Of a stretch of DNA of 64,000 nucleotides, positions 1-64,000 are shown piece after piece (position 1 is the first letter of the stretch; the number at the start of each line of letters is the position of its first letter). Where the stretch lies: the NCBI GenBank assembly GCA_002726935.1, contig PBTC01000026.1:1-64000 (forward strand). The letters are read 5' to 3'. The notes under the pieces were generated by a model. That model had not been told where the DNA came from and did no database searches. It worked only from the letters and a program-made list of their open reading frames with translations. The position numbers and the translations under genes are program-made. The DNA is from Candidatus Saccharimonadota bacterium (GTDB lineage Bacteria; Patescibacteriota; Saccharimonadia; Saccharimonadales; Saccharimonadaceae).

Positions 1-477
1 AAGCTCAATTTGAGTGCGGCTTCAGTGAATGTATCTGACGTATCAACGCTTATTGAAGGGGAATACGATGGTGCTTACTGGCGAAGACTTGGGTTGCCCG
101 GCTTGGCTGCATTGATTTCCGGAACAACGAAGGCTGCCAACGAAATTCTAAAAAACGAAGGCACCACTGTCACTTTGAATAACAACGGTTCAAATGTGTT
201 CTCCACTCCTAGAACATCAACCAGCGAGGCGCTGAAGAAGGGCACGTTTGGGGGTGTGTCGGCAGCAGGAGAGCTTGTGGCCAACGAGCTAGTGAGAGAG
301 GGGCAGCAGTCAATTCCCTCAGTGAGTATTGCAGCAAATACGCCTACCGCCATTTTACTGTTTTCTGGGGCGTCAATACCCAAAGGTGCTGAGTTTAAAG
401 GCAGAACGGTGCTCACAGATAAAAACTTTCTCGGGGGAAACTTAACTCCAGCCGAGAGAAATTCAATTCAAAGGTAA
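1..477 (+). CDS. C-terminal part of a DotG/IcmE-like (TrbI/VirB10-type) T4SS core protein; 5' end outside window
   Basis: Frame is open from base 1 (KLNLSAAS...), so the listed TTG start is probably internal. C-terminus IPSVSIAANTPTAILLFSGASIPKG resembles the VirB10/DotG end. Followed by other Dot/Icm-like genes. Confidence 0.65.
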   Translation, partial: KLNLSAASVNVSDVSTLIEGEYDGAYWRRLGLPGLAALISGTTKAANEILKNEGTTVTLNNNGSNVFSTPRTSTSEALKKGTFGGVSAAGELVANELVREGQQSIPSVSIAANTPTAILLFSGASIPKGAEFKGRTVLTDKNFLGGNLTPAERNSIQR

Positions 478-487
478 GGGGCTTATT

Positions 488-1585
488 GTGGCTAGTAATG
501 ACATTTTTGATTTCGGAAGTTCAGCAGAGAAGAAGGCTGAGGACGCTACTCCATCGCCACAGCCTTTCTCCTTGATGAACGAGGTTGAGGGCTTAGCGGC
601 TCAGGAAGCGTCCTCTACTGAGGAGGCGCCAGCCTCGCAAACGTCAAGCAGTGCTGAAGAAGATCATGAGCAGCCTGTCGATCAAAAGAAGAAAGGCATT
701 TCCTTGCTATTGCAGAACAAGATGGCCTTGGCTTCTTTGGCGTTCTTCGGTCTCATCGTTGCATTTGTCATTTTCAGAATGTTCGTATACCAGGCCCCTC
801 AGCCTGCAGATCAGGATGTTCTTGGGCAGAGTCAGGCGCCAACGCCAAGCTCAGGAGATGTTTTCCAAGGTGATAACTCTTTGCCTCCTGGCCTTGCTGG
901 TGAACCTGTGGCCATCCCGCCAGAGGTTACGGGCCCCACCGAAGGAGCTGCGCCATCTCAATATGGTGCGGAAGCCTCTGCCGGGATTCGACAGGATATG
1001 TCAGTATTTGGTACCGATCCAAATTCTAACAACGCGCCTACGCCGGCGCCTGAAGTGTACGGTGCGACCTCCCCGCAGCCACAGCAGCCTTCGGTTGTAG
1101 AGGGTGTTGTGGTTCAAACTACACCACAACCTGAGCCGCCTGCCGCACAGCCAACTATCCAGCCTGAGCCTCAGATGGCGTCTGCAATGTCGGTAGAGGC
1201 GCAGGACGAGATCGCCTCGCTTAAGAAGCAGATCGCAGACAGAGACGTGAAAATTAAATCTCTACAGTCTCAATTAAACGTATCGAAACGTGAGTACGCG
1301 AAGCTTGCGGGTGTATCGAAGAAGCTTTTGGCAAAAGAAAAGGAAATGGTAGCTTTTGCGAAGGGGGAGTCGCCTTCATCTTCGAAAGCTGCACCTGAAA
1401 AAGCATCGTCAGTTTCGAGCATGTATTCAATCAAGGCGATTGTGGAAGGATTGGCTTGGCTGAACACCACCGACGGTAGGGTTATTACCGTAAGAGCGGG
1501 CGACTCGCTTGCGAAGAATGTATCCGTGACGAGCATTGACCCTGTAAAGATGATTGTTCGTACCAGCGCTGGTGAAATTAATTAA
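488..1585 (+). CDS. DotF/IcmG-like or TraP-like T4SS inner-membrane protein
   Basis: Acidic cytoplasmic N-terminus, one TM (MALASLAFFGLIVAFVIFRMF), Pro/Gln-rich linker, coiled coil (IADRDVKIKSLQSQLNVSKREY), C-terminal 'VEGLAWLNTTDGRVITVRAGD' domain; position in operon. Confidence 0.5.
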   Translation: MASNDIFDFGSSAEKKAEDATPSPQPFSLMNEVEGLAAQEASSTEEAPASQTSSSAEEDHEQPVDQKKKGISLLLQNKMALASLAFFGLIVAFVIFRMFVYQAPQPADQDVLGQSQAPTPSSGDVFQGDNSLPPGLAGEPVAIPPEVTGPTEGAAPSQYGAEASAGIRQDMSVFGTDPNSNNAPTPAPEVYGATSPQPQQPSVVEGVVVQTTPQPEPPAAQPTIQPEPQMASAMSVEAQDEIASLKKQIADRDVKIKSLQSQLNVSKREYAKLAGVSKKLLAKEKEMVAFAKGESPSSSKAAPEKASSVSSMYSIKAIVEGLAWLNTTDGRVITVRAGDSLAKNVSVTSIDPVKMIVRTSAGEIN

Positions 1586-1665
1586 CTAAAAATGGACTAA
1601 AAATAATTATTCAAGTATTTATTTGTAGAATAGATATTGTTAGTCCGTATTGATAAAGTGAAATT

Positions 1666-2253
1666 ATGAATCCAAATGGATTTATGGGAGGCCTTGATCC
1701 TACGACGCTGAATCAGTTGGCGATCGTGATGCAGTATTTCTTTTATGCTGCAGGCGTGCTGACTTGCGGGCATGGTATTTGGAAGTTGGTTGAAGCCTCG
1801 CAGGCAGGCAAACAGGAAGGGTCTCTAGGTCTACGAAGCGTCATGATTGGTGGTGCGTTGATGTCGATGGGCCCAATCATTGGCTTTGTATCAAATTCTT
1901 TTGGTATGCAGCTTACAAATAGCGAATTCAATGAGGTGATCAACTTTTCGATGATTGAACCGGTTCCGGTTGGGAACGGGTCCGTCGATTTGAAGTATCT
2001 CGCGATTATCAATACTTTTATCAACCTGGTGATCCTCTTTGGATACTGGTCGGTTGGAAAGGGAATCTTGATGATGAAGAAAACGTCCGATGGTGCAGCC
2101 CCCCAAATGGATGAGGGTGTGCTTAGCGGACTAACACATATAGGTTTTGGTGCGTTGCTTGTAAACGTTCGAATTGTTCTCCCAAGCTTCTTGGTCAACG
2201 TCATGGGATTCGACCCCGATATCGTCCGAGGAATTATGGGAGCTGTCATCTGA
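1666..2253 (+). CDS. IcmC/DotE-like (TraQ-like) T4SS membrane protein
   Basis: Multiple hydrophobic helices and position between DotF-like and IcmD-like genes. Confidence 0.5.
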   Translation: MNPNGFMGGLDPTTLNQLAIVMQYFFYAAGVLTCGHGIWKLVEASQAGKQEGSLGLRSVMIGGALMSMGPIIGFVSNSFGMQLTNSEFNEVINFSMIEPVPVGNGSVDLKYLAIINTFINLVILFGYWSVGKGILMMKKTSDGAAPQMDEGVLSGLTHIGFGALLVNVRIVLPSFLVNVMGFDPDIVRGIMGAVI

Positions 2254-2302
2254 GCATAGGGGTGCCTCCCTTATGTTCATTTTTACTGGCGTCTTGGAGA
2301 AA

Positions 2303-2737
2303 ATGATGAAAACTTTGCGCTTTACTGAAGTAAATCGAGCTTTTAAATGGTCCCTGTTTTTGGGTCTTGTGGCCACAATGTTGACCGAACCTGCATTGGC
2401 TCAAGTAGCCAACCAGGGTCTTGGTGGTTTTGTGAACACGTTCAAGAATGACACCCTCAAGCCTTTGCTTGAATTCGGTGTATATGTTGCATATGCCGCC
2501 GGTGTTGGTGTGACGGGCGTTGGCATTAACAAGTTTATCAAGGTGTCTAAGGGCGATCCTCAGACTGGCCCAGGCGAAGCTGCGGCCTATACTTTTGGCG
2601 GCGGTGGTTTGATGGCACTTGGACTGATTGCTGACTACGCAGCAAACTCAATGTCTGTGAACGGTACAAACCCTGCGGCCTGGGGAACTCGATCAGCCGC
2701 GGATGTTCTGCAATCCCTCTTGCCATATATCGGCTAA
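2303..2737 (+). CDS. IcmD/DotP-like (TraR-like) small T4SS membrane protein
   Basis: Preferred ATG 2303/2306 (MMKTLRFTEVNRAFKW...), signal-like N-terminus ending EPALAQ, two TM segments; the listed ORF start at 2174 overlaps the upstream gene. Confidence 0.5.
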   Translation: MMKTLRFTEVNRAFKWSLFLGLVATMLTEPALAQVANQGLGGFVNTFKNDTLKPLLEFGVYVAYAAGVGVTGVGINKFIKVSKGDPQTGPGEAAAYTFGGGGLMALGLIADYAANSMSVNGTNPAAWGTRSAADVLQSLLPYIG

Positions 2738-2738
2738 G

Positions 2739-3437
2739 ATGCAAGAAGTAAACGCCAGTAACGAGCCCGAGCTGTACCCGCTTTCAATAGGGTCAGCTCG
2801 AGGCGTTCCGGCAGCTCAGATTGATGCGCTGTATGGCGCGAGGGTTGTCTCGGGTCCTTTGTTTGATGCGGTGGTTAAGCAGCACAACGGACGCTGCGCG
2901 GGTTGCGGTTTCGAGTCTAAGAAGTTTCTATCTCTTCATCCTAAAGACGATAAGTTGTCAAATAGGAACCCTGAGGAACTTGTTCCTCTTTGCCCTTTTT
3001 GTTTTTCTTCTTGCAATATTTTTTATGCGGGGCGATGTGGTGGTGGGCGTATTGTTCGGCTCCCTGAAGTATCACAAGCCTACCTAAACAGATCGATACG
3101 CGCTCTGATGGTTGCTGCGAGACTTGGTCTTCCTCAAGCTGAGGACGTCGCGTCAAGAGTATTCAAAGCGCTCCAAAAAAGAGCCTATATGGTCGAACAA
3201 GCCTGGGGCTCATCTCTGCCAGAGGACTTCTGCGCAGCTCTTGGCGAAGTTGAAGATGCAACATATTACGACCTCAAAGAGAAGTTATATGAGTTGCGTT
3301 TTATTCCTACGTTGAAAAATCCAATGCTGACCGAGGACTATTTTGGTTTCCTTTGTTCGGATGCCAAGAAATTAGATCCCCACGGAACGGAAAGCGCGAG
3401 TCTAATGTATTCACTCTTAGGGCCCTTGAATGGCTAA
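2739..3437 (+). CDS. DotN/IcmJ-like zinc-finger T4SS protein
   Basis: Start ATG 2739; CAGCGF...CPFCFSSC paired CxxC zinc-finger pattern, directly upstream of dotL-like gene, as in Dot/Icm loci. Confidence 0.6.
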   Translation: MQEVNASNEPELYPLSIGSARGVPAAQIDALYGARVVSGPLFDAVVKQHNGRCAGCGFESKKFLSLHPKDDKLSNRNPEELVPLCPFCFSSCNIFYAGRCGGGRIVRLPEVSQAYLNRSIRALMVAARLGLPQAEDVASRVFKALQKRAYMVEQAWGSSLPEDFCAALGEVEDATYYDLKEKLYELRFIPTLKNPMLTEDYFGFLCSDAKKLDPHGTESASLMYSLLGPLNG

Positions 3438-5910
3438 GAATAGAGGCGTACTTGCGAGAGACGAAATTGACGTCTCCAGAATTCGACGTGACAGCCGGCC
3501 CCCCTATGTCCGCTTTGTGGCATGGACTCAGGAACCCGAGAATGGAATCATCGTTCTCGCCATAACGGCCGGAGTATGCTTTTTTGTACCCGCCCTGGTA
3601 AAACTCGGTTTCGCGATCGCGGCGATATACGCTCTTGTGATGTTCAGCACGAAGCAAGGGATGTTGGTACGCGTTCCCGAAATGGCAGGGGTTAGTGATC
3701 CTACAGAAAAGATACCCAATTCAAGAAAGGTTGATAAGGGCAAGGGCATTATGTACCTCGGCCATGACCGCAGCCCAGAAGGTTCAAAAGAGCAGGTCTG
3801 GCTCTCAAATTCTGACGCACGCACTCACTTTTTTACGTTGGGAACGACGGGCTCGGGTAAAACGCAAGCACTTTTGTCATGGGCCTTTAACTCTTTAAGC
3901 TGGGGTTCAGGCTTCGTTTATATCGACGGAAAAGCTGATAACGAGCTGATTTATCAAGCATATGCGATGTGCAGAAGGCTGGGCCGTGAGGACGACTTCT
4001 TTGTCGTTAACTTCATGACCGGCGATTCAGACGCATTTGAAATCCACAGATCCAACGACAGGGGGAGTAACACAATTAACCCGATGTCGACTGGCTCCTC
4101 AAACTCGCTGACTCAGCTTGTATCTTCATTGATGCCTGAATCAGGCGGGGACAACGCGATGTGGCAGGGCCTGGCGATCGGCATGGTGAACGCCGTGATT
4201 ATTGGGCTTTGCTACAAGCGCTACAGAGACGGTTTTACTATCGATGCTGGCATCTTAAGAGACTATATTGAACTTAGTGCATTGATTGCTCTTACCAAGG
4301 AGTTCGAACGTCGTGAGGACGTCCCAAAAGATCTGGTCTTTAAACCACTAAAGACATATCTCATGAACCTTCCAGGTTTTGATTGGGAAACAAACCTGAT
4401 GCGCACCCAGCCAGTTTCAGAGGACACAAAGAAACAGCATGACTTCCGAAGCATGCAGTTTTTAAGGCAATTGACGATGCTGGCCGATACCTACGGTTCT
4501 GTGTTTAAAGCACAGATCCCCGAAGTGGACATGCTTGACATTGTACTTAAGCGTCGGATCGTCATCGTGTGTATTCCCTCTCTTGAGAAATCCGAGGAGG
4601 AATCACAAGGTGTGGGCAAGCTTGTAGTATCAGCTATTCGTCTTATGATGTCGAAGACGCTAGGATCGAAGGTCGAAGGTGATTACGATGCCGTGGTGAA
4701 ATCAAAGCCCACGAACTCGCCTTCGCCGTTTATTGCGATCTTCGATGAGTTGGGCTACTACTTTACAAAAGGCATGGCCATCATGTTCGCACAGGCCAGG
4801 GGGCTGGGTTTTGCCTTGTTTGCCGCTGGGCAGGATCTCTCTGCCATGATGAAAGGTGCAAACAAGGAGGAAGCCGAATCCGTTGTCGCCAACGCGAAAT
4901 TTAAGATCACTCTCGCAATGGAAGACCCCGAGAGAACGGCTGATCTCATCATTAAAACCGGCGGGGAAGCCATGATCTCTGAGGTGGCTGGCTACGAAGG
5001 AAAGATGGGCGCCGTGGCTTCTGCCACATATCGGGATAACCTGAACGCCACAATCCAGATGCGTAAGCGAGTCACCCTGGAAGAGTTGAGAGACATGGAC
5101 AGTGGTGAGTCTATTATGATGTGGCGCGATCGCATCGTGCGCATGCAAAATTTCTATGTATTCGACGGCCCTGGCAAGATTGGTCGAATGAAGACTCAAC
5201 ATTTAAATCGCTTGTTATGTTGCTTCCCTCCATCGATTCATGAACTCACGGGCTACGTGGTACCAAAGAAAGTGGTCCAAGTAGCGGCTAGCGACAACAT
5301 CTTGAACTTGCTGCTCTCGGATGCAAATCCGATTTTCACAAGCGAGAGCGACGAGATAGGCGATGAGCTTCTGATCGCCCCGTCTCATAGTGTTGACGTG
5401 GGAAGAAATCGGGAAGGTGTTCAAGTCGAACTTGGGCTTTTTTATAAGTTCAGCGAATGGTATGACGGCCAAGACAAAGGCACCAAGTCAAATAGTAAAT
5501 CGAAGATGAGAGGAATCTCGCTTACGCCTGGAGGTCATGAAGAATCTCCTTTAGGGGCACCAAAGCCTGTAATTGGCTCGAACTCTCTGATTATTAACTT
5601 CGACGCCTTATTTACAAAAAACAATGAAGTCGTCTATCCAATTAAGCCTCGAATTGATGAATCAAAACTCGATCTAGCTTATGAGGAAGTTGATGGCATT
5701 CCGACAATCAATGAAGTTGCATGGAAACTCACCATTGACAATGAGGTCGAGGAAAGCCTGCGAGTCATGGACAAAATTCTTGCTGCGGAGTCAAGCTCCA
5801 GCGGCGCTGTTAAACGCATCATGAAATATCGTTCAAACCCATCAGGGCTGTCTAGAAACCCCGAGGACCCAAATTTGGCTGTCCAGGGATCGTCCGGGTT
5901 TGCATCTTAA
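3430..5910 (+). CDS. DotL/IcmO (TrbC-type) type IV coupling protein ATPase
   Basis: N-terminal TM pair, Walker A TLGTTGSGKTQALLSW, Walker B-like FIAIFDELGYYF, ~830 aa; overlaps upstream gene by 8 bp. Confidence 0.85.
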   Translation: MAKNRGVLARDEIDVSRIRRDSRPPYVRFVAWTQEPENGIIVLAITAGVCFFVPALVKLGFAIAAIYALVMFSTKQGMLVRVPEMAGVSDPTEKIPNSRKVDKGKGIMYLGHDRSPEGSKEQVWLSNSDARTHFFTLGTTGSGKTQALLSWAFNSLSWGSGFVYIDGKADNELIYQAYAMCRRLGREDDFFVVNFMTGDSDAFEIHRSNDRGSNTINPMSTGSSNSLTQLVSSLMPESGGDNAMWQGLAIGMVNAVIIGLCYKRYRDGFTIDAGILRDYIELSALIALTKEFERREDVPKDLVFKPLKTYLMNLPGFDWETNLMRTQPVSEDTKKQHDFRSMQFLRQLTMLADTYGSVFKAQIPEVDMLDIVLKRRIVIVCIPSLEKSEEESQGVGKLVVSAIRLMMSKTLGSKVEGDYDAVVKSKPTNSPSPFIAIFDELGYYFTKGMAIMFAQARGLGFALFAAGQDLSAMMKGANKEEAESVVANAKFKITLAMEDPERTADLIIKTGGEAMISEVAGYEGKMGAVASATYRDNLNATIQMRKRVTLEELRDMDSGESIMMWRDRIVRMQNFYVFDGPGKIGRMKTQHLNRLLCCFPPSIHELTGYVVPKKVVQVAASDNILNLLLSDANPIFTSESDEIGDELLIAPSHSVDVGRNREGVQVELGLFYKFSEWYDGQDKGTKSNSKSKMRGISLTPGGHEESPLGAPKPVIGSNSLIINFDALFTKNNEVVYPIKPRIDESKLDLAYEEVDGIPTINEVAWKLTIDNEVEESLRVMDKILAAESSSSGAVKRIMKYRSNPSGLSRNPEDPNLAVQGSSGFAS

Positions 5911-5919
5911 GGAGGGATT

Positions 5920-6486
5920 ATGCTCGACCGTAGAGACTTTTTAAAAATTTGCCTGGCGGCCACCGCTGCACCTACATTGATTCTGCCTGAAGAAGCTAAT
6001 GCTTTTGTATCTGACGAGGGATTGAAGCCGTGGCTTTACATGAAGGAAATGCCCCTATTCATCAAAAGAGGAAAGGATGCTTTCAAGATAGATCTTCGCC
6101 GCAAAGGTCATTTTGATACCTTTCGCTACGCTACCCGAGACATCAAGGCAAATGTAATCGGCTATCCAGATCCGCATCTCGGTGGTCTGATTTCCTGGAT
6201 GCAAGCAACAATTGCAGCGCGCACCGGAAAGTTCCATCCGTTTGTAATTACAAGTGGGCTCCGTACGCAAGCTACCAACAGTCGTATTGAGGGAGCCGCC
6301 AGAAACTCCATGCATCTACCTGATGAGAACGGATTCTTTCGCGCTGTCGATATCCACTCACCGGCCGTACCCCCCAAGGAAATTGCCGCGCTAGCAAAGC
6401 TTGCTCAAGAGGGTGGCGTTGGAATTTACAGCAGTAGAGGTTTTATCCACGTAGATACTGGTCGGGTAAGGACGTGGGGAAAATAA
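5920..6486 (+). CDS. DUF882/YcbK-like M15-type murein peptidase with Tat-like leader
   Basis: RRDFLK N-terminus; ITSGLRTQATN...NSMHL...RAVDIHSP...GIYSSRGFIHVDTG zinc-peptidase motifs. Confidence 0.75.
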   Translation: MLDRRDFLKICLAATAAPTLILPEEANAFVSDEGLKPWLYMKEMPLFIKRGKDAFKIDLRRKGHFDTFRYATRDIKANVIGYPDPHLGGLISWMQATIAARTGKFHPFVITSGLRTQATNSRIEGAARNSMHLPDENGFFRAVDIHSPAVPPKEIAALAKLAQEGGVGIYSSRGFIHVDTGRVRTWGK

Positions 6487-6519
6487 AGACAATTCGTTAA
6501 AAATTGAGATATTGCATTT

Positions 6520-6556
6520 CGGGCGTATTAATGGTATAAAGTCATTAATACGCCCG
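6520..6556 (+). terminator. 14-bp perfect inverted repeat (cgggcgtattaatg / cattaatacgcccg) followed by CTTTTT
   Basis: Arms 6520-6533 and 6543-6556, 9-nt loop, T tract immediately after; sits after the T4SS operon. Confidence 0.65.
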
Positions 6557-6643
6557 ATGCTTTTTGGGACATCAAATTGTTGGACGGCGTAAAACTACTC
6601 AAATATTCTGAATGTCAATCGCATTTAAAAGTCAGTCACTCAA

Positions 6644-8155
6644 ATGAAAGATATGAGAGCCGTCTCTACCGCAGATAGAACCGAAGCAGCCATCGAACTG
6701 ATTCGTTCCACTGTGCCCGACGCGAATGAACTGCTTCTAGTAGACATGGAGCGTGTGAGGTTCTGGATCCAAGAGATTCTAAGGACCGATCCCGAGCGAC
6801 TGGATTGGCATATCAAGCGTCTTCAGGGGATTGGGGCATCAGAAGTCGGCACGCTGGTCAGAGAGCTTGTTCACCAAGAGAGAGGCGGGATGCCTGGCGT
6901 AACGGCAGGCTCCATTATTCTTCAGAAACTCCTTTTGGCTCCATTGAAGCGCCCAACATTTGCGATGCGCTCTGGCACGCTGCACGAGGCGGATGCTAAA
7001 GCATTGTTGATTGAACAGGCCGCAAGAAATGGTGGCGTGGTTGACCATGAGGCGACAAGACTACTTCGCTTGTGGAGCCTAAACCGTTCTGTTCGAGAGA
7101 AAGTCGGGAAGGGCCTGGAGTTACTTGTGGGCGAAGACGACTTAATTCTAAAGTTCGGCGATAAAAGAATTCTGTACGACATCAAGGTTGACGCAAACCG
7201 CAATGGTGGCCCGGTCGCTGAAGAGTACATTTACCAACTACATTCATTGGCGTTGATTTGCGAAGAGGGGCTGGGTTTACCTATTCACGGTAAGCGCATT
7301 AGTCGGTATGGGCCTGACGACGAGGGATATCCAAGCATTGAGAATCTCATTGTTCACCGAGAGGAGTATCGCTTCGGAGAAATCCGTGAGGCAGCCAGAA
7401 TTGCATGGGAATACAGGGCCAAGGGTACGGCGCCGATGCTGCCTCCAAAGAAGTATGTGCGTCTGGAAAACGCGGAAGAAATCAAAACCATTGCCGAGTA
7501 CAGCAACGAATATTTCTCTTGGATGCAGCTTTATAAGTTAGCGGAAGAAAAGAAAGAAGAGACAAAGAAGTCTCTTGTGTTTATGGCGAATCAGGTTTCC
7601 CTTGATCACGACATGTCAGAAAAGATCACCGGATCACAAGGTACGTTGAGGGTCGGTTTGTTGAACATCGGTTTCTCAACCGAGGCCAACCTTCAAGAGA
7701 TCGCTGAGAACCTTCTGGCGGAAAAAGCTATCGATTCATTGGACAAGCTAAGAAAGCCGGTAGGAAGCGTTAATGAGGACAAGTTGGTTAGGCTCCTGCA
7801 AGAGGTTGCGGATCAGCGCGCTATCCCACTTGTGGATTTGATCGCCGAGCTTCGAGATACCGACTGGAGTCAAGACGAGATCCTTACCTTGGCAAAACAG
7901 CACTACGGTGAGAACCCGATTCCCGGCCTTTACCAGAGCTACCGCCTGACCGAAACAAGGACAAAAGATACAGGCTTAGAGGATTGCAAGATGCTTGCCA
8001 GAACAGGCCTTGAGCAGGTCGCTCAGCAAGTACGAGCGCAGGCAGAGATCAGCTTCGAATCGAGTATTTCGAAACCAGCAAAGGTCTCTGCTAACGAACA
8101 AGCAAAACGTGAGGCAAAGAAGGCTGAAAAGTCTCCCTTTGATCTCAAATTTTGA
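6644..8155 (+). CDS. YqaJ-like (lambda-exonuclease fold) DNA exonuclease
   Basis: GIGASEVGTLV, MRSGTLHEADAK, KRILYDIKVD...EYIYQLHSLALICEEG match the G-S-D/E, GxxxE, D-x-K and Q motifs of YqaJ/Exo nucleases. Confidence 0.7.
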   Translation: MKDMRAVSTADRTEAAIELIRSTVPDANELLLVDMERVRFWIQEILRTDPERLDWHIKRLQGIGASEVGTLVRELVHQERGGMPGVTAGSIILQKLLLAPLKRPTFAMRSGTLHEADAKALLIEQAARNGGVVDHEATRLLRLWSLNRSVREKVGKGLELLVGEDDLILKFGDKRILYDIKVDANRNGGPVAEEYIYQLHSLALICEEGLGLPIHGKRISRYGPDDEGYPSIENLIVHREEYRFGEIREAARIAWEYRAKGTAPMLPPKKYVRLENAEEIKTIAEYSNEYFSWMQLYKLAEEKKEETKKSLVFMANQVSLDHDMSEKITGSQGTLRVGLLNIGFSTEANLQEIAENLLAEKAIDSLDKLRKPVGSVNEDKLVRLLQEVADQRAIPLVDLIAELRDTDWSQDEILTLAKQHYGENPIPGLYQSYRLTETRTKDTGLEDCKMLARTGLEQVAQQVRAQAEISFESSISKPAKVSANEQAKREAKKAEKSPFDLKF

Positions 8156-8225
8156 ATTCAGAACAGGGCGGGGCGCCTTGTGTAGTTAAAAGCCCAAATC
8201 ATACAAAAACCACTCCCACTCAAAA

Positions 8226-9758
8226 ATGGAGAAAATTATGTCTTTCATCAACAACCTGAAAAACTCAAAAAACACACGCTCTGGCGCCCGTACTACATCT
8301 CGCACGAAAGTGATTTATGTGGAAGAGTACCCAGATAATCAAACGGTTTCTGGTATCGAAATGACCCTCGACAGCACTGGCCTGGTTCCTGTACGCGATG
8401 CTGCAGGTGAGGCGGTTCGTCACGCCATTCGCCTCAACGATAAAGACTACGAGAATCGCCCGCGAATCTCCTCCCTTGTCGCTAAAGAGGGCGATTGGAA
8501 CGCGTATGTCGAAAGGATGGTAAACGAGTTCCAAAAGTACCAGGAGACAGGTCAATGCACCCTTGTCGGCACGGTGCTGGATGACTTGGTTGCTGCAAAC
8601 GAAGGGGTTATGACCCTCGAAGGTGCGTTACGCAAGAACTGCCGTATCGTTGAACCTGGCGGCTTGCTGCAGTTTGACGGCTGTGAGGAAAAAGAGGGCT
8701 TTTTGGAAGCCAACTGGGTTCGAACACTTAGCCCGACGTGGGGTGAGCGTATCGTAATCCCACCAGGTATGGCGATGATCGCTATTCAGCCTGTGACCGT
8801 TACCGTTGAGAAAACCGGTGGAGAAAAAGTTCGCCTGATCGGAGAGGCTGCAGCCGCCGAACTAAACAAGATGACCACAAAGGAGGCCATTGAGAAGGCC
8901 CGTATTCCAGTGGACTTCTTGCTCCCAGCCTTTGCGAAAGTTACACGTAGTAATGTTCCTCAAATCATCGAGGAGCAATTTACGTTCCTGTGTAATGCGA
9001 TGCAGGTGGACCGCAATGCATCAGTGTATATCCGAGTCATGCAAGGCAAAGAGCCCATCATGGTATTCAAGACAGGCCTGGGTGGGGAGGTGACAGGAAC
9101 GCGCTTAGTAGATGGTGAAGAAGTCGATCATTACGAAGTGCGCTCCCCTGAGTCCGCAGTTGCGCGCCATTTGGAGAACACTCGAGTGTTGGGCGACGAC
9201 CAGGAAGTGACCTACGCTGATATTTATGAAAGCCTCGCTATGGAAGATGGGGTTTCTGTTGAGGTCATCCCTGCTATTAGCACCACCTATGGCAAGATGA
9301 TGAAAATGAAGATCCTGAAGGATGTCAAGTCGGGCTGCGGCGATGTGCTACTGGCAGAGGCTACCGGCGAGTTCGTGGTCGATCGAGATGAAAACGGTAA
9401 GGCCCGCACTTACAAGGTTGACACAATTGACGGCCCCGTGGAAAAAGAAGCAAAGCGCTTCGTGTCATGCTTTACCTCCTGCATTACAGCATCTCTTTCA
9501 CTCGATCCTGACAAGACATACCCTTCTGTCGTTCGTTTCAAAGGCCATTTGCCTAAGAACAACGAGAACTACAAGGCTTATCCACTCTTGAATGATGAGT
9601 CATTGCCTAGCTCGTACACGCCATTGGAAATTAAACGCCCCGCGTCCATGGCTGCTGCTTTGAGCAATTCAAAGGACTCAAGCGCTCCTGAATCGGTTGC
9701 AGGCCTGGACGATATTCCGGATCTGAAACCACCTCGTAACGTCAGCATGAACATGTAA
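8226..9758 (+). CDS. Unassigned 510-aa protein encoded next to the YqaJ-like nuclease
   Basis: Long ORF with good codon structure; no motif recognised. ATG 8226 or 8238. Confidence 0.6.
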   Translation: MEKIMSFINNLKNSKNTRSGARTTSRTKVIYVEEYPDNQTVSGIEMTLDSTGLVPVRDAAGEAVRHAIRLNDKDYENRPRISSLVAKEGDWNAYVERMVNEFQKYQETGQCTLVGTVLDDLVAANEGVMTLEGALRKNCRIVEPGGLLQFDGCEEKEGFLEANWVRTLSPTWGERIVIPPGMAMIAIQPVTVTVEKTGGEKVRLIGEAAAAELNKMTTKEAIEKARIPVDFLLPAFAKVTRSNVPQIIEEQFTFLCNAMQVDRNASVYIRVMQGKEPIMVFKTGLGGEVTGTRLVDGEEVDHYEVRSPESAVARHLENTRVLGDDQEVTYADIYESLAMEDGVSVEVIPAISTTYGKMMKMKILKDVKSGCGDVLLAEATGEFVVDRDENGKARTYKVDTIDGPVEKEAKRFVSCFTSCITASLSLDPDKTYPSVVRFKGHLPKNNENYKAYPLLNDESLPSSYTPLEIKRPASMAAALSNSKDSSAPESVAGLDDIPDLKPPRNVSMNM

Positions 9759-9777
9759 TTCATGCGTTCTTGAAACG

Positions 9778-9812
9778 ACGCTCGTTAGGCACTGCTTAAC
9801 GAGCGTTTTTTC
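9778..9812 (+). terminator. Rho-independent terminator
   Basis: acgctcgtta ... taacgagcgt followed by TTTTTTCTTT. Confidence 0.8.
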
Positions 9813-9877
9813 TTTATGGTGTATTGAGATGAATAAACTATAATTTTTCTATTGGACCAACAGACTGCGGAAATATA

Positions 9878-12800
9878 ATGGAAAAAAAGAAGTGGCTGGA
9901 TTTTTCTGCTTATGGAGCAGAAGCCGTAATTCTGAGAACACTGGATCACCGTTCTTTTTACATTCTGAATGGCTTTGACCCGGAAAGCTCAGAAGCCAAA
10001 AGTATTCTGCAGTTGAAAAACCAAGCTGGATCCCCGTATTTTACCCTCAAGGGTGCAGGTGGTTACCTCGTCACGTCGGCATCATTTGTTCCTCTAAGGC
10101 AACTCAAAGAGATTCTTCCAAAGGCCGTTGTTAATGACAACGTCCCTCGCAGTATTTCCAACAGTCCAGAGATTGACTCCGACCAAAAATTGTTTGACAC
10201 ACTGGCCAAGTCAGCAACCATAGTCGCAGAGAACCATTATGGGGATATCGTCTACAGGACTCCCTTTGTTCGGGCCATCAAACGCACGGACAAAGATGGC
10301 AATGAGACCTACATTTATGAAGATCAAGTGGAGGAGCCTGCTGCTTTTTTCAGAGTTCGCTTTGGAACAGAGAATCAATCTACTGATCTTGAGACTTGCG
10401 CATCTTCGGTACTAAGGGCCGCAGCATCGGGCAAAAAGCTAAGATCAAACGATCTGGTTAATGTTTTATCTGCAATCTATGACTCGGAATTTACGGTCCA
10501 ATCTCTTCAGGTTGACAAAAGAGCCATCGACTTTGTCGAAAGAATAGATCAGCAGCTTAGGAAAAGAGTAATTGAGCAACCGGCCTCCGAAAAATCTCTT
10601 CTTAGGGATGCGGACGATTTCGAGTTCCTGCCGGAGTCATTTGTCGATCGTGGGTTTTCGACAGGGAGAAAGAAGTCAGAGCTTCCAGGGCCGGTGCTGG
10701 CGGCTATTCGATTGGCTGTTCCGCCCGCAAAGGATTTGGGGGCAGCGTTCATCGCTCAGGACACAAAATCGTTCCCCTTCCTTACCAGGGATTATCCAGT
10801 TTCATCGTTTTGCTCGCCTTTACAAGCGGACTTGGACTTCGTTAAGTCCATTAACCCAAAGACTGCAGCAGCCAAAACTGTAGGCTTCGGCGCAGAGTTT
10901 ACGCAAGCACCCGATCTCATTTTCATCGAGGGAAACCCGCAAAAAAGTGCTGCGCCTTTCGAGTATGAAGACCTTCAGACAAACCGAAGAGATTTCGCGT
11001 TGGCTTACAAGGGTTTGCGTGATAGAGAGGCCGAAGGTCTGGGCCTATTTGTGCTGTCAAGCTTGGAGGATTCTCCTGGCCACCGCCAAATGATCAATCG
11101 AGCTGACAGGAACGCGACCACCACCGAATTCCTGAATTTCATTGGTCAGCGCTATGAGATCCTCAGCTATGGCAAGTTACACCACGCCTTGATTGAAAAA
11201 CGAGGCCCAGTATTTTCTTTGGCTATTGTGGCCATCGGAAGGAAGAGGGATGCGCTGTATCGAGACTTCTCCCTTGATACCGATGTGAAGGCTTACAGTC
11301 GTGACTTCTTGCGCTCTTGGGATCAGGTCAACCAGTGGGCATCCACAACTAGATCGGTAATTTCAAACGCAAAAGTACTTGAGAACCTGCGAGCGCTTCG
11401 TGCACCATCTCTTCCTGTCCCAACTCCGCAGGCCGAGGCAAAACCAAGGAAGGCTAAGAAGGCTCCCAAGTCCGAGCCAACACTGGCTATCCCGGATGCC
11501 GAGCAGGTTGATCTGTTTGCTCAGCCGATTGAATCTGCAGAAGTTGTGCTCAACCAAGAAGCCACCGAATCCAACGCTTCTTTGTCACAGGTTGAAGAGT
11601 CTGCAGACCCAATTGACACCCCCGCTGTAGGCGCAGATGTTGTAGAGGGTGAAGGGCAGCAGGCCCCTGTGGGCATCAACAATGAAGATTCTGAAGCCAC
11701 GGCGATCGAAGATGATGCCGAAGTAGTTATCGACGTTTTTGCCAAGCAAAGAGCCCGAATCGCCAAGGACATCGAAGAATTTTCTTTTGATGAATTGCTT
11801 GCAGATTTTCAGCTTGATGGATTTTATGACAGTTACATCAAGCAATTCTCGTTCGACTCTATATATGACTCCGTCAACGAGGAGGATGAGGCGATTCTCG
11901 ATCGGGGAAGGAAAGTTGACCGTGATGAAAATCGATTCCAATCTCCTACAAAGACTCTGAGTCTGATTCGCGAGCCTTCATCCATGACGCCTCGCAACCT
12001 GGTTGCGCCGACCAGTTACGCGATGGACAATTTGCGCCGAAAAGTCAAAGATGTGGATCGTTTCGTTTCCGCAAAGTTGAGAATGACGATCTCGGAGATG
12101 ACCGAGGTGTTTTCTTCTGAGCAAGTAGACGCCGTAGCCCTGTCGATCGTTAGAGCGGAGTCCGGAAAGGGGTTCATTTGTACTGATCAAACAGGTCTAG
12201 GCAAAGGCCGTATCATCGCTGCCTATGCGCGCTATGCGCATTTCCAGGGCAAGCCCTTCATGTTTATTACTGAGGGAAGTCACCTCTTTTCTGATTTCTT
12301 CAGAGACCTTAGGGACATCAAAAGCGATCACTTGTTCAAGAACATAATGATTCTTAACACAGACACAAGAGCTGATATTTGTGATGATGTAACTGGCGAG
12401 GTCATTTTCAAGAGAAACGCCGCCACTTTTGGTAAGGTGCTTTCTCGTATGGACGAAAACACAGCAAGCCTTGCAGACAATAAAATTGATATGTGCTTTG
12501 CAACTTATTCGCAGTTTAGGAGCAAGGACTCTGTAAAAACTCGCTGGCTTAAGGAGCAGGCGTGCCGAGGCTCCTTCTTGGCTTTGGACGAATCTCATAA
12601 TGCAGCGGGAGGCTCATCGAACACAGGTGAGGCGGTTTCTCATGCTGTGGCGATGGCCGACAGCGTAATCCATTCTTCTGCGACCTGGGCGAAGAATGCC
12701 AACACCATGTCTTCTTACAGCACTGTCTTTCCGATTGGCATGGACATTGAGCAGGTGCGCGACATTCTAATGACCGGCGGTGAGCAGATGGCTGAGATCA

Positions 12801-15586
12801 TGTCCTCCATGCTTGCCCAAGACGGGGCTTTAGTTAGGCGAGAGCATGACCTCTCCCGCCTGACTTTCCGCACTGTTGTTGATGAAAAGAACTTGGATCG
12901 TAACGTGCAGTTAGCCGACAGGTTTGCCGAGATATTGCTGGAAATCAACAAGGTGTCTGGCACTCTAGGAAAACTGGCAGCAAAAGTTGATGAGCGTTAC
13001 ATCCGAGAGCACCTGGAACTACCCGAGCATCTACGCTTGAATAATCACATGGGCGGCGTGGAGAGTACTGGCTTTGGCAGCACAATGTACAACCTTCAGC
13101 GCATGTTTGCCCTGTGCCTGAAAGCAGACTTTGTTGCCGACCGTGCAATTGAGGCGCTTCGTAATGGACAAAAGCCGGTCATAGTGCTTGAGCAAACACA
13201 GGAATCCATGCTCAAGCAATCTTTGAAAGCATATCTATCGGCCTTGGGTGAGGGCAATATTCCTCATGAGTATTTGTACGACGACATCCTCCTTGATGAG
13301 GAAGGAAACGAGATCGAGAATCAAGCCGACGAGGGGAAGATCGACCTGAAGGTGGGAGTTCGTATACCCATGGTAACGATGCGAAATGCCTTGATGGCTG
13401 CCTTTAAAAGAACGATGAGCGCAAATCGCAAACTGCCTGACGGAACAAAGCGTCGTCTCTCGATCCTTGACCTGGCCCTAGAGGATCCGAAAACAACTGC
13501 GGCTGATATTCAGGTTATTGAGTCATGGATTGAGAAAGTCGAAGCGTTAATTTCGGACTTTCCAGATTTGCCACTGGTACCGATTGACTACGTTAGAGCA
13601 AAGATTGAAAGAGCTGGCTTTAGGTTCGGTGAAGTCTCGGGACGTAAGTACCAATGTGACTTTGAGCTATTCGACGGGAAGGAGCCGAATCTTTTTGTTA
13701 AAAATCGTAAAGACACTCGAAAAGAAGATGTACGCAATTTCAACAAAGGAGTGGTTGATGCCTTACTGATTAATATCGCGGGGGCATCCGGGATATCTGT
13801 GCACAGCAATGCCAAGTTTGCCAACACTGACCAGCGAGTCATGATTGAGTGGCAGATCGCTAACGATGTGAACAAGCGAGTGCAGCTTTTTGGTCGTGTT
13901 AACCGTGTGGGGCAGGTAGTCGATCCTATTATTGAGACGGTTACTACCGGTCTTCCGTTTGAAATGCGACTGATTTCCATGCAGAAGCAAAAACTTCGTG
14001 AGCTTAGCGCAAATACTCAGGCGAACCGAAGGAACGCGGTTGAAGAGGATCAGACTCTGGATCTTATCAATAAGATCGGCAACGAGTCCGCAAAAGAATA
14101 CTTGATGAATAATCCAGACATCGCCGATCTACTTTGTATCGACATGATGGAAATGGAAAAGAAGCTGGACAACACTGCTTACATCAATAAACTTTCCTTC
14201 CTGATCGGACTGCTCTATGTTGAAGAGCAAATTCAGGTGATTAGCGAACTCGAGAATGACTTCAAGAAACGAGTGCGTGATAAGGAGGCCCAAGGCGAAA
14301 GCCCTCTGCGAGTTAAGGAGCATGAGTGGGGTGCGCGCGTGGTCAAGCAGTCGTTGTTTTATGGGATCGAGGAGGAGACCTATGAGTCCTCGTTTGATCG
14401 CCCAGTCTATCAAACACTCTTGTCATACGATGAGATCGTGAACCCGCTGCAGTGGGCTTCCGTTTCGAAGACCATCGAGGAGAGCCGTGAGGCTTTCGCT
14501 AATTATTTTGGTGATGAGGAGGCGCGCGAAACTCGTCTGTATGACTTACGGAACAGGATGTCGGAGTCATTCCAGATCCTGATGCGCCGAAATGTTGGAT
14601 CTCGATTCTTTGAGGAAGGTGCTGATCACAACAGCATTATTGATCAAGACGCTGCTATTCAAAAGGCTCTTAATTCCCAAGATATTTTTAACACTTTTAT
14701 CAAGGGTTACAACGACAGGAAGATCTTTGCAGAGTCGATTATTCCCCACTTATTTCCAGGCAACATTGTCGAGGTCCAGTACGGACTGGACAACTACAGA
14801 GCTGTGATCACCGAGCTTACGTTGCCGGGGCGTGGCAGGGAGGCTTCTCTTACAGAGTATGACATTACCCTGGCCATACCTGGCAATAGGTATCTGACTA
14901 GGCTCAACCTTACCGGTTTGTATTCCTACGGTGGGACTATCGAGAAAGTTGACGAACTCGACGTGAGTGCACCGAATCGATCCGCTGAGTCTGTTTTTAA
15001 CTCAGCTAAGAAAGGTAAGATCACCAGGGACCGTGTTGTTCTTACCGGAAACCTATTCGCTGCGATTAACGAGACCAGTGGCAGATCCTTGGGAAGTCCG
15101 GGTATGTACACAGATGAAAACAATGTTCGTCACTCCGGGATCATCTTGCGAAAAGAAGTCAAGGCAGCAGACCTTAATTCGATTCCAATTAAAGTGGACA
15201 TAGCCCACGTGAAGGCGATCTTGCAAGAGCACCAATTTGCCTCGATTGAGTTCTCTCCAGCGGATGCAAAAAATCTTCCTTTTAGCGTAATGACACGGCC
15301 AGGGAGAGAAGGGCTTCGTTTGGATGTCACATTCAAAAGCTCCAAGCGGGCTGCCGGCTGGGAGAATCAGTTGGACCTTATGGAACTGCTTCGATCTGAT
15401 GGGAAGAACTTTTCGAGATTTCAGGGGATTGCAAGCAAGACATTGAGTTTTAATTTTATTGATGGTATAATTGAGAAAATGGCGGCGAGAAATTGCTCCA
15501 TATCAATTGTAGGCGGGGACCGCGAATTGATCTTCCGTCAAATTCAAGAACTTAAAACTCAAGGGAGATTCCCTAGAGTCGCTTAA
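9878..15586 (+). CDS. Strawberry-notch-like (Sbno) SF2 helicase, 1902 aa, with uncharacterised N-terminal half
   Basis: SGKGFICTDQTGLGKGRIIAAYARYA (Sbno-type Walker A), FLALDESHNAAG (DESH box), HSSATWAKNA, C-terminal helicase motif LFGRVNRVGQV. Confidence 0.75.
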   Translation: MEKKKWLDFSAYGAEAVILRTLDHRSFYILNGFDPESSEAKSILQLKNQAGSPYFTLKGAGGYLVTSASFVPLRQLKEILPKAVVNDNVPRSISNSPEIDSDQKLFDTLAKSATIVAENHYGDIVYRTPFVRAIKRTDKDGNETYIYEDQVEEPAAFFRVRFGTENQSTDLETCASSVLRAAASGKKLRSNDLVNVLSAIYDSEFTVQSLQVDKRAIDFVERIDQQLRKRVIEQPASEKSLLRDADDFEFLPESFVDRGFSTGRKKSELPGPVLAAIRLAVPPAKDLGAAFIAQDTKSFPFLTRDYPVSSFCSPLQADLDFVKSINPKTAAAKTVGFGAEFTQAPDLIFIEGNPQKSAAPFEYEDLQTNRRDFALAYKGLRDREAEGLGLFVLSSLEDSPGHRQMINRADRNATTTEFLNFIGQRYEILSYGKLHHALIEKRGPVFSLAIVAIGRKRDALYRDFSLDTDVKAYSRDFLRSWDQVNQWASTTRSVISNAKVLENLRALRAPSLPVPTPQAEAKPRKAKKAPKSEPTLAIPDAEQVDLFAQPIESAEVVLNQEATESNASLSQVEESADPIDTPAVGADVVEGEGQQAPVGINNEDSEATAIEDDAEVVIDVFAKQRARIAKDIEEFSFDELLADFQLDGFYDSYIKQFSFDSIYDSVNEEDEAILDRGRKVDRDENRFQSPTKTLSLIREPSSMTPRNLVAPTSYAMDNLRRKVKDVDRFVSAKLRMTISEMTEVFSSEQVDAVALSIVRAESGKGFICTDQTGLGKGRIIAAYARYAHFQGKPFMFITEGSHLFSDFFRDLRDIKSDHLFKNIMILNTDTRADICDDVTGEVIFKRNAATFGKVLSRMDENTASLADNKIDMCFATYSQFRSKDSVKTRWLKEQACRGSFLALDESHNAAGGSSNTGEAVSHAVAMADSVIHSSATWAKNANTMSSYSTVFPIGMDIEQVRDILMTGGEQMAEIMSSMLAQDGALVRREHDLSRLTFRTVVDEKNLDRNVQLADRFAEILLEINKVSGTLGKLAAKVDERYIREHLELPEHLRLNNHMGGVESTGFGSTMYNLQRMFALCLKADFVADRAIEALRNGQKPVIVLEQTQESMLKQSLKAYLSALGEGNIPHEYLYDDILLDEEGNEIENQADEGKIDLKVGVRIPMVTMRNALMAAFKRTMSANRKLPDGTKRRLSILDLALEDPKTTAADIQVIESWIEKVEALISDFPDLPLVPIDYVRAKIERAGFRFGEVSGRKYQCDFELFDGKEPNLFVKNRKDTRKEDVRNFNKGVVDALLINIAGASGISVHSNAKFANTDQRVMIEWQIANDVNKRVQLFGRVNRVGQVVDPIIETVTTGLPFEMRLISMQKQKLRELSANTQANRRNAVEEDQTLDLINKIGNESAKEYLMNNPDIADLLCIDMMEMEKKLDNTAYINKLSFLIGLLYVEEQIQVISELENDFKKRVRDKEAQGESPLRVKEHEWGARVVKQSLFYGIEEETYESSFDRPVYQTLLSYDEIVNPLQWASVSKTIEESREAFANYFGDEEARETRLYDLRNRMSESFQILMRRNVGSRFFEEGADHNSIIDQDAAIQKALNSQDIFNTFIKGYNDRKIFAESIIPHLFPGNIVEVQYGLDNYRAVITELTLPGRGREASLTEYDITLAIPGNRYLTRLNLTGLYSYGGTIEKVDELDVSAPNRSAESVFNSAKKGKITRDRVVLTGNLFAAINETSGRSLGSPGMYTDENNVRHSGIILRKEVKAADLNSIPIKVDIAHVKAILQEHQFASIEFSPADAKNLPFSVMTRPGREGLRLDVTFKSSKRAAGWENQLDLMELLRSDGKNFSRFQGIASKTLSFNFIDGIIEKMAARNCSISIVGGDRELIFRQIQELKTQGRFPRVA

Positions 15587-15596
15587 AGGGATCCGA

Positions 15597-17810
15597 ATGA
15601 CACCTGCCGCCTCACACCAACCCACTAAAGCCGTGGCAGGCGTCATTGGAGAGCACTCGGCGTCAGAGTTAAAGCCTGCGCCATTGGCCCTCAAAAACAC
15701 TGAGCGTGATCAGTCTCGCCGGAGCACAAAAACCCCCAAATGGATGTTTGGGGTTGAGTGCGATGGCATTCGGGTCGGAATCAAGTGCAAGAAGGCAGAG
15801 AACACCAAAGACCTTGTCAGAAAGTTCAATGGCTGGTGGTGCCAAGGTGCTATGTCCTGGATGTTCGAGCTTGATGATGCATCCCGCTTCGCCTCATACC
15901 TATCCGCAAACCCCAAGGCTGTAAAGACAAATTTAAATACTGAGAATGCTGCTGGATTTATCTACTGGGGTAAAACGCAGAACAGAAAATTAGGCTGCTT
16001 TTCGTCAATGATTGACGTGCGACTTTTCAACGTCAAGAACGAGGCGACGGTCATTATCGTTGGTGGCTATGATGGTGTCTTAAAGAGGATCCTACCCAGG
16101 GTTGCCGGGGCAAACTGGAACTCTCAGTTTGAGGTCTACATTGCCAAAGGCAAGAGCACTAAAGAGATCCTGGATGTCCTTTCCCAAGATGCGTACATTC
16201 ACCGAGATGAAGTGTATGTAAACACTAACGTATTTAACGAGCTGGACATTGGCGCATGGCGCGACGTACCTAAGGCTCGGCTAACTATTGGTGCCGAGTG
16301 TGCCTTAGACCCCTCTGAGTTTTTTAACCCTGAGGAAGAAGATGATCCTAAAAATCTTAAACCTAAGGTGGACGCACTTAAAGCCTTGGCGGCCAAGCCC
16401 TTGGTCAAGCGTGAGATCAACCCAGAGATCTATCCGTGGGCCGAGAAAAAATTTGGACTCCGGGATTATCAAACTACTGGGGTCAAACACCTGCTTGAAT
16501 ACTCCTCAGCCCTTTTGGCGGACGATATGGGGCTCGGCAAAACCAGGCAAAGTGTCGTAGCGGCTCGTATTAACAGGAAGACCGGCGTCAACATAGTCAT
16601 TGTCCCCGCATATCTGAGGATCAATTGGTACCGCGAGATAAAGATTGTCGAACCTGAAGCTAGGATTTGGTGTGTTAACGTCGAGCGCATTAACAACATG
16701 CCACATGTGACCTCCGGTTTTGTCGCTGGTAGTGTCCAGCCTGGCTGGATTGTGGCTTCTTATGAATCGATTGGTACAGTGTTTGAGCACATGCGTGCCA
16801 ATGAAATGAAAGTTGATAGCATCATCTTCGATGAGGCTCACTACATTAAAGAGCCGAGCAGCCAGAGGACGCAAAAAGCCTTCCGGTTGTCCGACATGGC
16901 TGAGCATAAAATCCTGCTGACAGGAACCCCAATCCTCAACGGGATTGAGGAGCTTTACACATTGCTGCGGCTATCGGGACACCCCCTCGCGGCAATGGAC
17001 GTTCGAATTTTCAAGAAAACCTTTGGCAATTCAGAGATTGACCGACGCGCACTCAATCAGAGAATTAAAGAATGGATGCTTCGAAGGAGTAAGAAAGGAA
17101 CCCTTAACCTTAAAGGCAAGGTACGTAATGAATACCTTATCGAGGGGTCTTTTAAGTTCTGGAAGGAATATAGAGCGCTTGAAGAAGACACCTCCATGCC
17201 CACCCTCGTTAAGATTGGAAAGGCCCGCGCGCTGCTGGACCACGAGAAGATGCTGGCAGCATTCGATTTTATCTCGTCCTTTGAGGGCGACGAAAAGTCC
17301 ATCTTGTTCGTTAATTTCAAAAAGACTTTCAATCAGGCTATGCAGCGCGCCAAAATGCTTGGCATTGATGCGGTTGGGTTCGACGGAAGCTGCTCGCCAG
17401 AATACAGACAGCAAGCCGTAGATATCTTCCAAGAAAATCCGAATGTCAAACTCATCATTATTACAATTGATGCGGGCTATAGTGGTTGGACGTTAACGGC
17501 CGCAAACTGGGTCTTTATGGCGTCTCTTCCCTGGACGCCGAGCAAACTCATGCAGGCGGAGGACAGGGCTTATCGCCTTGGACAGGAGCGCTTGGTGAAT
17601 GTTGGCATTCTCAAGGTCGTCGACACCATTGATATTTCGCTGTGGGAAGTTCTTGAATATAAAGCCAAGCAAGCCGCAGAGGTTTTAGAATCCGACGATC
17701 CGCTGGGAAATCAGGAAAAAGAAAAGAAGCAGGCCTTGAGCATAATCGCCGCCCATGGTTTCACCCCTAGAATTAAAGTCGAAAAGACCATTGAGCACGC
17801 TACAGCTTGA
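15597..17810 (+). CDS. SNF2-family helicase (SMARCAL1-like)
   Basis: LLADDMGLGKTRQSV, IIFDEAHYIKEPSSQRT, LLTGTPILNG, C-terminal AEDRAYRLGQ. Confidence 0.85.
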   Translation: MTPAASHQPTKAVAGVIGEHSASELKPAPLALKNTERDQSRRSTKTPKWMFGVECDGIRVGIKCKKAENTKDLVRKFNGWWCQGAMSWMFELDDASRFASYLSANPKAVKTNLNTENAAGFIYWGKTQNRKLGCFSSMIDVRLFNVKNEATVIIVGGYDGVLKRILPRVAGANWNSQFEVYIAKGKSTKEILDVLSQDAYIHRDEVYVNTNVFNELDIGAWRDVPKARLTIGAECALDPSEFFNPEEEDDPKNLKPKVDALKALAAKPLVKREINPEIYPWAEKKFGLRDYQTTGVKHLLEYSSALLADDMGLGKTRQSVVAARINRKTGVNIVIVPAYLRINWYREIKIVEPEARIWCVNVERINNMPHVTSGFVAGSVQPGWIVASYESIGTVFEHMRANEMKVDSIIFDEAHYIKEPSSQRTQKAFRLSDMAEHKILLTGTPILNGIEELYTLLRLSGHPLAAMDVRIFKKTFGNSEIDRRALNQRIKEWMLRRSKKGTLNLKGKVRNEYLIEGSFKFWKEYRALEEDTSMPTLVKIGKARALLDHEKMLAAFDFISSFEGDEKSILFVNFKKTFNQAMQRAKMLGIDAVGFDGSCSPEYRQQAVDIFQENPNVKLIIITIDAGYSGWTLTAANWVFMASLPWTPSKLMQAEDRAYRLGQERLVNVGILKVVDTIDISLWEVLEYKAKQAAEVLESDDPLGNQEKEKKQALSIIAAHGFTPRIKVEKTIEHATA

Positions 17811-17964
17811 TCTCTAATCGGCCCCGCCTTGGACAAAAGACGTCCAACTTTGCGCAATCGTAAAAAACAGGGTGATATTGAGGAAAAATCCGAAAGAGCT
17901 GTTTTTATCAGTATAATTTATCTAATCTGTACATTATAGAAACAAATTAGATTCTAAGGTTTCC

Positions 17965-18708
17965 ATGAAAAAACTCTTTCGTTTAGCCGTAGCCACAAGC
18001 CTGATTTGGGCGCATGCGCAAGCAAACTCGGCTGTCCTTATCGTAGAAGGCGATGATCTTGAGAGGAACAGACGTCTTTCTGGGGAGCTTGCTCAGTACG
18101 ATGGGGCCGGTAGCAGCATCGGCGTGGCGCCAGAGCAAAGTCAACTCACAGATCTAACAGGAAATGTTAATCGCCTGTTCATCACTGAGCCATTCCAGGC
18201 CCGAGTGATATCTGGGATGGCTAGGGAAGTAACCTTGGACGAGGCCATGCAGATGGTTGTCCCCTCCGACTATCAAGTGGTTTATCGGGTATCAAAAGAA
18301 TCTCAGAAGCTTCCTGTCTCTTGGCGTGGCGGCGTGGAGTGGCCTCAAGTTGTAAAAGAGGTCATGAACCAAGCGAGAGGTTACGCCTTTATTGATCCAT
18401 CATCAAAGAAGGTCATTATCAGCGCCTCTGCATCAAATGACACCTGGGAAGTCAGCACCAAGGACAAGACGCTTCGCGTTAGTCTTACCCGCTGGGTCGC
18501 TCTCGCCGGATGGCAATTGGTCTGGGATATTGATCGAGACTTCAACGTCGACGCCTCGGCAACAATCAACGGCTCATTTAAGGATGCCGTTACTGATCTG
18601 GTCACCTCGTTGAGCAGCAGTGATTATCCTGTTCGCGCCGTATTCTATGAAAAATCGAAGACCTTGCGGATCGTAAAGTACACCGCCGGCTTCCGCAACC
18701 AGCAATAA
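17965..18708 (+). CDS. TcpQ/PilL C-terminal-domain pilus protein
   Basis: Signal peptide, C-terminal TcpQ-like domain (LRVSLTRWVALAGWQLVWDI...), first gene of pilus operon. Confidence 0.65.
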   Translation: MKKLFRLAVATSLIWAHAQANSAVLIVEGDDLERNRRLSGELAQYDGAGSSIGVAPEQSQLTDLTGNVNRLFITEPFQARVISGMAREVTLDEAMQMVVPSDYQVVYRVSKESQKLPVSWRGGVEWPQVVKEVMNQARGYAFIDPSSKKVIISASASNDTWEVSTKDKTLRVSLTRWVALAGWQLVWDIDRDFNVDASATINGSFKDAVTDLVTSLSSSDYPVRAVFYEKSKTLRIVKYTAGFRNQQ

Positions 18709-18719
18709 GGACTACACCC

Positions 18720-20366
18720 ATGAAGCATAAAGCAAACATTCTTGGGCTGGCTGTGTCCATGGCGGTCCTCTCCGGATGTGCCGCAGTTCAAACGGCTCAA
18801 ATTCAAAATGCAGCCGAGAACAAATCTGAGCAACGTCGTGCCGTTATGAAAGAAGCGCTTGTGAAAAACTACACGGGCGAGGCAAAAGAGTCGGCTCTCG
18901 TGGTGTCTCGCGATAGCATTTATGTGGCCTCGAAATCATCGACTACGCGCTCGGATGCGAACGTGCCTGCAGTATTCGATCAGATTTTTTTGCGTTTTCC
19001 TGGGCGTTACACCTTGGCGGCGTTGGCTGAGCGTATCACCAAGGAGACCCGCATCCCAGTCACCATTTCTGAGGACCTGGCGGCTGGTGGCGGCAGCACC
19101 GCGCCAATCAATATTGCGGTGAACAATGCTCGTGCTGAAATGGGATTTGGCGGCCGCGATCCATTTGCCATGGGCGAAGAAACAAAAGGCTCAATTGATG
19201 TTTATCGAAACACGCCAAATTCATTGTATGCCGAAGAGTTTGAATTGGACTTTAACGGTTCGCTGACCGATATGCTTGATTTGATTGCTGCGAAGGGGCG
19301 AATTAGCTGGGAATATCGTCGCGGGACCATTCATTTCTCCAAGACAATTACGCGCACATTCTTTGTCAATTCACTGCCTGGCACGACCGGCACCACTCGG
19401 AGCATGAGGGCGTCAGTCGGCGGTTCAGGCGGTCAGGGTAGCGCTCCTGCTGGCAGCGGATCCATCAGTACTTCAATCGAGTTTGATCCCCTAGTAAGCG
19501 TATCGGAGGCTATTGCGACGCTGATGACGCCGTCTGGAAAGCTGGCAACCAATAAGTCGTCAGGGACCATCGTGGTGACTGACATCAAGGAGGCTCTGGA
19601 CCGGATCGAGCGAGTGGTCGATCAAGAAAACTCGCTGCTTAACCGGCAGGTGCGTATTCGGGTTGACTTCCTAAGTGTTCGGTATTCAAATAACGCTCAA
19701 GCGGGTGTGGATCTTAACCTGGCCTTCGCCAACATTCTGAACAACGGCGACGTAGCTGGAGTTAACGTTACTCCGGGCGGTGGCTTGGTCGGCGGTGATG
19801 CGGGCTCTGCTACCTTTAGGGTTACCGGCCTTGATTACGATGCGAGCCTGCTTGTCCGTGCGCTTAGCACTCTTGGGAAGACCACCATTTTAGGCAGAAA
19901 GGCAGTGACTACGCTTAACCGCCAGTCCGCGCCTATCGTGGTATCAAACCAGACTATATACCTCGCGTCTACAACACCAGGAGCTGCGGGCGCGAACGGT
20001 GGTGCCGGAGCCCCCGGGCTGCAGCCTGGGACTGTTAATACGGGCTTGTCAATGGACGTGCTGCCGATCATTACGCCTGACAATAGTCTGATTATTCAGT
20101 TTGCTCTCGATATCTCAGAGCTTATCCGAATTGGCTCCATCTCGACTGGTGCTGGTGAGACGCTCCAGCAGATTCAAACCCCTGAGGTGTCCGCCATGTC
20201 TTTTCTTGAGCGTGTGAGCATGAAGAACGGCGAGACCTTGGTAATGGTGGGCTACGAGCGCGATCTTACGCGAAGTAACGGTCGAGACTCCCTGCTCGGA
20301 GTCTCTAGCGACGGCTCCGAAGAACGGGAAGCTTTCCTTATCTCTTTGACTCCTTATTTGGATTAA
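18720..20366 (+). CDS. pilN: PilN-type secretin lipoprotein
   Basis: Lipobox VLSGCAAV; secretin C-terminal domain (VRIRVDFLSVRYSNNAQAGVDL... VSMKNGETLVMVGYE). Confidence 0.85.
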   Translation: MKHKANILGLAVSMAVLSGCAAVQTAQIQNAAENKSEQRRAVMKEALVKNYTGEAKESALVVSRDSIYVASKSSTTRSDANVPAVFDQIFLRFPGRYTLAALAERITKETRIPVTISEDLAAGGGSTAPINIAVNNARAEMGFGGRDPFAMGEETKGSIDVYRNTPNSLYAEEFELDFNGSLTDMLDLIAAKGRISWEYRRGTIHFSKTITRTFFVNSLPGTTGTTRSMRASVGGSGGQGSAPAGSGSISTSIEFDPLVSVSEAIATLMTPSGKLATNKSSGTIVVTDIKEALDRIERVVDQENSLLNRQVRIRVDFLSVRYSNNAQAGVDLNLAFANILNNGDVAGVNVTPGGGLVGGDAGSATFRVTGLDYDASLLVRALSTLGKTTILGRKAVTTLNRQSAPIVVSNQTIYLASTTPGAAGANGGAGAPGLQPGTVNTGLSMDVLPIITPDNSLIIQFALDISELIRIGSISTGAGETLQQIQTPEVSAMSFLERVSMKNGETLVMVGYERDLTRSNGRDSLLGVSSDGSEEREAFLISLTPYLD

Positions 20367-20375
20367 AAGGTCACT

Positions 20376-21653
20376 ATGCTGATTTTCAATGAATTGGCTT
20401 TTGGCCTTGACTGGAGGTCAGGCAGCTTTGGCCGCAGGAAGACTATTCAGGCCTATAAGAAAGAAGGTAAAAAACCGCGCGCGATAGTTCAAATTGTGGA
20501 CACGGACGGGCAACTTTTCTTTGGTTTCTCTGAAAAAAACATCTCGAACAAAAACACGCGCAGCATCGCTGGGCTGCTTTGTTCTACCACTCAATTTAAT
20601 ACCTCCGGGCAACTCGCATTCCTCTTTTCTTTAGAAGGGGAGATTCACGGACTTGTATGTATAGCAAACGGAAGCCCAGTAAGCGGTTTTGATTTCGTAG
20701 GCACAAAGGACGATTGCGTTTATAAGCTTCAAGAGTTCCTGACTGTTGCATCGTCTCAGGGCTCTGTTGCTATCTATTGCAACGGAATGCAGGGTGCCAT
20801 TGATTTCAACTTGACAGATTTTCTGGCTCAGGAGTCTAGGCTTTCTCGCATCCAAGATGTGACCATGAAATCGATCCTTCCGCCAGCAAAAGTGTTTGGC
20901 GTTATCGGGGGGGGCATTTTGGTCGCAGGCCTTGGATTCGCAGGCTTTTCAATGTACCAGAACCATAAAGCTGAGCAGGAGAGGGCGCAGCAGCTTCTGC
21001 TGCAGCAACAAGCCGAGCTTGCGAGAACTCAACCTGAAGCCGTTTTCAAAGAAGCCTTACTGAATCTTGTAGCAACAGCAACCAGGTCTGTAAATGTGCC
21101 CGCCTTATGGGCTCATTACGCATCGGCGACGTCCACTAAAGGCACATGGGTCAGGGCCTCTGTTCGATGCGATGCGTTGAATTGTGCGGAGGTGTTCAAA
21201 CCTCGTATAGCCGGCATTGTTCGTTGGGAAGACTGGGCGCAGGCTGAAGACAAAAATATTACTTATGATTTTGCTCAAGTTCAGGTGGAGCTAGGTGCGC
21301 CGTCATACGAACAACCAAAGCCGGAGGGCGCGCCTGACGCGTTCTTCGGGACAAAAGCAGAAATGTTCGAGTGGGTGGACAGAATAAAAGCTATCAAGGT
21401 TGGAACGCTCACTGTCGGCAAGCGCTCGGACTTTACTACCCTGCCAATTCTTGAGGGTAAACCGAAATACGTCTTCTATCCCTTCGAATACTCTGGCCCT
21501 CTTTGGGCGATGCAACTGCCACATTCTGCTGGCGGCATGTCCGTTGAGAGTGTCTCTTTGGAAGTTAAGCCAATGCTTGGATTCCAGACCGACGTTTCAA
21601 TTGAAGAAAAGGGAAAAATGAATATCAAAGGAGTTTTTTATGTTAAAGAATAA
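20376..21653 (+). CDS. pilO: PilO2-like type IVB pilus assembly protein
   Basis: N-terminal actin-like-type segment, central TM (VFGVIGGGILVAGLGFAGFSMYQN), position after pilN. Confidence 0.7.
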   Translation: MLIFNELAFGLDWRSGSFGRRKTIQAYKKEGKKPRAIVQIVDTDGQLFFGFSEKNISNKNTRSIAGLLCSTTQFNTSGQLAFLFSLEGEIHGLVCIANGSPVSGFDFVGTKDDCVYKLQEFLTVASSQGSVAIYCNGMQGAIDFNLTDFLAQESRLSRIQDVTMKSILPPAKVFGVIGGGILVAGLGFAGFSMYQNHKAEQERAQQLLLQQQAELARTQPEAVFKEALLNLVATATRSVNVPALWAHYASATSTKGTWVRASVRCDALNCAEVFKPRIAGIVRWEDWAQAEDKNITYDFAQVQVELGAPSYEQPKPEGAPDAFFGTKAEMFEWVDRIKAIKVGTLTVGKRSDFTTLPILEGKPKYVFYPFEYSGPLWAMQLPHSAGGMSVESVSLEVKPMLGFQTDVSIEEKGKMNIKGVFYVKE

Positions 21654-22398
21654 AGTCGCGCTGTCTCTGGTTTTTGCGTTGTATTCAGTAAGTGGCTTTG
21701 CTCAGGACTGGAAATCCGTTGCCGATTCTCAGCTTGAATTGCAGGTTTTGCTTCTCGCGAAGGAAAAGGCAGAGCTGGAGAAAAAAACCCGCGAAGCGCT
21801 AGAGCCAGAAAAGCCACTGAATCAACCAGGCCCACCTCAGGCTGGTATGGCCATAGAGCCAGCCTTCAATCCTATGTCGGGTCCGATGATGGGCATGCCT
21901 ACGCCCGAGAGCATGCCTCCCGAGGTGAGGACTCCGATGAATGAAAAAATACGTCTCATCGCGATTTATGGCGCGGACATGAAGAACTTAAACGCCGATA
22001 TCTTGTATGACGAAGAGGTAATAACAGTGTCTCGTGATGGCACCCGCGGCGTCGATAAGTTCTACGGCTGGGAAGTTCAGTCGATAGACAATCGCCAGGT
22101 GGTGTTTACAAAATTGGCAAAAGAGGGCGAAAAAGATAAAACATACACAAGGACTTTCGTTCTTCGTCGTGCCGCTATGACACCTTTGGTGTCAAGCAGC
22201 GCAGCGAGCTCTGCGCCATCCTTTGCACCCGCTCCGCCTACATTTGGGGACAGCCAGCTTCGCGCCAACGGCGGTCGCTTTGGAATTCCTCGCCCCCAGG
22301 GCGCCCAGGTTCCCCCTGCGGTTAACGTCAACAGTGCCAGACCGGGGCAGCCTGTGCCTCCTAGCGTATTGCAACCTGCAGGTCCAAGAGCACAGTAA
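21640..22398 (+). CDS. pilP: PilP-like type IVB pilus protein
   Basis: Signal peptide, short coiled coil, C-terminal PilP-like domain (EKIRLIAIYGADMKNLNADILYDEE...); operon order. Confidence 0.65.
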   Translation: MLKNKVALSLVFALYSVSGFAQDWKSVADSQLELQVLLLAKEKAELEKKTREALEPEKPLNQPGPPQAGMAIEPAFNPMSGPMMGMPTPESMPPEVRTPMNEKIRLIAIYGADMKNLNADILYDEEVITVSRDGTRGVDKFYGWEVQSIDNRQVVFTKLAKEGEKDKTYTRTFVLRRAAMTPLVSSSAASSAPSFAPAPPTFGDSQLRANGGRFGIPRPQGAQVPPAVNVNSARPGQPVPPSVLQPAGPRAQ

Positions 22399-22400
22399 CA

Positions 22401-24119
22401 ATGTTTAATCGATCTTCCTCATCAGATGTGGCGGTACCCATCCCGGCTGTAAAAGCGCTTGCAAAGATCAGTTCGATCGAACAAATTCCGTCTTTCTCCA
22501 AGCCGGCTGATGATCTGCCTCGGAATTTTGATGAAAACGAAGTGTTTGTTGTTTATCTTACGAGACACAACAAGCATTTGATCTTGGCCACACCCGAGGG
22601 TATGGCGCAAACCAGCTCATTTTTCGAGTTCGTCAACAAACTTCGGAATCGAGGTGAGGTTGAGATTGCACGAGTAGACTCGTCTTTGATTTTTAGTGTC
22701 AAGTCAAGACTGGAGTCGATGGACAGTGATTCAGGGCTGGAGAAAAAAGAGAAAACTAGAGCCCGGGATCTTTTCGTTCAGATAATTGACAAAGGGATCG
22801 AGGTTGGTGCTTCCGATGTCCACGTATGCGTGAGAGAAGACACCGGTCGCGTCCTTTACCGTATCGATGGAGCCATACGTCGCTGGAATCAATTTGCGTC
22901 TAAGGCTCTTCGCGAAGCCATGGGCGTTGGATTTACGCTTGACGCTCAAGAAAAAACTCGTAGTGACAATGCGTTTTTAGCCGATTTCGCCCAGAAGTGC
23001 ATGATTCCCTACGAACACGAAGACGGTCGCAAATTCAATTTGCGTTATCAGTCTGAGGTTACGATTGGTGGGTTCGATGTCGTCATTCGTTATCTTAAAA
23101 ATAACCTCGACGTTAAGGTTCTTCAGCTTGAAGAGTTAGGTTACGAAGAGTCCCAGAGGCGTCAGCTAGCGTACGCGGCTACAAAATCGATCGGCTGTAC
23201 TATTATCTCTGGCATCACCGGGTCGGGTAAGACCACAACTCTGAACACAATTCTGCAAACACTGCCGAATCGCGATGAGAAAAAGATTTATGCCTACGAG
23301 GATCCAACTGAGATCCGAATGAGGGGCGTAAGTCAGGTTTCAGTTCCACCCAAAGACAAGAACAAGCCAAAGGATGACGAGGCGGATAGTCCGTTCCTGG
23401 AGAATATGAAAAACTTCCTTCGTCTCGATCCAGATGTCGGGATGTTCGGCGAGATCCGCGATCGGGCTACCGCACTGATCCTGCAGCAAGCGGCTGAGTC
23501 TGGTCACCAGATCTTTACAACAATTCACGCAACTTCTGCGCTCGGAACGGTTAAGCGCCTCCTGTCTCCTCAGATTGGGCTGACTCGAGACGTGCTTGGT
23601 GCAGACGACTTCTTTACCGCACTTGTTTATCAAAAATTGATTCAAAAAGTTTGTCCTCACTGTAACGTCCCAGCGATTGGAACTCTGTCGGATAGCAAGC
23701 TGGCACTTCTTGAAGTGAAGTTCAATCTTGATGTTAACAAGCTCCGTTGCGCATCGGTTAAAGGATGTCCGCACTGCCGCATTTCGGGCTTTCAAGAAAG
23801 TTCCAACGGTGAGAACGACCAGGATGTTCTACTTGGCGTCAAGGGTCAGACAGTGATCGCTGAGATTATTGTCCCGGATGATCAGATGCGTGAGTACATC
23901 ACAAACGGAGAGGACCTTAAGGCCAAGAGGTACTGGCGATCGTTGAGAAAGGCCGGTTACGACGATCCTAATATGGACGGCAAAACAGCTTTTGAGCACG
24001 GTCTTTATAAAGTAAGCCAAGGTCTGGTTGATTTGAGAACACTTGAGTCCTCGTTTGTTCCAATTGAGTTCTATCAGGTTCATGATCCGGCGGAAATGAG
24101 CACCGGAGGCAAGTTATGA
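22401..24119 (+). CDS. pilQ: PilQ-type pilus assembly ATPase (GspE/PilB family)
   Basis: IISGITGSGKTTTLNT, LRLDPDVGMFGEIRDRATA, TTIHATSA, tetracysteine VCPHC...GCPHC. Confidence 0.9.
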   Translation: MFNRSSSSDVAVPIPAVKALAKISSIEQIPSFSKPADDLPRNFDENEVFVVYLTRHNKHLILATPEGMAQTSSFFEFVNKLRNRGEVEIARVDSSLIFSVKSRLESMDSDSGLEKKEKTRARDLFVQIIDKGIEVGASDVHVCVREDTGRVLYRIDGAIRRWNQFASKALREAMGVGFTLDAQEKTRSDNAFLADFAQKCMIPYEHEDGRKFNLRYQSEVTIGGFDVVIRYLKNNLDVKVLQLEELGYEESQRRQLAYAATKSIGCTIISGITGSGKTTTLNTILQTLPNRDEKKIYAYEDPTEIRMRGVSQVSVPPKDKNKPKDDEADSPFLENMKNFLRLDPDVGMFGEIRDRATALILQQAAESGHQIFTTIHATSALGTVKRLLSPQIGLTRDVLGADDFFTALVYQKLIQKVCPHCNVPAIGTLSDSKLALLEVKFNLDVNKLRCASVKGCPHCRISGFQESSNGENDQDVLLGVKGQTVIAEIIVPDDQMREYITNGEDLKAKRYWRSLRKAGYDDPNMDGKTAFEHGLYKVSQGLVDLRTLESSFVPIEFYQVHDPAEMSTGGKL

Positions 24120-25192
24120 GCATGTTAGACGATTTCAACTTTAGCCTTGGTAAATCCGAATTTACCGCCGGAAGGGTAAAAATATACGCGGACTTGGCCA
24201 AGGCTATTGAGGGCCTTGAGTCACTCCAAAGTATTTTGCAGAAAAGGATCTTGCGCGCTGCAGAGAAAAAAAGAAATATTCACTTAGTGTATAGGAAATG
24301 GTTTCGCAACCTAGCAACTGGGGTTCCTCTTTCAGACGCGGCTAAACAAGAACTCCCGCCTTTTGATTACATGGTTCTCTCGACTTTTGAGAGAGCCGGT
24401 CGAATCGAAGAAGGGCTCAAGTTCCTTTCTCATTCAATTGGAAGAATGAATGATGCGAGGTCTACGATGCGCAAGGCTCTTGTGGGCCCCGGGATCGTGA
24501 TGTCCATGGCCCTGGTGATGATCACTGGCTTTAGTTTGTTTGTTGTGCCAATGATCACGCAGATTTACCCACCCGAAAGATGGCCAACAATTGGCAAATT
24601 GCTTTATGCTGTATCGGAAGGAATAAAAAATTATGGATCTATAACGGCTTTTCTCATCATTGCCCTTATTGTTGGTGTAATTTATTCATTACCGAGATTG
24701 ACTGGCAGTATCCGAATCAAGCTTGATAAGTGGCCTGTGTATTCCTCATATAGAAGGGTAAATGGCTTAACAACTTTGGTTGGACTTGCCAGCCAGTTGA
24801 AGGTTGGTGTGTCGCTTGTTGAAAGTGTGAGGCTAATTTCAAACAACAACACACCATACATGAAGTGGATGTTAGGGCGAGTCAGCCAGAACCTTAGTCG
24901 AACACCGGATGCCTACGGTAAGGCCTTCGACATTGGCCTTTTTGACGATGAAATTATGTTTCGATTGATTGATTTTGCTGAGCAGTCTTCTTTTCCGAAA
25001 GCGGTTGAGGAAGTTGGGATGGAGAGCTTTGATGAAGTCATTAATGGAATTAAAGAGAGTTCAGAGGTGATTGGCGGTCTTGCAAAGGCTTTCTCCGGCG
25101 CAATCATCACCTTCATGATCGTCTCATTTTTGTTTACTGCTCAAGGCATCAAAAAAGATGTTCAAGAGCAAATGTACTCCCAGGGTCGGTGA
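24116..25192 (+). CDS. pilR: PilR-type (GspF-family) inner-membrane platform protein
   Basis: T2SSF-like topology with large TM segments; overlaps pilQ by 4 bp. Confidence 0.85.
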   Translation: MSMLDDFNFSLGKSEFTAGRVKIYADLAKAIEGLESLQSILQKRILRAAEKKRNIHLVYRKWFRNLATGVPLSDAAKQELPPFDYMVLSTFERAGRIEEGLKFLSHSIGRMNDARSTMRKALVGPGIVMSMALVMITGFSLFVVPMITQIYPPERWPTIGKLLYAVSEGIKNYGSITAFLIIALIVGVIYSLPRLTGSIRIKLDKWPVYSSYRRVNGLTTLVGLASQLKVGVSLVESVRLISNNNTPYMKWMLGRVSQNLSRTPDAYGKAFDIGLFDDEIMFRLIDFAEQSSFPKAVEEVGMESFDEVINGIKESSEVIGGLAKAFSGAIITFMIVSFLFTAQGIKKDVQEQMYSQGR

Positions 25193-25223
25193 CCTTAGGG
25201 TTTTTTTAGCGGCGTGATACCAG

Positions 25224-25835
25224 GTGATTGCCATGAATAGTTTACAAGTCAGAAGTTCATTTAAAAGTAGAGCGCGGCAGGCTGGCGTCTCGCTCATCGA
25301 GCTCTCAATTGCTCTTGCCATTATTGCGGTGATCACGATCACCGGCATTGTATTTGCCACAGATGCATTGAAGGAGTCGCGAATCGGCTCCGAGGCAGCT
25401 CGGGTAAATTCAATCGTGATGAAAAGTCGAGCGGCTTTCCAAAACAGAGCATTGGCAAACCTGTCTGTAGCAGCCACCACCACGTTGGATGCTGCACGTC
25501 TGGGGGTGTTCCCCGCAGATATGCTGGATAAGCCTATTACTGACACATCCTTGGCTGCCACTGATGTCAAGAATCGCTGGGGTGGGAACGTCCAGATCTT
25601 CAGTAACCCAGGCCTTTCTGTAATGACCTTGGTGTACAACGACATTCCCCAGTCCGACTGCATTGAGTTTGTCAATCGAGTGTCAAGTCTTTTCTCTTAT
25701 GTGAGCTCCGGTGCGACAGTCGCGACTACCGGAGCCACCGCTATTAAAACGCCCACCGTAGCACTGAGTACTGCCAACACGCAAACCGCTTGTCAAGCAG
25801 GTGACAACATCCTGACTTTCGCTTTTTCGAAGTAA
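25224..25835 (+). CDS. pilS: PilS-type major prepilin, copy 1
   Basis: Prepilin cleavage/N-methyl motif QAG|VSLIELSIALAIIAVITITG; two Cys near the C-terminus. Start ATG 25224 or 25233. Confidence 0.85.
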   Translation: MIAMNSLQVRSSFKSRARQAGVSLIELSIALAIIAVITITGIVFATDALKESRIGSEAARVNSIVMKSRAAFQNRALANLSVAATTTLDAARLGVFPADMLDKPITDTSLAATDVKNRWGGNVQIFSNPGLSVMTLVYNDIPQSDCIEFVNRVSSLFSYVSSGATVATTGATAIKTPTVALSTANTQTACQAGDNILTFAFSK

Positions 25836-25849
25836 ACAATACCTGGGAA

Positions 25850-26509
25850 TTGCCCTATCTCAGGTTTACAAATTGGGTATTAATCTTGGAGAAAATGATG
25901 AATAGAAATGCAGTTTTTACGAAGTACCACGCGATCAAACAAAGGAAGTCTCAAGCGGGTGTTTCCTTGATCGAACTGTCAATCGCTCTTGCGATCATTG
26001 CCGTGATCACGATCACAGGTATTATCTTTGCTACCGACGCTCTCAAGGAATCTCGAATTGGCTCTGAGGCTGCCCGTGTCAATTCAATCGTAATGAAGAG
26101 CCGCGCCGCTTTCCAAAACAGAGCTTTGGCCAACTTGTCGGTGGCGGCTACTACTACGTTGGACGCCGCTCGATTGGGCGTGTTTCCTTCGGATATGCTG
26201 GACAAACCAATCACGGACACATCTCTTGTGGCAACTGATGTGAAGAATCGCTGGGGCGGTAACGTCCAAATCTTCAGCAACCCGGGCCTTTCTGTAATGA
26301 CCTTGGTATACAACGACATTCCCCAGTCTGACTGCATTGAGTTTGTTAATCGAGTGTCGAGCCTGTTCTCTTATGTAAGCTCAGGCGCGACAGTGTCTAC
26401 CACTGGTGCCACCGCTATTAAGACCCCGCTGTCTGATGCATCCGCAGCAAACATCCAGACTGCTTGTCAGACGGGTGATAATGTTGTGACTTTTGCGTAC
26501 TCGAAGTAA
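25850..26509 (+). CDS. pilS: PilS-type major prepilin, copy 2
   Basis: Nearly identical to copy 1 over most of the mature protein; likely start ATG 25895 or 25898. Confidence 0.85.
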   Translation: MPYLRFTNWVLILEKMMNRNAVFTKYHAIKQRKSQAGVSLIELSIALAIIAVITITGIIFATDALKESRIGSEAARVNSIVMKSRAAFQNRALANLSVAATTTLDAARLGVFPSDMLDKPITDTSLVATDVKNRWGGNVQIFSNPGLSVMTLVYNDIPQSDCIEFVNRVSSLFSYVSSGATVSTTGATAIKTPLSDASAANIQTACQTGDNVVTFAYSK

Positions 26510-26517
26510 GGTGGAAT

Positions 26518-26557
26518 GGTGCAAGGATTTTTGACCGTTGGTTTTTTTCCTTGCACC
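26518..26557 (+). terminator. Hairpin (GGTGCAAGGA / TCCTTGCACC) after tandem pilins; candidate attenuator/stabiliser
   Basis: 10-bp perfect arms 26518-26527 and 26548-26557, 20-nt loop with T run. Confidence 0.5.
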
Positions 26558-26576
26558 TATTTTCTAAAAACCAATT

Positions 26577-27569
26577 TTGTCCATTAGCTTCGGGAACACA
26601 ATGCTTGATACGGTAGATCTTTCTTTAGAACAAATGTTGGGGAACATTCCCGATATTCGTCTGGATCTCAAAAACCCAAAAGACTCCGTAGTATTTCCTC
26701 TTCCGGAGCGTAAGCCCTCTCGCACAACGGCTGAGATGCTTCCGCTGCTTGAACTTCTCGCGCAGAAGGCCGAGTCCGTAGCAAATCATTTTGGTTCAAA
26801 AAGTTTTTCGCTGTGCGTTGGTGAGTCTCGATATCGGGCTCAGCGGATTCGTGATGGCGTCTACAGCCTACGGCTCTGTATGAATGAGTGCCTGTCCCTT
26901 GAAGATCTTGAAATAGCCAAAGGATATCGCGACAAATTACTGGCGCCAGAGTTAAAGAGAAGTGGCGGGCTGGTTCTTATTTCGGGGCTTCCGGGCTCCG
27001 GCAAAACTACAACGCTCGCATCCACCATTTCCGGTCGACTGAAGACACTTGGAGGCTTTGGCGTAACCATTGAAGACCCCGTTGAGATGCCCGTTGCTGG
27101 GTTTCACGGGGAGTCTGGTTATTGCGAGCAAATGTCAATTGAGCCAGGAGAAACCTTTTACGACAAGATCGTGAACTCGCTTCGATGCTTCCCTTCGGGC
27201 GACACATCAATTCTCGCTTTGGGTGAGATTCGTGAGAATGATGCCGCGGCCGAGTTACTTCGTATTGGCATCGATGGCCACCTGGTGATGTCCACGATCC
27301 ATGCGAAAGGGCCAGTGGAAGCTATCCATCGCGTGTTGAGCATGGCTTCGCAGGGCGGCGAGATGAGTGCAAGAAGTCTACTGGCTAACAGCTTGAAGCT
27401 GGTCGTACATCAATCGATGTTGAACAACAAGCCTCAACTCACCGCGCTTGACGTGACCGACTCTGTTCGGTCAAAAATTTATAACGGAAATATCGATGGG
27501 CTTAAAGATGAAGTTGCTGCAACGCAGATTAAAATTCGAACAGACCAAGGCTATAGCCCACAGCGTTAA
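26577..27569 (+). CDS. PilT/DotB (TraJ)-family secretion ATPase
   Basis: LVLISGLPGSGKTTTLAST, ILALGEIRENDAA, VMSTIHAKGP. Likely start ATG 26601 (MLDTVDLS). Confidence 0.8.
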   Translation: MSISFGNTMLDTVDLSLEQMLGNIPDIRLDLKNPKDSVVFPLPERKPSRTTAEMLPLLELLAQKAESVANHFGSKSFSLCVGESRYRAQRIRDGVYSLRLCMNECLSLEDLEIAKGYRDKLLAPELKRSGGLVLISGLPGSGKTTTLASTISGRLKTLGGFGVTIEDPVEMPVAGFHGESGYCEQMSIEPGETFYDKIVNSLRCFPSGDTSILALGEIRENDAAAELLRIGIDGHLVMSTIHAKGPVEAIHRVLSMASQGGEMSARSLLANSLKLVVHQSMLNNKPQLTALDVTDSVRSKIYNGNIDGLKDEVAATQIKIRTDQGYSPQR

Positions 27570-28956
27570 GCGTTCAAGCGGCTTTGTTCTTGTCGAGCTT
27601 TCAATAGCTTTAGCGATCCTGGGGGTGATTTCAGCCGTCGGGATCAAGTTGTTTCTAGAAGAGTCTGAAAACCAGAGGGCGGAACAGCAGGGCAGGGTCC
27701 TGGCGTCTTATGGGTCCGCATTCGCGACCTATATGGCGACGTTCGCTGAGCGACTGAGAAACAATCAGCCAATCACGGTAACCATTGACAATCCCGCGCC
27801 TACACCCGACACCACAGTCGTTATTAACACTCCGAGGCGTCCAACGTTTGCTCAACTGACTGCGATTGGGATTTTGCCTGCCGGAGGCTCCGGGTTAAAT
27901 CTCTACGGCGATAACTACGTTTTTGCCGTTCAGAACGTAGATCCTTCATGCCCCGTTGGCGGCGTAACGGTTTGTGAGATAGAGGGCATAGTCGCTCTTT
28001 CTGGAACTGTTCGTGATTTTTCAGGAAACGCAAGCCACGCTTTGGCTGGTCAGGTCGCCTTGATTGCCGGCGATGCGGGGATTACGACACTCGCAACACC
28101 AGGCGTGATTACAGGCCCCTCTGGCTCATGGAATTTTCCTCATCCTAACGGGAACGTCCCAGCCTCTGTTGGAGTTAGATTGGGTGGGGGACTTGGAGGG
28201 CTTTCTGCTTATCTAAGGCGTGATGGGTCTGACTGGATGACTGGCCCTTTAAGGCTCGTTGATCCAGTCACGGGTGTTCGGCAGGATATTGTCGGAGCCG
28301 ATAGTATCGAGGGCTCCTCAATCACAACTGTTACCGGAAATATCGATTCGTTAACCTCAACCGCGGTTAATACACAAAATATTACGTCAGTAACCGGTTC
28401 GGTCACGGGGAATCTTTCTACCGGGTCAATAGACAACGCCGGAACTATTACGTCAACCGGTAATATTCGCTCAGTTGCCGACATCACCGCTGACCGTGAT
28501 TTGATTGCAACACGTTCCGTTGTTGCTCCTGACATTTATTTGACTGGGCGTAACCGTTGGCTGTCTCAGCTTTTACCGAATGTTGTTATTCAAGAGACCA
28601 ATTTGCTTGACATGCGCGTATCCACAGGACGGGTTACTAAGCCTGCTTGTGCTGCGGTCAATATTGGGGGTCGGCCAGGGGCGGCAGGTGCGCCTCGTAT
28701 TTACGCCTACCCGGTCTCGGGCGTGGTGGGGACTGTTACAGACGTTAGCGGTCAAATTGTGACAACCGGCGGAGTTGACAATGTGGAAATTGATAACACT
28801 AGACTCGCCCTAGGTTCATTTGACGTTCAGGTTCAAGACAACGGGGTTGAGTGGGTTGTCTCATATGAGACGCTCGCCGAATCGGCTGCGAACGGTGGGA
28901 CCTCTTATAACAATCAGGCTTTTGTGTTGGTTCAAATTGGGTGCTCTTATAACTAA
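27496..28956 (+). CDS. pilV: PilV-like minor pilin/tip adhesin
   Basis: Prepilin motif SSG|FVLVELSIALAILGV, long Thr/Val/Gly repeat stalk, distinct C-terminal domain; overlaps end of the ATPase gene. Confidence 0.7.
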   Translation: MGLKMKLLQRRLKFEQTKAIAHSVKRSSGFVLVELSIALAILGVISAVGIKLFLEESENQRAEQQGRVLASYGSAFATYMATFAERLRNNQPITVTIDNPAPTPDTTVVINTPRRPTFAQLTAIGILPAGGSGLNLYGDNYVFAVQNVDPSCPVGGVTVCEIEGIVALSGTVRDFSGNASHALAGQVALIAGDAGITTLATPGVITGPSGSWNFPHPNGNVPASVGVRLGGGLGGLSAYLRRDGSDWMTGPLRLVDPVTGVRQDIVGADSIEGSSITTVTGNIDSLTSTAVNTQNITSVTGSVTGNLSTGSIDNAGTITSTGNIRSVADITADRDLIATRSVVAPDIYLTGRNRWLSQLLPNVVIQETNLLDMRVSTGRVTKPACAAVNIGGRPGAAGAPRIYAYPVSGVVGTVTDVSGQIVTTGGVDNVEIDNTRLALGSFDVQVQDNGVEWVVSYETLAESAANGGTSYNNQAFVLVQIGCSYN

Positions 28957-28982
28957 TTGTCCTGTGGTGTGCGTTTAAGTAA

Positions 28983-29010
28983 AGAAACCCCTTGTTTGTT
29001 GGGTTTTTTG
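28983..29010 (+). terminator. Rho-independent terminator after pilV
   Basis: aaaccc(c)...gggttt followed by T run. Confidence 0.55.
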
Positions 29011-29045
29011 CAAGTTTATAGGTGGTTTATAACCCACTGATTTTA

Positions 29046-29074
29046 TTGACGAAAATGGATTTATTTAATATCAT
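29046..29074 (+). promoter_or_regulatory. Sigma70-like promoter upstream of glycine-rich adhesin
   Basis: TTGACG (29046-29051), 17-bp spacer, TATCAT (29069-29074); 12-bp palindrome GTCTGTACAGAC just downstream. Confidence 0.45.
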
Positions 29075-29122
29075 TGGTGTAGTTTGTTAGTCTGTACAGA
29101 CAGCGTCAATTTGGAGAATTCG

Positions 29123-30787
29123 ATGAGTAAAAAAACAAGGCTAGAGAAAAGGTCTTCGTTTAGAAAGGGTGGGATGGTTGCCCTAATGGGCATGTCGCTT
29201 TTCCCGTTCAATCCCCAATTGGCGTCGGCTACACTGTTTAATGACCCGACCGCTGCTGACTCGGCATTCGCTGCCGTGCCTGGAAGAACAAAGGCTACTA
29301 AGAATGATACTTACGGTAAATCTGGCTCAGCGACCCTTGGGGCGAAGGGACAGAAGCGCATCGGCTCAGCCGCGCTTACCGGAATTAGAAACGACGTCTC
29401 CAATATGGTCACGAACGTCACCAACGATGTGACAACTAGGCTTGAGAACAACAATATTGAGATCACGCAAAGAGTTCAGAACGACATCATTGCAAGCCAG
29501 AGAGAAGTCATAAGCACGGTTCAGGCGTCCCTTGGTGACAGTGCTCCCATCATCCACGAGTTCACTACCACGACTTCAAGGCAGTTTGTCCAGAATATGC
29601 CGTATGACGGTTTTGTGGTCATGACGGTTGTGGGCGGTGGCTCGGGAGGAAACTCTGGCTACAATCACATTGCGGGCTACGGCGGCAATGCCGGCCAGTT
29701 CATTAATGAGCAAAAAGTGGCGGTAGCAAAGGGTCAGCCCATTTACGTTACCGTGGGAGCCGGAGGAGCCGGAGCTTCTGCCTACACGTTAAATCCACAG
29801 GCAGGGGGTGGGTCTCAGGTATTAATCGGTGCGGCAGCCTACACTGCTGCTGGAGGTGCAGCACAGGTCAGCCCTAGGCAGGCAGCTTGCCCACCCAGAG
29901 CAACAGGTATCGTTTATCACACTAACAACCCGGGGGATGCAGGGTCAGGCTGCTCTGGTGGATTTGGAGCTGTGCCCGTTGATGGTACAAACGAGCCCTT
30001 CTCAAAGGCGGTGGCTGGTACCGGCGGAGGTGCTACCCGTGGTAGGTTCTACTGGCGCTCCGGTACCATGTCTCTATTGAGTGGCCAGCTTGATGCCAAA
30101 TTCGGAGCGGGCGGTGCAGGTGGTGCGCCTGCCTTGCTGTTTGTTCCCTCCCGCGGTTTTTCGCAAGACCCAATCAATGGTGACGGGGGTCCAGGTGGAT
30201 ACTCAACGCCCGGCTCCAAGGGCGGTGACGGGTACGTAAAGCTGAAAATCTATGATCCCAATGCACTTCTGACGACCGAGCGCTTCGCGGATATGGTTAA
30301 CCAAGGTAAGGCGAGCAACAACGCAGTGAATTGGGAAAAAATCATTGCTGCCGATTCTGCGCCTCTTTCGGTTCCGAGAAGCTGGTTCTTCCACGGGACT
30401 CGGAACTACAATTATTCGGCTCAATTCAAGGCTGCTAGCGACAATATCTACGTAACGGCCTCTGGAGATTCCTCAGGCGTCGGAAACTATTATTCAGAGT
30501 TCAACACAACGAGTGGGTTTGGTCAGAAGATTATTCCTCAGGACGGTTCAATGCCGTATTTGATATACAAAATGCACCGTTCCGATCAAACGGTATCTTT
30601 CCCACCCTCGTGCTCCGGCGGTAACGCCGTGTACAATGTTGGGTACTCGGTCATCAAAGCTTCCCCTCAATTTTCGAGTGGTGAGATTTCCTCAGTGACC
30701 TTATCTCAGTCAATCTATTTGACCGGGGCGCAATACTCCCAGTACGCCTATAACAGTAGCGGGTGTTCATCCGGCGATGGTGACTGA
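29123..30787 (+). CDS. Secreted glycine-rich adhesin-like protein
   Basis: ATG 29123; extended signal-type N-terminus, coiled segment, then Gly-rich motifs (VVGGGSGG, VGAGGAGA, GTGGGATRG, GAGGAGG, GDGGPGGYS, GGDGYVKLKIYDP) typical of Gly-rich phage/pilus tip adhesins. Confidence 0.65.
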   Translation: MSKKTRLEKRSSFRKGGMVALMGMSLFPFNPQLASATLFNDPTAADSAFAAVPGRTKATKNDTYGKSGSATLGAKGQKRIGSAALTGIRNDVSNMVTNVTNDVTTRLENNNIEITQRVQNDIIASQREVISTVQASLGDSAPIIHEFTTTTSRQFVQNMPYDGFVVMTVVGGGSGGNSGYNHIAGYGGNAGQFINEQKVAVAKGQPIYVTVGAGGAGASAYTLNPQAGGGSQVLIGAAAYTAAGGAAQVSPRQAACPPRATGIVYHTNNPGDAGSGCSGGFGAVPVDGTNEPFSKAVAGTGGGATRGRFYWRSGTMSLLSGQLDAKFGAGGAGGAPALLFVPSRGFSQDPINGDGGPGGYSTPGSKGGDGYVKLKIYDPNALLTTERFADMVNQGKASNNAVNWEKIIAADSAPLSVPRSWFFHGTRNYNYSAQFKAASDNIYVTASGDSSGVGNYYSEFNTTSGFGQKIIPQDGSMPYLIYKMHRSDQTVSFPPSCSGGNAVYNVGYSVIKASPQFSSGEISSVTLSQSIYLTGAQYSQYAYNSSGCSSGDGD

Positions 30788-30808
30788 AAGATCCGTTCGG
30801 AACCCTCG

Positions 30809-30832
30809 AAAAAGACGCTTCGGCGTCTTTTT
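30809..30832 (+). terminator. Rho-independent terminator with UUCG tetraloop
   Basis: aaaaagacgc-ttcg-gcgtcttttt. Confidence 0.9.
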
Positions 30833-30882
30833 GTTTTTGGTTTAAATAAAACTTATTGGTAGTCGAATCATCCCTGAGCTTG

Positions 30883-30908
30883 TAAAATTATCTACAATGT
30901 ACAATGTA
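30883..30908. promoter_or_regulatory. Candidate operator: perfect 9-bp inverted repeat TTATCTACA-N8-TGTAGATAA
   Basis: Located directly upstream of the 2OG oxygenase ORF. Confidence 0.4.
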
Positions 30909-30919
30909 GATAAATTTAT

Positions 30920-32368
30920 ATGGGGACAGAGTTGGATCATAAGAAGGAACTGCGAGAATTATTTCATGGCCTTGAATTTATGGCGTGCTCTCATAACGCA
31001 CTTAACAACGACCTTCCACATCCCAGCCTTCGTGAATGGCTGTTTCAAGAGTACTGCAGAAAAATCCCCACCGCTCGAGTTCTTTCATTCCTAAGGGAGA
31101 GGGGGCTATCAATTGAAGAGCTTAAGGATGCTGAGAATACAATTCTCTCCTACCTCATGTCACAAAAGGAGAAGGGTCCGCTTAATTCACCGCCCGATTT
31201 TCTCTTTACCAGCGATGTCTGGCCAAAGTCTGTGGACCCAGATATCAAACCTTCATGTTTTCTTTATAACAGCAAACTAACTGTGAAGGAGGTTTCTCCC
31301 GGCATAAGGATCTTTGATGATTTTCTATCTGAGGAAGGCTTTAATACTCTTTCTAAGCTTGTCGATTCGGCCGGATTCCATCATGGAAAAGTCTCGAACA
31401 CTCGGCATGCCAATAAAGAAGTAGGTCTTTGGTTCCGAAGTTTTTTTGCTCAAGCGGAAGACAACAGGCGGTTTGATGTTGCAAGATCCCAGCACATGCT
31501 TAAGTCACCGTTTTTAAGCGACCTTTGGTCGCACGCAACTCATATAACAGGCGCCAAAAACCTTGTCCGCGCCTACGCAAATGGCTATACATATGGCACC
31601 GACGCGACAGCCCACAGGGATGATTCGATTATTTACAGGACCGAAGCCCACCCAAGGGATCGCCCCGCCACTATCCTTTTCTACCTAAACGACGAATGGA
31701 ATAAAGACTGGGCGGGGGAGACTGTGTTCTTTGATGACGACGGCGAGATCCTGGCAAGCGTTTTACCGAAGCGCAATAGAGTATGTGTCTTTGATGGCAC
31801 GATACAGCACGCAGCTCGCCCTGTTTCAAGATATTGCGCGACACTCCGCAAGATTTTTGTTTTTAAAACCGCACCTTTTACGGTTCACGGAGAGGACGAT
31901 GCGATTTCAGTTATTCTCAGTGCCACTAACGGCATTCAGCACTCTGGTGGCCTTTTTTCCGACCACTTGATAGCAACCTCTGCGATATTGGCGAAACTCG
32001 GCGCGCCCAAGTACCTGTGTGATGCGGCCTTGTATCACAGTGCCTACGGAACCTCGTATTTTCAAGTTGACACAAGCTTCAACAAAGACGGGCTTGTGCA
32101 ACTCATCGGGGAAAGGGCAGAAAAACTTGTCGATATCTTTTGCAAAACCGAAAACCGAATCCCTTCGATTATTGAAAACAGAGGAGGGTGGGGCACTGAA
32201 ACCTATCGAGATCTTCTTCTGCTTGAGTATGCAAACCTTCTCGAGCAAGAGCCCAGATTGCCTTCGATTACAGAGAAGGGATATCTACCCAAAATCATCG
32301 CGATCTTTAAAGAGAAGTATGGCGTAGATCTGCCCTCAAGGATTGATCCTTGGAAAAAAGACAGTTGA
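30920..32368 (+). CDS. 2OG-Fe(II) oxygenase fused to a C-terminal HD-like/DUF6817-like domain
   Basis: AHRDDSIIY ... ATILFYLNDEW...GETVFF ... DGTIQHAARPVS...R gives the HxD...H...R triad; C-terminal SDHLIATSAILAKLGAPKYLCDAALYHSAYGTSYF resembles DUF6817. Confidence 0.75.
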   Translation: MGTELDHKKELRELFHGLEFMACSHNALNNDLPHPSLREWLFQEYCRKIPTARVLSFLRERGLSIEELKDAENTILSYLMSQKEKGPLNSPPDFLFTSDVWPKSVDPDIKPSCFLYNSKLTVKEVSPGIRIFDDFLSEEGFNTLSKLVDSAGFHHGKVSNTRHANKEVGLWFRSFFAQAEDNRRFDVARSQHMLKSPFLSDLWSHATHITGAKNLVRAYANGYTYGTDATAHRDDSIIYRTEAHPRDRPATILFYLNDEWNKDWAGETVFFDDDGEILASVLPKRNRVCVFDGTIQHAARPVSRYCATLRKIFVFKTAPFTVHGEDDAISVILSATNGIQHSGGLFSDHLIATSAILAKLGAPKYLCDAALYHSAYGTSYFQVDTSFNKDGLVQLIGERAEKLVDIFCKTENRIPSIIENRGGWGTETYRDLLLLEYANLLEQEPRLPSITEKGYLPKIIAIFKEKYGVDLPSRIDPWKKDS

Positions 32369-32444
32369 ATACTGGCCTTTTTTATTTTCCGAACTAAAAA
32401 TTGCTACGATGTATTGTGTAAGAACAGAAACTTTTAGGAAGACT

Positions 32445-35114
32445 ATGCAAAACTTTTTGATCAAAACAAGTGCGGCGATTGCTGTTGCTGCGGCTCTGGC
32501 GGCTTGCGGTGGCGGTGGAGGGGATAGCTCAAATCCCGGCTCTACTGGAGCGACGGACCGAGTGGTTGTAACTGGGCTTCAAACAGTAGAGAGCTTTGAT
32601 GCCAATCCGGCAGCCAAGATTTCGGCGACGGGAAAGGCCGTTACCGGTTCTCTGGATCGCTCAGCTTCTCGCTGGACTATCGCACCTGGAGGTACGCTTT
32701 CTTCGGCTGACGTTGAATTATCCAATGCTGATTGTGCGGACGCCTCCTATAGCTCGACAAACAACAATACAACCGGAACCAACTTCAGGACTGAAGAAAG
32801 TGTTTCTTGCACACTCTCCGTGGCTGTACCAGCCCTCAACAGTGCAACTCCTCGCACCTTGAACTTGACCTTCACAGCCGCTGATGCACAGGGTAATTCC
32901 ACGACGAGCCCATTTACGCTGCGCGTGGTGCCCGCTCCCGGCCGTGACTTTATTGCAAATATCGTACAAATTACTCCACAGACCACTGCGGGATCAACAG
33001 TCTCAGGCTCGAGCATTACCACAGCGCCCGGCCAAACCGTTACGCTTCAGGCTTCAGCTCGGGGCCAGGTCGCCGACATTGAATCTATACAGTTCCAGCA
33101 GGTGGCTGGTGACGATGTGATCTTGTCTAACGAGGATTGTGCCTTCAAGACAACGAACAACGGCCAGGTCGTCTGCGCTGCGACATTTGCTGCGCCCACT
33201 TCACCAACTACCAAAAGATACGCGTTTCAGGCACTCGCAACTGATCGCCGTGGAAATTCCGCCGCAATTGGCTTTAATGTAACGGCAGCCATTTCTGGTT
33301 CTGACAGCTTAGCCGCCACGGTTAGCAATGCTGGTACAACCTTGGCCAACCCCATTCCTCTACGCCCTGGGCAAGTGGATGTTGGCTACACCTGTGCGGC
33401 ATCGGCCGGCTCTGGCGGGTATTCTTATGACTGGTCTGTACGCGGACTTACAGCTACAGGCGCAGCCGATGCGGAGACCCAATTCATCAACCTTGAAAAG
33501 ACTGGTGATGCCGTATCGTTTACAACACCGAGCGCAGGTGGCGACACTGTTTATGCATTGCTTTGCACGGTGACGGATTCCGCGGGCACGAAGTTCCCGG
33601 TCTCCACTCCGACATACACGCCAAACACACCGCATCCATCGACCGTGTTCTTTAAGGTTGTCCGTGAGAGCAATCTGGGACTTGAGCTCGTTTCACCCGT
33701 GCAGCAGTCAACTTTCGTAGGAGACACGGTAACTGTAGAGGCGCGTCCTGTGAACCTCGATGGCTCCGCAGCTAACGTATCGTCTTTTAACTATCGTTGG
33801 GTAGCAACGCAGGCAGGCGCTCCCGCTTCGAACGTCACCATTTTTAGCCCCACCAGTCAACTTACAGGGTTCTCAGCGTCTACCGCAGGAACCTATACCT
33901 TGACCCTTTGCGCCCGTCGCGCAGCCGATGGTGTTCCGAGTTCCACGTGCGCAGCGGAAGCTGTAAAGATCAGCTCTGAGATCCAGGTCAGCGCAGTAAC
34001 AGCCCCAATAGCAAATGCCTCCTTTGTTGATTCAACGCCTTTGTTTAGGGTTATCGGTGAGCCATTTACCGTAACGGCGGAAGGAAGTAGGTCCTCAAAC
34101 GGCGCTCCGATCTTCTACCTTTGGAGAGCGGCTAATGCGAATTCAACTGACATCTCGATCGTGAACTCACGAGAAGAAACGGCGATTGTCACGCCTTCGA
34201 GCTACGCGGATAACGGTGAAATTGTTCTATTGGATCTGTTCGTCTCTACCACGGAATCAGATCTGGCTAACCCCTCAATGATCTCTCCTTCTGTTCCTCG
34301 GGATACTCTGGAGTTCCGTGTTTCAAATAGTCCGAACGGACCAGCCTCCATTGCAACAAACGCTGGCGCGAACCAGTCGTTGGCCTACTCGACATGGAGC
34401 AACAATCCAGTTGCAACTTTGTCTGGGTCTGCAGCAGCAACGAATGCGGGTAGCTTCCCAACTGCATTCCAATGGGGAAGCATTGCAAGCGCAGGCGGCT
34501 TCACTTGTGACAAGGCATCTGGATTGACTATTTCTCAGCCAGGCGTGGTACCAAACCCGAACCCCGCCAATCAGCGCAATACCTCTGTTGATTTGAGCTC
34601 ATTGCTTACAGGAGGCGCTAACGAGATCCCTGCAGGCGGATCAAGGACATTGTTCTTTGTTCTGGCTGGAAGACTTGTGGATGGTGCCTCTACGGCGGCT
34701 ATTGACTGTCAGGTCACCACGGTTCAGGTCGCTGGTCCTGCGCCAGACATCACCGTGACCGCCTCTGCTGCGATGACCTCAATCCCAGGAGTTACCGGCC
34801 AGACTGTTTACAACACCTCTGTAAGTGCTGTTGGCGTGGATAACTCCGGTCAGCCGGGCGCCTTGCTGTACGCCTGGTTCCTTGAGGATGGCCAAGGGTC
34901 AATCAACAATGCGTCCGAAGCCACCACAGGGGTTTCCATCACCAGTGGGCCTTCGTCCTTTGTGACATTTAGCGTTATCGCTTACAAAGCTTCTCAATTG
35001 TCTGGGGATTTTGCGACGCTGAATCTTCAAAACGAGGCTAATCGAGCTACGTTTACAGGCCGTTACCCCGCTCAAAAAGCATCAGTAACCATCGCTGTGA
35101 CCGAGGCTCCGTAA
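32445..35114 (+). CDS. Large surface lipoprotein with repeated Ig/PKD-like domains
   Basis: ATG 32445, lipobox AALAACGGGGG; beta-rich repeats with paired cysteines. Confidence 0.6.
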   Translation: MQNFLIKTSAAIAVAAALAACGGGGGDSSNPGSTGATDRVVVTGLQTVESFDANPAAKISATGKAVTGSLDRSASRWTIAPGGTLSSADVELSNADCADASYSSTNNNTTGTNFRTEESVSCTLSVAVPALNSATPRTLNLTFTAADAQGNSTTSPFTLRVVPAPGRDFIANIVQITPQTTAGSTVSGSSITTAPGQTVTLQASARGQVADIESIQFQQVAGDDVILSNEDCAFKTTNNGQVVCAATFAAPTSPTTKRYAFQALATDRRGNSAAIGFNVTAAISGSDSLAATVSNAGTTLANPIPLRPGQVDVGYTCAASAGSGGYSYDWSVRGLTATGAADAETQFINLEKTGDAVSFTTPSAGGDTVYALLCTVTDSAGTKFPVSTPTYTPNTPHPSTVFFKVVRESNLGLELVSPVQQSTFVGDTVTVEARPVNLDGSAANVSSFNYRWVATQAGAPASNVTIFSPTSQLTGFSASTAGTYTLTLCARRAADGVPSSTCAAEAVKISSEIQVSAVTAPIANASFVDSTPLFRVIGEPFTVTAEGSRSSNGAPIFYLWRAANANSTDISIVNSREETAIVTPSSYADNGEIVLLDLFVSTTESDLANPSMISPSVPRDTLEFRVSNSPNGPASIATNAGANQSLAYSTWSNNPVATLSGSAAATNAGSFPTAFQWGSIASAGGFTCDKASGLTISQPGVVPNPNPANQRNTSVDLSSLLTGGANEIPAGGSRTLFFVLAGRLVDGASTAAIDCQVTTVQVAGPAPDITVTASAAMTSIPGVTGQTVYNTSVSAVGVDNSGQPGALLYAWFLEDGQGSINNASEATTGVSITSGPSSFVTFSVIAYKASQLSGDFATLNLQNEANRATFTGRYPAQKASVTIAVTEAP

Positions 35115-35134
35115 GATTTGTACAACTATTTAAC

Positions 35135-35167
35135 AAAAAAGGCTCCTGTATAGGGGCCTTTTTTTTG
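35135..35167 (+). terminator. Rho-independent terminator
   Basis: aaaaggctcc...ggggcctttttttt. Confidence 0.75.
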
Positions 35168-35214
35168 TTGTCAGGTATATTTGCTCATGAAGTACAGAGA
35201 AAAGTATTTATAAA

Positions 35215-35242
35215 TTGACTTTATGAGTTATTAGTGTATAAT
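35215..35242 (+). promoter_or_regulatory. Sigma70-like promoter of the subtilase gene
   Basis: TTGACT (35215-35220), 16-bp spacer, TATAAT (35237-35242). Confidence 0.65.
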
Positions 35243-35273
35243 TAATAATGTCACCAGATAATTGAGGTTGGAT

Positions 35274-37283
35274 ATGATAAAGAAGACAAAAATTGCGATT
35301 GCAGCCGCCGCCATGCTTGGAGCTGCCATCACCATCGCTGCACCCAACACGCCATTTCTAAAACAACAGAAAGGCGCCCAGGTAAAGCAATCATCAGCGG
35401 ACTACACAAACAGAGTGATCATCACTTTGAAAAACCCGGACCAGGCTGCGCTATCGGCATCGGAGCTAGCGCCCATCGTTGCGGAGATTGGGAAGCGCTC
35501 AGGGCAAACCCTGAAGTTTCTGAAAAAAACAGGCTTTAACTCCGTGGTGGCCGAAGTTTCCCCATCCACCAAAGTCAATCAAGCTTCATTTAAGAAAGCA
35601 GTTGCTTCTATCCCCGGCGTTAAGCGTGTGGAATTCGTTCCACATGCACGCGCTGCGAATTTCAATGACACCTACTGGCTTGACCAACAGGGCTATTTGA
35701 GTGGCACATCAGCGACGTCCTCCGGCGCGCTGAACTCTGGCATTTCCGACCTCATGAAGATGTTCCCGACCCTGGGAGCTAACGTGAACGTCGCTGTTAT
35801 TGATGCTGGCTTAGGAACAAATACAGACGACGAAGGGATTTATGTCAACACCCTGAATTTGGTTGAAGAAGGGTCTTCCAGTGTCTTGGAACAACCTTCT
35901 GATGCCCAAGATGAGACCTGTACCCCGGGTGCGACATCAGCACCTTATCACGGCCTCTCTGTCTCCGGTTTGATTGGTGCCACTCGCAATAACTCGTATG
36001 GCGTCGCTGGTATCCTGCCAAGCGCAAGGATCACCCATATTAAAGCCTTGGGTCGCTGTGGTACAGACGAAGAAGGTTCCATCGATATTGGCAACGCCAT
36101 CATGTGGGCGGCTGGTTACCAAGACCCGACCAACGAAGCGTTAACCGCGCTTGGTGTCAATCCAAATCCAGCCAAGGTCATTAACCTGTCATTGGGTGGA
36201 TCAGCTTTCTGTCCTACGTTTGTGCAAGAGGCTGTGGCGGCCGCCATTAGTGAAGGCGCACATATCGTAGCGGCCACAGGTAACGACGCCTTTGCTGACT
36301 TTATCAACTTCCCGGCTAACTGTGACGGCGTGATTTCAGTCACCGCGAACTCTGCCTCTGGTTACAGCGAGGGTTATGCAAACATTGATTCATCGGTGGT
36401 TACATCATCCCTTGGCGGTGGCGACAGCTTCACGCAGGGCGGGTCAGTGTTTGTTCGCACCCTAGGCGACACCAGCCAGACCTCAGACGGTGTGATTAGC
36501 GTCCAGGGAACCAGCTTTTCGACGCCCCACGTTTCGGCAGTAGTGGCCATGGCTGTTTCAAGTGCGGATTCTGCACTAAGCAATGATCAATTGATCGCCG
36601 CAATCAAGCAGACCAACGTCGCTTACAATGCCGCTGACGTTAATTGTGGTACCGCGTCAGGCGAAACGAATCCATGTGGCGGCATTCTGGATGCCAAGGC
36701 TTTGTTGATGCTTACATCCCCAACCCTTTTTGCTGGCGTAACCCCCGATCCAGATCCAACACCCGATCCGGATCCAACACCTGATCCAGATCCGACACCT
36801 GATCCAGATCCGACACCTGATCCAGATCCGACACCTGATCCAGATCCGACACCTGCTCCAACACCTACACCCGTTGCAGTGGCCGATTCGGGCTTGTCCT
36901 CGGTGAGCGAAATTGTTGATGGGACAGCAGATGACGGCTCAACAATGACCCTGAGTCAGGATGGCAACAGTTTGGTATTCACCTTGGTCAGCACCGGCAT
37001 GATGTATCAGTTCCAGGTTCGCGGAACTGCAGTCGAAGAGGCGGCGCCAGGTCAGGCTACCTCTAGTTCCATTCAGGCCTCATCCAATCACGGGACCAAG
37101 TTGTACAACGTGAATGCGATGAAAGACAGCAACGGCAACGTTACAGCTTCATCCACTGAAGTTCAACCTGCTGCAGCTCCAGTTGCATCTGGTGGCGGTG
37201 GTGGCGGCGGCGGTGCGATGAATCTTTACGGGCTTCTGGGCATGGCGGCATTGATGTTTGGTTTCCGACGCAAAGCCAAGTAA
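35274..37283 (+). CDS. Secreted S8 subtilisin-like protease with DPDPTP linker and GlyGly-CTERM-like sorting tail
   Basis: D (AVIDAGLG), H (YHGLSVSGLIGA), S (GTSFSTPHVSAVVAMA); C-terminus SGGGGGGGGAMNLYGLLGMAALMFGFRRKAK. Confidence 0.85.
   Translation: MIKKTKIAIAAAAMLGAAITIAAPNTPFLKQQKGAQVKQSSADYTNRVIITLKNPDQAALSASELAPIVAEIGKRSGQTLKFLKKTGFNSVVAEVSPSTKVNQASFKKAVASIPGVKRVEFVPHARAANFNDTYWLDQQGYLSGTSATSSGALNSGISDLMKMFPTLGANVNVAVIDAGLGTNTDDEGIYVNTLNLVEEGSSSVLEQPSDAQDETCTPGATSAPYHGLSVSGLIGATRNNSYGVAGILPSARITHIKALGRCGTDEEGSIDIGNAIMWAAGYQDPTNEALTALGVNPNPAKVINLSLGGSAFCPTFVQEAVAAAISEGAHIVAATGNDAFADFINFPANCDGVISVTANSASGYSEGYANIDSSVVTSSLGGGDSFTQGGSVFVRTLGDTSQTSDGVISVQGTSFSTPHVSAVVAMAVSSADSALSNDQLIAAIKQTNVAYNAADVNCGTASGETNPCGGILDAKALLMLTSPTLFAGVTPDPDPTPDPDPTPDPDPTPDPDPTPDPDPTPDPDPTPAPTPTPVAVADSGLSSVSEIVDGTADDGSTMTLSQDGNSLVFTLVSTGMMYQFQVRGTAVEEAAPGQATSSSIQASSNHGTKLYNVNAMKDSNGNVTASSTEVQPAAAPVASGGGGGGGGAMNLYGLLGMAALMFGFRRKAK
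36747..36854 (+). repeat. Six tandem 18-bp units encoding DPDPTP
   Basis: gatccagatccgacacct; the last four units are identical. Confidence 0.95.
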
Positions 37284-37302
37284 TAAAATCGCAGCAAAAA
37301 AG

Positions 37303-37328
37303 AAAGCCGCCCTAGGGCGGCTTTTTTT
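37303..37328 (+). terminator. Rho-independent terminator
   Basis: aaagccgcc-ct-agggcggctttttttc. Confidence 0.85.
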
Positions 37329-37368
37329 CTTCTTGATTCTTAAACTAGGTCACGCGGAAGAACCTCGA

Positions 37369-37746
37369 TTAGACCTTCGATCTGGCGTACAAAGCTATGG
37401 CCACTTGGTCCTTTCTTAGACTCTTGGGTTTTTCTACGTTGAAAGAAACACGTTCCCTTGTTCGATCTACGATAGCCCAGCTCATCGCTTCGTCTTTTTC
37501 ATCGAGGCCAAGTCCAGCATCTTCAAAGCCATCGCTGTATCCACGAGAGTAATCGTTTTCCTCTTGAGTGAGGAGTTTGATCACATTTTGGAGGCGCTCA
37601 ATCTCATCAAGTAGGAAAGAGGTCGTCGCAGGGTTGATCATAGACAGATCATCTCTCCATTCAGACCCGGCAAGAATCCCTTCATTGGCTGACTCTCTGA
37701 TCATTTTCATAGCTAGGTCTCTGTATTTACTTGGCGTGTTGTGCAT
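37369..37746 (-). CDS. Hypothetical protein (125 aa)
   Basis: ORF only; plausible start and composition. Confidence 0.45.
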   Translation of the reverse strand: MHNTPSKYRDLAMKMIRESANEGILAGSEWRDDLSMINPATTSFLLDEIERLQNVIKLLTQEENDYSRGYSDGFEDAGLGLDEKDEAMSWAIVDRTRERVSFNVEKPKSLRKDQVAIALYARSKV

Positions 37747-38022
37747 GTTAGATCCACTATTTCTGCAATGAAACTATTACATCACCGAAGGTTTTGTATT
37801 TATCAATTGAAGAAGGGTGGCTTTATACGTCAATCTTTTGTCTGGACTTAAAGTATCACTTTAAGTTGCGCTGATCAAGGTTGTCACTCCATAAATCGGA
37901 GATTTATTTTAGCGGCTCTATTTCATCACGGATCAACGTTCGCGGATCTTCAGTGCTTTTTCTTGTTCAACTTTTCTTTGAGCTTTACAGCCTGGCAATC
38001 AGAATAGTTTTATTGATTAAAC

Positions 38023-39099
38023 ATGGTTGAACGAAAAGTGAAAAACGTAGCACTAGAGAATCAAGCAGCAGGCGACGTAGGAGCAGCGCTCATTGGTGAA
38101 AGCGGTCGAGTCCGTGCCTCTGACAAGCGCATGATCAACGGTAAAACCGACGTAAATCAATTGGTTCCCTTCAAGTACGGTTGGGCCTGGCAGATGTATC
38201 TCGATAGCTGCACACAACATTGGATGCCACAGGAATTCCATCTGGAAAAAGATGCTTCTGCTTGGAATAAGGCTCCTGAGGGACTCAAGGATTTAGTGTT
38301 GTCCACAGCCGGTTACTTTGTGCATCAGGCTGACCTATGCTCCGACGCCCCGTCGCTGGGTGCTTATCGTCACATCACTGCCCCTGAGTGCCGGCAGTAC
38401 ATTCTTCGCCAAACCTTCGAGGATGCCAACCATGCGCACGCCTATGAACACATCATTGATTCGTTCGGTGCTACTGAGTCTGAAGCATTGGATGCATATT
38501 TAGCTAAGTGCGCAGACCAAAATCACTTGACAATGTTTGAAGCCGTGGTTTCACCAATGGTTCAGTCCAGCTTCTCTACTGGAGAACTATCAAATGATTC
38601 CAAGTTTTTAATTGGTATCGCAGCGCATTTCTGCATCTCTCGCGGTGTTCATATGGCCTCCGGTTTGGTTGCTGCAGGCTCATTGAATGAACATTCTGGA
38701 ATGGATACCACTGCCGAAATTTTCCGAACCATTTATCGCGACCGACAAAATCATGTCGCCTTCGGTCGAAATGTTTTTAATGCGATGGTGAACGAAAACC
38801 CGGCAATACTTAACTCCGACGTGAAGCTTCAAATTAGAGGCTTGATCATCAAGTCCGTTGAGCTTGAGCGTCAAGTGTTGACGGGCATATCCACCGCTGG
38901 ATTTTCAAAGCATACCAATGCTGAAATTGACGCGCATATTTGTGCCACGGCCAACAATATTTCATTGGGCCTTGGATGCGATGCTCTTTTCCAAACCAAG
39001 GTTGTTTCACCGGTTGCCTGGGCAGCAGAGCATGCATCACAAAATGCAGGCTCTCAGATGCAAGCCAAGGCCTCCAAAGAGTCCCTGTCTTGGGACTAA
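38023..39099 (+). CDS. NrdB-like class I RNR beta paralogue with lost metal ligands
   Basis: Full-length ferritin-like NrdB alignment to the next gene; WMPQEF, FEDANHAHAY, YRDRQNHVAFG, C-terminal tail LSWD. See findings. Confidence 0.8.
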   Translation: MVERKVKNVALENQAAGDVGAALIGESGRVRASDKRMINGKTDVNQLVPFKYGWAWQMYLDSCTQHWMPQEFHLEKDASAWNKAPEGLKDLVLSTAGYFVHQADLCSDAPSLGAYRHITAPECRQYILRQTFEDANHAHAYEHIIDSFGATESEALDAYLAKCADQNHLTMFEAVVSPMVQSSFSTGELSNDSKFLIGIAAHFCISRGVHMASGLVAAGSLNEHSGMDTTAEIFRTIYRDRQNHVAFGRNVFNAMVNENPAILNSDVKLQIRGLIIKSVELERQVLTGISTAGFSKHTNAEIDAHICATANNISLGLGCDALFQTKVVSPVAWAAEHASQNAGSQMQAKASKESLSWD

Positions 39100-39118
39100 G
39101 TAGTAGGGGTTTTATAAA

Positions 39119-40435
39119 ATGCAAATCGAACAAGAAGGAAGTAACAATATGCGCAATCTTTCATCAATGAACTACGCTTCACCTTGGGAAGACTCACCCT
39201 TGGCAAGTCGCCTGCTAGGCGGTGGATCGGATGTTGAGGTTGACCCGATTGAAAATCAACAAGCACTCGCGCCTCGCACTTTTTCACCTGCTGCTGAGCT
39301 GCCCGTGTTCCAGGTGCCGCAGGTCGCTCAAAAAGCAATTGAGTCTATTTTCGCCGTGCAGGCAGAAGAGCCTAAGATGGACAGCTTGATGCTGCCAGAG
39401 CAGCCCTCCGAAGTCTCGGAGGCAAGCTTCGTGGACAACACCATGCAGCGTATGATCAATGGGAACATTAACGCTAAAAAAGAACAGAGCTCGTATCGCT
39501 GGTGCAAAGACCGGTACATGGCCGGTTGCAGCAATCATTGGATGCCTCAAGAAGTTAACATGGACATCGATGTGGCCCAGTGGAAAGCCGGTCTACCCGA
39601 AGGTCAGGTTCGTTTGGTCAAGCGTGTTTTGGGATTCTTCTCTACCGCGGACTCCTTGGCGGCCAATAACATCGTGTTAGGCACAGCTCGTCATTTTTCA
39701 TCCAAGGAAGTGCGTCGCTATTTGAAGCGTCAAGCCTTCGATGAAGCGATTCATACGCATGCTTACCAGTACATTATTGAGAGCCTGGGTATTCCAGAAG
39801 CGGAAACGTTCAACGCTTACAACGAGATTCAAACGATTCGCGCAAAAGATGAATTCTTGATTCCTTTCATTGACACGTTGAGTGATCCTGAATTCAAAAC
39901 GGGTACCTTCGAGAATGACCAGAAGTTCCTGCGCAGCATTATCATGTTCGGCGCTGTGATGGAGGGCATGTTCTTTTATGGTGGATTCGCGAATATTTTT
40001 GCGTTGGCCAGACAAAATACACTGCCAGGTTCCTCCACGCAGATTCAGTTGATCGCACGTGACGAGGCCTTGCACAGCAGCTTCGGGATTGATGCCGCCA
40101 ATCTAATCAAGCACGAGAACCCTCAGCTTTGGACCGAGGAATTCAAGGCTGAAATTCGAGGGCTATTTAGGAAGGCTGTGGAATTGGAAATCGACTTCAT
40201 TCGAGAGATGATCCCCGAGCCAATGTTCGGCATCAGCGCGACTAGCCAAGAAGACTACATCAAGTTCATCTGTAATCGTCGTTGCAACCAAATTGGGATC
40301 GAGGTTCTTTATCCAGAGATTACCAAACATCCTTTGCCATGGTTGAGTGAAATGATGGACCTAAAGAAAGAGGGAAATTTCTTTGAAAAACGCGTCACAG
40401 ACTATTCTTCTGCTGGAATGCTCTCCTGGAATTAA
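39119..40435 (+). CDS. nrdB: Class I ribonucleotide reductase beta subunit with complete ligand set
   Basis: TADSL (D), FDEAIHTHAY (E..H...Y), MEGMFFY (E), RDEALHSSFG (E..H); spacings +31 and +34 as in E. coli NrdB; tail MLSWN. Confidence 0.9.
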   Translation: MQIEQEGSNNMRNLSSMNYASPWEDSPLASRLLGGGSDVEVDPIENQQALAPRTFSPAAELPVFQVPQVAQKAIESIFAVQAEEPKMDSLMLPEQPSEVSEASFVDNTMQRMINGNINAKKEQSSYRWCKDRYMAGCSNHWMPQEVNMDIDVAQWKAGLPEGQVRLVKRVLGFFSTADSLAANNIVLGTARHFSSKEVRRYLKRQAFDEAIHTHAYQYIIESLGIPEAETFNAYNEIQTIRAKDEFLIPFIDTLSDPEFKTGTFENDQKFLRSIIMFGAVMEGMFFYGGFANIFALARQNTLPGSSTQIQLIARDEALHSSFGIDAANLIKHENPQLWTEEFKAEIRGLFRKAVELEIDFIREMIPEPMFGISATSQEDYIKFICNRRCNQIGIEVLYPEITKHPLPWLSEMMDLKKEGNFFEKRVTDYSSAGMLSWN

Positions 40436-40446
40436 ACGTAAATTTC

Positions 40447-40635
40447 ACTTAAGAATGAGACTACGACATTAAGAATGAGACTGTTTTCAGTTAAGAATGA
40501 GACTGAGTTTTTAAAGTTGTAGAAAGCAAAAAAGCCAACCCTAGTGGTTGGCTTTTTATTTATGTGTATATCAATGTCTCTTAATAATTTGACTTGGACT
40601 TAATATTTGAACTAAAAGACCTTAAGAATTGGACT
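40447..40635 (+). repeat. Left-end TnsB-site-like repeats (six copies)
   Basis: CTTAAGAATGAGACT (40449-40463), ATTAAGAATGAGACT (40469-40483), GTTAAGAATGAGACT (40491-40505), CTTAATAATTTGACT (40580-40594), CTTAATATTTGAACT (40599-40613), CTTAAGAATTGGACT (40621-40635); ~19-22 bp spacing within each cluster. Confidence 0.75.
40529..40557. terminator. Bidirectional-looking terminator inside transposon left end
   Basis: aaaaagccaacc-ctagt-ggttggcttttt, A tract and T tract on both sides. Confidence 0.8.
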
Positions 40636-40786
40636 GAAGGGCAGCACAAGTAGACCTAAATCTTGTAATTTTCTCAAGTCTCAATTAACAAAAAGGCTGG
40701 GTTTGATTTAAACAAATTTAGCGATTTTTCATGTCTGTGTTGCTTAAAACCGATGGTCGTACCTGAGTCAAGCTTAAGGGCTTATG

Positions 40787-41257
40787 TTAAGAAATATGAG
40801 CTTCTGAAGCTAAATATAGACTGTTGAGCAGCACCCATAGCGTTAAGCAGATAACTGCTATAGTAAAAAGAGGCCAACTCTGAGTAAACCAGAATACCGA
40901 GAAAGACAGAGACCATGCACTTAAAGAAAATGAACGAAGTTCAGCAAAGAACTGGTTTCTCAAGTGTCGTTTATTGAAGCGTCCCTTAGATTCTTTCGGC
41001 AGGCGAATAGATAGAACGCAAGAGATCACTACAACCCCAGAAGCAATGATTATTGGAAAAAAAACAGTTCTTTTATCTACGAGAGCGTCAATATTTTCTT
41101 TTGCATATTCTGACAGAGGGCCAAGAGCAAGAGAGTAATCATTGTATGTCATGTATAGGATTGCAGAGCATACAGTCAGTGCCCATAAACAAATATTAGC
41201 TAAGAATGGTATAACCCAATATTTCATCCGATAGGAGGGCTCTTGTCTTTCAAACAT
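40787..41257 (-). CDS. Hypothetical membrane protein (4 TM-like segments)
   Basis: ORF with several hydrophobic segments. Confidence 0.5.
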   Translation of the reverse strand: MFERQEPSYRMKYWVIPFLANICLWALTVCSAILYMTYNDYSLALGPLSEYAKENIDALVDKRTVFFPIIIASGVVVISCVLSIRLPKESKGRFNKRHLRNQFFAELRSFSLSAWSLSFSVFWFTQSWPLFTIAVICLTLWVLLNSLYLASEAHIS

Positions 41258-42007
41258 TTGAAGTTCTCTGTTTCTTCATCGATTTAATAACAAATTACCT
41301 AATTGATTATTTTACATGAAATATTGAATTTTTCGGTATGCTTGAGATGAGATTCTCGATTCATTCATGATGCTAAATCATGAACAATTAACTACAGAGA
41401 GCTTTTTTCTCTCTGTACGACAACGAAAATAGTTGGTCGCCTGAAGAGTCGATTGACGAATCTGACATATGACCTAGCTCCCCAATAGGAAACTGTCTCG
41501 CGCGCGGACAGAAATAACTTTTAAGGTGTGATTGTCCTTTCTACCGTAGCTTTGTCTCCACTGGTTGGCCTGAAGACATTCCGGATAGAACATTAAGTCT
41601 TCTGTATGAATGGATGATTTCGGGCGGAGCGCCATCACATGCAAGCCTGTTAGACAGGCCTTTGCTGGAAAAAATTTCAGAACTGGTTTACTAACTGTAG
41701 GGCGTTGCGAAATCAGCCTAGGCTAGATGGTGATTCCCCGCATGAGCGCAAATTAAGGCGCTTGTGAGATTCAGCGGTTCAGGGGCTTACTGACTGCTAT
41801 CGCCCACTCTAATGACATCAATCGCAATTTGCCTCGTCGTTGATCGTGATTTGTTCAAATACACAGTAAATGATGTGTTCGTTGTACGCGTTTTGTTGTT
41901 TTTTTTAAATAAAGAACAAATTATTTAATTTGTTTGACACATAAATAGATTTGTTTGGTAAATTAAAGTCTGTGCAGTTGTTGCGGTTTTGTTTTATGAT
42001 TCTTGCT

Positions 42008-42295
42008 ATGACCTACAACGAATTCAAACGACAGTTGGGCAAGGCTGGCTTATCGGTGAAGAGCTTTGCCGAACTAATAAAACAGAACCCCAACTCCATC
42101 ACGAACTATGCTGCTCAAGGCGACGTACCACCTCATCTCGCCATCATCGCCGCATTGATGGGGCATATGGCGGATCACGCTTTGGACTATCGAGTAGCTT
42201 TGTCGCAAGTGCATTTTGAAGCCAGCAAGCCTAGAGGCTCGTCGGTCAAGGGAAAGTTCGGAGGTATTAAACAAACCGATTTGCGAATACCGTAA
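42008..42295 (+). CDS. Small XRE-like DNA-binding protein, possible R-M controller
   Basis: MTYNEFKRQLGKAGLSVKSFAELIKQNPNSITNYAAQGDVPPHLAIIAALM helix-turn-helix pattern; directly upstream of the methylase. Confidence 0.55.
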   Translation: MTYNEFKRQLGKAGLSVKSFAELIKQNPNSITNYAAQGDVPPHLAIIAALMGHMADHALDYRVALSQVHFEASKPRGSSVKGKFGGIKQTDLRIP

Positions 42296-42306
42296 ACCGA
42301 AAAATT

Positions 42307-43656
42307 ATGAACAATTCCGTAGGAAGCTTGATTTCTGACAAAGATGTTTCTAGCTTCGTCCAAAAAGGAAAAAAGATGGATGTGTATTTTGATAGAGGCC
42401 TGGATGTTGACACAACCCCAGAAGGATTCTCGACGCCATCGAACCGCGATGATTTTAAGTATTCCCCTAGAGAGTACCCTCAGGTAATTAAATATATGGG
42501 GTCCAAGGCTGGCATCCTTGATTTCATTGGGCAAGGTTTAGCGGCTGTGCATGCACAGGGGCGGCCGTTAGTTGATCTTTTCGCAGGTGCATGCGCTATA
42601 TCTGGTGGATTTGGACATATGGGCCAAGTTATTACTAATGATATTCAAAAGTATTCAGCAGTTATCGCGAGCACCTATCTTAAACGTGCAAAACACATCG
42701 GCATGTTTGATATAGTCGCGTTAGCTCAGCCTATAGCTGATCGTGTTTTGGAGAGTCTTCCGAAAAATCTTTCATATCCTACGAAAGCGACGTCACTAAA
42801 AGCTTTTAATGAAATCGAGGGCAGAAATAGGAAATTAATCCACAAAGAGTTTGATACATCTCATCATTTGTTTACTCGCATGTACTCGGGAACATGGTGG
42901 AGCGCCGAACAATGTGTCTGGATCGATGCTTTAAGAGAGGTTTTAGATGGTCTGCTCGATGCAGGTGAAATCGAGGAGCCGGATTTCAACCTAGGGTTAA
43001 CCTGCCTTCTCAGTGCAATGGCATATACAAGTCAAGGGACTGGGCACTATGCACAATACAGGGACGCCAAGACGCTTGAAGGCATGGCTGACATTCTTAA
43101 ATATCGCCAAGCGTCAGTCCCCGTCATATTTAATAGAAAATTTAAGCTACTTTTAAAATGGCATCTCGATAATGTTGTAGATCGGGACAACCAGATGCTT
43201 TCTTTAGATTATAGAGACTGCTTAAAAAATATTAAGAGCTCAGTCGTTTACGCTGATCCACCCTATGCGTTTGTTCACTACAGTCGTTTTTACCATGCTA
43301 TGGAGACTTTGGTTAAATATGACTATCCACAAATACAGCATATGCGTGGACAAATAGTAAAAGGACGTTACCGGTCAGAAAGGCACCAATCGCCTTTCTG
43401 CATAAAAACACAAGTTAATAAAGCCTTTTCAGACATGTTTGATGGCGTAAAGGAGTCTGGCAGTGACTTGTTGTTGTCGTACTCGAACACTGGGATGATT
43501 GATATTGAAGTTCTCATTGATCTTGCAACGGACCATTTTGGAAGTGATTACAAGGTATGGGTCAACAACATCGACCACACTCATATGACAATGGGGCGAA
43601 GTAAAGATCGATCTAGGAAGGTCGAGGAGTCTTTAATTATCGCAAAAAAGTGTTAA
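42307..43656 (+). CDS. D12-class N6-adenine DNA methyltransferase
   Basis: KYMGSKAGILDFI, DLFAGACAISGGF (motif I), VVYADPPYAF (DPPY motif IV). Possible in-frame starts at 42307 or 42376. Confidence 0.85.
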   Translation: MNNSVGSLISDKDVSSFVQKGKKMDVYFDRGLDVDTTPEGFSTPSNRDDFKYSPREYPQVIKYMGSKAGILDFIGQGLAAVHAQGRPLVDLFAGACAISGGFGHMGQVITNDIQKYSAVIASTYLKRAKHIGMFDIVALAQPIADRVLESLPKNLSYPTKATSLKAFNEIEGRNRKLIHKEFDTSHHLFTRMYSGTWWSAEQCVWIDALREVLDGLLDAGEIEEPDFNLGLTCLLSAMAYTSQGTGHYAQYRDAKTLEGMADILKYRQASVPVIFNRKFKLLLKWHLDNVVDRDNQMLSLDYRDCLKNIKSSVVYADPPYAFVHYSRFYHAMETLVKYDYPQIQHMRGQIVKGRYRSERHQSPFCIKTQVNKAFSDMFDGVKESGSDLLLSYSNTGMIDIEVLIDLATDHFGSDYKVWVNNIDHTHMTMGRSKDRSRKVEESLIIAKKC

Positions 43657-43657
43657 G

Positions 43658-44245
43658 TTAGTCTTCGACATATAGACTACGCTTTATTCCAAAAGCTATC
43701 ACTGGACACCCCGCGGATCCGGCACCTAACAACTTTGGCTTTAATTTGTCAAAGTGAGTGGTCGAGTTTCCATAAGAACTGCTTCTTCCGAGCGAATTAA
43801 AGATTTGTTGTAACTCTGTCGATCGGGTAATTATGATTCCGACACTGATTGCTTTCAAATCAAAAAGTAGTCGAAAGTTAGTCAGATCACGGTCAAAAAA
43901 AGGATCTTTGTTGTTCCATTCTATTTCGAGGGCAATATGATTCTTATAGCAATCAACTTTGTGCGTTGGTGTCTCGCGTTCAATCCCATCAACTTGTTGT
44001 TTGGTATCGAATTGCTTTTCAAACCAGCCACGTTCGTATAGAAAAGAATCGAGTCTTTGAGCAACTAAAGATTTGCTACCTCCACCTACTGTGATGTGGC
44101 TCTTGAGCAACCGAAAATCGGTTAGCAAATTGATTAGGTCATTCCACTCATTGGGAAAATCTTTTTCTAATATTGCAGTCGCGTGATTCCATTCAAGAAT
44201 TTCATAATTTTCAAGAATAAATTCCGGTAACGCATCTATGGCCAT
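43658..44245 (-). CDS. BglII/BstYI-like type II restriction endonuclease
   Basis: VDCYKNHIALEIEWNNKDPFFDRDLTNFRLLFDLKAISVGIIITR resembles the BglII-family catalytic region; convergent with the methylase. Confidence 0.7.
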   Translation of the reverse strand: MAIDALPEFILENYEILEWNHATAILEKDFPNEWNDLINLLTDFRLLKSHITVGGGSKSLVAQRLDSFLYERGWFEKQFDTKQQVDGIERETPTHKVDCYKNHIALEIEWNNKDPFFDRDLTNFRLLFDLKAISVGIIITRSTELQQIFNSLGRSSSYGNSTTHFDKLKPKLLGAGSAGCPVIAFGIKRSLYVED

Positions 44246-44494
44246 TCTATTTCCAAAAGGCTAAGTTCCAACTCAACACGAGGTTACCATAAATCATTAA
44301 ATACGGCACTCTCACCATGCGTTTAACTTGGTCATGGCTGGCTCTTAGTAATGTGTGCCGTGGTGTAGTCGCCAGAGCACAAGACAACTCATTAACCGTG
44401 TGGAATTAGCTGAGTCATTGCATATCCATCTTGATCATAAATTTTTTTGCTTCCATAATCGAACGTCGATAAGTTGAGTGAGTGTTAGACCTAG

Positions 44495-44776
44495 ATGAGC
44501 AAGATCACAGGATTGGACAAAATGCAACGCGAACTGAAAATGGCACAAGAGGCACTTGCTGAGCTGGGAGGCGAATTAGGAAGTGTCTCGATGGATCCTT
44601 TTGACCCTGCAAGCATCGATCAAGCAATCAGTGCGATGGAAAGGATTATTGATGCCAAAGTCGCAACCTATGAGAACAATGAATTCATCAACTCGCTTGC
44701 TCAAGACATGAAAGAAAATTATCGTTCAATGATCCTTGAGAGCGCTGCTGAAGCCCGATTGAAGGGTGATGAATGA
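44495..44776 (+). CDS. Small alpha-helical protein, putative partner of the TIR-like protein
   Basis: 93 aa, overlaps the next gene by 4 bp (ATGA). Confidence 0.55.
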   Translation: MSKITGLDKMQRELKMAQEALAELGGELGSVSMDPFDPASIDQAISAMERIIDAKVATYENNEFINSLAQDMKENYRSMILESAAEARLKGDE

Positions 44777-45678
44777 CAGCTTCACTTGACCTATTTCGGC
44801 AGATTAACAATGCGGTCCTCGATCTACAGTCTTCGGATTTACAGTCATACGCAGCTCATTTGAAAAGACTTGGGCGTCTTCTACAACATCCCGATCTTGA
44901 GACTTCAAACGCTACCCTGACCCAGAATCTTGACCTAGATTCCTTCATCAAGGCAAGTGAAGCCACCCAAGGAGGTATGGTTGGGAGTGCAACACTGCAG
45001 TGGCCAGAGGACGATCTTCAAATCCTAGGTCTAAAACTACTTCTTATTCTGAGGTTTTCGGAGAATCCAGAATTCATGACCACAATCGGTTATCAATTCT
45101 TCTACACTGGCAGCAGAAAAATCATGAGCGGTGTGCATGCAATCACCAGCCAGATAATCATTCCCTTTGTACGCGACTACAAGGATTATGTGGAGGCTCA
45201 AGGTCGCATTTCACCCAGCTTGGTATTGCCAATGTCAAACAAGGTATTCATTGTTCATGGACATGACGGGGAGTCCCGAGAGACGGTAGCTCGCTTTCTC
45301 GGAAATATTGGTTTTGATCCAATAATTTTGCATGAGCAAGCCAATAAAGGCCGAACCATTATTGAGAAAGTTGAGGCCAACGCAGATGTGGGCTTCGCTG
45401 TGGTGTTGTTAACCCCTGACGACCTAGGGCGAGCAAAAGGCGACTCGGACCTAGAGCCCAGGGCGCGGCAGAACGTCCTGCTTGAACTCGGATACTTCAT
45501 GGCTCGTCTCGGTAGAGATAAGGTTTGTGCGCTTCGAAAAGGGGATGTATCGATCCCCAGTGATTTTGCCGGCGTAGTTTGGGAGGCCATGGACGAAGCT
45601 GGCGCTTGGAAACAGAATTTGGCTCGTGAACTTGGTGCCGCCGGCCATGCTGTTGACTGGAATAAGGTTATGCGCTGA
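44773..45678 (+). CDS. TIR-like (CAP12/PF10137-type) nucleotide-binding effector candidate
   Basis: KVFIVHGHDGESRETVARFLGNIGFDPIILHEQANKGRTIIEKVEANADVGFAVVLLTPDD...ARQNVLLELGYFMARLGRDKV. Confidence 0.75.
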   Translation: MTASLDLFRQINNAVLDLQSSDLQSYAAHLKRLGRLLQHPDLETSNATLTQNLDLDSFIKASEATQGGMVGSATLQWPEDDLQILGLKLLLILRFSENPEFMTTIGYQFFYTGSRKIMSGVHAITSQIIIPFVRDYKDYVEAQGRISPSLVLPMSNKVFIVHGHDGESRETVARFLGNIGFDPIILHEQANKGRTIIEKVEANADVGFAVVLLTPDDLGRAKGDSDLEPRARQNVLLELGYFMARLGRDKVCALRKGDVSIPSDFAGVVWEAMDEAGAWKQNLARELGAAGHAVDWNKVMR

Positions 45679-45682
45679 TGTT

Positions 45683-46336
45683 ATGTGTGAGCTTTTGATT
45701 TGGACTGTTAGTAATATACGTTGGCCGGAGACGATTGGCGCGCTAGCTTCGATTGTGACTGCTGCAATTGCGTTTTGGGCTTTGCAAACTTGGAAGCATC
45801 AGGACAAAGCCAAGGTCAAGGCGGAGTTTCTAGACGCATTAATCGAGACTGCTCACGCTTACATCGCGGAAATTCATAAACCAATTACGTTGTTAGAGAT
45901 GTCGAAGATCGGCATGAAAGCCAATGAGCCAGTCGGAAAGTCCAGGGATGCTGGTGATCTGCTTGTTCAGGGCGCGATTGCCTACATTAACAAACATGGT
46001 GAAGATGACAGTAAGCGCTTGTCAGAAGTGCTGGAGTTAATTCAACCCAATGTAGTTAAGCTACGGTCGCTGGCAGCGAAGGGACAGGTCTTTAAGTTCG
46101 ATAGCTATGAAAAGTGCTACAGCGCCGTTGCTACACTGACATGGCATTTCGATAGGCTTGAGGCATTCATGGCTGTCGTTGGGTCACCTACTTGGAATTG
46201 GGACCATCCTGAGGTTTTGAATCTTCTAAATGACGCGATTGCAATGGACCCAGAGGACCTCAGGGCTAGCATAAAGAAAAACAACGTTGAACTGCTTGAA
46301 TTTGCTCGTTTGACCTACGAGACAACCTACGGCTAG
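45683..46336 (+). CDS. Membrane-anchored helical protein (third gene of TIR-like cluster)
   Basis: N-terminal TM (TIGALASIVTAAIAFWALQTW); downstream start near 45683 follows the TIR-like stop. Confidence 0.55.
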   Translation: MCELLIWTVSNIRWPETIGALASIVTAAIAFWALQTWKHQDKAKVKAEFLDALIETAHAYIAEIHKPITLLEMSKIGMKANEPVGKSRDAGDLLVQGAIAYINKHGEDDSKRLSEVLELIQPNVVKLRSLAAKGQVFKFDSYEKCYSAVATLTWHFDRLEAFMAVVGSPTWNWDHPEVLNLLNDAIAMDPEDLRASIKKNNVELLEFARLTYETTYG

Positions 46337-46465
46337 TTTTCACGTTCAACCGGTGTTAATCCCGTGCTGATTATTCTAAAAAGGCAGCAGTTATTGAGTG
46401 CTTGCTGAATTTGTAGACTGCTCTCCTGACAAATTCATAGGGGGAGCAATATGTGGCTTTCATCA

Positions 46466-46843
46466 CTACCGCTGGTTCTTCTCGCTGTGTCCATTTGTGA
46501 TCGTCCATTGCTTGGATCCAAATGAGCCATTCAGCAATCCAGGCACGTACACATCGGCATCGATATGGGGGAAGTGGATGCCCAAACCCGAAGGTGAGAC
46601 CTCTGCATCAGCAAGGTCTTTCGGACGGGCGTGTTCCAGACCTTGAACGAGTTTTGGGGGAAAGGCAAGCTCCAGCCCGGAAGATAGTCTTACGACCACT
46701 CGAGCTATGCGGCGGTCATACCTTGCGGAAACCGCAGCGGGGAATTTTTCTTTCATCTCGTCCGCTCGCCGGTTTGCTTCCGTGATTTCCTTCTCACTGA
46801 TTCCCATGTATTGATCCTCTCCGTTCTTGGGCAAAACCGCCAA
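46466..46843 (-). CDS. DUF2442-like protein
   Basis: RVVVRLSSGLELAFPPKLVQGLEHARPKDLADAEVSPSGLGIHFPHIDADVYVPGLLNG pattern; likely start ATG 46807 (MGISEKE). Confidence 0.6.
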   Translation of the reverse strand: MAVLPKNGEDQYMGISEKEITEANRRADEMKEKFPAAVSARYDRRIARVVVRLSSGLELAFPPKLVQGLEHARPKDLADAEVSPSGLGIHFPHIDADVYVPGLLNGSFGSKQWTITNGHSEKNQR

Positions 46844-47337
46844 ATTGCATCTTGGGCCACTGGATCAACTCTGGGCTATCAAGTTTGCCAATTGACCTCA
46901 GGCCCCTATTTTTCCCAATGGCTACGCACAAGCAGATTATCTCCTCGCTCATGATCTTCCGTATTGCTGATTTGCAACACTGTGAAAAAAATTTTCTCAG
47001 GATCATTTCCGAGATTTTAGTTTACTTATCTTAAGAAAATCGTTTTTTCTCTGGAAATCTAATTTAAGAATAAAATTTTTATTTTCTCAAGTCAATTAAC
47101 AGTAGACAAGAAAACCCTAGGAAAGACGGGGGTTTGGCGTTGATGTTCATACAAATGTATATACAAAAGTAAATACATTTGTATGTACGCGCGTATTTAC
47201 AAAATTAATGAACGATTGAGCAAGAATAATTCTTGTGATATTAAAAATCACGTGAAATTTAGGTTTAATTTTTGCTTTTTCTTTATCCAACCCTGCGTTA
47301 ATTTCTGATCTCGTTCATTAAGTACTCCACGGTTCAG

Positions 47338-47685
47338 ATGGTCTCAAGGTTGAAGCCCTATTTTTTCGGTGTGTCAGATCCCAGGAGGGTTCTCGCCGAA
47401 CGCATGCGTCAGTTGATAAATCTCAAGCTCAACCCGCCTGATCAGACTCCGGGTAGCCGGTTGGACATTCTGCTCCCCGTGCTCATCTCAAAACGGAAGA
47501 TTGATGAGATGAACTCGATCAGGCAACACATAAATGTCCTAGTGATGGAAGAGGAACTCAGCTCCGATGAGATGAAGTCGTTGGTTTTCTTGAGGGGACT
47601 GGAGGCCTTAACTGCCGATAGCAAGCAGTTAGTAGAGGTTTATACGGGGCAGTTCCAAAAGTTCATAGGCGAGTTGCCCAGGTGA
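47338..47685 (+). CDS. Hypothetical protein (115 aa)
   Basis: ORF only. Confidence 0.4.
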   Translation: MVSRLKPYFFGVSDPRRVLAERMRQLINLKLNPPDQTPGSRLDILLPVLISKRKIDEMNSIRQHINVLVMEEELSSDEMKSLVFLRGLEALTADSKQLVEVYTGQFQKFIGELPR

Positions 47686-47690
47686 GGGGG

Positions 47691-47951
47691 TCATGACCCA
47701 GAGGGTCTACCGCGCTTCGGTACCTTGAGGCTGTTGAATCGTGTAATTAGCTTCTTCTGGTCGGCCTCGTTGGCCATTTCGGCCTCGTCGAGGAGTCTCA
47801 ACGCGATCCGCAGGATCTCGTTTTTGGTTGGATCTCGGGGTAGCAAGAGGCGGTATTTGCGGGCGATTTTGGCAATCAACGCGTGGTCCTGGGCCGGCAT
47901 GATGAAGCTGTCACGAACGAGATGATCGGGCTCTGATTTTGGGGCTGTCAT
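47691..47951 (-). CDS. Small putative DNA-binding protein with AT-hook-like tail
   Basis: Basic C-terminus PKRGRPSGS; divergent from tnsA. Confidence 0.45.
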   Translation of the reverse strand: MTAPKSEPDHLVRDSFIMPAQDHALIAKIARKYRLLLPRDPTKNEILRIALRLLDEAEMANEADQKKLITRFNSLKVPKRGRPSGS

Positions 47952-48024
47952 GGCGCTAAGGTGACCTGAAATTTGGAAAAAACATATCGCAGCGAGACTG
48001 CGATTTTTTGGAATTAAATTATTT

Positions 48025-48060
48025 ATACCATTTATTTTTTATTAACACAATGAATGGTAT
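48025..48060. promoter_or_regulatory. Candidate operator upstream of tnsA
   Basis: ATACCATTTATT (48025-48036) / AATGAATGGTAT (48049-48060), one mismatch per 12-bp arm. Confidence 0.4.
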
Positions 48061-48116
48061 TACTTTTTAAATTTGAGGTTTTTGAAAATGCGTCGGTTTT
48101 TTCTCGTTAATTTGAA

Positions 48117-48842
48117 TTGGTAGCCAGCGGAAGCGGCGAGCAAAAAAACTTTGAATGGATCTCGAAGATGAAGTCAGCGAATTTAGAAAACTGGATTGAG
48201 ACAGCGTTGCCTGAGCCTGTAAGACGGCTCAAGCGGTCGCGCTTGGGCGTTCAGATATCCCGGTTTCATTCAAGAAAAAATCAGAAGTCGTGGGGCCTGG
48301 AGAGCTCCATTGAACTTGATTATGCGCATTTCCTGGAATGGTCTGCCGAGGTTGTTCGGTTTGTGCCGCAACCCATGGAGATTGAGATTTTGCAGCACGG
48401 TCGCAGGAAAGCTTACGTGCCTGATTTTTTGCACATCAGCACCAAGATGGATCGCACGGTCACGGAGATCAAACCACAGGGTTGGGACAAGTCGCCTTTC
48501 CTGGTCGAAAAGTATGAGGCCTGCAAGGTTGAGCTGGCATTCCAAGGAATCAAGTTCCAGGTGCTCACTGATGCAGATATTCGTCGCGACGAGCTCCATA
48601 GAAACCTTCGCCATCTTTACCCCAGTTACAAAACGTCCACCCCCGAGCAGGTATTGGCAGTGTTTGCGGGACTTTCGAGGATGAACAACCGTGCAACGGT
48701 GGGTGAATTGATGGCATTGCCGAACCCTCCCACGTATGCAGCATGCGCGGCTTTCGCTTATGAGAACTGGGTGGATATTCATTCAAAGCCATTTGGCCTG
48801 AGTACCGTTCTAGAGATTGGGGATGAGCATGCAGATCACTGA
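48117..48842 (+). CDS. tnsA: TnsA-like transposon endonuclease
   Basis: ESSIELDYAHFLEW, YVPDFLHI, VTEIKPQG (E-D-ExK core). Alternative ATG at 48168. Confidence 0.85.
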   Translation: MVASGSGEQKNFEWISKMKSANLENWIETALPEPVRRLKRSRLGVQISRFHSRKNQKSWGLESSIELDYAHFLEWSAEVVRFVPQPMEIEILQHGRRKAYVPDFLHISTKMDRTVTEIKPQGWDKSPFLVEKYEACKVELAFQGIKFQVLTDADIRRDELHRNLRHLYPSYKTSTPEQVLAVFAGLSRMNNRATVGELMALPNPPTYAACAAFAYENWVDIHSKPFGLSTVLEIGDEHADH

Positions 48843-50988
48843 CCTTGGGTTGCCAAAGTTGTATTCGATCTACGGGATGAGGGGTGAGGAGTATCTCATT
48901 TGCTACAGCACCGAGGACCGTATCCGTCTGCAGGCAAGAACAACTCGTCACGTTCTGACGCACACGCTTGAAAAATTTCGTGAGCTAGTACGAAGTGGTG
49001 AGCTTGTATTGATGAACGAGGCAGGGTTGCCTGCAATCCATTCAGTGGCGCATTCGTTGAGCGAGACACAGCGTCAACGGTTTGATCGTCGATGTCATTA
49101 CGTCAACGCAGTCATGGCAGAACACTCTGGCCGCCTATCCCGCGCTCACTTCGATGTGGTGATTCAAAAGGCAGCCACGATCATCAACGATGAGGACCCT
49201 CCGACATATTCAACAGTTGCCAGGTGGCTCAATAGCTTCAAAAGCAGAGGGGAAATTAATTTACCCCTCATCGATCGTCACGCATACATTAACAAACGCG
49301 CTGACCGCATCAACACGCTTGTCGACAAGATCATTAGCGTGGTGATTGAGGAGGTATTACTCAAACCTGAATGTGTTCGTGAAAGCTATGTTTACGAGCT
49401 GATCAAGGCCAAGGTCTATGAGCAGAACGAACTTCTTGGCAAAGACGACTATCTTTCAGTTCCGTCTTTAAACACTGTTCGCAATCGGATTGACCGAATT
49501 GACGTCATGCACAAGATCGAGCGTCGTCAAGGGAGGTTCGCAGCACTTCGTCTGAACCAATACGGCAGAAAGATTCTCGTTGAAGACTATATCGGCTCCA
49601 GGGTGGAGATGGACAGCAATCATCTAGATGTCTTTGTTTGGGATGATTTCTTAAAAGTCGCTGTTCGCCCCTTGCTGACCTTGGTTTTGGATGTGCCATC
49701 ACGCTGTGTATTGGGTTGGGAGTTGTCCTTAAACACGATATCTGCTGCGAAGACGATGGGGGCTCTTCGTGATGCTATGAGCAGGGACGAGTTCTGTGAG
49801 ACGCGTGCTATTCCCTACCAGCTATACATTGATGGTGGCTGTGAGTTTGCCAATGAGTCACTTGAGGTCTCCTGCGATGTCCTAGGAATTACCGTTCTCA
49901 AATGCTCCCCCAAGAGCCCGAACCAAAAGCCCCATGTAGAGAGGATATTTAAAACCCTCAATGACGGTTTTTTTCATAACCTGCCTGGTACAACCAAGTC
50001 CAATCCGAGACATCGTGGTGATTACGAATCTGAGGATAGGGCGACTTTCAATATGGAAGCATTACGTTCCCTTTTCAGGAAATACATTCACGAGGTTTAC
50101 CACCACACAACCCATGATGCACTCGGCATGACCCCCCTTGATAAATGGAGGGAGATGGCCAAACACCGTCCACCACGCGTTCTGAGTGGTGGCGAGGCAG
50201 ACCATTGTTTCTTGATCCCGAGAATGGTGAGTATCAACAAGGGTCGGGTCCAGGCTTTCAATTTGCAGTGGACTGGGCCAGGCCTTCCCACCTTACAAGA
50301 GCGCCTCTCTAGAAGCAGGGTGAAGTCAAAGGTGAAGCTCTTGATTGATCCAGACCAAATTGGAACAGCATATGTAATCGATCCGACAAACACTGTAGCC
50401 CCCCAGGCTGTGCGGTGTGTGGAAGATGAAAAGTTTCATAAATTATCTTTGCGTCAGTGGAAATGGATCTGCGATAGAGCCAGATTAAACGCCACAGCAT
50501 CTACATTGGCTGATCCATTCAGGCTTTCAAGAGCGGTGTTAGAAATTCAGCGGGAAATTGCTGAAGCAACACGCACTGACAAAGCCAAAGGTGAGCGCAA
50601 GCGAGCTGCACGAAAAAATGCTGCGAAGTTTGCCGAGATCAACATTGCACCCGCCAGTGTCAGCCCGGGCACCGCGATGATCGCTGCTGTTGCGAAATCG
50701 AAGAACGTTGAAGCTGTCCCTGCGTTGGCTTTGTCTGGTCTCGTTACGTTTGATCCGTCTATTGCCAAGACTTCCATCAACGAATCTTCGAGTGGCTTTC
50801 AGATGAGTGAGCCACGTGCACTTTTACTTGGTGTTGCACAACCAGACACCTCTCCAGCTTCACCTCCTAACCCGACCTATTCACCCGCAAAGCAAGGAGA
50901 GCAGGGTGAAGGAACGGCGTCCCCCGATGCTTTGCAGGAAGCACCACTTTTTAGTTCAACCGTCTATCTAAGGAAGAAAAATGACTGA
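48823..50988 (+). CDS. tnsB: TnsB-like DDE transposase
   Basis: EMDSNHLDVFV (D), LYIDGGCEFAN (D), KPHVERIFKTLN (E); rve-type core. Start overlaps tnsA (ATG 48823/48829). Confidence 0.9.
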   Translation: MSMQITDLGLPKLYSIYGMRGEEYLICYSTEDRIRLQARTTRHVLTHTLEKFRELVRSGELVLMNEAGLPAIHSVAHSLSETQRQRFDRRCHYVNAVMAEHSGRLSRAHFDVVIQKAATIINDEDPPTYSTVARWLNSFKSRGEINLPLIDRHAYINKRADRINTLVDKIISVVIEEVLLKPECVRESYVYELIKAKVYEQNELLGKDDYLSVPSLNTVRNRIDRIDVMHKIERRQGRFAALRLNQYGRKILVEDYIGSRVEMDSNHLDVFVWDDFLKVAVRPLLTLVLDVPSRCVLGWELSLNTISAAKTMGALRDAMSRDEFCETRAIPYQLYIDGGCEFANESLEVSCDVLGITVLKCSPKSPNQKPHVERIFKTLNDGFFHNLPGTTKSNPRHRGDYESEDRATFNMEALRSLFRKYIHEVYHHTTHDALGMTPLDKWREMAKHRPPRVLSGGEADHCFLIPRMVSINKGRVQAFNLQWTGPGLPTLQERLSRSRVKSKVKLLIDPDQIGTAYVIDPTNTVAPQAVRCVEDEKFHKLSLRQWKWICDRARLNATASTLADPFRLSRAVLEIQREIAEATRTDKAKGERKRAARKNAAKFAEINIAPASVSPGTAMIAAVAKSKNVEAVPALALSGLVTFDPSIAKTSINESSSGFQMSEPRALLLGVAQPDTSPASPPNPTYSPAKQGEQGEGTASPDALQEAPLFSSTVYLRKKND

Positions 50989-51925
50989 GTCAGAACAACA
51001 CGCAGTGTCCTGTTTTTCAGGATTAGTAATCAGACACCCATCGTTCCAACACGCATATAACAGGATCTTGGACGTCATTGAGTTCAATAAGATTAACCAG
51101 GCACCAGAGCCCCAGAGTGTGCTTATTCTCGCCGAATCAGGGTGTGGGAAGACGACTTTGTTTGAGGACTTGCAAAATAACTTGCCGGGTCGACATGAAG
51201 TTCAAGAGGGCATCGACATGGTTACAAAGATTCCCTTTTTCAGTAGCGCCATCCCAACCGATGCAACACCCAATTCCATGGCCCAACAATTATTTGCATC
51301 GATGGGTGTTGGAGATCGGAACAAGCACGCAGCCGAGCAGCGGATCAAGAACGCTCTGAAGAAAGCTGGCACTCAAGCTATTTTTTATGATGAATTGAAC
51401 AATATTGCCGGCAGCAAAACTCCCCACAAGATTTCTCTGGCACGTGGGTGGCTCAGAGATTTGATCTCCTCATCAGGGGTAATGATCGTGGGGTTTGGCT
51501 TGCCCGAGTGTGAAGACATCTTCTTGAGTGAAGCCCAGGTTCACAAGAGATTTCCGTGGATTCTTAGCATGGAGAACTTCAAGTTCGATTTGAGCCCCAA
51601 CTCTGAGTTTTGTGTTGTTGTGAAGACCATGGAGCAGGCCCTAGGCCAGTTCCGTGACCTGTACGCAAGCATCGAACCACGTATGAATGAGAGTTTTCTC
51701 ATTTCGTTGTATGCCACAACAGGTGGCTCAATCAATGCCCTTAAAAAGCTTTACGAGGGAGTCCAGATGGAGACTTTTAAAGGTGACCACATCCTCAATA
51801 CAGAAAAGTTTTCGCAGGTTGCAGATGTGATGAGGTTTCCGAGTTCGATTGTTCGAAATGGCTTTAGAGAAGATCGACAGATTTGTCTGAACATGATCGC
51901 AAATCGCCAATTGCATTCTCATTAA
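50981..51925 (+). CDS. tnsC: TnsC/TniB-like AAA+ ATPase
   Basis: ILAESGCGKTTLFEDL Walker A, AIFYDELNNI Walker B, overlaps tnsB. Confidence 0.9.
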   Translation: MTESEQHAVSCFSGLVIRHPSFQHAYNRILDVIEFNKINQAPEPQSVLILAESGCGKTTLFEDLQNNLPGRHEVQEGIDMVTKIPFFSSAIPTDATPNSMAQQLFASMGVGDRNKHAAEQRIKNALKKAGTQAIFYDELNNIAGSKTPHKISLARGWLRDLISSSGVMIVGFGLPECEDIFLSEAQVHKRFPWILSMENFKFDLSPNSEFCVVVKTMEQALGQFRDLYASIEPRMNESFLISLYATTGGSINALKKLYEGVQMETFKGDHILNTEKFSQVADVMRFPSSIVRNGFREDRQICLNMIANRQLHSH

Positions 51926-51939
51926 GGGGAGTAAGCCCG

Positions 51940-54102
51940 ATGCTATCCATACCTATGCCGCAAAATGAAGAAAGTCCGAAAAGCTTATTGTCGCGATACG
52001 CGGAGAAAAACTTCTTCTCGAATGTTCGCCTTGCATTGAATGTTCGCTCGGAAGATGCTGGAAGCAATGCCCGCTTTCTTTTTGGTGGATTGAAAGAGGT
52101 TAAAAAATTTGCCTCTGGAGTTGAAAGCTCACTTAAGGTGGACCTAGATAAATGGTTTTATGGCCAGGCAGCCGGCTTCACAGATGAAAGCCCAGTGATT
52201 TGGAATGGGTGTGAAATTCCCCGAGCGTTCTTTGTATCAGGAAAGGCTAGGCTCTGTCCGTGTTGTATCAAAGGCGAGATTATTCACCAAAGCGCTGACT
52301 TCAGTTTCTTTTCTTCATGCCCTGTCCATCAGGTGAAGTTACATGAGGCATGCCCAAACTGTAAAAAGCCTATTTCGTGGAATCGAGGTTCGATTCAATC
52401 TTGCCAGAGCTGCAATTTTCAGTTCAAGGCGCTGGCTGAAGTACCAACCGATAAGCCCGCTGAGACCACATTTTTAGAATGGGTGCGCGCAGGTGACGCG
52501 ACCTTAGTCAACCGATGCCTGAGGTTCTTGAAGGCATTGCGAGGCTTTTACGCCAAAGAGGTATTCCAGGCCGGAGTTTTGTTGGAGGTGGCGGTGAAGC
52601 TTCACCGAGGGGACACTGCCGGTCTGATCGAGTCGCTGGCGGCTTTGTATCCCCCGGGCATACTTGCCAATCGCTTGGTCCTGGCACCTTTGTTCCTAGC
52701 CTGTGGAGACGGCATGGAAGAGATCAAAGCACTCCTCAGGCCACTACTAGCCGGCAGCCAGGAACAATCAAGGGCTGCCGGGGCCTTGTCAACTCTGAAT
52801 AGAAAGACGTTGCGCCTGGAGGAGGTCGAGTTTGCGTTGAACATTACCGCTCAGACTAGGCGCAAGCTCACAGCAAGTGGCTTTCTGAAGGATGTGCAAG
52901 AGAAGGGTGCTCGCAGGCAAATCGACACAGCATCTTTGCTCGATTTCTTCGCTATGGTTGAAAACGCCAAGCTTCGATCTGTTGCGCAACATGCTGAGAA
53001 CTGGGAGCGTTTTAGCCCCAACCTGGTTAACAACGCATTCTCTCTTCGAGAAGGTAAGGCGTGTGTGACCGACCACGATTGGTCAGATGGGTGTTCGGGA
53101 TTCTGGATCAAGTCTGAGATTTCAAAGCATGAGGCTCCCGATGATGGATTATTGACCATCGATGAATTCGCCCAAGTTGCAAAAACATATCCGGATGCGA
53201 TTCGCCGAGTGGTCAAGGCAGGCTTGGTTTTGCCTGACCTCAAAAAAAATGGGAAAGCAGGGGTCAAGTTTTCGGCAAAGGCAGTTGACTCGTTTTGCAA
53301 GCAGTATTGTTTTTCGAGCGAGATTGCTCAATCAGTCAAGCAAGGTAGAACCATCATAGGCGCAATTCTTTCCAGTGCTGGAGTTGAGCCAGTGTCAGGC
53401 CCTAAGGTGGATGGTGCGCTTGTACCACTCTATAAACGGTCAGATCTTGATGGCTTGGATCTCCTGTCCTTGGTTGAAAAAAGGGATTTCAAAAGCAAGG
53501 CAGGTCGTAAGAAGGAGGGCACGGTACTCTACGACAGGGAGACCTGGATGTCATCCAAAGAGGTATCTGCTCTATTTGGCTTCTGTCCGGTTGAGCTTAG
53601 TTCAGCCGTTACTCAAGGGCACATCAAGGTCGGTGTCCCCCCGGGGCGCGAGAGTGACAACTGCCGCTACTATTTTCGTGAAAGCGTACTCGCTTTTAAG
53701 GAGAGATTGCAGACTTCACTCGTTGTCGATGATGCGTATGTTCAGCTCGGGATCTCCAAAGCGGAGTTTTACAAGCGATTTGTAGCATCGAATTTTGTGA
53801 CGCTCATCAAAATTGGCAAGCATTCCTGGATCACAAGAGATGATTATCGTCTCGTGGAAGAAGACTGCCAGCTTTACATTGGTACCGAGACTGCCACTCG
53901 GTTGACTGGTGCACCTCACAGGCACTTTCGCAACCTCATCAACACCGACAGGATTTCAAAGGTCTCGTCCAAAGAAACCATAACTGCGGGATTCTTCGAT
54001 TTGATTCGAAGGCGGGATCTCTCAATCCATGCTGTGATGGCGCCTGGCTACACACTGAAGTCCAATCCTGAAGATGAAGTGAAGCACTTAGTCCCAAATT
54101 AA
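51940..54102 (+). CDS. tniQ: TniQ/TnsD-like target-selection protein
   Basis: Start ATG 51940; zinc ligands LCPCCI...CPVH...CPNC...CQSC typical of TniQ N-terminus; long C-terminal extension. Stop overlaps the first right-end repeat. Confidence 0.85.
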   Translation: MLSIPMPQNEESPKSLLSRYAEKNFFSNVRLALNVRSEDAGSNARFLFGGLKEVKKFASGVESSLKVDLDKWFYGQAAGFTDESPVIWNGCEIPRAFFVSGKARLCPCCIKGEIIHQSADFSFFSSCPVHQVKLHEACPNCKKPISWNRGSIQSCQSCNFQFKALAEVPTDKPAETTFLEWVRAGDATLVNRCLRFLKALRGFYAKEVFQAGVLLEVAVKLHRGDTAGLIESLAALYPPGILANRLVLAPLFLACGDGMEEIKALLRPLLAGSQEQSRAAGALSTLNRKTLRLEEVEFALNITAQTRRKLTASGFLKDVQEKGARRQIDTASLLDFFAMVENAKLRSVAQHAENWERFSPNLVNNAFSLREGKACVTDHDWSDGCSGFWIKSEISKHEAPDDGLLTIDEFAQVAKTYPDAIRRVVKAGLVLPDLKKNGKAGVKFSAKAVDSFCKQYCFSSEIAQSVKQGRTIIGAILSSAGVEPVSGPKVDGALVPLYKRSDLDGLDLLSLVEKRDFKSKAGRKKEGTVLYDRETWMSSKEVSALFGFCPVELSSAVTQGHIKVGVPPGRESDNCRYYFRESVLAFKERLQTSLVVDDAYVQLGISKAEFYKRFVASNFVTLIKIGKHSWITRDDYRLVEEDCQLYIGTETATRLTGAPHRHFRNLINTDRISKVSSKETITAGFFDLIRRRDLSIHAVMAPGYTLKSNPEDEVKHLVPN

Positions 54103-54366
54103 GCTGACAATCAGTCCCAAAATAAGCTGACTGAAATGTTAAATTTGACCGATTCAGTCTCAAAATAAGCTGACAATCAAGGGCCGCTGATCCGGCGGTC
54201 CCATCTCCCCAATTTCTAAAAAACTTCGTGTTTTCATTTCTTCTTTGTCGGAAATCTAGGGCTGGCCTGTGTTGCAGCCCTGTCATCTCTCGGTCAGCTT
54301 ATGCCTACCCGGAAAATGAGCGATTATTCAGTCCCAAAATAAGCTGAAAATCAGTCTCAAAATAAG
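54090..54366 (-). repeat. Right-end TnsB-site-like repeats (five copies)
   Basis: AGTCCCAAATTAAG (54090-54103), AGTCCCAAAATAAG (54113-54126), AGTCTCAAAATAAG (54156-54169), AGTCCCAAAATAAG (54330-54343), AGTCTCAAAATAAG(TG) (54353-54366). Confidence 0.8.
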
Positions 54367-54462
54367 TGTTTTTGTCACCGAAAATTTAACAATTATTGGC
54401 TATTAGTTGCATTTCGGAGGAAGAGGGGTAATTTGCTAAGTGATTGAAAAGTCTAGAAGTGC

Positions 54463-54537
54463 AGTCTTATTCTTAACTGAAAAAGACGTTAAATGAGAAT
54501 GATTATCATTCGTATTTGATTCACTTATTTATGAGAC
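54463..54537. repeat. Two additional transposon-end-like repeats outside the main right end
   Basis: AGTCTTATTCTTAAC (54463-54477), near-match to reverse complement of left-end repeats; CACTTATTTATGAGACT (54521-54537), same orientation as the left terminus. Confidence 0.5.
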
Positions 54538-54802
54538 TGCGTGTTTACCCGATAATAAGACCTTCAATTGTTAAGGGCATACGCCATATTTAAAGTGGCC
54601 TGAGCGATTCATAAAATCCCATTGAGTCGCTTAGGACGCTCATATAATAGAATTCATGAGCGCTATACAGCCAATCGTTGAATTGATTATTCATCCGATC
54701 TGGTATCTGGCGCTCGATGTGGCGGGAGACCAAGGTTGCTGCTCACATAATTAAAAATCTCGATCGTTCGGGATCTGAATCAGCGAGAGTGAGGCCTAGA
54801 CG

Positions 54803-56131
54803 ATGACAAAGCGAGCCGTGACGGCTACTGAGGTGCGACTGGAAGTCTTCTTGGAGCAAGGCCCTGGGATTGCAAACATACCAGTAGGGACCTTGGTCTG
54901 GGACCATGACCTTCGCGTCACAGCGTTTCAGTGGAGCAATGAAGCCATTGAGTCAGGGTTGAACCTGTCGCCTATCGTGATGCCAAATAAACCAGGCACC
55001 TCTTATGCAGACCCCGAACCGTTCTTCGGAATCCACCCGCTGTTTTCAGATTCAATACCGGATGGCTTCGGCCTACCCTTGATGAACAGGGGCCTGGCCG
55101 AAGCTGGACACAATTTAGCTGAAATCAACGCTTTGGACCGGCTTGCGTGGACTGGCAAACGCGGGGTAGGTGCTCTTACTTACAATCCGGAGGCCGACGC
55201 CGATGTTAAGCCTTTGGTAACTACCTCTTTAGATACTTCGTCATTTGCCATCTGCGCGGAGGATGCGAATTTTAAGTCTATACCAAAGCAAGCCATCCTT
55301 TCCGGCGGTTCAACTCTAGGCGCTCGGCCCAAGTTCTGGGCCTCTGTTGCGCCCGACAAGAGCAAGGTTGTACTTGGTGACTCACACAATGTTGAGGCAG
55401 GCTTTGTGCCTAGCCTTTTGAAGTTTGCACCTACAGGAGGAGACTTAAACGAACCATATGTCGAAGCGGCGTGCTTAGAGCTTGCTGCGAAATATGGTGT
55501 CATTGCCGCAGCCGCTGAACTGCTCCACTATTCTGGCGGGGCAGCTCTGGCCGTCCATCGTTTTGATCGCTTGCCCAATGGGGACCGCCTCCACACCCAA
55601 ACTGTCGCGGCCTTACTTGGAATCAACTTTCGTGAGCCAAATCTTGACTACAAAAACCTCGTCCAGATTGCCAGGAAGATAGGAAAAGATGTAGACGTCG
55701 AGCGGATATACCGTCAGCTTTGTTTTAATGTAGCCCTGTCCATGCGGGATGACCATGCGAAAAACTTCTCCTTCTGTATGGATTTTAAAGGCCAGTGGTC
55801 TCTGTCTCCCGCTTACGATTTGTGCCCCTCTGTCGGCTTGGGTAGAACTGGAGAACACACGACCTCTGTTAACGGTAAGGGTATTAATATTAGCCGTGGC
55901 GATTTGATGTGCTTCGCTGAATCCATTGGTCTGTCTTCAAGCTTGTTTCAGGAGGCTATCGACAACGCCCGGGCTGCAGCGGCCGAGTTTGAAGCCCTCT
56001 CTATAAGTTTTGGGGCCACAAAGACTAGGTCGAAGCAATGGGCAAATGCTTTCAAGACTATTGACGCTCATCTCAGGCCTGTCATGATCCCGTCCGCTGG
56101 TCTTGTCAGGTCACCAGGTAAATCTAATTAG
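54803..56131 (+). CDS. hipA: HipA-like serine/threonine kinase toxin, no HipB identified
   Basis: SMRDDHAKNFSFCMD and SLSPAYDLCPS catalytic/metal motifs; N-terminal couple_hipA-like FFGIHPLFSDSIPDGFG. Confidence 0.8.
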   Translation: MTKRAVTATEVRLEVFLEQGPGIANIPVGTLVWDHDLRVTAFQWSNEAIESGLNLSPIVMPNKPGTSYADPEPFFGIHPLFSDSIPDGFGLPLMNRGLAEAGHNLAEINALDRLAWTGKRGVGALTYNPEADADVKPLVTTSLDTSSFAICAEDANFKSIPKQAILSGGSTLGARPKFWASVAPDKSKVVLGDSHNVEAGFVPSLLKFAPTGGDLNEPYVEAACLELAAKYGVIAAAAELLHYSGGAALAVHRFDRLPNGDRLHTQTVAALLGINFREPNLDYKNLVQIARKIGKDVDVERIYRQLCFNVALSMRDDHAKNFSFCMDFKGQWSLSPAYDLCPSVGLGRTGEHTTSVNGKGINISRGDLMCFAESIGLSSSLFQEAIDNARAAAAEFEALSISFGATKTRSKQWANAFKTIDAHLRPVMIPSAGLVRSPGKSN

Positions 56132-56420
56132 AGCAACGATTTAAAGTTGTGAAGCCTAAATCGTGTTGGTAAACAATTGGATTTTCTTAGTAAGCTCTTT
56201 AATTCAACTCGGCAAATAACACCAAATGGTCACCAATCGCGAATTCATTGAATACGGATTGTTTAATTTGACCTAAACCAAAGAATATATTCGGCCCATC
56301 TCCTGGGATTCCTAGAGGAAAGAACACCAATGCCTCTCTGTGCCCTTTTAAGTTTACCTTGAGAATATATTCGTCCCACTGTTCATTCACGGTTCTCAAG
56401 TTCTCAAGGTCTTCTCTTAT

Positions 56421-57155
56421 TTAAAACAAGGAAAACTGATTGCAATTCGTATCTTGAGAAAACAGCTTGCAGTTTGTATCTTGAGAAAACAACTTGCCGT
56501 TTGTATTTTGATGTTTCTTTTTGCCGGAGGGCTCCAGCTTTGGTTGAATTGAGCCATGACATTTTTTAGCAGCCGCAAGGCCGGTTTTATTGACACCTTT
56601 TGCTCTTTGTTCGGCGGCTAATCTCGCTTGTGGAAGGAGATTGTCTTCTAGGATTTTTGACGCCCGGTCATAAAGACCTCTAAGAACTGCCAAAGAATCC
56701 GGGGTGATTGAGTTGAGTACGGGCCTGAAATCTATTCGTTCTTTGCTTGTTCTGCCAGAGCTTGCGAATGCCTTATTGACATAGGTGGCAGAAGCGGTTG
56801 TGTTAAACACCAACCTAAGCATGTGTAGTGCAAAAGTTTGTGTCCAAGGCACTCTGGATGGTTTGACATAGAGGTCGATGAGCTTGAACCGAAGATCTCG
56901 TTTGTATGCCTTGGGGACGTTTCTCAGTCTGTTTTGAGCAGACGTTTCACTCTCATGTTCGCCGTTTGGCCTAAGGGAGCTCACCCTGGGTATTCCATGG
57001 ATCACTTTTAGACAAACCTGGCAGTAGTCTTCAACTACATATCGCGTGAACTGTGTGTTGAACCAAGCCCAGAAATCTTGCTCGAGTGGGCTCGCGCCTC
57101 GCCGGCTTTTGTCTGCTGGTCCTAAGCAATTCGAGATCTGATTGTAGGTATTCAC
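56421..57155 (-). CDS. Hypothetical protein with tandem-repeat C-terminus
   Basis: Intact 244-aa ORF; C-terminus NTNGKLFSQDTNCKLFSQDTNCNQF from 27-bp DNA repeats. Confidence 0.5.
   Translation of the reverse strand: MNTYNQISNCLGPADKSRRGASPLEQDFWAWFNTQFTRYVVEDYCQVCLKVIHGIPRVSSLRPNGEHESETSAQNRLRNVPKAYKRDLRFKLIDLYVKPSRVPWTQTFALHMLRLVFNTTASATYVNKAFASSGRTSKERIDFRPVLNSITPDSLAVLRGLYDRASKILEDNLLPQARLAAEQRAKGVNKTGLAAAKKCHGSIQPKLEPSGKKKHQNTNGKLFSQDTNCKLFSQDTNCNQFSLF
56441..56513. repeat. 27-bp tandem repeat (~2.7 copies)
   Basis: tgcaattcgtatcttgagaaaacagct / tgcagtttgtatcttgagaaaacaact / tgccgtttgtattttgatg. Confidence 0.8.
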
Positions 57156-57412
57156 TTTATTGCCCCCACTGCAAGTTAGACCCCTTGAAACGTCGTGTGC
57201 TTAGTTGACGGGTTTCTAGGGGCCTTACGGCCAAACCGTGTGCATTTTGGGCAAAGCTTAGCACTTCACTGTTGATATGGACAGTGATAAATAAACAGTA
57301 TGGAAGGGTTTTTGATCGGTGAAGGGCACTCATGCGGGGCGAATATATTCATTGCCGTCTAGGTGCCCCCGCCAAAGAAACGGCTGTTGTTTTCAAGCAA
57401 TTGGCTACACAG

Positions 57413-57910
57413 TTAGAACTTCAACTCATAGCGCACCGATGCAAACTGAGATTCTTTGCCAATATCGTTGATTTCGAATCTGAGATTTTCGGAGTATTCA
57501 ACGGTAAAACGACGCTTCCTGATATTGAGTTGCGCCTTCATGTCCAAATCCTTGAAGTCATAATTCAAATTCAAGGAATCTCGAAGCCGTATCAATGGGT
57601 GCTTTCCGGAGAGCTTCTTGCTGTCTCTAGCTTGCAGTGAGAGTCTCACCTGGCTTTCACCCAAAAGTGGCATGGACGACTCCAAAGTTCGGTCTGATAG
57701 CACGACCGAATTCGCGATCAGTTCTGGCACCAATGTTTGCGCGAGATCTTTTTTTCGTATTGATAAGGCTGATTTAAAAGTCCCAGTACTGGAGATCAAA
57801 TTGACCTCGTTTTGATAAAGTTCGGCCTCTTGAGCACCAACACCAAAGGGAGATACGAGCGCAAAGCAGAGCAGGGTTCTTGGCGCTATTGATTTTGCGA
57901 GGACCTTCAT
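57413..57910 (-). CDS. Small exported beta-rich protein, possible outer-membrane protein
   Basis: Signal peptide (LLCFALVSPFGVGAQ), alternating pattern and terminal Phe (FASVRYELKF). Confidence 0.5.
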   Translation of the reverse strand: MKVLAKSIAPRTLLCFALVSPFGVGAQEAELYQNEVNLISSTGTFKSALSIRKKDLAQTLVPELIANSVVLSDRTLESSMPLLGESQVRLSLQARDSKKLSGKHPLIRLRDSLNLNYDFKDLDMKAQLNIRKRRFTVEYSENLRFEINDIGKESQFASVRYELKF

Positions 57911-57975
57911 AGTAAATCCTTCTTTGTGGAATTAAATTAATAATACCACAAACAAAATACAAAAGCAATATAACC

Positions 57976-58596
57976 TTACCCTTGAGGAGGCTTCACAGCC
58001 GTTGCATTTTTCATCCCCGTAGGGACACCTATGGGAGCCAAAGCCGGGAAGACGTCGCCTTTTAGTGAGCCATCATCCTTCATTTTGGTGAGTACGCGCC
58101 TGAAATTCCCAAGACCTGATGGGTCTTCTTTAAGCAAAGTGAGGTCATCGAACAAAAAGGATTCTCGATTCAGCCTGTATACGAGCACCATGTCGCTTGC
58201 CGGGGGCCGGACGTAGATGGATTCCTTGTCGCTATCCAAAACGTATGTTTTTTCTTTGTAGTCAACAAGAAGAACCACATGATTTGTTTTATCGTCTTTT
58301 CGGCGAACAGCGGCCAGCTTCATCTTCGATTCTGGGTACCCGCGACCAACCAGATCAAACATCTTTCCAATGGCCAAATCCTCATCGTCACCGGAGCCTT
58401 TCTCGCGGACCTCCTTGGGTGTGGCCCAATATTGCTCGACACCATAATTGACCGTGTCCGTTACACGCGCAAAAGAGTTCCAGTCGCGATTGATAGCACT
58501 GAACTCATTGAGCATGGGATCGCCCGGGGCCATAAAATTTGCAAACAATGCTGCCACGCCACTTAGAATTTTTGACCCTGTTGCGATCGCTTCCAT
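57976..58596 (-). CDS. LapG/BTLCP-like transglutaminase-fold protein with catalytic Cys replaced
   Basis: QYWATPKEVREKGSGDDEDLAIGKMF...NHVVLLVDYKEKTYVLDS; expected GDCED reads GDDED. Confidence 0.6.
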   Translation of the reverse strand: MEAIATGSKILSGVAALFANFMAPGDPMLNEFSAINRDWNSFARVTDTVNYGVEQYWATPKEVREKGSGDDEDLAIGKMFDLVGRGYPESKMKLAAVRRKDDKTNHVVLLVDYKEKTYVLDSDKESIYVRPPASDMVLVYRLNRESFLFDDLTLLKEDPSGLGNFRRVLTKMKDDGSLKGDVFPALAPIGVPTGMKNATAVKPPQG

Positions 58597-58617
58597 GTTT
58601 CTTCCTGAACCTAAGGA

Positions 58618-59952
58618 TTAACCGTTGCGCAAGTTCGTTGCTGTTTGCAGCAAGGCATCTTGTGTTTTAATACTTTGGCTGTTGGCCTGGTAACTACGTT
58701 GGAACGTAATCAGTTTCACCAACTCCTCGGTCAAATCAACGTTGGACTCCTCAAGCGAGCCTTGAATGATGTTGGCAAATGCGGAGTCTTCCGATAGTGA
58801 GGTCAGTTCGGCGCCAGCCTCTGGGGTGGCTTGCCATTTATTTTCACCGACCTGTACGAGACCATCAGGATTTCGGAATCTAAACAAGCTTACGACACCG
58901 GCGTCTTTTGTCTCACCATTGGAGTAATTCAGTACGACTCGTCCGCTTTCTTCGATTTTAAAACCGGTGAAGTTTGCTGCTTCGTAGCCATCCTGCGCAA
59001 TGTCCTGAACAACAAAACCGGCGCCGAACTGTGTGCTTCCTCGCATATCGATAGCAACTCGACCTGTCTCGGAGAAGCGGCCATTTGCAGCAGTCCAGTT
59101 GGCCAGATCGACTTCGAAAAGTGCTGTGTTTGGCGAGGCTGCCGTGGAATCCACCAAGGCCCCAACCGGAGTGAAGTTCAAACTCTGAGTGTCTGCAAAA
59201 GATGCGGGATCGATAACCTGACCAGTTTGAGGATTCTTCATTGCCAGATTCACGGGGATGCCATCTAGTTGTGCTCTGACCTGCCACTGATTACCTACAT
59301 CTACCGCATCGGCGGGGTTACCATCCACTCGCGTCCAGTAGAGATTCAGGTTGTGCTTTCTGCCCAGCTCATCGTACAAAACCACCGTGCTTGAGCTGTT
59401 ATAAGTGGTGGAGTCCAGAGGGTCAAAATTGCTGTTCACCGCGGGCTTGTCTCGCGCGTCCAGGTTAAAACGGATAGCCGCCTCACTTGAAGCTGAGGGA
59501 GGCAAACCGGCGTCAGAGATCACCATGTCTTCCGCGGTGTTGATCGGATTGCCGGTGTTGGGGTCCAGCGGGAACATCTGAAGGCGATCACCAGAGCTAT
59601 TTTCGACGAAACCATTGGGGTCGAGCCCAAACATTCCTGCGCGCGTGTAATGAAACGCGCCTTGAGTGGTTCGCACTTTGAAGAAACCATCGCCCGAAAT
59701 GGCAAGGTCTAGCGGATTGCCCGTAGGTACAACCGAGCCTTGGGTGAACTGCTGGTCGACGTCCATGATGGTCGTGCCCTTGCCGATGTTTTTTGTGCTG
59801 CCACCAAAGTAAAGGCTGTTGTACACATCTCCAAACTGTGCTCGAGAGGACTTAAAGCCCACTGCGTTGCTGTTTGCGATGTTATTGCTGGTCACTTCAA
59901 TGGCCTTTTGATCGGCGCGTAGGCCTGAAAGACCCTGGGTAAATGCACTCAT
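58618..59952 (-). CDS. flgE: Flagellar hook protein FlgE
   Basis: MSAFTQGLSGLRADQKAIEVTSNNIANSNAVGFKSSRAQFGDVY; LAISGDGFFKV; C-terminal ESNVDLTEELVKLITFQRSYQANSQSIKTQDALLQT. Confidence 0.95.
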   Translation of the reverse strand: MSAFTQGLSGLRADQKAIEVTSNNIANSNAVGFKSSRAQFGDVYNSLYFGGSTKNIGKGTTIMDVDQQFTQGSVVPTGNPLDLAISGDGFFKVRTTQGAFHYTRAGMFGLDPNGFVENSSGDRLQMFPLDPNTGNPINTAEDMVISDAGLPPSASSEAAIRFNLDARDKPAVNSNFDPLDSTTYNSSSTVVLYDELGRKHNLNLYWTRVDGNPADAVDVGNQWQVRAQLDGIPVNLAMKNPQTGQVIDPASFADTQSLNFTPVGALVDSTAASPNTALFEVDLANWTAANGRFSETGRVAIDMRGSTQFGAGFVVQDIAQDGYEAANFTGFKIEESGRVVLNYSNGETKDAGVVSLFRFRNPDGLVQVGENKWQATPEAGAELTSLSEDSAFANIIQGSLEESNVDLTEELVKLITFQRSYQANSQSIKTQDALLQTATNLRNG

Positions 59953-60100
59953 TTGTCGTCCCTTACCTGTCGGCATATAGATTTCTAACAAGTATAGGGT
60001 AAGGAAAAATAATATAAAAAGGTAGGAATTTCTTTAATTTCTCCTCTTTTTTTTAAACCGTCTGATAACCTTAAATCATAGGGATTCGCGGCATTTTTGC

Positions 60101-60604
60101 TTGCTGTGTACGTTAAAGAAAAATTGCATTTGTTGGAGATTCATTTTGAAGCTAGAAGGTCAAACCTGGCTCGACTACATCAGTGAGAACCACGGTGAAG
60201 AATCGCTCTCTCGCGTTGAACTCATGTTCCGGGCTATCGTTGTAGAGGATATTGATCTGCTTCTGGAGCACAGCGTGGCTCACGACCATGCACTCGATTA
60301 TCTCATCAAGGATGCTTCGGGGAATAAATACCCAGCTCAGACGATATGGCAGAACATTGCAATTTGCATGCTAGAGCCGCCTGGTCTTGAAGGACCCTCT
60401 CGCGAAAGGGTTGCAGCCTTGTTCGCTATCGACAGCTTTTACGGGCAGATATTTGAGAACTTTTATTGCGCAATCAGCAGCGAAGAGGTTATCGCAGCCT
60501 GCAAGAAGTTCCTGATGAACCCGGAAATTAAGGCGACCTACAAAATCAAGATGCCAGCGGACTGGAGCGATCGGTTCAGCGACCTTAATGAAGGGGGCGA
60601 ATAA
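60101..60604 (+). CDS. Hypothetical protein
   Basis: ORF; real start may be TTG 60146 (LKLEGQTW). First of a tightly packed run ending in topoisomerase. Confidence 0.45.
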   Translation: MLCTLKKNCICWRFILKLEGQTWLDYISENHGEESLSRVELMFRAIVVEDIDLLLEHSVAHDHALDYLIKDASGNKYPAQTIWQNIAICMLEPPGLEGPSRERVAALFAIDSFYGQIFENFYCAISSEEVIAACKKFLMNPEIKATYKIKMPADWSDRFSDLNEGGE

Positions 60605-61241
60605 ATTGCTCGACTCCCCCAGTTTTAACCTTAACAACCTTCAAATCACCCCTGAAATTGACATCTCTCAAGTCTACCTGAGAGACGATTTATCCTGCCC
60701 GGGTTTCTTTTCGGTATGGGATCTACCTGCTTTCGTAAAGGTAAGCGATCGCATCGTTTCAATGGTCTTTAGACGAACTCCAGATCTTGTTTGGCGAGTG
60801 GTAAAAAACGACGGCTCCAAAGAGCTCGGGAATGCATTCTGCAACGCCTCAGCAGTTCTTTCCAAGATCTCCGGTGAGGCCTATGCAGTCTCATCATGTA
60901 GAAAATTTGCCGAAATCGTCGATCGCAGGATCAAGTCTTTCGCTATAGAGTACGGCATGCGCGAGGAGGCCCTCGTCCAATCCTTCCATGGCTCATTGGA
61001 TCTCTTTAACCCTCCCTCGTATCTGGTAGGCCAGGAAATGACTTTGGGATTTTATGAGCATAAAGAATCGGACGCCGTGTTGGTCTCGACCGGGCTGAGC
61101 TCAATCGAGGGTTCGCCACTGGTCTCGATAGAATCTTTTCAAGCCGGCGAGATTCAGGAGATAGGGCAAGAGTCGATGCTCAGAATGAAGGAACACTACG
61201 CGCGTCCTCTTAAAGAGGTCTACTCAACCGTGTTGGTTTGA
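60588..61241 (+). CDS. Hypothetical protein (217 aa)
   Basis: Overlaps neighbours on both sides, consistent with an operon. Confidence 0.5.
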   Translation: MKGANKLLDSPSFNLNNLQITPEIDISQVYLRDDLSCPGFFSVWDLPAFVKVSDRIVSMVFRRTPDLVWRVVKNDGSKELGNAFCNASAVLSKISGEAYAVSSCRKFAEIVDRRIKSFAIEYGMREEALVQSFHGSLDLFNPPSYLVGQEMTLGFYEHKESDAVLVSTGLSSIEGSPLVSIESFQAGEIQEIGQESMLRMKEHYARPLKEVYSTVLV

Positions 61242-61930
61242 GCCGCATGTCGATGTTCGAAATGATCACACACCTGTGTAAAGAGGTCTCCCGAGAGCTC
61301 GGTGATGCTTCGCTGTCCTTTGAGTTGGCCGGCGAAAATAAGCCATGGGAGGACCTGCGGTATGGGAGCTTCAAGTTTACCCCGGCCCGATGGTCAAAGC
61401 GTATGGGGGACACCCCGTCCTTTGGTTGTTATGCATACACCGACCTGGGCAGTGCGCTTTTCGACCTAAAGAGAGGAAAGATCTCAAGGTGGGTCAATAA
61501 CGTCAGCAACGCTGTTAGTGCCTATCTGCACATCCAGAAATCTCCCCAATGGAACCCAGATCGTTTGGGAAAAATTGTACCGATGGTCGCCTCTGCGGGA
61601 ATTCTTGATGCGGCCATGCATTGTTCCGTGTTCTGTCAGTCTAACTTTGACCTGACGTTGGAAGCGCTTGAAACCGGCATCTTCTTTTCATTTAAGTTGC
61701 AGCCTGGCTCGAAGTATTCCGAAGATATACAAGGCATGTACTTGCCAAAAAGTGGAGTTGGCTCCTACCAAAAGTGGTGGACCACTGAGCCATCTGTTGT
61801 TCTGTTTGATGCCGGTCAGAGAACCGACGTGATCTCACACGCAAGGTTGGCACAGGATGCCCCCGCCGAAAGTACCGGTGAGGAGAGGGCCGCAACAGAC
61901 CTCCTTATTAAAACAGCATGGGGATTCTAA
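61238..61930 (+). CDS. Hypothetical protein (~230 aa)
   Basis: Operon context; ATG 61247 also possible. Confidence 0.5.
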   Translation: MSRMSMFEMITHLCKEVSRELGDASLSFELAGENKPWEDLRYGSFKFTPARWSKRMGDTPSFGCYAYTDLGSALFDLKRGKISRWVNNVSNAVSAYLHIQKSPQWNPDRLGKIVPMVASAGILDAAMHCSVFCQSNFDLTLEALETGIFFSFKLQPGSKYSEDIQGMYLPKSGVGSYQKWWTTEPSVVLFDAGQRTDVISHARLAQDAPAESTGEERAATDLLIKTAWGF

Positions 61931-61931
61931 T

Positions 61932-63275
61932 ATGCAAGGCTACGACCTCTTCATCGCAGAAAAACCGTCACTTGGAAAAGAAATCGCCTCGCAGCTTGGC
62001 AAGATTACAGAGACTCGTCGAGACTACCTAGTCATTGATGGCGGACGGGCGGTGGTTAGCTGGGGCTTTGGCCATGTCTACGGGTTAGCCATGCCCGAAG
62101 CATATGTCCAGGACGGCAATACAAGAACTTTTGACAGCCTCCCAGTTCTGCCTCAAAAATGGCTTCGCGTCTGTACCGCTAAGGAGCAGGCCAGCACGTT
62201 GAATCGTTTGATCAAAAAGGCTGGCTCAGTGATCAATGCGGGCGACCCAGATCGTGAGGGTCAACTGATTATCGATGTGATTATTGAGGAATCCGGAGAG
62301 AATCCATATAGTCCCAAATTTAAGCGAATTTGGCTGCTTGCATTGAACGAACCAGGCATTAAAAAAGCCTTGGCCAATTTAAGACCCAATAGCGAGTACG
62401 CGAACTACAAGAACGAATCGTATGCGCGACAAAGAGCAGACTGGCTTTTGGGTTTAAACGGATCGATGGTGTATTCACTGGTAACCAGTCGATCATGCTC
62501 TATTGGTCGGGTGAGAACGCCAACGTTGGCGATGGTGGTAAACCGGGACAGAGAGATTGCGAACTTTAAGCCCCACGACTATTTTGTCCCATGGGTCGTA
62601 TTGAAGGGCAAAAAGTTTACTTATGCTGGAGCGAAGCGCGAATTCGATGTGTACGACCAAGAAGGAAGGATCATCGATCCAAACTTTGGTACGAAGGTTC
62701 GCGAGTATGTTGAAAAGACCCCCTGGGTGATTACGCAATGCGAATCTGAGCAAGTGAAGGAAGCTCCTCCTTTGCCGCATTCACTCGATTCCATCCAGCA
62801 GCATATGAACAAGACCTTGGGCTTCGGAATTAAGAAGACGCTGGATATCTGTCAAGCACTTTATGAAAAACACAAGATTACGAGTTACCCCCGAACCGAT
62901 TGCAGATATTTGCCTGAATCGTATTTCGACGATCGAAAAGAAGTTCTTCGGTCGATCTACGGGATCTACAAAGATGAGATATCCAAGTGCTCTGCCACAA
63001 TCAAATCTAAGGCTTTCAATGACAAGCATGTGGGCGCTCACCATGGGATTATACCGACAGGGAAGACACCAGACCTTGCCTCATTGTCCGCAGACGAGAA
63101 AGCCGTTTTTGATGTTATTTGTCGATTCTATATCGCGCAGTTCTATCCAGACTCAATTAGTCTGAAGGATCATGTGACCGTCACTTTTGGTGGGGTGTTT
63201 GACTTCACTGCTTTTGAAAGCACGATTTTAGATCCGCAATGGAAGGCTCTCATGGGAAAATCCGAAGAAGAGTAA
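61932..63275 (+). CDS. topB: Type IA DNA topoisomerase III-like, short form (447 aa)
   Basis: LFIAEKPSLGKEIA, Toprim NAGDPDREGQLI, catalytic region KITSYPRTDCRYLP. Confidence 0.85.
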   Translation: MQGYDLFIAEKPSLGKEIASQLGKITETRRDYLVIDGGRAVVSWGFGHVYGLAMPEAYVQDGNTRTFDSLPVLPQKWLRVCTAKEQASTLNRLIKKAGSVINAGDPDREGQLIIDVIIEESGENPYSPKFKRIWLLALNEPGIKKALANLRPNSEYANYKNESYARQRADWLLGLNGSMVYSLVTSRSCSIGRVRTPTLAMVVNRDREIANFKPHDYFVPWVVLKGKKFTYAGAKREFDVYDQEGRIIDPNFGTKVREYVEKTPWVITQCESEQVKEAPPLPHSLDSIQQHMNKTLGFGIKKTLDICQALYEKHKITSYPRTDCRYLPESYFDDRKEVLRSIYGIYKDEISKCSATIKSKAFNDKHVGAHHGIIPTGKTPDLASLSADEKAVFDVICRFYIAQFYPDSISLKDHVTVTFGGVFDFTAFESTILDPQWKALMGKSEEE

Positions 63276-63295
63276 TAACTCGTTTGGGTTTTTAA

Positions 63296-64000
63296 ATGAA
63301 ATATTCGCCGCTGGCTAAGCACAATGAGGAGATGTCTCGATTCGAGAGGCAGAAGGGCGTCGTGATCGATGCGCTACAGATTTCTTCACGCAGATTATGC
63401 GAGGACTTTGTAGCGTTGGCTCGCACAGATATGGGGGTTATTCCCTGGTCAGACTCCGATCTTGCATTTACACCATTTAATCCTCTGACTGGCGAGTTTT
63501 ACAAGGGCGTTCACGCTCTGTCTATTGCATCTTCGGTGCTTAGAGCAGGCAACTTCGTAGAAAACGAGAGAGCCAAGGCATCTCCTATGTTCTTATTCGT
63601 CAAGGATGTCAATGCCCTAGGTGATATGGTTTCTCCGGTGACTACGTCCGGCGGGGATCCCGTGTCATCTCTGATCGTGCAAGCCGACCTTTCTCGAATC
63701 GAACGATCGGAAGAAGAGCTTTCTGATCTTTTGTCACGTATTAAGCCTGAAGTCCTGCTGCAGGTAGATAGCGTTGCTGGGCAAAGCTTTGATTATGTTC
63801 GTGGGCGCATCGATCTGATTGAGACCCTAGATTCCTTGGTTGAGGCCTCTGAGGCTCTTGGAATAAGGACGTTTTTCCTCTCGCAAAAGGATATGCCTTG
63901 TGGCTTTTATCCCGCAAACAATTCCCTCGTTCTGGACTATCACGGGTTCGAGTCGTGGCAAAAGAAGGATCAGCTTCAGGCCATCTGCGACTATTCCATG
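63296..64000 (+). CDS. ArdC-like protein, N-terminal part (runs off window)
   Basis: Open from ATG 63296 to 64000 with no stop; IPWSDSDLAFTPFNPLTGEFYKGVHALSIA resembles the ArdC N-terminal 'PFNxxTGxxYxGxN' segment. Confidence 0.45.
   Translation, partial: MKYSPLAKHNEEMSRFERQKGVVIDALQISSRRLCEDFVALARTDMGVIPWSDSDLAFTPFNPLTGEFYKGVHALSIASSVLRAGNFVENERAKASPMFLFVKDVNALGDMVSPVTTSGGDPVSSLIVQADLSRIERSEEELSDLLSRIKPEVLLQVDSVAGQSFDYVRGRIDLIETLDSLVEASEALGIRTFFLSQKDMPCGFYPANNSLVLDYHGFESWQKKDQLQAICDYSM

Follow-up and report, generated by a model that had tools for sequence, protein, structure and literature searches.

Between the genes for DNA transfer and those for its pilus, a conjugative element of type IVB (MPF_I) carries a set of four DNA-handling genes, the largest product of which resembles the P1 protein DarB. 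By its motifs and its predicted structure, this giant has lost the SAM-binding and catalytic motifs of its methylase, but keeps the domain folded and its Strawberry-notch (Sbno) motor intact. The contrast between a worn methylase half and an intact helicase half suggests that the essential work falls to the motor and not to methylation. We judge the chances about even that the block is a plasmid DNA-protection or establishment module, with an intact Sbno motor, a dead methylase and no self-methylation. This reading is supported by a second copy of the block, the homology and fold of the methyltransferase domain, a match to DarB, a repeated gene order, a methyltransferase loss in another giant, and the transfer-gene setting.

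The block is conserved between conjugation and pilus genes

The window, i.e., the whole 64,000-nucleotide stretch of DNA analyzed, belongs to a contig that appears to have been misbinned, into a MAG with a small genome that is probably CPR. An earlier note on this DNA had described four genes on one strand, spanning 11 kb between conjugation and pilus genes, and the open reading frames lie exactly there: they are collinear, all on the plus strand, and extend from 6644 to 17810 (Table 1). Genes for IcmG/DotF-like and IcmJ/DotN-like proteins, a TraG/DotL-type coupling protein and an M15 peptidase precede the block, and genes for TcpQ, a secretin, PilO, T2SSE and T2SSF follow it. Neither an oriT nor a relaxase was detected among the genes scanned.

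Table 1. Positions of the block genes, domains of the giant, flanking genes and a separate methyltransferase in the window.
Feature	Position	Strand	Evidence
YqaJ/RecE-like PD-(D/E)xK exonuclease, 503 aa, predicted active	6644..8155	+	phrog_434, L006 homology, aligned active-site residues, L024 copy
510-aa partner protein ('mid'), divergent family directly upstream of methyltransferase-helicase giants	8226..9758	+	L024 copy, hhalign
1902-aa DarB-like giant: degenerate N6-adenine methyltransferase and Strawberry-notch SF2 helicase	9878..15586	+	PF13871/PF13872, N-terminal homology, Foldseek to DNA methyltransferases
Degenerate methyltransferase core, about aa 253-508 of giant	10634..11401	+	Alignments, core vs intact profile
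Sbno helicase core, aa 745-1413 of giant	12110..14116	+	Pfam, invariant alignment columns
SNF2 helicase, 737 aa, motifs intact	15597..17810	+	PF00176, PF00271, L024 copy, plasmid homologues
Left flank, conserved: coupling protein and M15 peptidase	3430..6486	+	
Right flank, conserved: TcpQ and secretin	17965..20366	+	
Separate D12-class N6-adenine DNA methyltransferase, outside block, unlinked	42307..43656	+	PF02086 (1.2e-16)

A Burkholderiales MAG contig (L024) encodes all four proteins at full length and in the same order, with 32-54% identity to the window (YqaJ protein, 40%; 510-aa protein, 32%; giant, 47%; SNF2 protein, 54%). There, too, the block sits between coupling-protein/M15 genes and TcpQ/secretin. 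Together with the length of the reading frames, this full-length syntenic copy excludes a chance origin of the block. The window and L024 are the only members found of the dead-methylase lineage, with none in viral contigs, in 60 relatives of the host bin, or in 399 genomes of the order to which the L024 genome belongs, that genome itself aside.

The setting could also indicate that the motors and nuclease work in the donor, preparing or clearing DNA for the DotL-type coupling protein, since in both the window and L024 the block follows immediately after the coupling-protein and M15 genes, inside the transfer/pilus run. We consider this improbable. The coupling protein is not a regular neighbor, because the pair of partner and giant adjoins replication genes in pYR7 and Xanthomonas pF and lies elsewhere in other plasmids. 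To our knowledge, moreover, the best-known transfer systems do not need such giants.

The giant combines a degenerate methylase with an intact helicase

The earlier note had left the first ~700 residues of the giant unassigned, of which the N-terminal ~500 can now be assigned to an N6-adenine methyltransferase domain of the DarB type in degenerate form. This region matches the profile of intact plasmid homologues (99.6%, E = 7e-25), as does the methyltransferase core alone (E = 1.3e-12), and its AlphaFold model matches DNA adenine methylases in Foldseek searches. In the DarB-type class, an LPD36 helical domain with a GXG(G/A/S) motif lies ahead of the methyltransferase; the model of the window giant has helices at residues 167-249, before the core, that may correspond to it, but no Pfam match. 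The motifs LEPTxGNG and NPPFG are intact in nearly all relatives and lost in the window and L024: the window reads IAQDTKSFPFL where relatives carry LEPTxGNGxL (motif I) and GNPQKSA where they carry NPPFGG (motif IV). The earlier statement that no methylase is present thus stands for activity in the block, given the loss of the catalytic motifs, but had overlooked the degenerate domain. It is also corrected for the contig, where a D12-class adenine methylase is encoded outside the block; this enzyme could possibly act in trans.

The helicase half matches the Sbno families PF13872 (residues 745-1000) and PF13871 (residues 1280-1413). Its motifs DQTGLGKGR, DESHN and GRVNRxGQ are intact and fall in invariant columns of the alignment with relatives. 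The giant thus possesses the SF2 SWI2/SNF2-clade helicase that is expected of the DarB-type class.

Simple decay of the methylase domain, or perhaps of the whole giant, would explain why the methyltransferase region is less conserved between the window and L024 (27-35% identity per 100 residues across residues 201-500) than most of the helicase (51-79%). Such decay is nonetheless extremely unlikely, given that the 1902-codon frame is fully open in two sequences only 47% identical, the methylase fold is still modeled and the helicase motifs are invariant. A related Sbno giant (L032) has independently lost the methyltransferase while retaining the N-terminal domain and the helicase. An Aeromonas giant (L021) was considered as a third case of methylase loss and dropped, as its gene is split.

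More tentatively, we propose that a stable lineage has turned a DarB-type methylase-helicase into a methylation-independent machine for DNA protection or loading, with the dead methylase as a platform for binding DNA or a partner and with a new partner family. Loss of the methyltransferase with retention of the helicase would then have occurred more than once, so that the motor would be the essential part.

The giant is accompanied by a conserved partner and a predicted nuclease

The 510-aa protein encoded upstream of the giant matches the profile of the corresponding proteins of the Cupriavidus group (hhalign; E = 4.5e-5, probability 69%), and in the proteobacterial clade the family lies directly upstream of giants in 19 of 22 members. 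It had no family match in Pfam, PHROG, NCBIfam or the PDB, no relative in plasmids by tblastn, and nothing significant in a viral fold library. Most of the top 50 Foldseek matches to its AlphaFold model, a weak one (pLDDT 64), were Cas7f/Csy3 proteins (best E = 2.7e-3, probability 0.44, TM < 0.2). This identity was set aside for want of profile support: hhalign comparison of eight annotated database Csy3 proteins with all partner groups gave probabilities below 1%, equal to the decoy. Also discarded was an SSB-like acidic tail: 15 of 18 homologues have a tail more acidic than the body, whereas in the window and L024 the difference is of no useful size. Proteins of 525-537 aa from Gallionella (L028 and L031) were removed from the family, being related to UvrD-helicase proteins.

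The first protein of the block was assigned as YqaJ-like in line with the earlier note, by way of a RecE-like PHROG (phrog_434, E = 0.009) and a homologue. It had no match in Pfam at E = 1, but is homologous to a plasmid protein (L006; 25.9%, 6e-16) that scores above the Pfam YqaJ cut-off. The PD-(D/E)xK residues GTxxE, GxPD, DxK and Q align in five homologues with the active site intact, from which we predict an active nuclease.

This exonuclease fits recombination better than Dar-type protection and counts against the protection reading. In a recombination or repair system, comparable to Exo/Bet of SXT and IncA/C elements, YqaJ would resect double-strand ends, the partner would anneal or bind single-stranded DNA, and the two SF2 motors would remodel intermediates, serving plasmid re-circularization, repair and gene exchange. 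A predicted-active RecE/YqaJ nuclease adjoins the partner in several elements, a UvrD helicase fills the same slot in others, and the partner model starts with an order of strands and helices that is compatible with an OB fold. We nevertheless regard this alternative as unlikely, though deserving of real weight. The partner matches no single-strand annealing protein (RecT/Redbeta/Erf/Rad52) by family profile in PHROGs or Pfam, or significantly by fold; the methylase ancestry of the giant points to modification and restriction biology; and many giants have the partner but no YqaJ gene in the adjacent stretch.

The SNF2 protein lacks the company of known defense systems

Pfam supports the SNF2 assignment of the earlier note (PF00176, 3e-26; PF00271, 7e-16), as it does that of Sbno, and homologues of the SNF2 protein occur on pND6-2 and Xanthomonas MPF_I plasmids. 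Its ATPase core is shared with DISARM DrmD, Zorya ZorD and DpdE, and together with the methyltransferase domains of the giant's homologues, which are closest to Mad2 of MADS (PADLOC), this could indicate resident anti-phage cargo of a DISARM-, BREX- or MADS-like kind. We find this very improbable. Scores against the curated models miss the cut-offs by a wide margin (DrmD, 77 bits vs 950; ZorD, 81 vs 1500; DpdE, 39 vs 500), and PADLOC returned no match for the Sbno, partner and YqaJ proteins, and thus no DrmA, DrmB, DrmC or methylase partner of DISARM. No other component of DISARM, BREX or MADS-like systems, and no partner of ZorD or DpdE, was detected in the block, so the DISARM link drawn earlier does not hold. 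Moreover, the position of the block is fixed inside transfer genes, and a dead methylase would not protect the host's own DNA.

A proposed model for methylation-independent DNA protection

If the protection reading is correct, the giant would be co-produced with the transfer genes and, along with the 510-aa partner, SNF2 translocase and YqaJ nuclease, load on plasmid DNA. ATP-driven translocation or shielding of this DNA during transfer and establishment would then block host restriction complexes by the motor or by occlusion, not by DNA methylation. Of these steps, loading and translocation or shielding are inferred, as are the purpose of countering restriction and the cooperation of the four products. 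Models of DarB-type protection are split between methylation and physical occlusion, and a natural methylase-dead variant separates the two. The role of Sbno giants would also bear on the spread of their plasmids, and the 510-aa family is a conserved protein tied to methyltransferase-helicase giants.

Comparison with known systems

Plasmid records with homologous Sbno giants number at least 286; Acinetobacter, Pseudomonas and Xanthomonas account for many of them, and many of these plasmids are MPF_I. Among giants from pND6-2, pXCV183, and Cupriavidus and Acinetobacter plasmids, the closest share ~35% identity with the window over the helicase region, and the partner gene likewise lies directly upstream. 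In contrast to the window, LEPTxGNG/NPPFG are intact in this group, most members have no YqaJ gene in the stretch and the SNF2 gene, where found, is ~9-10 kb away. The order YqaJ-partner-giant recurs with giants that combine a methyltransferase with an SNF2 helicase (L006-L008) and with Sbno giants (L024, L032 and L048). Plasmids of Stutzerimonas, P. mendocina and Neptuniibacter resemble the window in placing a YqaJ gene, a gene for an unknown protein and a giant near Dot/Icm genes; however, their giants have 2,400-3,900 aa and a methyltransferase with an SNF2 rather than an Sbno helicase.

These relatives lead to DarB, a kinship that the earlier note had suggested and that proved right in kind. 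The Stutzerimonas giant that is linked to YqaJ, and whose gene lies near one of DotD/TraH type, matches DarB over 1,176 columns (E = 3.7e-23) and has a motif IV of NVPFG type, and the DarB methylase domain, with the motifs LEPSAGTG and NVPFGG, matches intact relatives of the window giant (E = 1.1e-7). Such 'DNA methylase-helicase dyads' have been described as polyvalent giants of mobile elements, in a few instances with Sbno (PMC5512222), so the block is not the wholly undescribed system that had been considered possible. The conserved 510-aa partner, the linkage to YqaJ and the catalytically dead methylase lineage do appear to be undescribed in the papers searched. The P1 Dar proteins act in cis to protect DNA. 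Physical shielding has been put forward as one hypothesis, and the mechanism of DarB is called undefined (PMC12707154; PMC11109961). Indeed, DarB's own mechanism is unproven, because plasmid DarB clones alleviated EcoKI without need for the DarB protein (PMC11109961).

Like DarB and the polyvalent dyads, the window giant has an adenine methyltransferase domain of EcoKI/TaqI-like kind ahead of a helicase of the SF2 SWI2/SNF2 clade (PMC5512222). It differs from DarB in its helicase (Sbno vs SNF2-type) and in having lost the methyltransferase motifs that DarB keeps; because of this loss, we file it not as a canonical member, but as a derived one that would work like the family. DarB is packaged in the virion, whereas the window giant is encoded among T4SS genes, accompanied by a YqaJ nuclease and a 510-aa protein, neither of which is a component of the P1 Dar system.

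Conservation of the block and its flanks

What the analysis shows is the anatomy and evolution of the block. An ORF check of the window placed all four genes (YqaJ-like nuclease, 510-aa partner, 1902-aa Sbno giant and SNF2 helicase) on the plus strand at 6644-17810, as in the earlier note. Around the block runs a series of genes for type-IVB (MPF_I) transfer and type-IV pili; neither a relaxase nor an oriT was found among the genes scanned. A genome scan using a six-member Sbno alignment yielded one close relative, L024 (a Burkholderiales pond MAG contig), matched over aa 1-1899. Eight genes occur there in identical order and at nearly identical lengths. Identities were 65% (coupling protein), 69% (M15), 57% (TcpQ) and 74% (secretin) for the flanks, compared to 40% (YqaJ), 32% (510-aa protein), 47% (Sbno) and 54% (SNF2) for the block, which is therefore faster-evolving than its flanks yet intact.

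Co-occurrence, a check suggested in the earlier note, was counted among relatives chosen by Sbno similarity. The four genes stay together in L024, and the order YqaJ-partner-giant recurs beyond this pair with MTase-SNF2 giants (L006, L007 and L008) and Sbno giants (L032 and L048). The SNF2 gene adjoins Sbno only in the window and L024; it lies ~9-10 kb downstream in pND6-2 and pXCV183.

Loss of the methylase motifs

Pfam detects only the Sbno helicase in the giant (aa 745-1413). Relatives occur in at least 286 plasmid records (tblastn), and the giant measures ~1,740-2,130 aa in the regions examined (L002-L005, L020, L022, L023). In a six-giant alignment, none of the helicase motifs (DQTGxGKGR, DExH, GRVNRxxQ) varies, and the other giants have a complete N6-adenine methyltransferase in their N-terminus (QQYSTP, LEPTxGNGxL, NPPFG). 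Motifs I and IV, present in nearly all relatives listed, are replaced in the window (IAQDTKSFPFL; GNPQKSA) and L024 (FVSNSPSLTAL; EPELTAF), the only two known members of the dead-methylase lineage.

Profile-profile alignment of this pair's N-terminus with 14 intact homologues (99.6%, E 7e-25, window aa 2-494), or of the methylase core alone (E 1.3e-12), shows that the motif-less region is homologous to intact methylases. An AlphaFold model of aa 1-580 (pLDDT 77), built with the relatives as alignment and hence supporting rather than independent evidence, best matched DNA adenine methylases (E down to 1e-7), namely 2f8l, whose annotation is class I methyltransferase, and the StySJI M protein 2okc, with TaqI lower. 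The N-terminus, previously considered unassigned, thus has an assignment for aa 2-494.

By maximum likelihood on the helicase region, the pair forms a fully supported group within a clade of 22 proteobacterial rows. Most of the other rows retain an intact methylase, so the loss is derived. Elsewhere in this clade, L032 has no methylase domain but retains its helicase and its first ~96 aa. It represents a second, independent loss, although its branch is long and its placement less sure. L021 (Aeromonas) appears degenerate, but its gene is split and it was not counted.

The partner protein and possible functions

In 19 of the 22 clade rows (exceptions L021, L028 and L031), the gene immediately preceding the giant encodes a protein of 368-515 aa. 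These very divergent proteins were grouped by position first and sequence links second. The Cupriavidus profile linked to the Xanthomonas, Acinetobacter and Neptuniibacter groups at 94-97%, the Stutzerimonas group at 64% and the window group at 69% (E 4.5e-5); this last link is suggestive by sequence alone and strengthened by position. Consistent with the earlier note, family profile and fold searches matched the 510-aa protein to no known family. For its mediocre AlphaFold model (pLDDT 64), Foldseek ranked Cas7f/Csy3 highest (E 2.7e-3, TM < 0.2), an identity that profile comparison with eight Csy3 proteins did not back. Bacteroidota-type Sbno giants (L039, L040, L045, L052) have no 510-aa partner and, by eye, carry a RadC/JAB-like domain before the methylase.

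We infer that the four products may cooperate against restriction or another target. The Sbno motor would translocate along or shield plasmid DNA during transfer or establishment, with no involvement of self-methylation; a stand-alone D12 adenine methylase could methylate in trans. The main rival is recombination by YqaJ and the partner. At the PD-(D/E)xK residues, the window nuclease can be aligned with plasmid-borne members of the YqaJ family.

Origin of the contig

Genome size (1.34 Mb for the bin, mostly 0.5-1.1 Mb for its relatives) and gene content suggest a lineage of CPR/Saccharimonadia type. The 72,979-bp contig differs in tetranucleotide profile from the other sampled contigs (r 0.56-0.69, compared to 0.88-0.90 within the window), and genes for an outer-membrane secretin and for flagella lie on it. 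Most likely, the contig comes from a proteobacterial conjugative element (MPF_I) and was misbinned, and therefore nothing here is attributable to CPR bacteria. Flagellar genes are not usual on a conjugative element; alternatively, they may point to an integrated element or to a chimeric assembly. The two parts of the topoisomerase are separated by ~1.85 kb with two small ORFs; no Rfam intron was found. The CAP12/Pycsar TIR-like gene adjoins the D12 methylase in the low-GC accessory region.

Features of the contig outside the block (window positions; L010 is the remainder of the contig)
Feature	Position	Remarks
IcmG/DotF	488-1585	Upstream of block; NCBIfam, under curated cut-offs
IcmJ/DotN	2703-3437	Upstream of block; NCBIfam, under curated cut-offs
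TraG/TrwB-type coupling protein	3430-5910	Upstream of block
M15 peptidase	5920-6486	Upstream of block
TcpQ, secretin, PilO, T2SSE, T2SSF		Downstream of block
2OG-Fe(II) oxygenase fused to DUF6817	30920-32368	Beside pilus genes
Two ribonucleotide reductase small-subunit genes	38023-40435	Adjacent
D12 adenine methylase	42307-43656	Stand-alone; low-GC accessory region
CAP12/Pycsar TIR NAD-hydrolase-like protein	44773-45678	PF10137, 1.5e-38
Tn7/Tn5053-like transposon	48817-54102	Transposase-like, TniB, TniQ, collinear
HipA-type kinase	54803-56131	After transposon genes
FlgE hook protein	58618-59991 (-)	
FliE-like ORF	L010 5281-5592 (-)	By eye
FliN	L010 6468-7043 (-)	
FliM	L010 7030-8031 (-)	
Type IA topoisomerase, two parts	61857-63275; L010 1130-2386 (contig 65130-66386)	

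Comparison with DarB

Among polyvalent proteins, the DNA methylase-helicase dyad has phage P1 DarB as its archetype and includes a few Sbno examples (Iyer et al., 2017, PMC5512222). Reviews describe Dar protection as working in cis, possibly by physical shielding (PMC12707154), and term its mechanism undefined while warning of plasmid artefacts (PMC11109961); darB and orphan methylases are listed among anti-defence genes of plasmid leading regions (PMC11541004). The methylase domain of DarB carries LEPSAGTG and NVPFGG and matches the family of intact plasmid giants (E 1.1e-7), and DarB aligns with the Stutzerimonas giant across 1,176 columns (E 3.7e-23). By this comparison, the window giant is derived from the DarB-type kind but lacks one of its defining features, the methylase motifs.

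Follow-up and report, generated by a model that had tools for sequence, protein, structure and literature searches.

Adjacent nrdB paralogues on a probable proteobacterial plasmid, and a similar pair in phages, may encode ribonucleotide reductase R2 heterodimers with divided labor

Two adjacent genes on contig PBTC01000026.1 probably encode an obligate ribonucleotide reductase R2 heterodimer (beta.beta') in which the labor is divided between the partners, and from their sequences we put the probability of this reading at about 0.7. R2 is the small subunit of ribonucleotide reductase, the enzyme that produces the building blocks of DNA. The upstream protein (hereafter, beta') has lost metal ligands of NrdB, and the downstream protein (hereafter, beta) has lost two otherwise nearly invariant blocks that beta' retains. 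The window analysed here is the stretch of 64,000 nt that covers positions 1 to 64,000 of the 72,979-bp contig.

Residues lost and kept in the two adjacent proteins

The upstream gene (38023..39099, + strand) encodes a 358-aa NrdB paralogue, the pseudo-beta, and the downstream gene (39119..40435, + strand) a 438-aa catalytic NrdB. Both ORFs are open, with a gap of 19 bp between them, and both proteins exceeded the Pfam Ribonuc_red_sm cut-off of 33.6 (145 bits upstream, 263 bits downstream). They share 29% identity over 321 aligned columns (BLASTP, E 3e-47), so they are paralogues, in line with the NrdB pair reported in the sequence-only reading of this DNA, but not the end-to-end match it described, as the downstream protein carries about 75 extra residues at its N-terminus. 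A good ribosome-binding site (AAGGAAG) precedes the ATG at 39149, which for this reason is the probable true start of the downstream gene rather than 39119. On the 5' side of the pair lies a palindrome, ACTTAAAG-TATCA-CTTTAAGT (37846..37866, no strand assigned), the sole copy in the window and a possible operator. Terminator-like hairpins, found by consensus scan only, end the gene 5' of the pair (37300..37327, + strand) and follow the pair on its 3' side (40529..40557, + strand), and the pair bounded by them appears to be a two-gene unit of its own.

Residues were called from a MAFFT alignment with 97 NrdBs from chromosomes, plasmids and viral contigs, a set that includes the phage beta described below and one partial duplicate. 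We assume the E. coli NrdB numbering for the ligand columns (D84, E115, H118, Y122, E204, E238, H241). The upstream protein has Ala103 at the first-ligand position (D84; 38329..38331), Asp134 for the E115 ligand with His137 and Tyr141 kept at H118 and Y122 (38422..38445), Arg207 at E204 (38641..38643), and Arg241 at E238 with His244 retained at H241 (38743..38754, all on the + strand). The corresponding residues of the downstream protein are D178, E209, H212, Y216, E282, E316 and H319, which together with the C-terminal Y429 are those of a functional class I R2. The alignment bore out the earlier calls of Ala, Asp, Arg and Arg upstream and a complete set downstream, and the spacings of +31 and +34 given with them were correct.

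By sequence family and fold, beta' is an R2 protein (145 bits against the cut-off of 33.6; fold TM 0.82). Its predicted structure is a complete R2 fold (pLDDT 82.5), with C. trachomatis NrdB (4m1i and 4m1h, TM 0.82) as the best structural matches. The full set of six metal ligands (four carboxylates, two His) is missing, the positions being occupied by A103, D134, H137, R207, R241 and H244. Arg207 and Arg241 may fill the empty metal site by charge, which would allow folding without metal. The residues that we take to be equivalent to W48, E52 and D237 of E. coli NrdB (W67, E71 and D240 of beta') are all retained.

The C-terminal tail of beta', KASKESLSWD (39067..39096, + strand; alignment columns 617, 623 and 625), keeps the docking residues L355 and W357 and ends in LSWD (LSWN in beta). 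The retention of both His (H137, H244), the Tyr (Y141) and the LSWD tail was thus seen correctly from the sequence, but tail retention is only partial: the radical-transfer Tyr, presumably Y356 of E. coli NrdB, is replaced by Lys349 in beta', at a column that holds Y429 in beta and Tyr in 99% of the 97 NrdBs. Beta' therefore does not have the C-terminal Tyr of a functional class I R2.

Beta' could also be read as a metal-free radical subunit of the class Ie type, which uses a DOPA radical: carboxylate ligands are lost, the Tyr and both His are kept, and the basic residue at the last Glu position recalls the Lys of R2e (PMC11846895). We consider this most improbable. The substitutions are A/D/R/R, whereas class Ie retains the first Asp and has Q/S/K or V/P/K (PMC11846895), the tail lacks the radical-transfer Tyr, and the protein derives from a betaproteobacterial-type NrdB rather than from class Ib. 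Neither the class Ie residue pattern nor an nrdI in the operon was found, and NrdI had no match anywhere in the assembly.

The lost ligands, a very long branch and the failure to find orthologues could also point to a decaying duplicate, a reading that is very unlikely and already largely refuted. The upstream gene has no internal stop; when an NrdB was allowed to drift neutrally to 38% identity (substitutions only), stops averaged 10 and none of the 300 runs was free of them. The earlier argument that the open frame speaks against simple decay is upheld by this comparison, and decay would account neither for the kept tail nor for the selective retention of two blocks, nor for the purifying selection on the phage analogue described below.

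These blocks are the N-terminal arm (N-arm), RV..DKRxINGxTDVNQLVPFKYKWAW, also written R..DK..IN...DVNQLVPFKYKWAWEKYL, and the helix B-C block, TYRHITAPECRQYLLRQ, whose turn and start of the E115-carrying helix read YRHITAPECRQYLLRQ. Both are near-invariant in about 96 single-copy relatives. Beta' reproduces them with hardly a letter changed (RVRASDKRMINGKTDVNQLVPFKYGWAW and YRHITAPECRQYILRQ): its N-arm block (residues 29-60, RVRASDKRMINGKTDVNQLVPFKYGWAWQMYL; 38107..38202, + strand) retains 19/21 conserved positions versus 4/21 in beta, and its helix B-C block (residues 115-129, YRHITAPECRQYILR; 38365..38409, + strand) retains 11/12 versus 5/12. In beta, the alignment and column counts revealed a degenerate N-arm (residues 104-134, ...MINGNINAKKEQSSYRWCKDRYM; 39428..39520, + strand) and a degenerate B-C block (residues 190-204, ARHFSSKEVRRYLKR; 39686..39730, + strand). 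The downstream copy had been called intact, which is true of all its catalytic residues but not of these two blocks, whose loss had been missed.

Loss between the partners was reciprocal across 221 alignment columns with conservation of at least 90%. Inside the two blocks, beta' kept 30/33 conserved columns and beta 9/33; outside them, beta' kept 62/188 and beta 144/188. Columns kept by one partner only were divided 22:1 (beta':beta) inside the blocks and 5:87 outside (Fisher p 8e-18, an optimistic value because the blocks were selected after viewing the alignment). Among 48 non-redundant NrdBs of diverse origin, both motifs were present in 20, neither in 24, the arm only in four and the B-C motif only in none, a co-occurrence that is inflated by shared ancestry, as the relatives are not independent. 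The window beta and the phage beta both fall within a betaproteobacterial clade whose members carry both motifs, and therefore these betas have lost them. Because the module is kept by nearly all single-copy relatives, beta would be inactive as a homodimer and would need beta' as its partner.

A second pair in Pseudomonas putida phages

Nine phages of Pseudomonas putida, vB_PpuM-Aura and its relatives (about 200 kb), encode a 261-aa 'hypothetical protein' (e.g., WYW00938.1) between nrdA and nrdB. This pseudo-copy starts with RVSLVDKRIFNGKADVNALLPLRYPWAY, contains VYRATTAPEVRQRFLR and ends in DTLTWD, without the ligand set or the Tyr. With 21.6 bits on Ribonuc_red_sm it fell short of the cut-off, which accounts for its lack of annotation. 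Its gene stops 2 bp before the phage nrdB. The adjacent phage NrdB has all ligands, begins just before the NHW motif with the N-arm gone, and has IRHIKNRNCRHYLFRQ as its B-C block. In the phage Peetri, the only one of four phages read to show this, an HNH endonuclease gene lies between nrdA and the pseudo-nrdB (3736-4437 of its locus, L129).

In the phage pair, columns kept by one partner only were divided 15:5 (pseudo-copy:beta) inside the blocks and 5:116 outside (p 3e-12). The profiles of which partner keeps what were correlated between the plasmid and phage pairs (r 0.41), and 0/220 circular shifts reached this value, a fairer test because the blocks had been chosen post hoc; without the N-arm the correlation was 0.28 (0/199 shifts). 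Among four phages, dN/dS was 0.07-0.11 for the pseudo-copy (dS up to 0.27), 0.02-0.04 for beta and 0.05-0.13 for nrdA, and therefore at least the phage pseudo-copy is selected as a protein. A gene split into an N-half and a C-half was considered for the phage pair and rejected, as the phage beta has the whole core from the NHW motif on and the pseudo-copy has its own docking tail; the window pseudo-copy, moreover, covers the entire fold.

Beta' could instead be a free-standing regulator or decoy that uses its LSWD tail to dock on the host NrdA, either blocking the host enzyme or retuning it, with beta acting independently. Retention of the docking tail alongside loss of the ligands and the radical-transfer Tyr would suit such a role, as would a plasmid without its own nrdA, but it leaves unexplained why the catalytic beta of both pairs lost the blocks, and the phage pseudo-copy sits between the phage's own nrdA and nrdB. 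We regard it as unlikely. The 'regulatory pseudo-beta' offered earlier as an alternative is weakened in the same way, because the catalytic copy has itself lost conserved blocks and seems dependent on a partner.

In E. coli beta, the N-terminal part is close to the dATP-inhibited alpha-beta interface. The module might accordingly be a surface for down-regulation by dATP, shed by beta to escape inhibition, with beta' as a by-product or a brake. The phage NrdA carries an ATP cone, and in E. coli, inhibition by dATP creates an interface of alpha and beta that involves alpha's N-terminal cone (PMC11447812). This explanation is less likely again than a regulator, as the near-invariance of the module suggests an essential, not purely regulatory, role.

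Origin, rarity and genomic setting of the pairs

The closest relatives of the window beta are chromosomal nrdB genes of Burkholderiales and other Betaproteobacteria (55-60% identity), and the N-arm of beta' is almost identical to that of betaproteobacterial nrdB. Descent of the pair from eukaryotic R2 (Rnr4/R2_e2 families) did not agree with these betaproteobacterial best relatives. In a tree of betas only, Limnobacter joined the window beta (94/89) and Chromobacteriaceae relatives joined the phage beta (80/81), both betas being on branches about 8-9 times the median length; one origin of both betas was not rejected by the AU test (p-AU 0.295). A joint tree grouped the upstream protein (P0001) with P0003, a result that is likely long-branch attraction because the branches were at the limit of 10 changes per site. 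Odd residues shared by the two pairs were no commoner than in unrelated pairs. Two separate origins are likelier for the plasmid and phage pairs, and a single one is possible.

Tandem pairs elsewhere, which the sequence-only reading had asked for, were found in analogous form in the phages, but no orthologous pair of the window type was detected in PLSDB, IMG/VR or GTDB r220 at the sensitivities used. The upstream gene had no orthologues in viral contigs or in GTDB r220, the latter searched by exact 8-residue patterns that would miss divergent ones. Because no orthologue of the pair was found, selection on the upstream gene is suggested by its open frame and the phage analogue. A second nrdB copy was found at 0/80 chromosomal betaproteobacterial nrdB loci, and no other tandem pair in 80 + 16 + 6 viral loci. 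The 80 chromosomal loci and all inspected plasmid NrdBs were single copies with the N-arm/B-C module.

Several candidate pairs did not hold. L144 and L145 turned out to be intact NrdBs with the N-arm, and the candidate on Azospira pAZI09 was a single intact-looking nrdB, which stands in one row (55643-63948) with an aerobic R1-like gene, an anaerobic nrdD-type gene, a short nrdD-annotated ORF and an activase. The match on a Chitinibacter bivalviorum plasmid (NZ_CP058630.1, 2487-3670) is an nrdB broken across several frames in a poor record, and the frame breaks are probably sequencing error in that record.

The source assembly is assigned to a small-genome phylum (congeners 0.6-0.9 Mb). The tetranucleotide profile of the contig compared with the other contigs of the bin gave 0.40-0.67, versus 0.71-0.88 among the others themselves, and an NrdB as close to the upstream protein (E 1e-45) was found in 0 of 388 other genomes of the phylum. 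The contig encodes a type II/IV secretion ATPase and a TraG-type coupling protein; the latter, the only one of the two compared, resembles those of conjugative plasmids of Pseudomonas, Stenotrophomonas and Cupriavidus. Its foreign composition, and genes of proteobacterial type in a phylum whose genomes are small, make it probable that the contig is a proteobacterial (betaproteobacterial) plasmid placed in the wrong bin, and therefore the NrdA on contig C45 of the assembly is probably not the partner of the pair. The absence of nrdA, noted earlier for the window, holds for the entire 72,979-bp contig.

Other genes on the contig include, at 48117-54102 and 54803-56131, a Tn7-like tns set, in which a TnsA-like gene and a TniQ gene bracket two more tns-like ORFs (assigned by their sequences alone), followed by a HipA-like gene. 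A D12-type adenine methyltransferase gene (42307-43656, + strand) is convergent with a BglII-type restriction endonuclease gene (43658-44245, - strand), likely forming a BglII-like restriction-modification pair. A CAP12/Pycsar-type TIR protein (PADLOC candidate system PDC-S35) is encoded within 44495-46336, preceded by a small ORF and followed by another ORF, possibly as a defense unit. Pilin-like ORFs start at 25224, 25850 and 27496 (within 25224-28956), the first two being near-duplicates.

A divided R2 and its relation to known systems

In the heterodimer that we favor, beta, which has kept the Tyr, the radical-transfer Tyr at the C-terminus and the di-metal site, would make the radical. 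Beta' would pair with beta, lend it the N-arm/B-C module as a dimer-stabilizing or NrdA-contacting surface (these two roles being natural guesses), and add a second docking tail. The radical would be fired by beta only, into the element's own NrdA in the phage pair and into the host NrdA in the plasmid pair, the latter fitting a contig that carries no nrdA. The beta/beta' heterodimer proposed earlier has gained strong indirect support from the reciprocal loss, the phage pair and the selection on the phage pseudo-copy, and the interpretation as a whole is partly supported.

We hold it somewhat more probable than its opposite that reciprocal loss on proteobacterial mobile elements, probably more than once, made an obligate heterodimer out of a homodimeric NrdB. 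This would be the first beta.beta' ribonucleotide reductase so diverged to come from a bacterium or phage; a literature search, which was not exhaustive, found no description of one. Ribonucleotide reductase acts asymmetrically, substantial contact with beta2 being made by a single alpha at a time in the E. coli complex whose structure is solved (PMC11551348), and a natural pair with each function on one partner would show which parts of beta a dimer needs in a single copy only. The pairs also point to an uncharacterized near-invariant module at the N-terminus of the NrdB type that is common in Betaproteobacteria and occurs in Chlamydia, giving it a testable role, and they suggest a function for an unannotated phage gene. 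For annotation, they warn that 'hypothetical' or 'nrdB' genes of such pairs may be essential partners.

Pairs of this kind are already known from yeast and Apicomplexa; what looks new is the occurrence in phages and on a plasmid, together with loss on the catalytic side. In yeast Rnr2/Rnr4, a canonical R2 works with a paralogue unable to form the di-iron centre (reviewed in PMC3824934), and the plasmid pair likewise combines a canonical R2 with a metal-site-deficient paralogue beside it whose NrdA-docking end (L355, W357, LSWD) appears to be kept. Unlike the eukaryotic, separately derived yeast pair, the plasmid genes are bacterial and adjacent, and the catalytic partner has also lost blocks. 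The apicomplexan R2_e2 proteins, including Plasmodium PfR4, are without the radical-forming residues and the C-terminal Tyr and keep the docking end, and PfR4 interacts with R2 and R1 (PMC3824934). Beta' resembles them in its kept docking end and lost C-terminal Tyr, but R2_e2 is an old eukaryotic clade, not on a mobile element and with no reciprocal loss reported.

Among bacteria, Candidatus Liberibacter asiaticus also has a second nrdB without an active site, a short form speculated to form heterodimers (PMC5154197). That form spans 125 aa, duplicates the 3' end and shares over 99% identity with the long form, whereas beta' is diverged and full-length. PMC5154197 further cites an E. coli strain in which a truncated beta gives a beta.beta' showing half-site reactivity. 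The class Ic-type Chlamydia NrdB and its relatives in the PDB (1syy, 4m1i, 6y2n) gave both proteins their best structural and sequence matches; the Chlamydia NrdB is single-copy with a full metal site, Glu and Phe, whereas in the downstream copy the latter two are Asp and Tyr, the class Ia residues. The vB_PpuM phage pseudo-copy, like beta', keeps the N-arm and the B-C block, has a docking tail (LTWD) and lies beside an nrdB that lost the N-arm and B-C block; it differs in its much shorter length (261 aa), the loss of all ligands and the Tyr, its own nrdA alongside and a probably separate origin.
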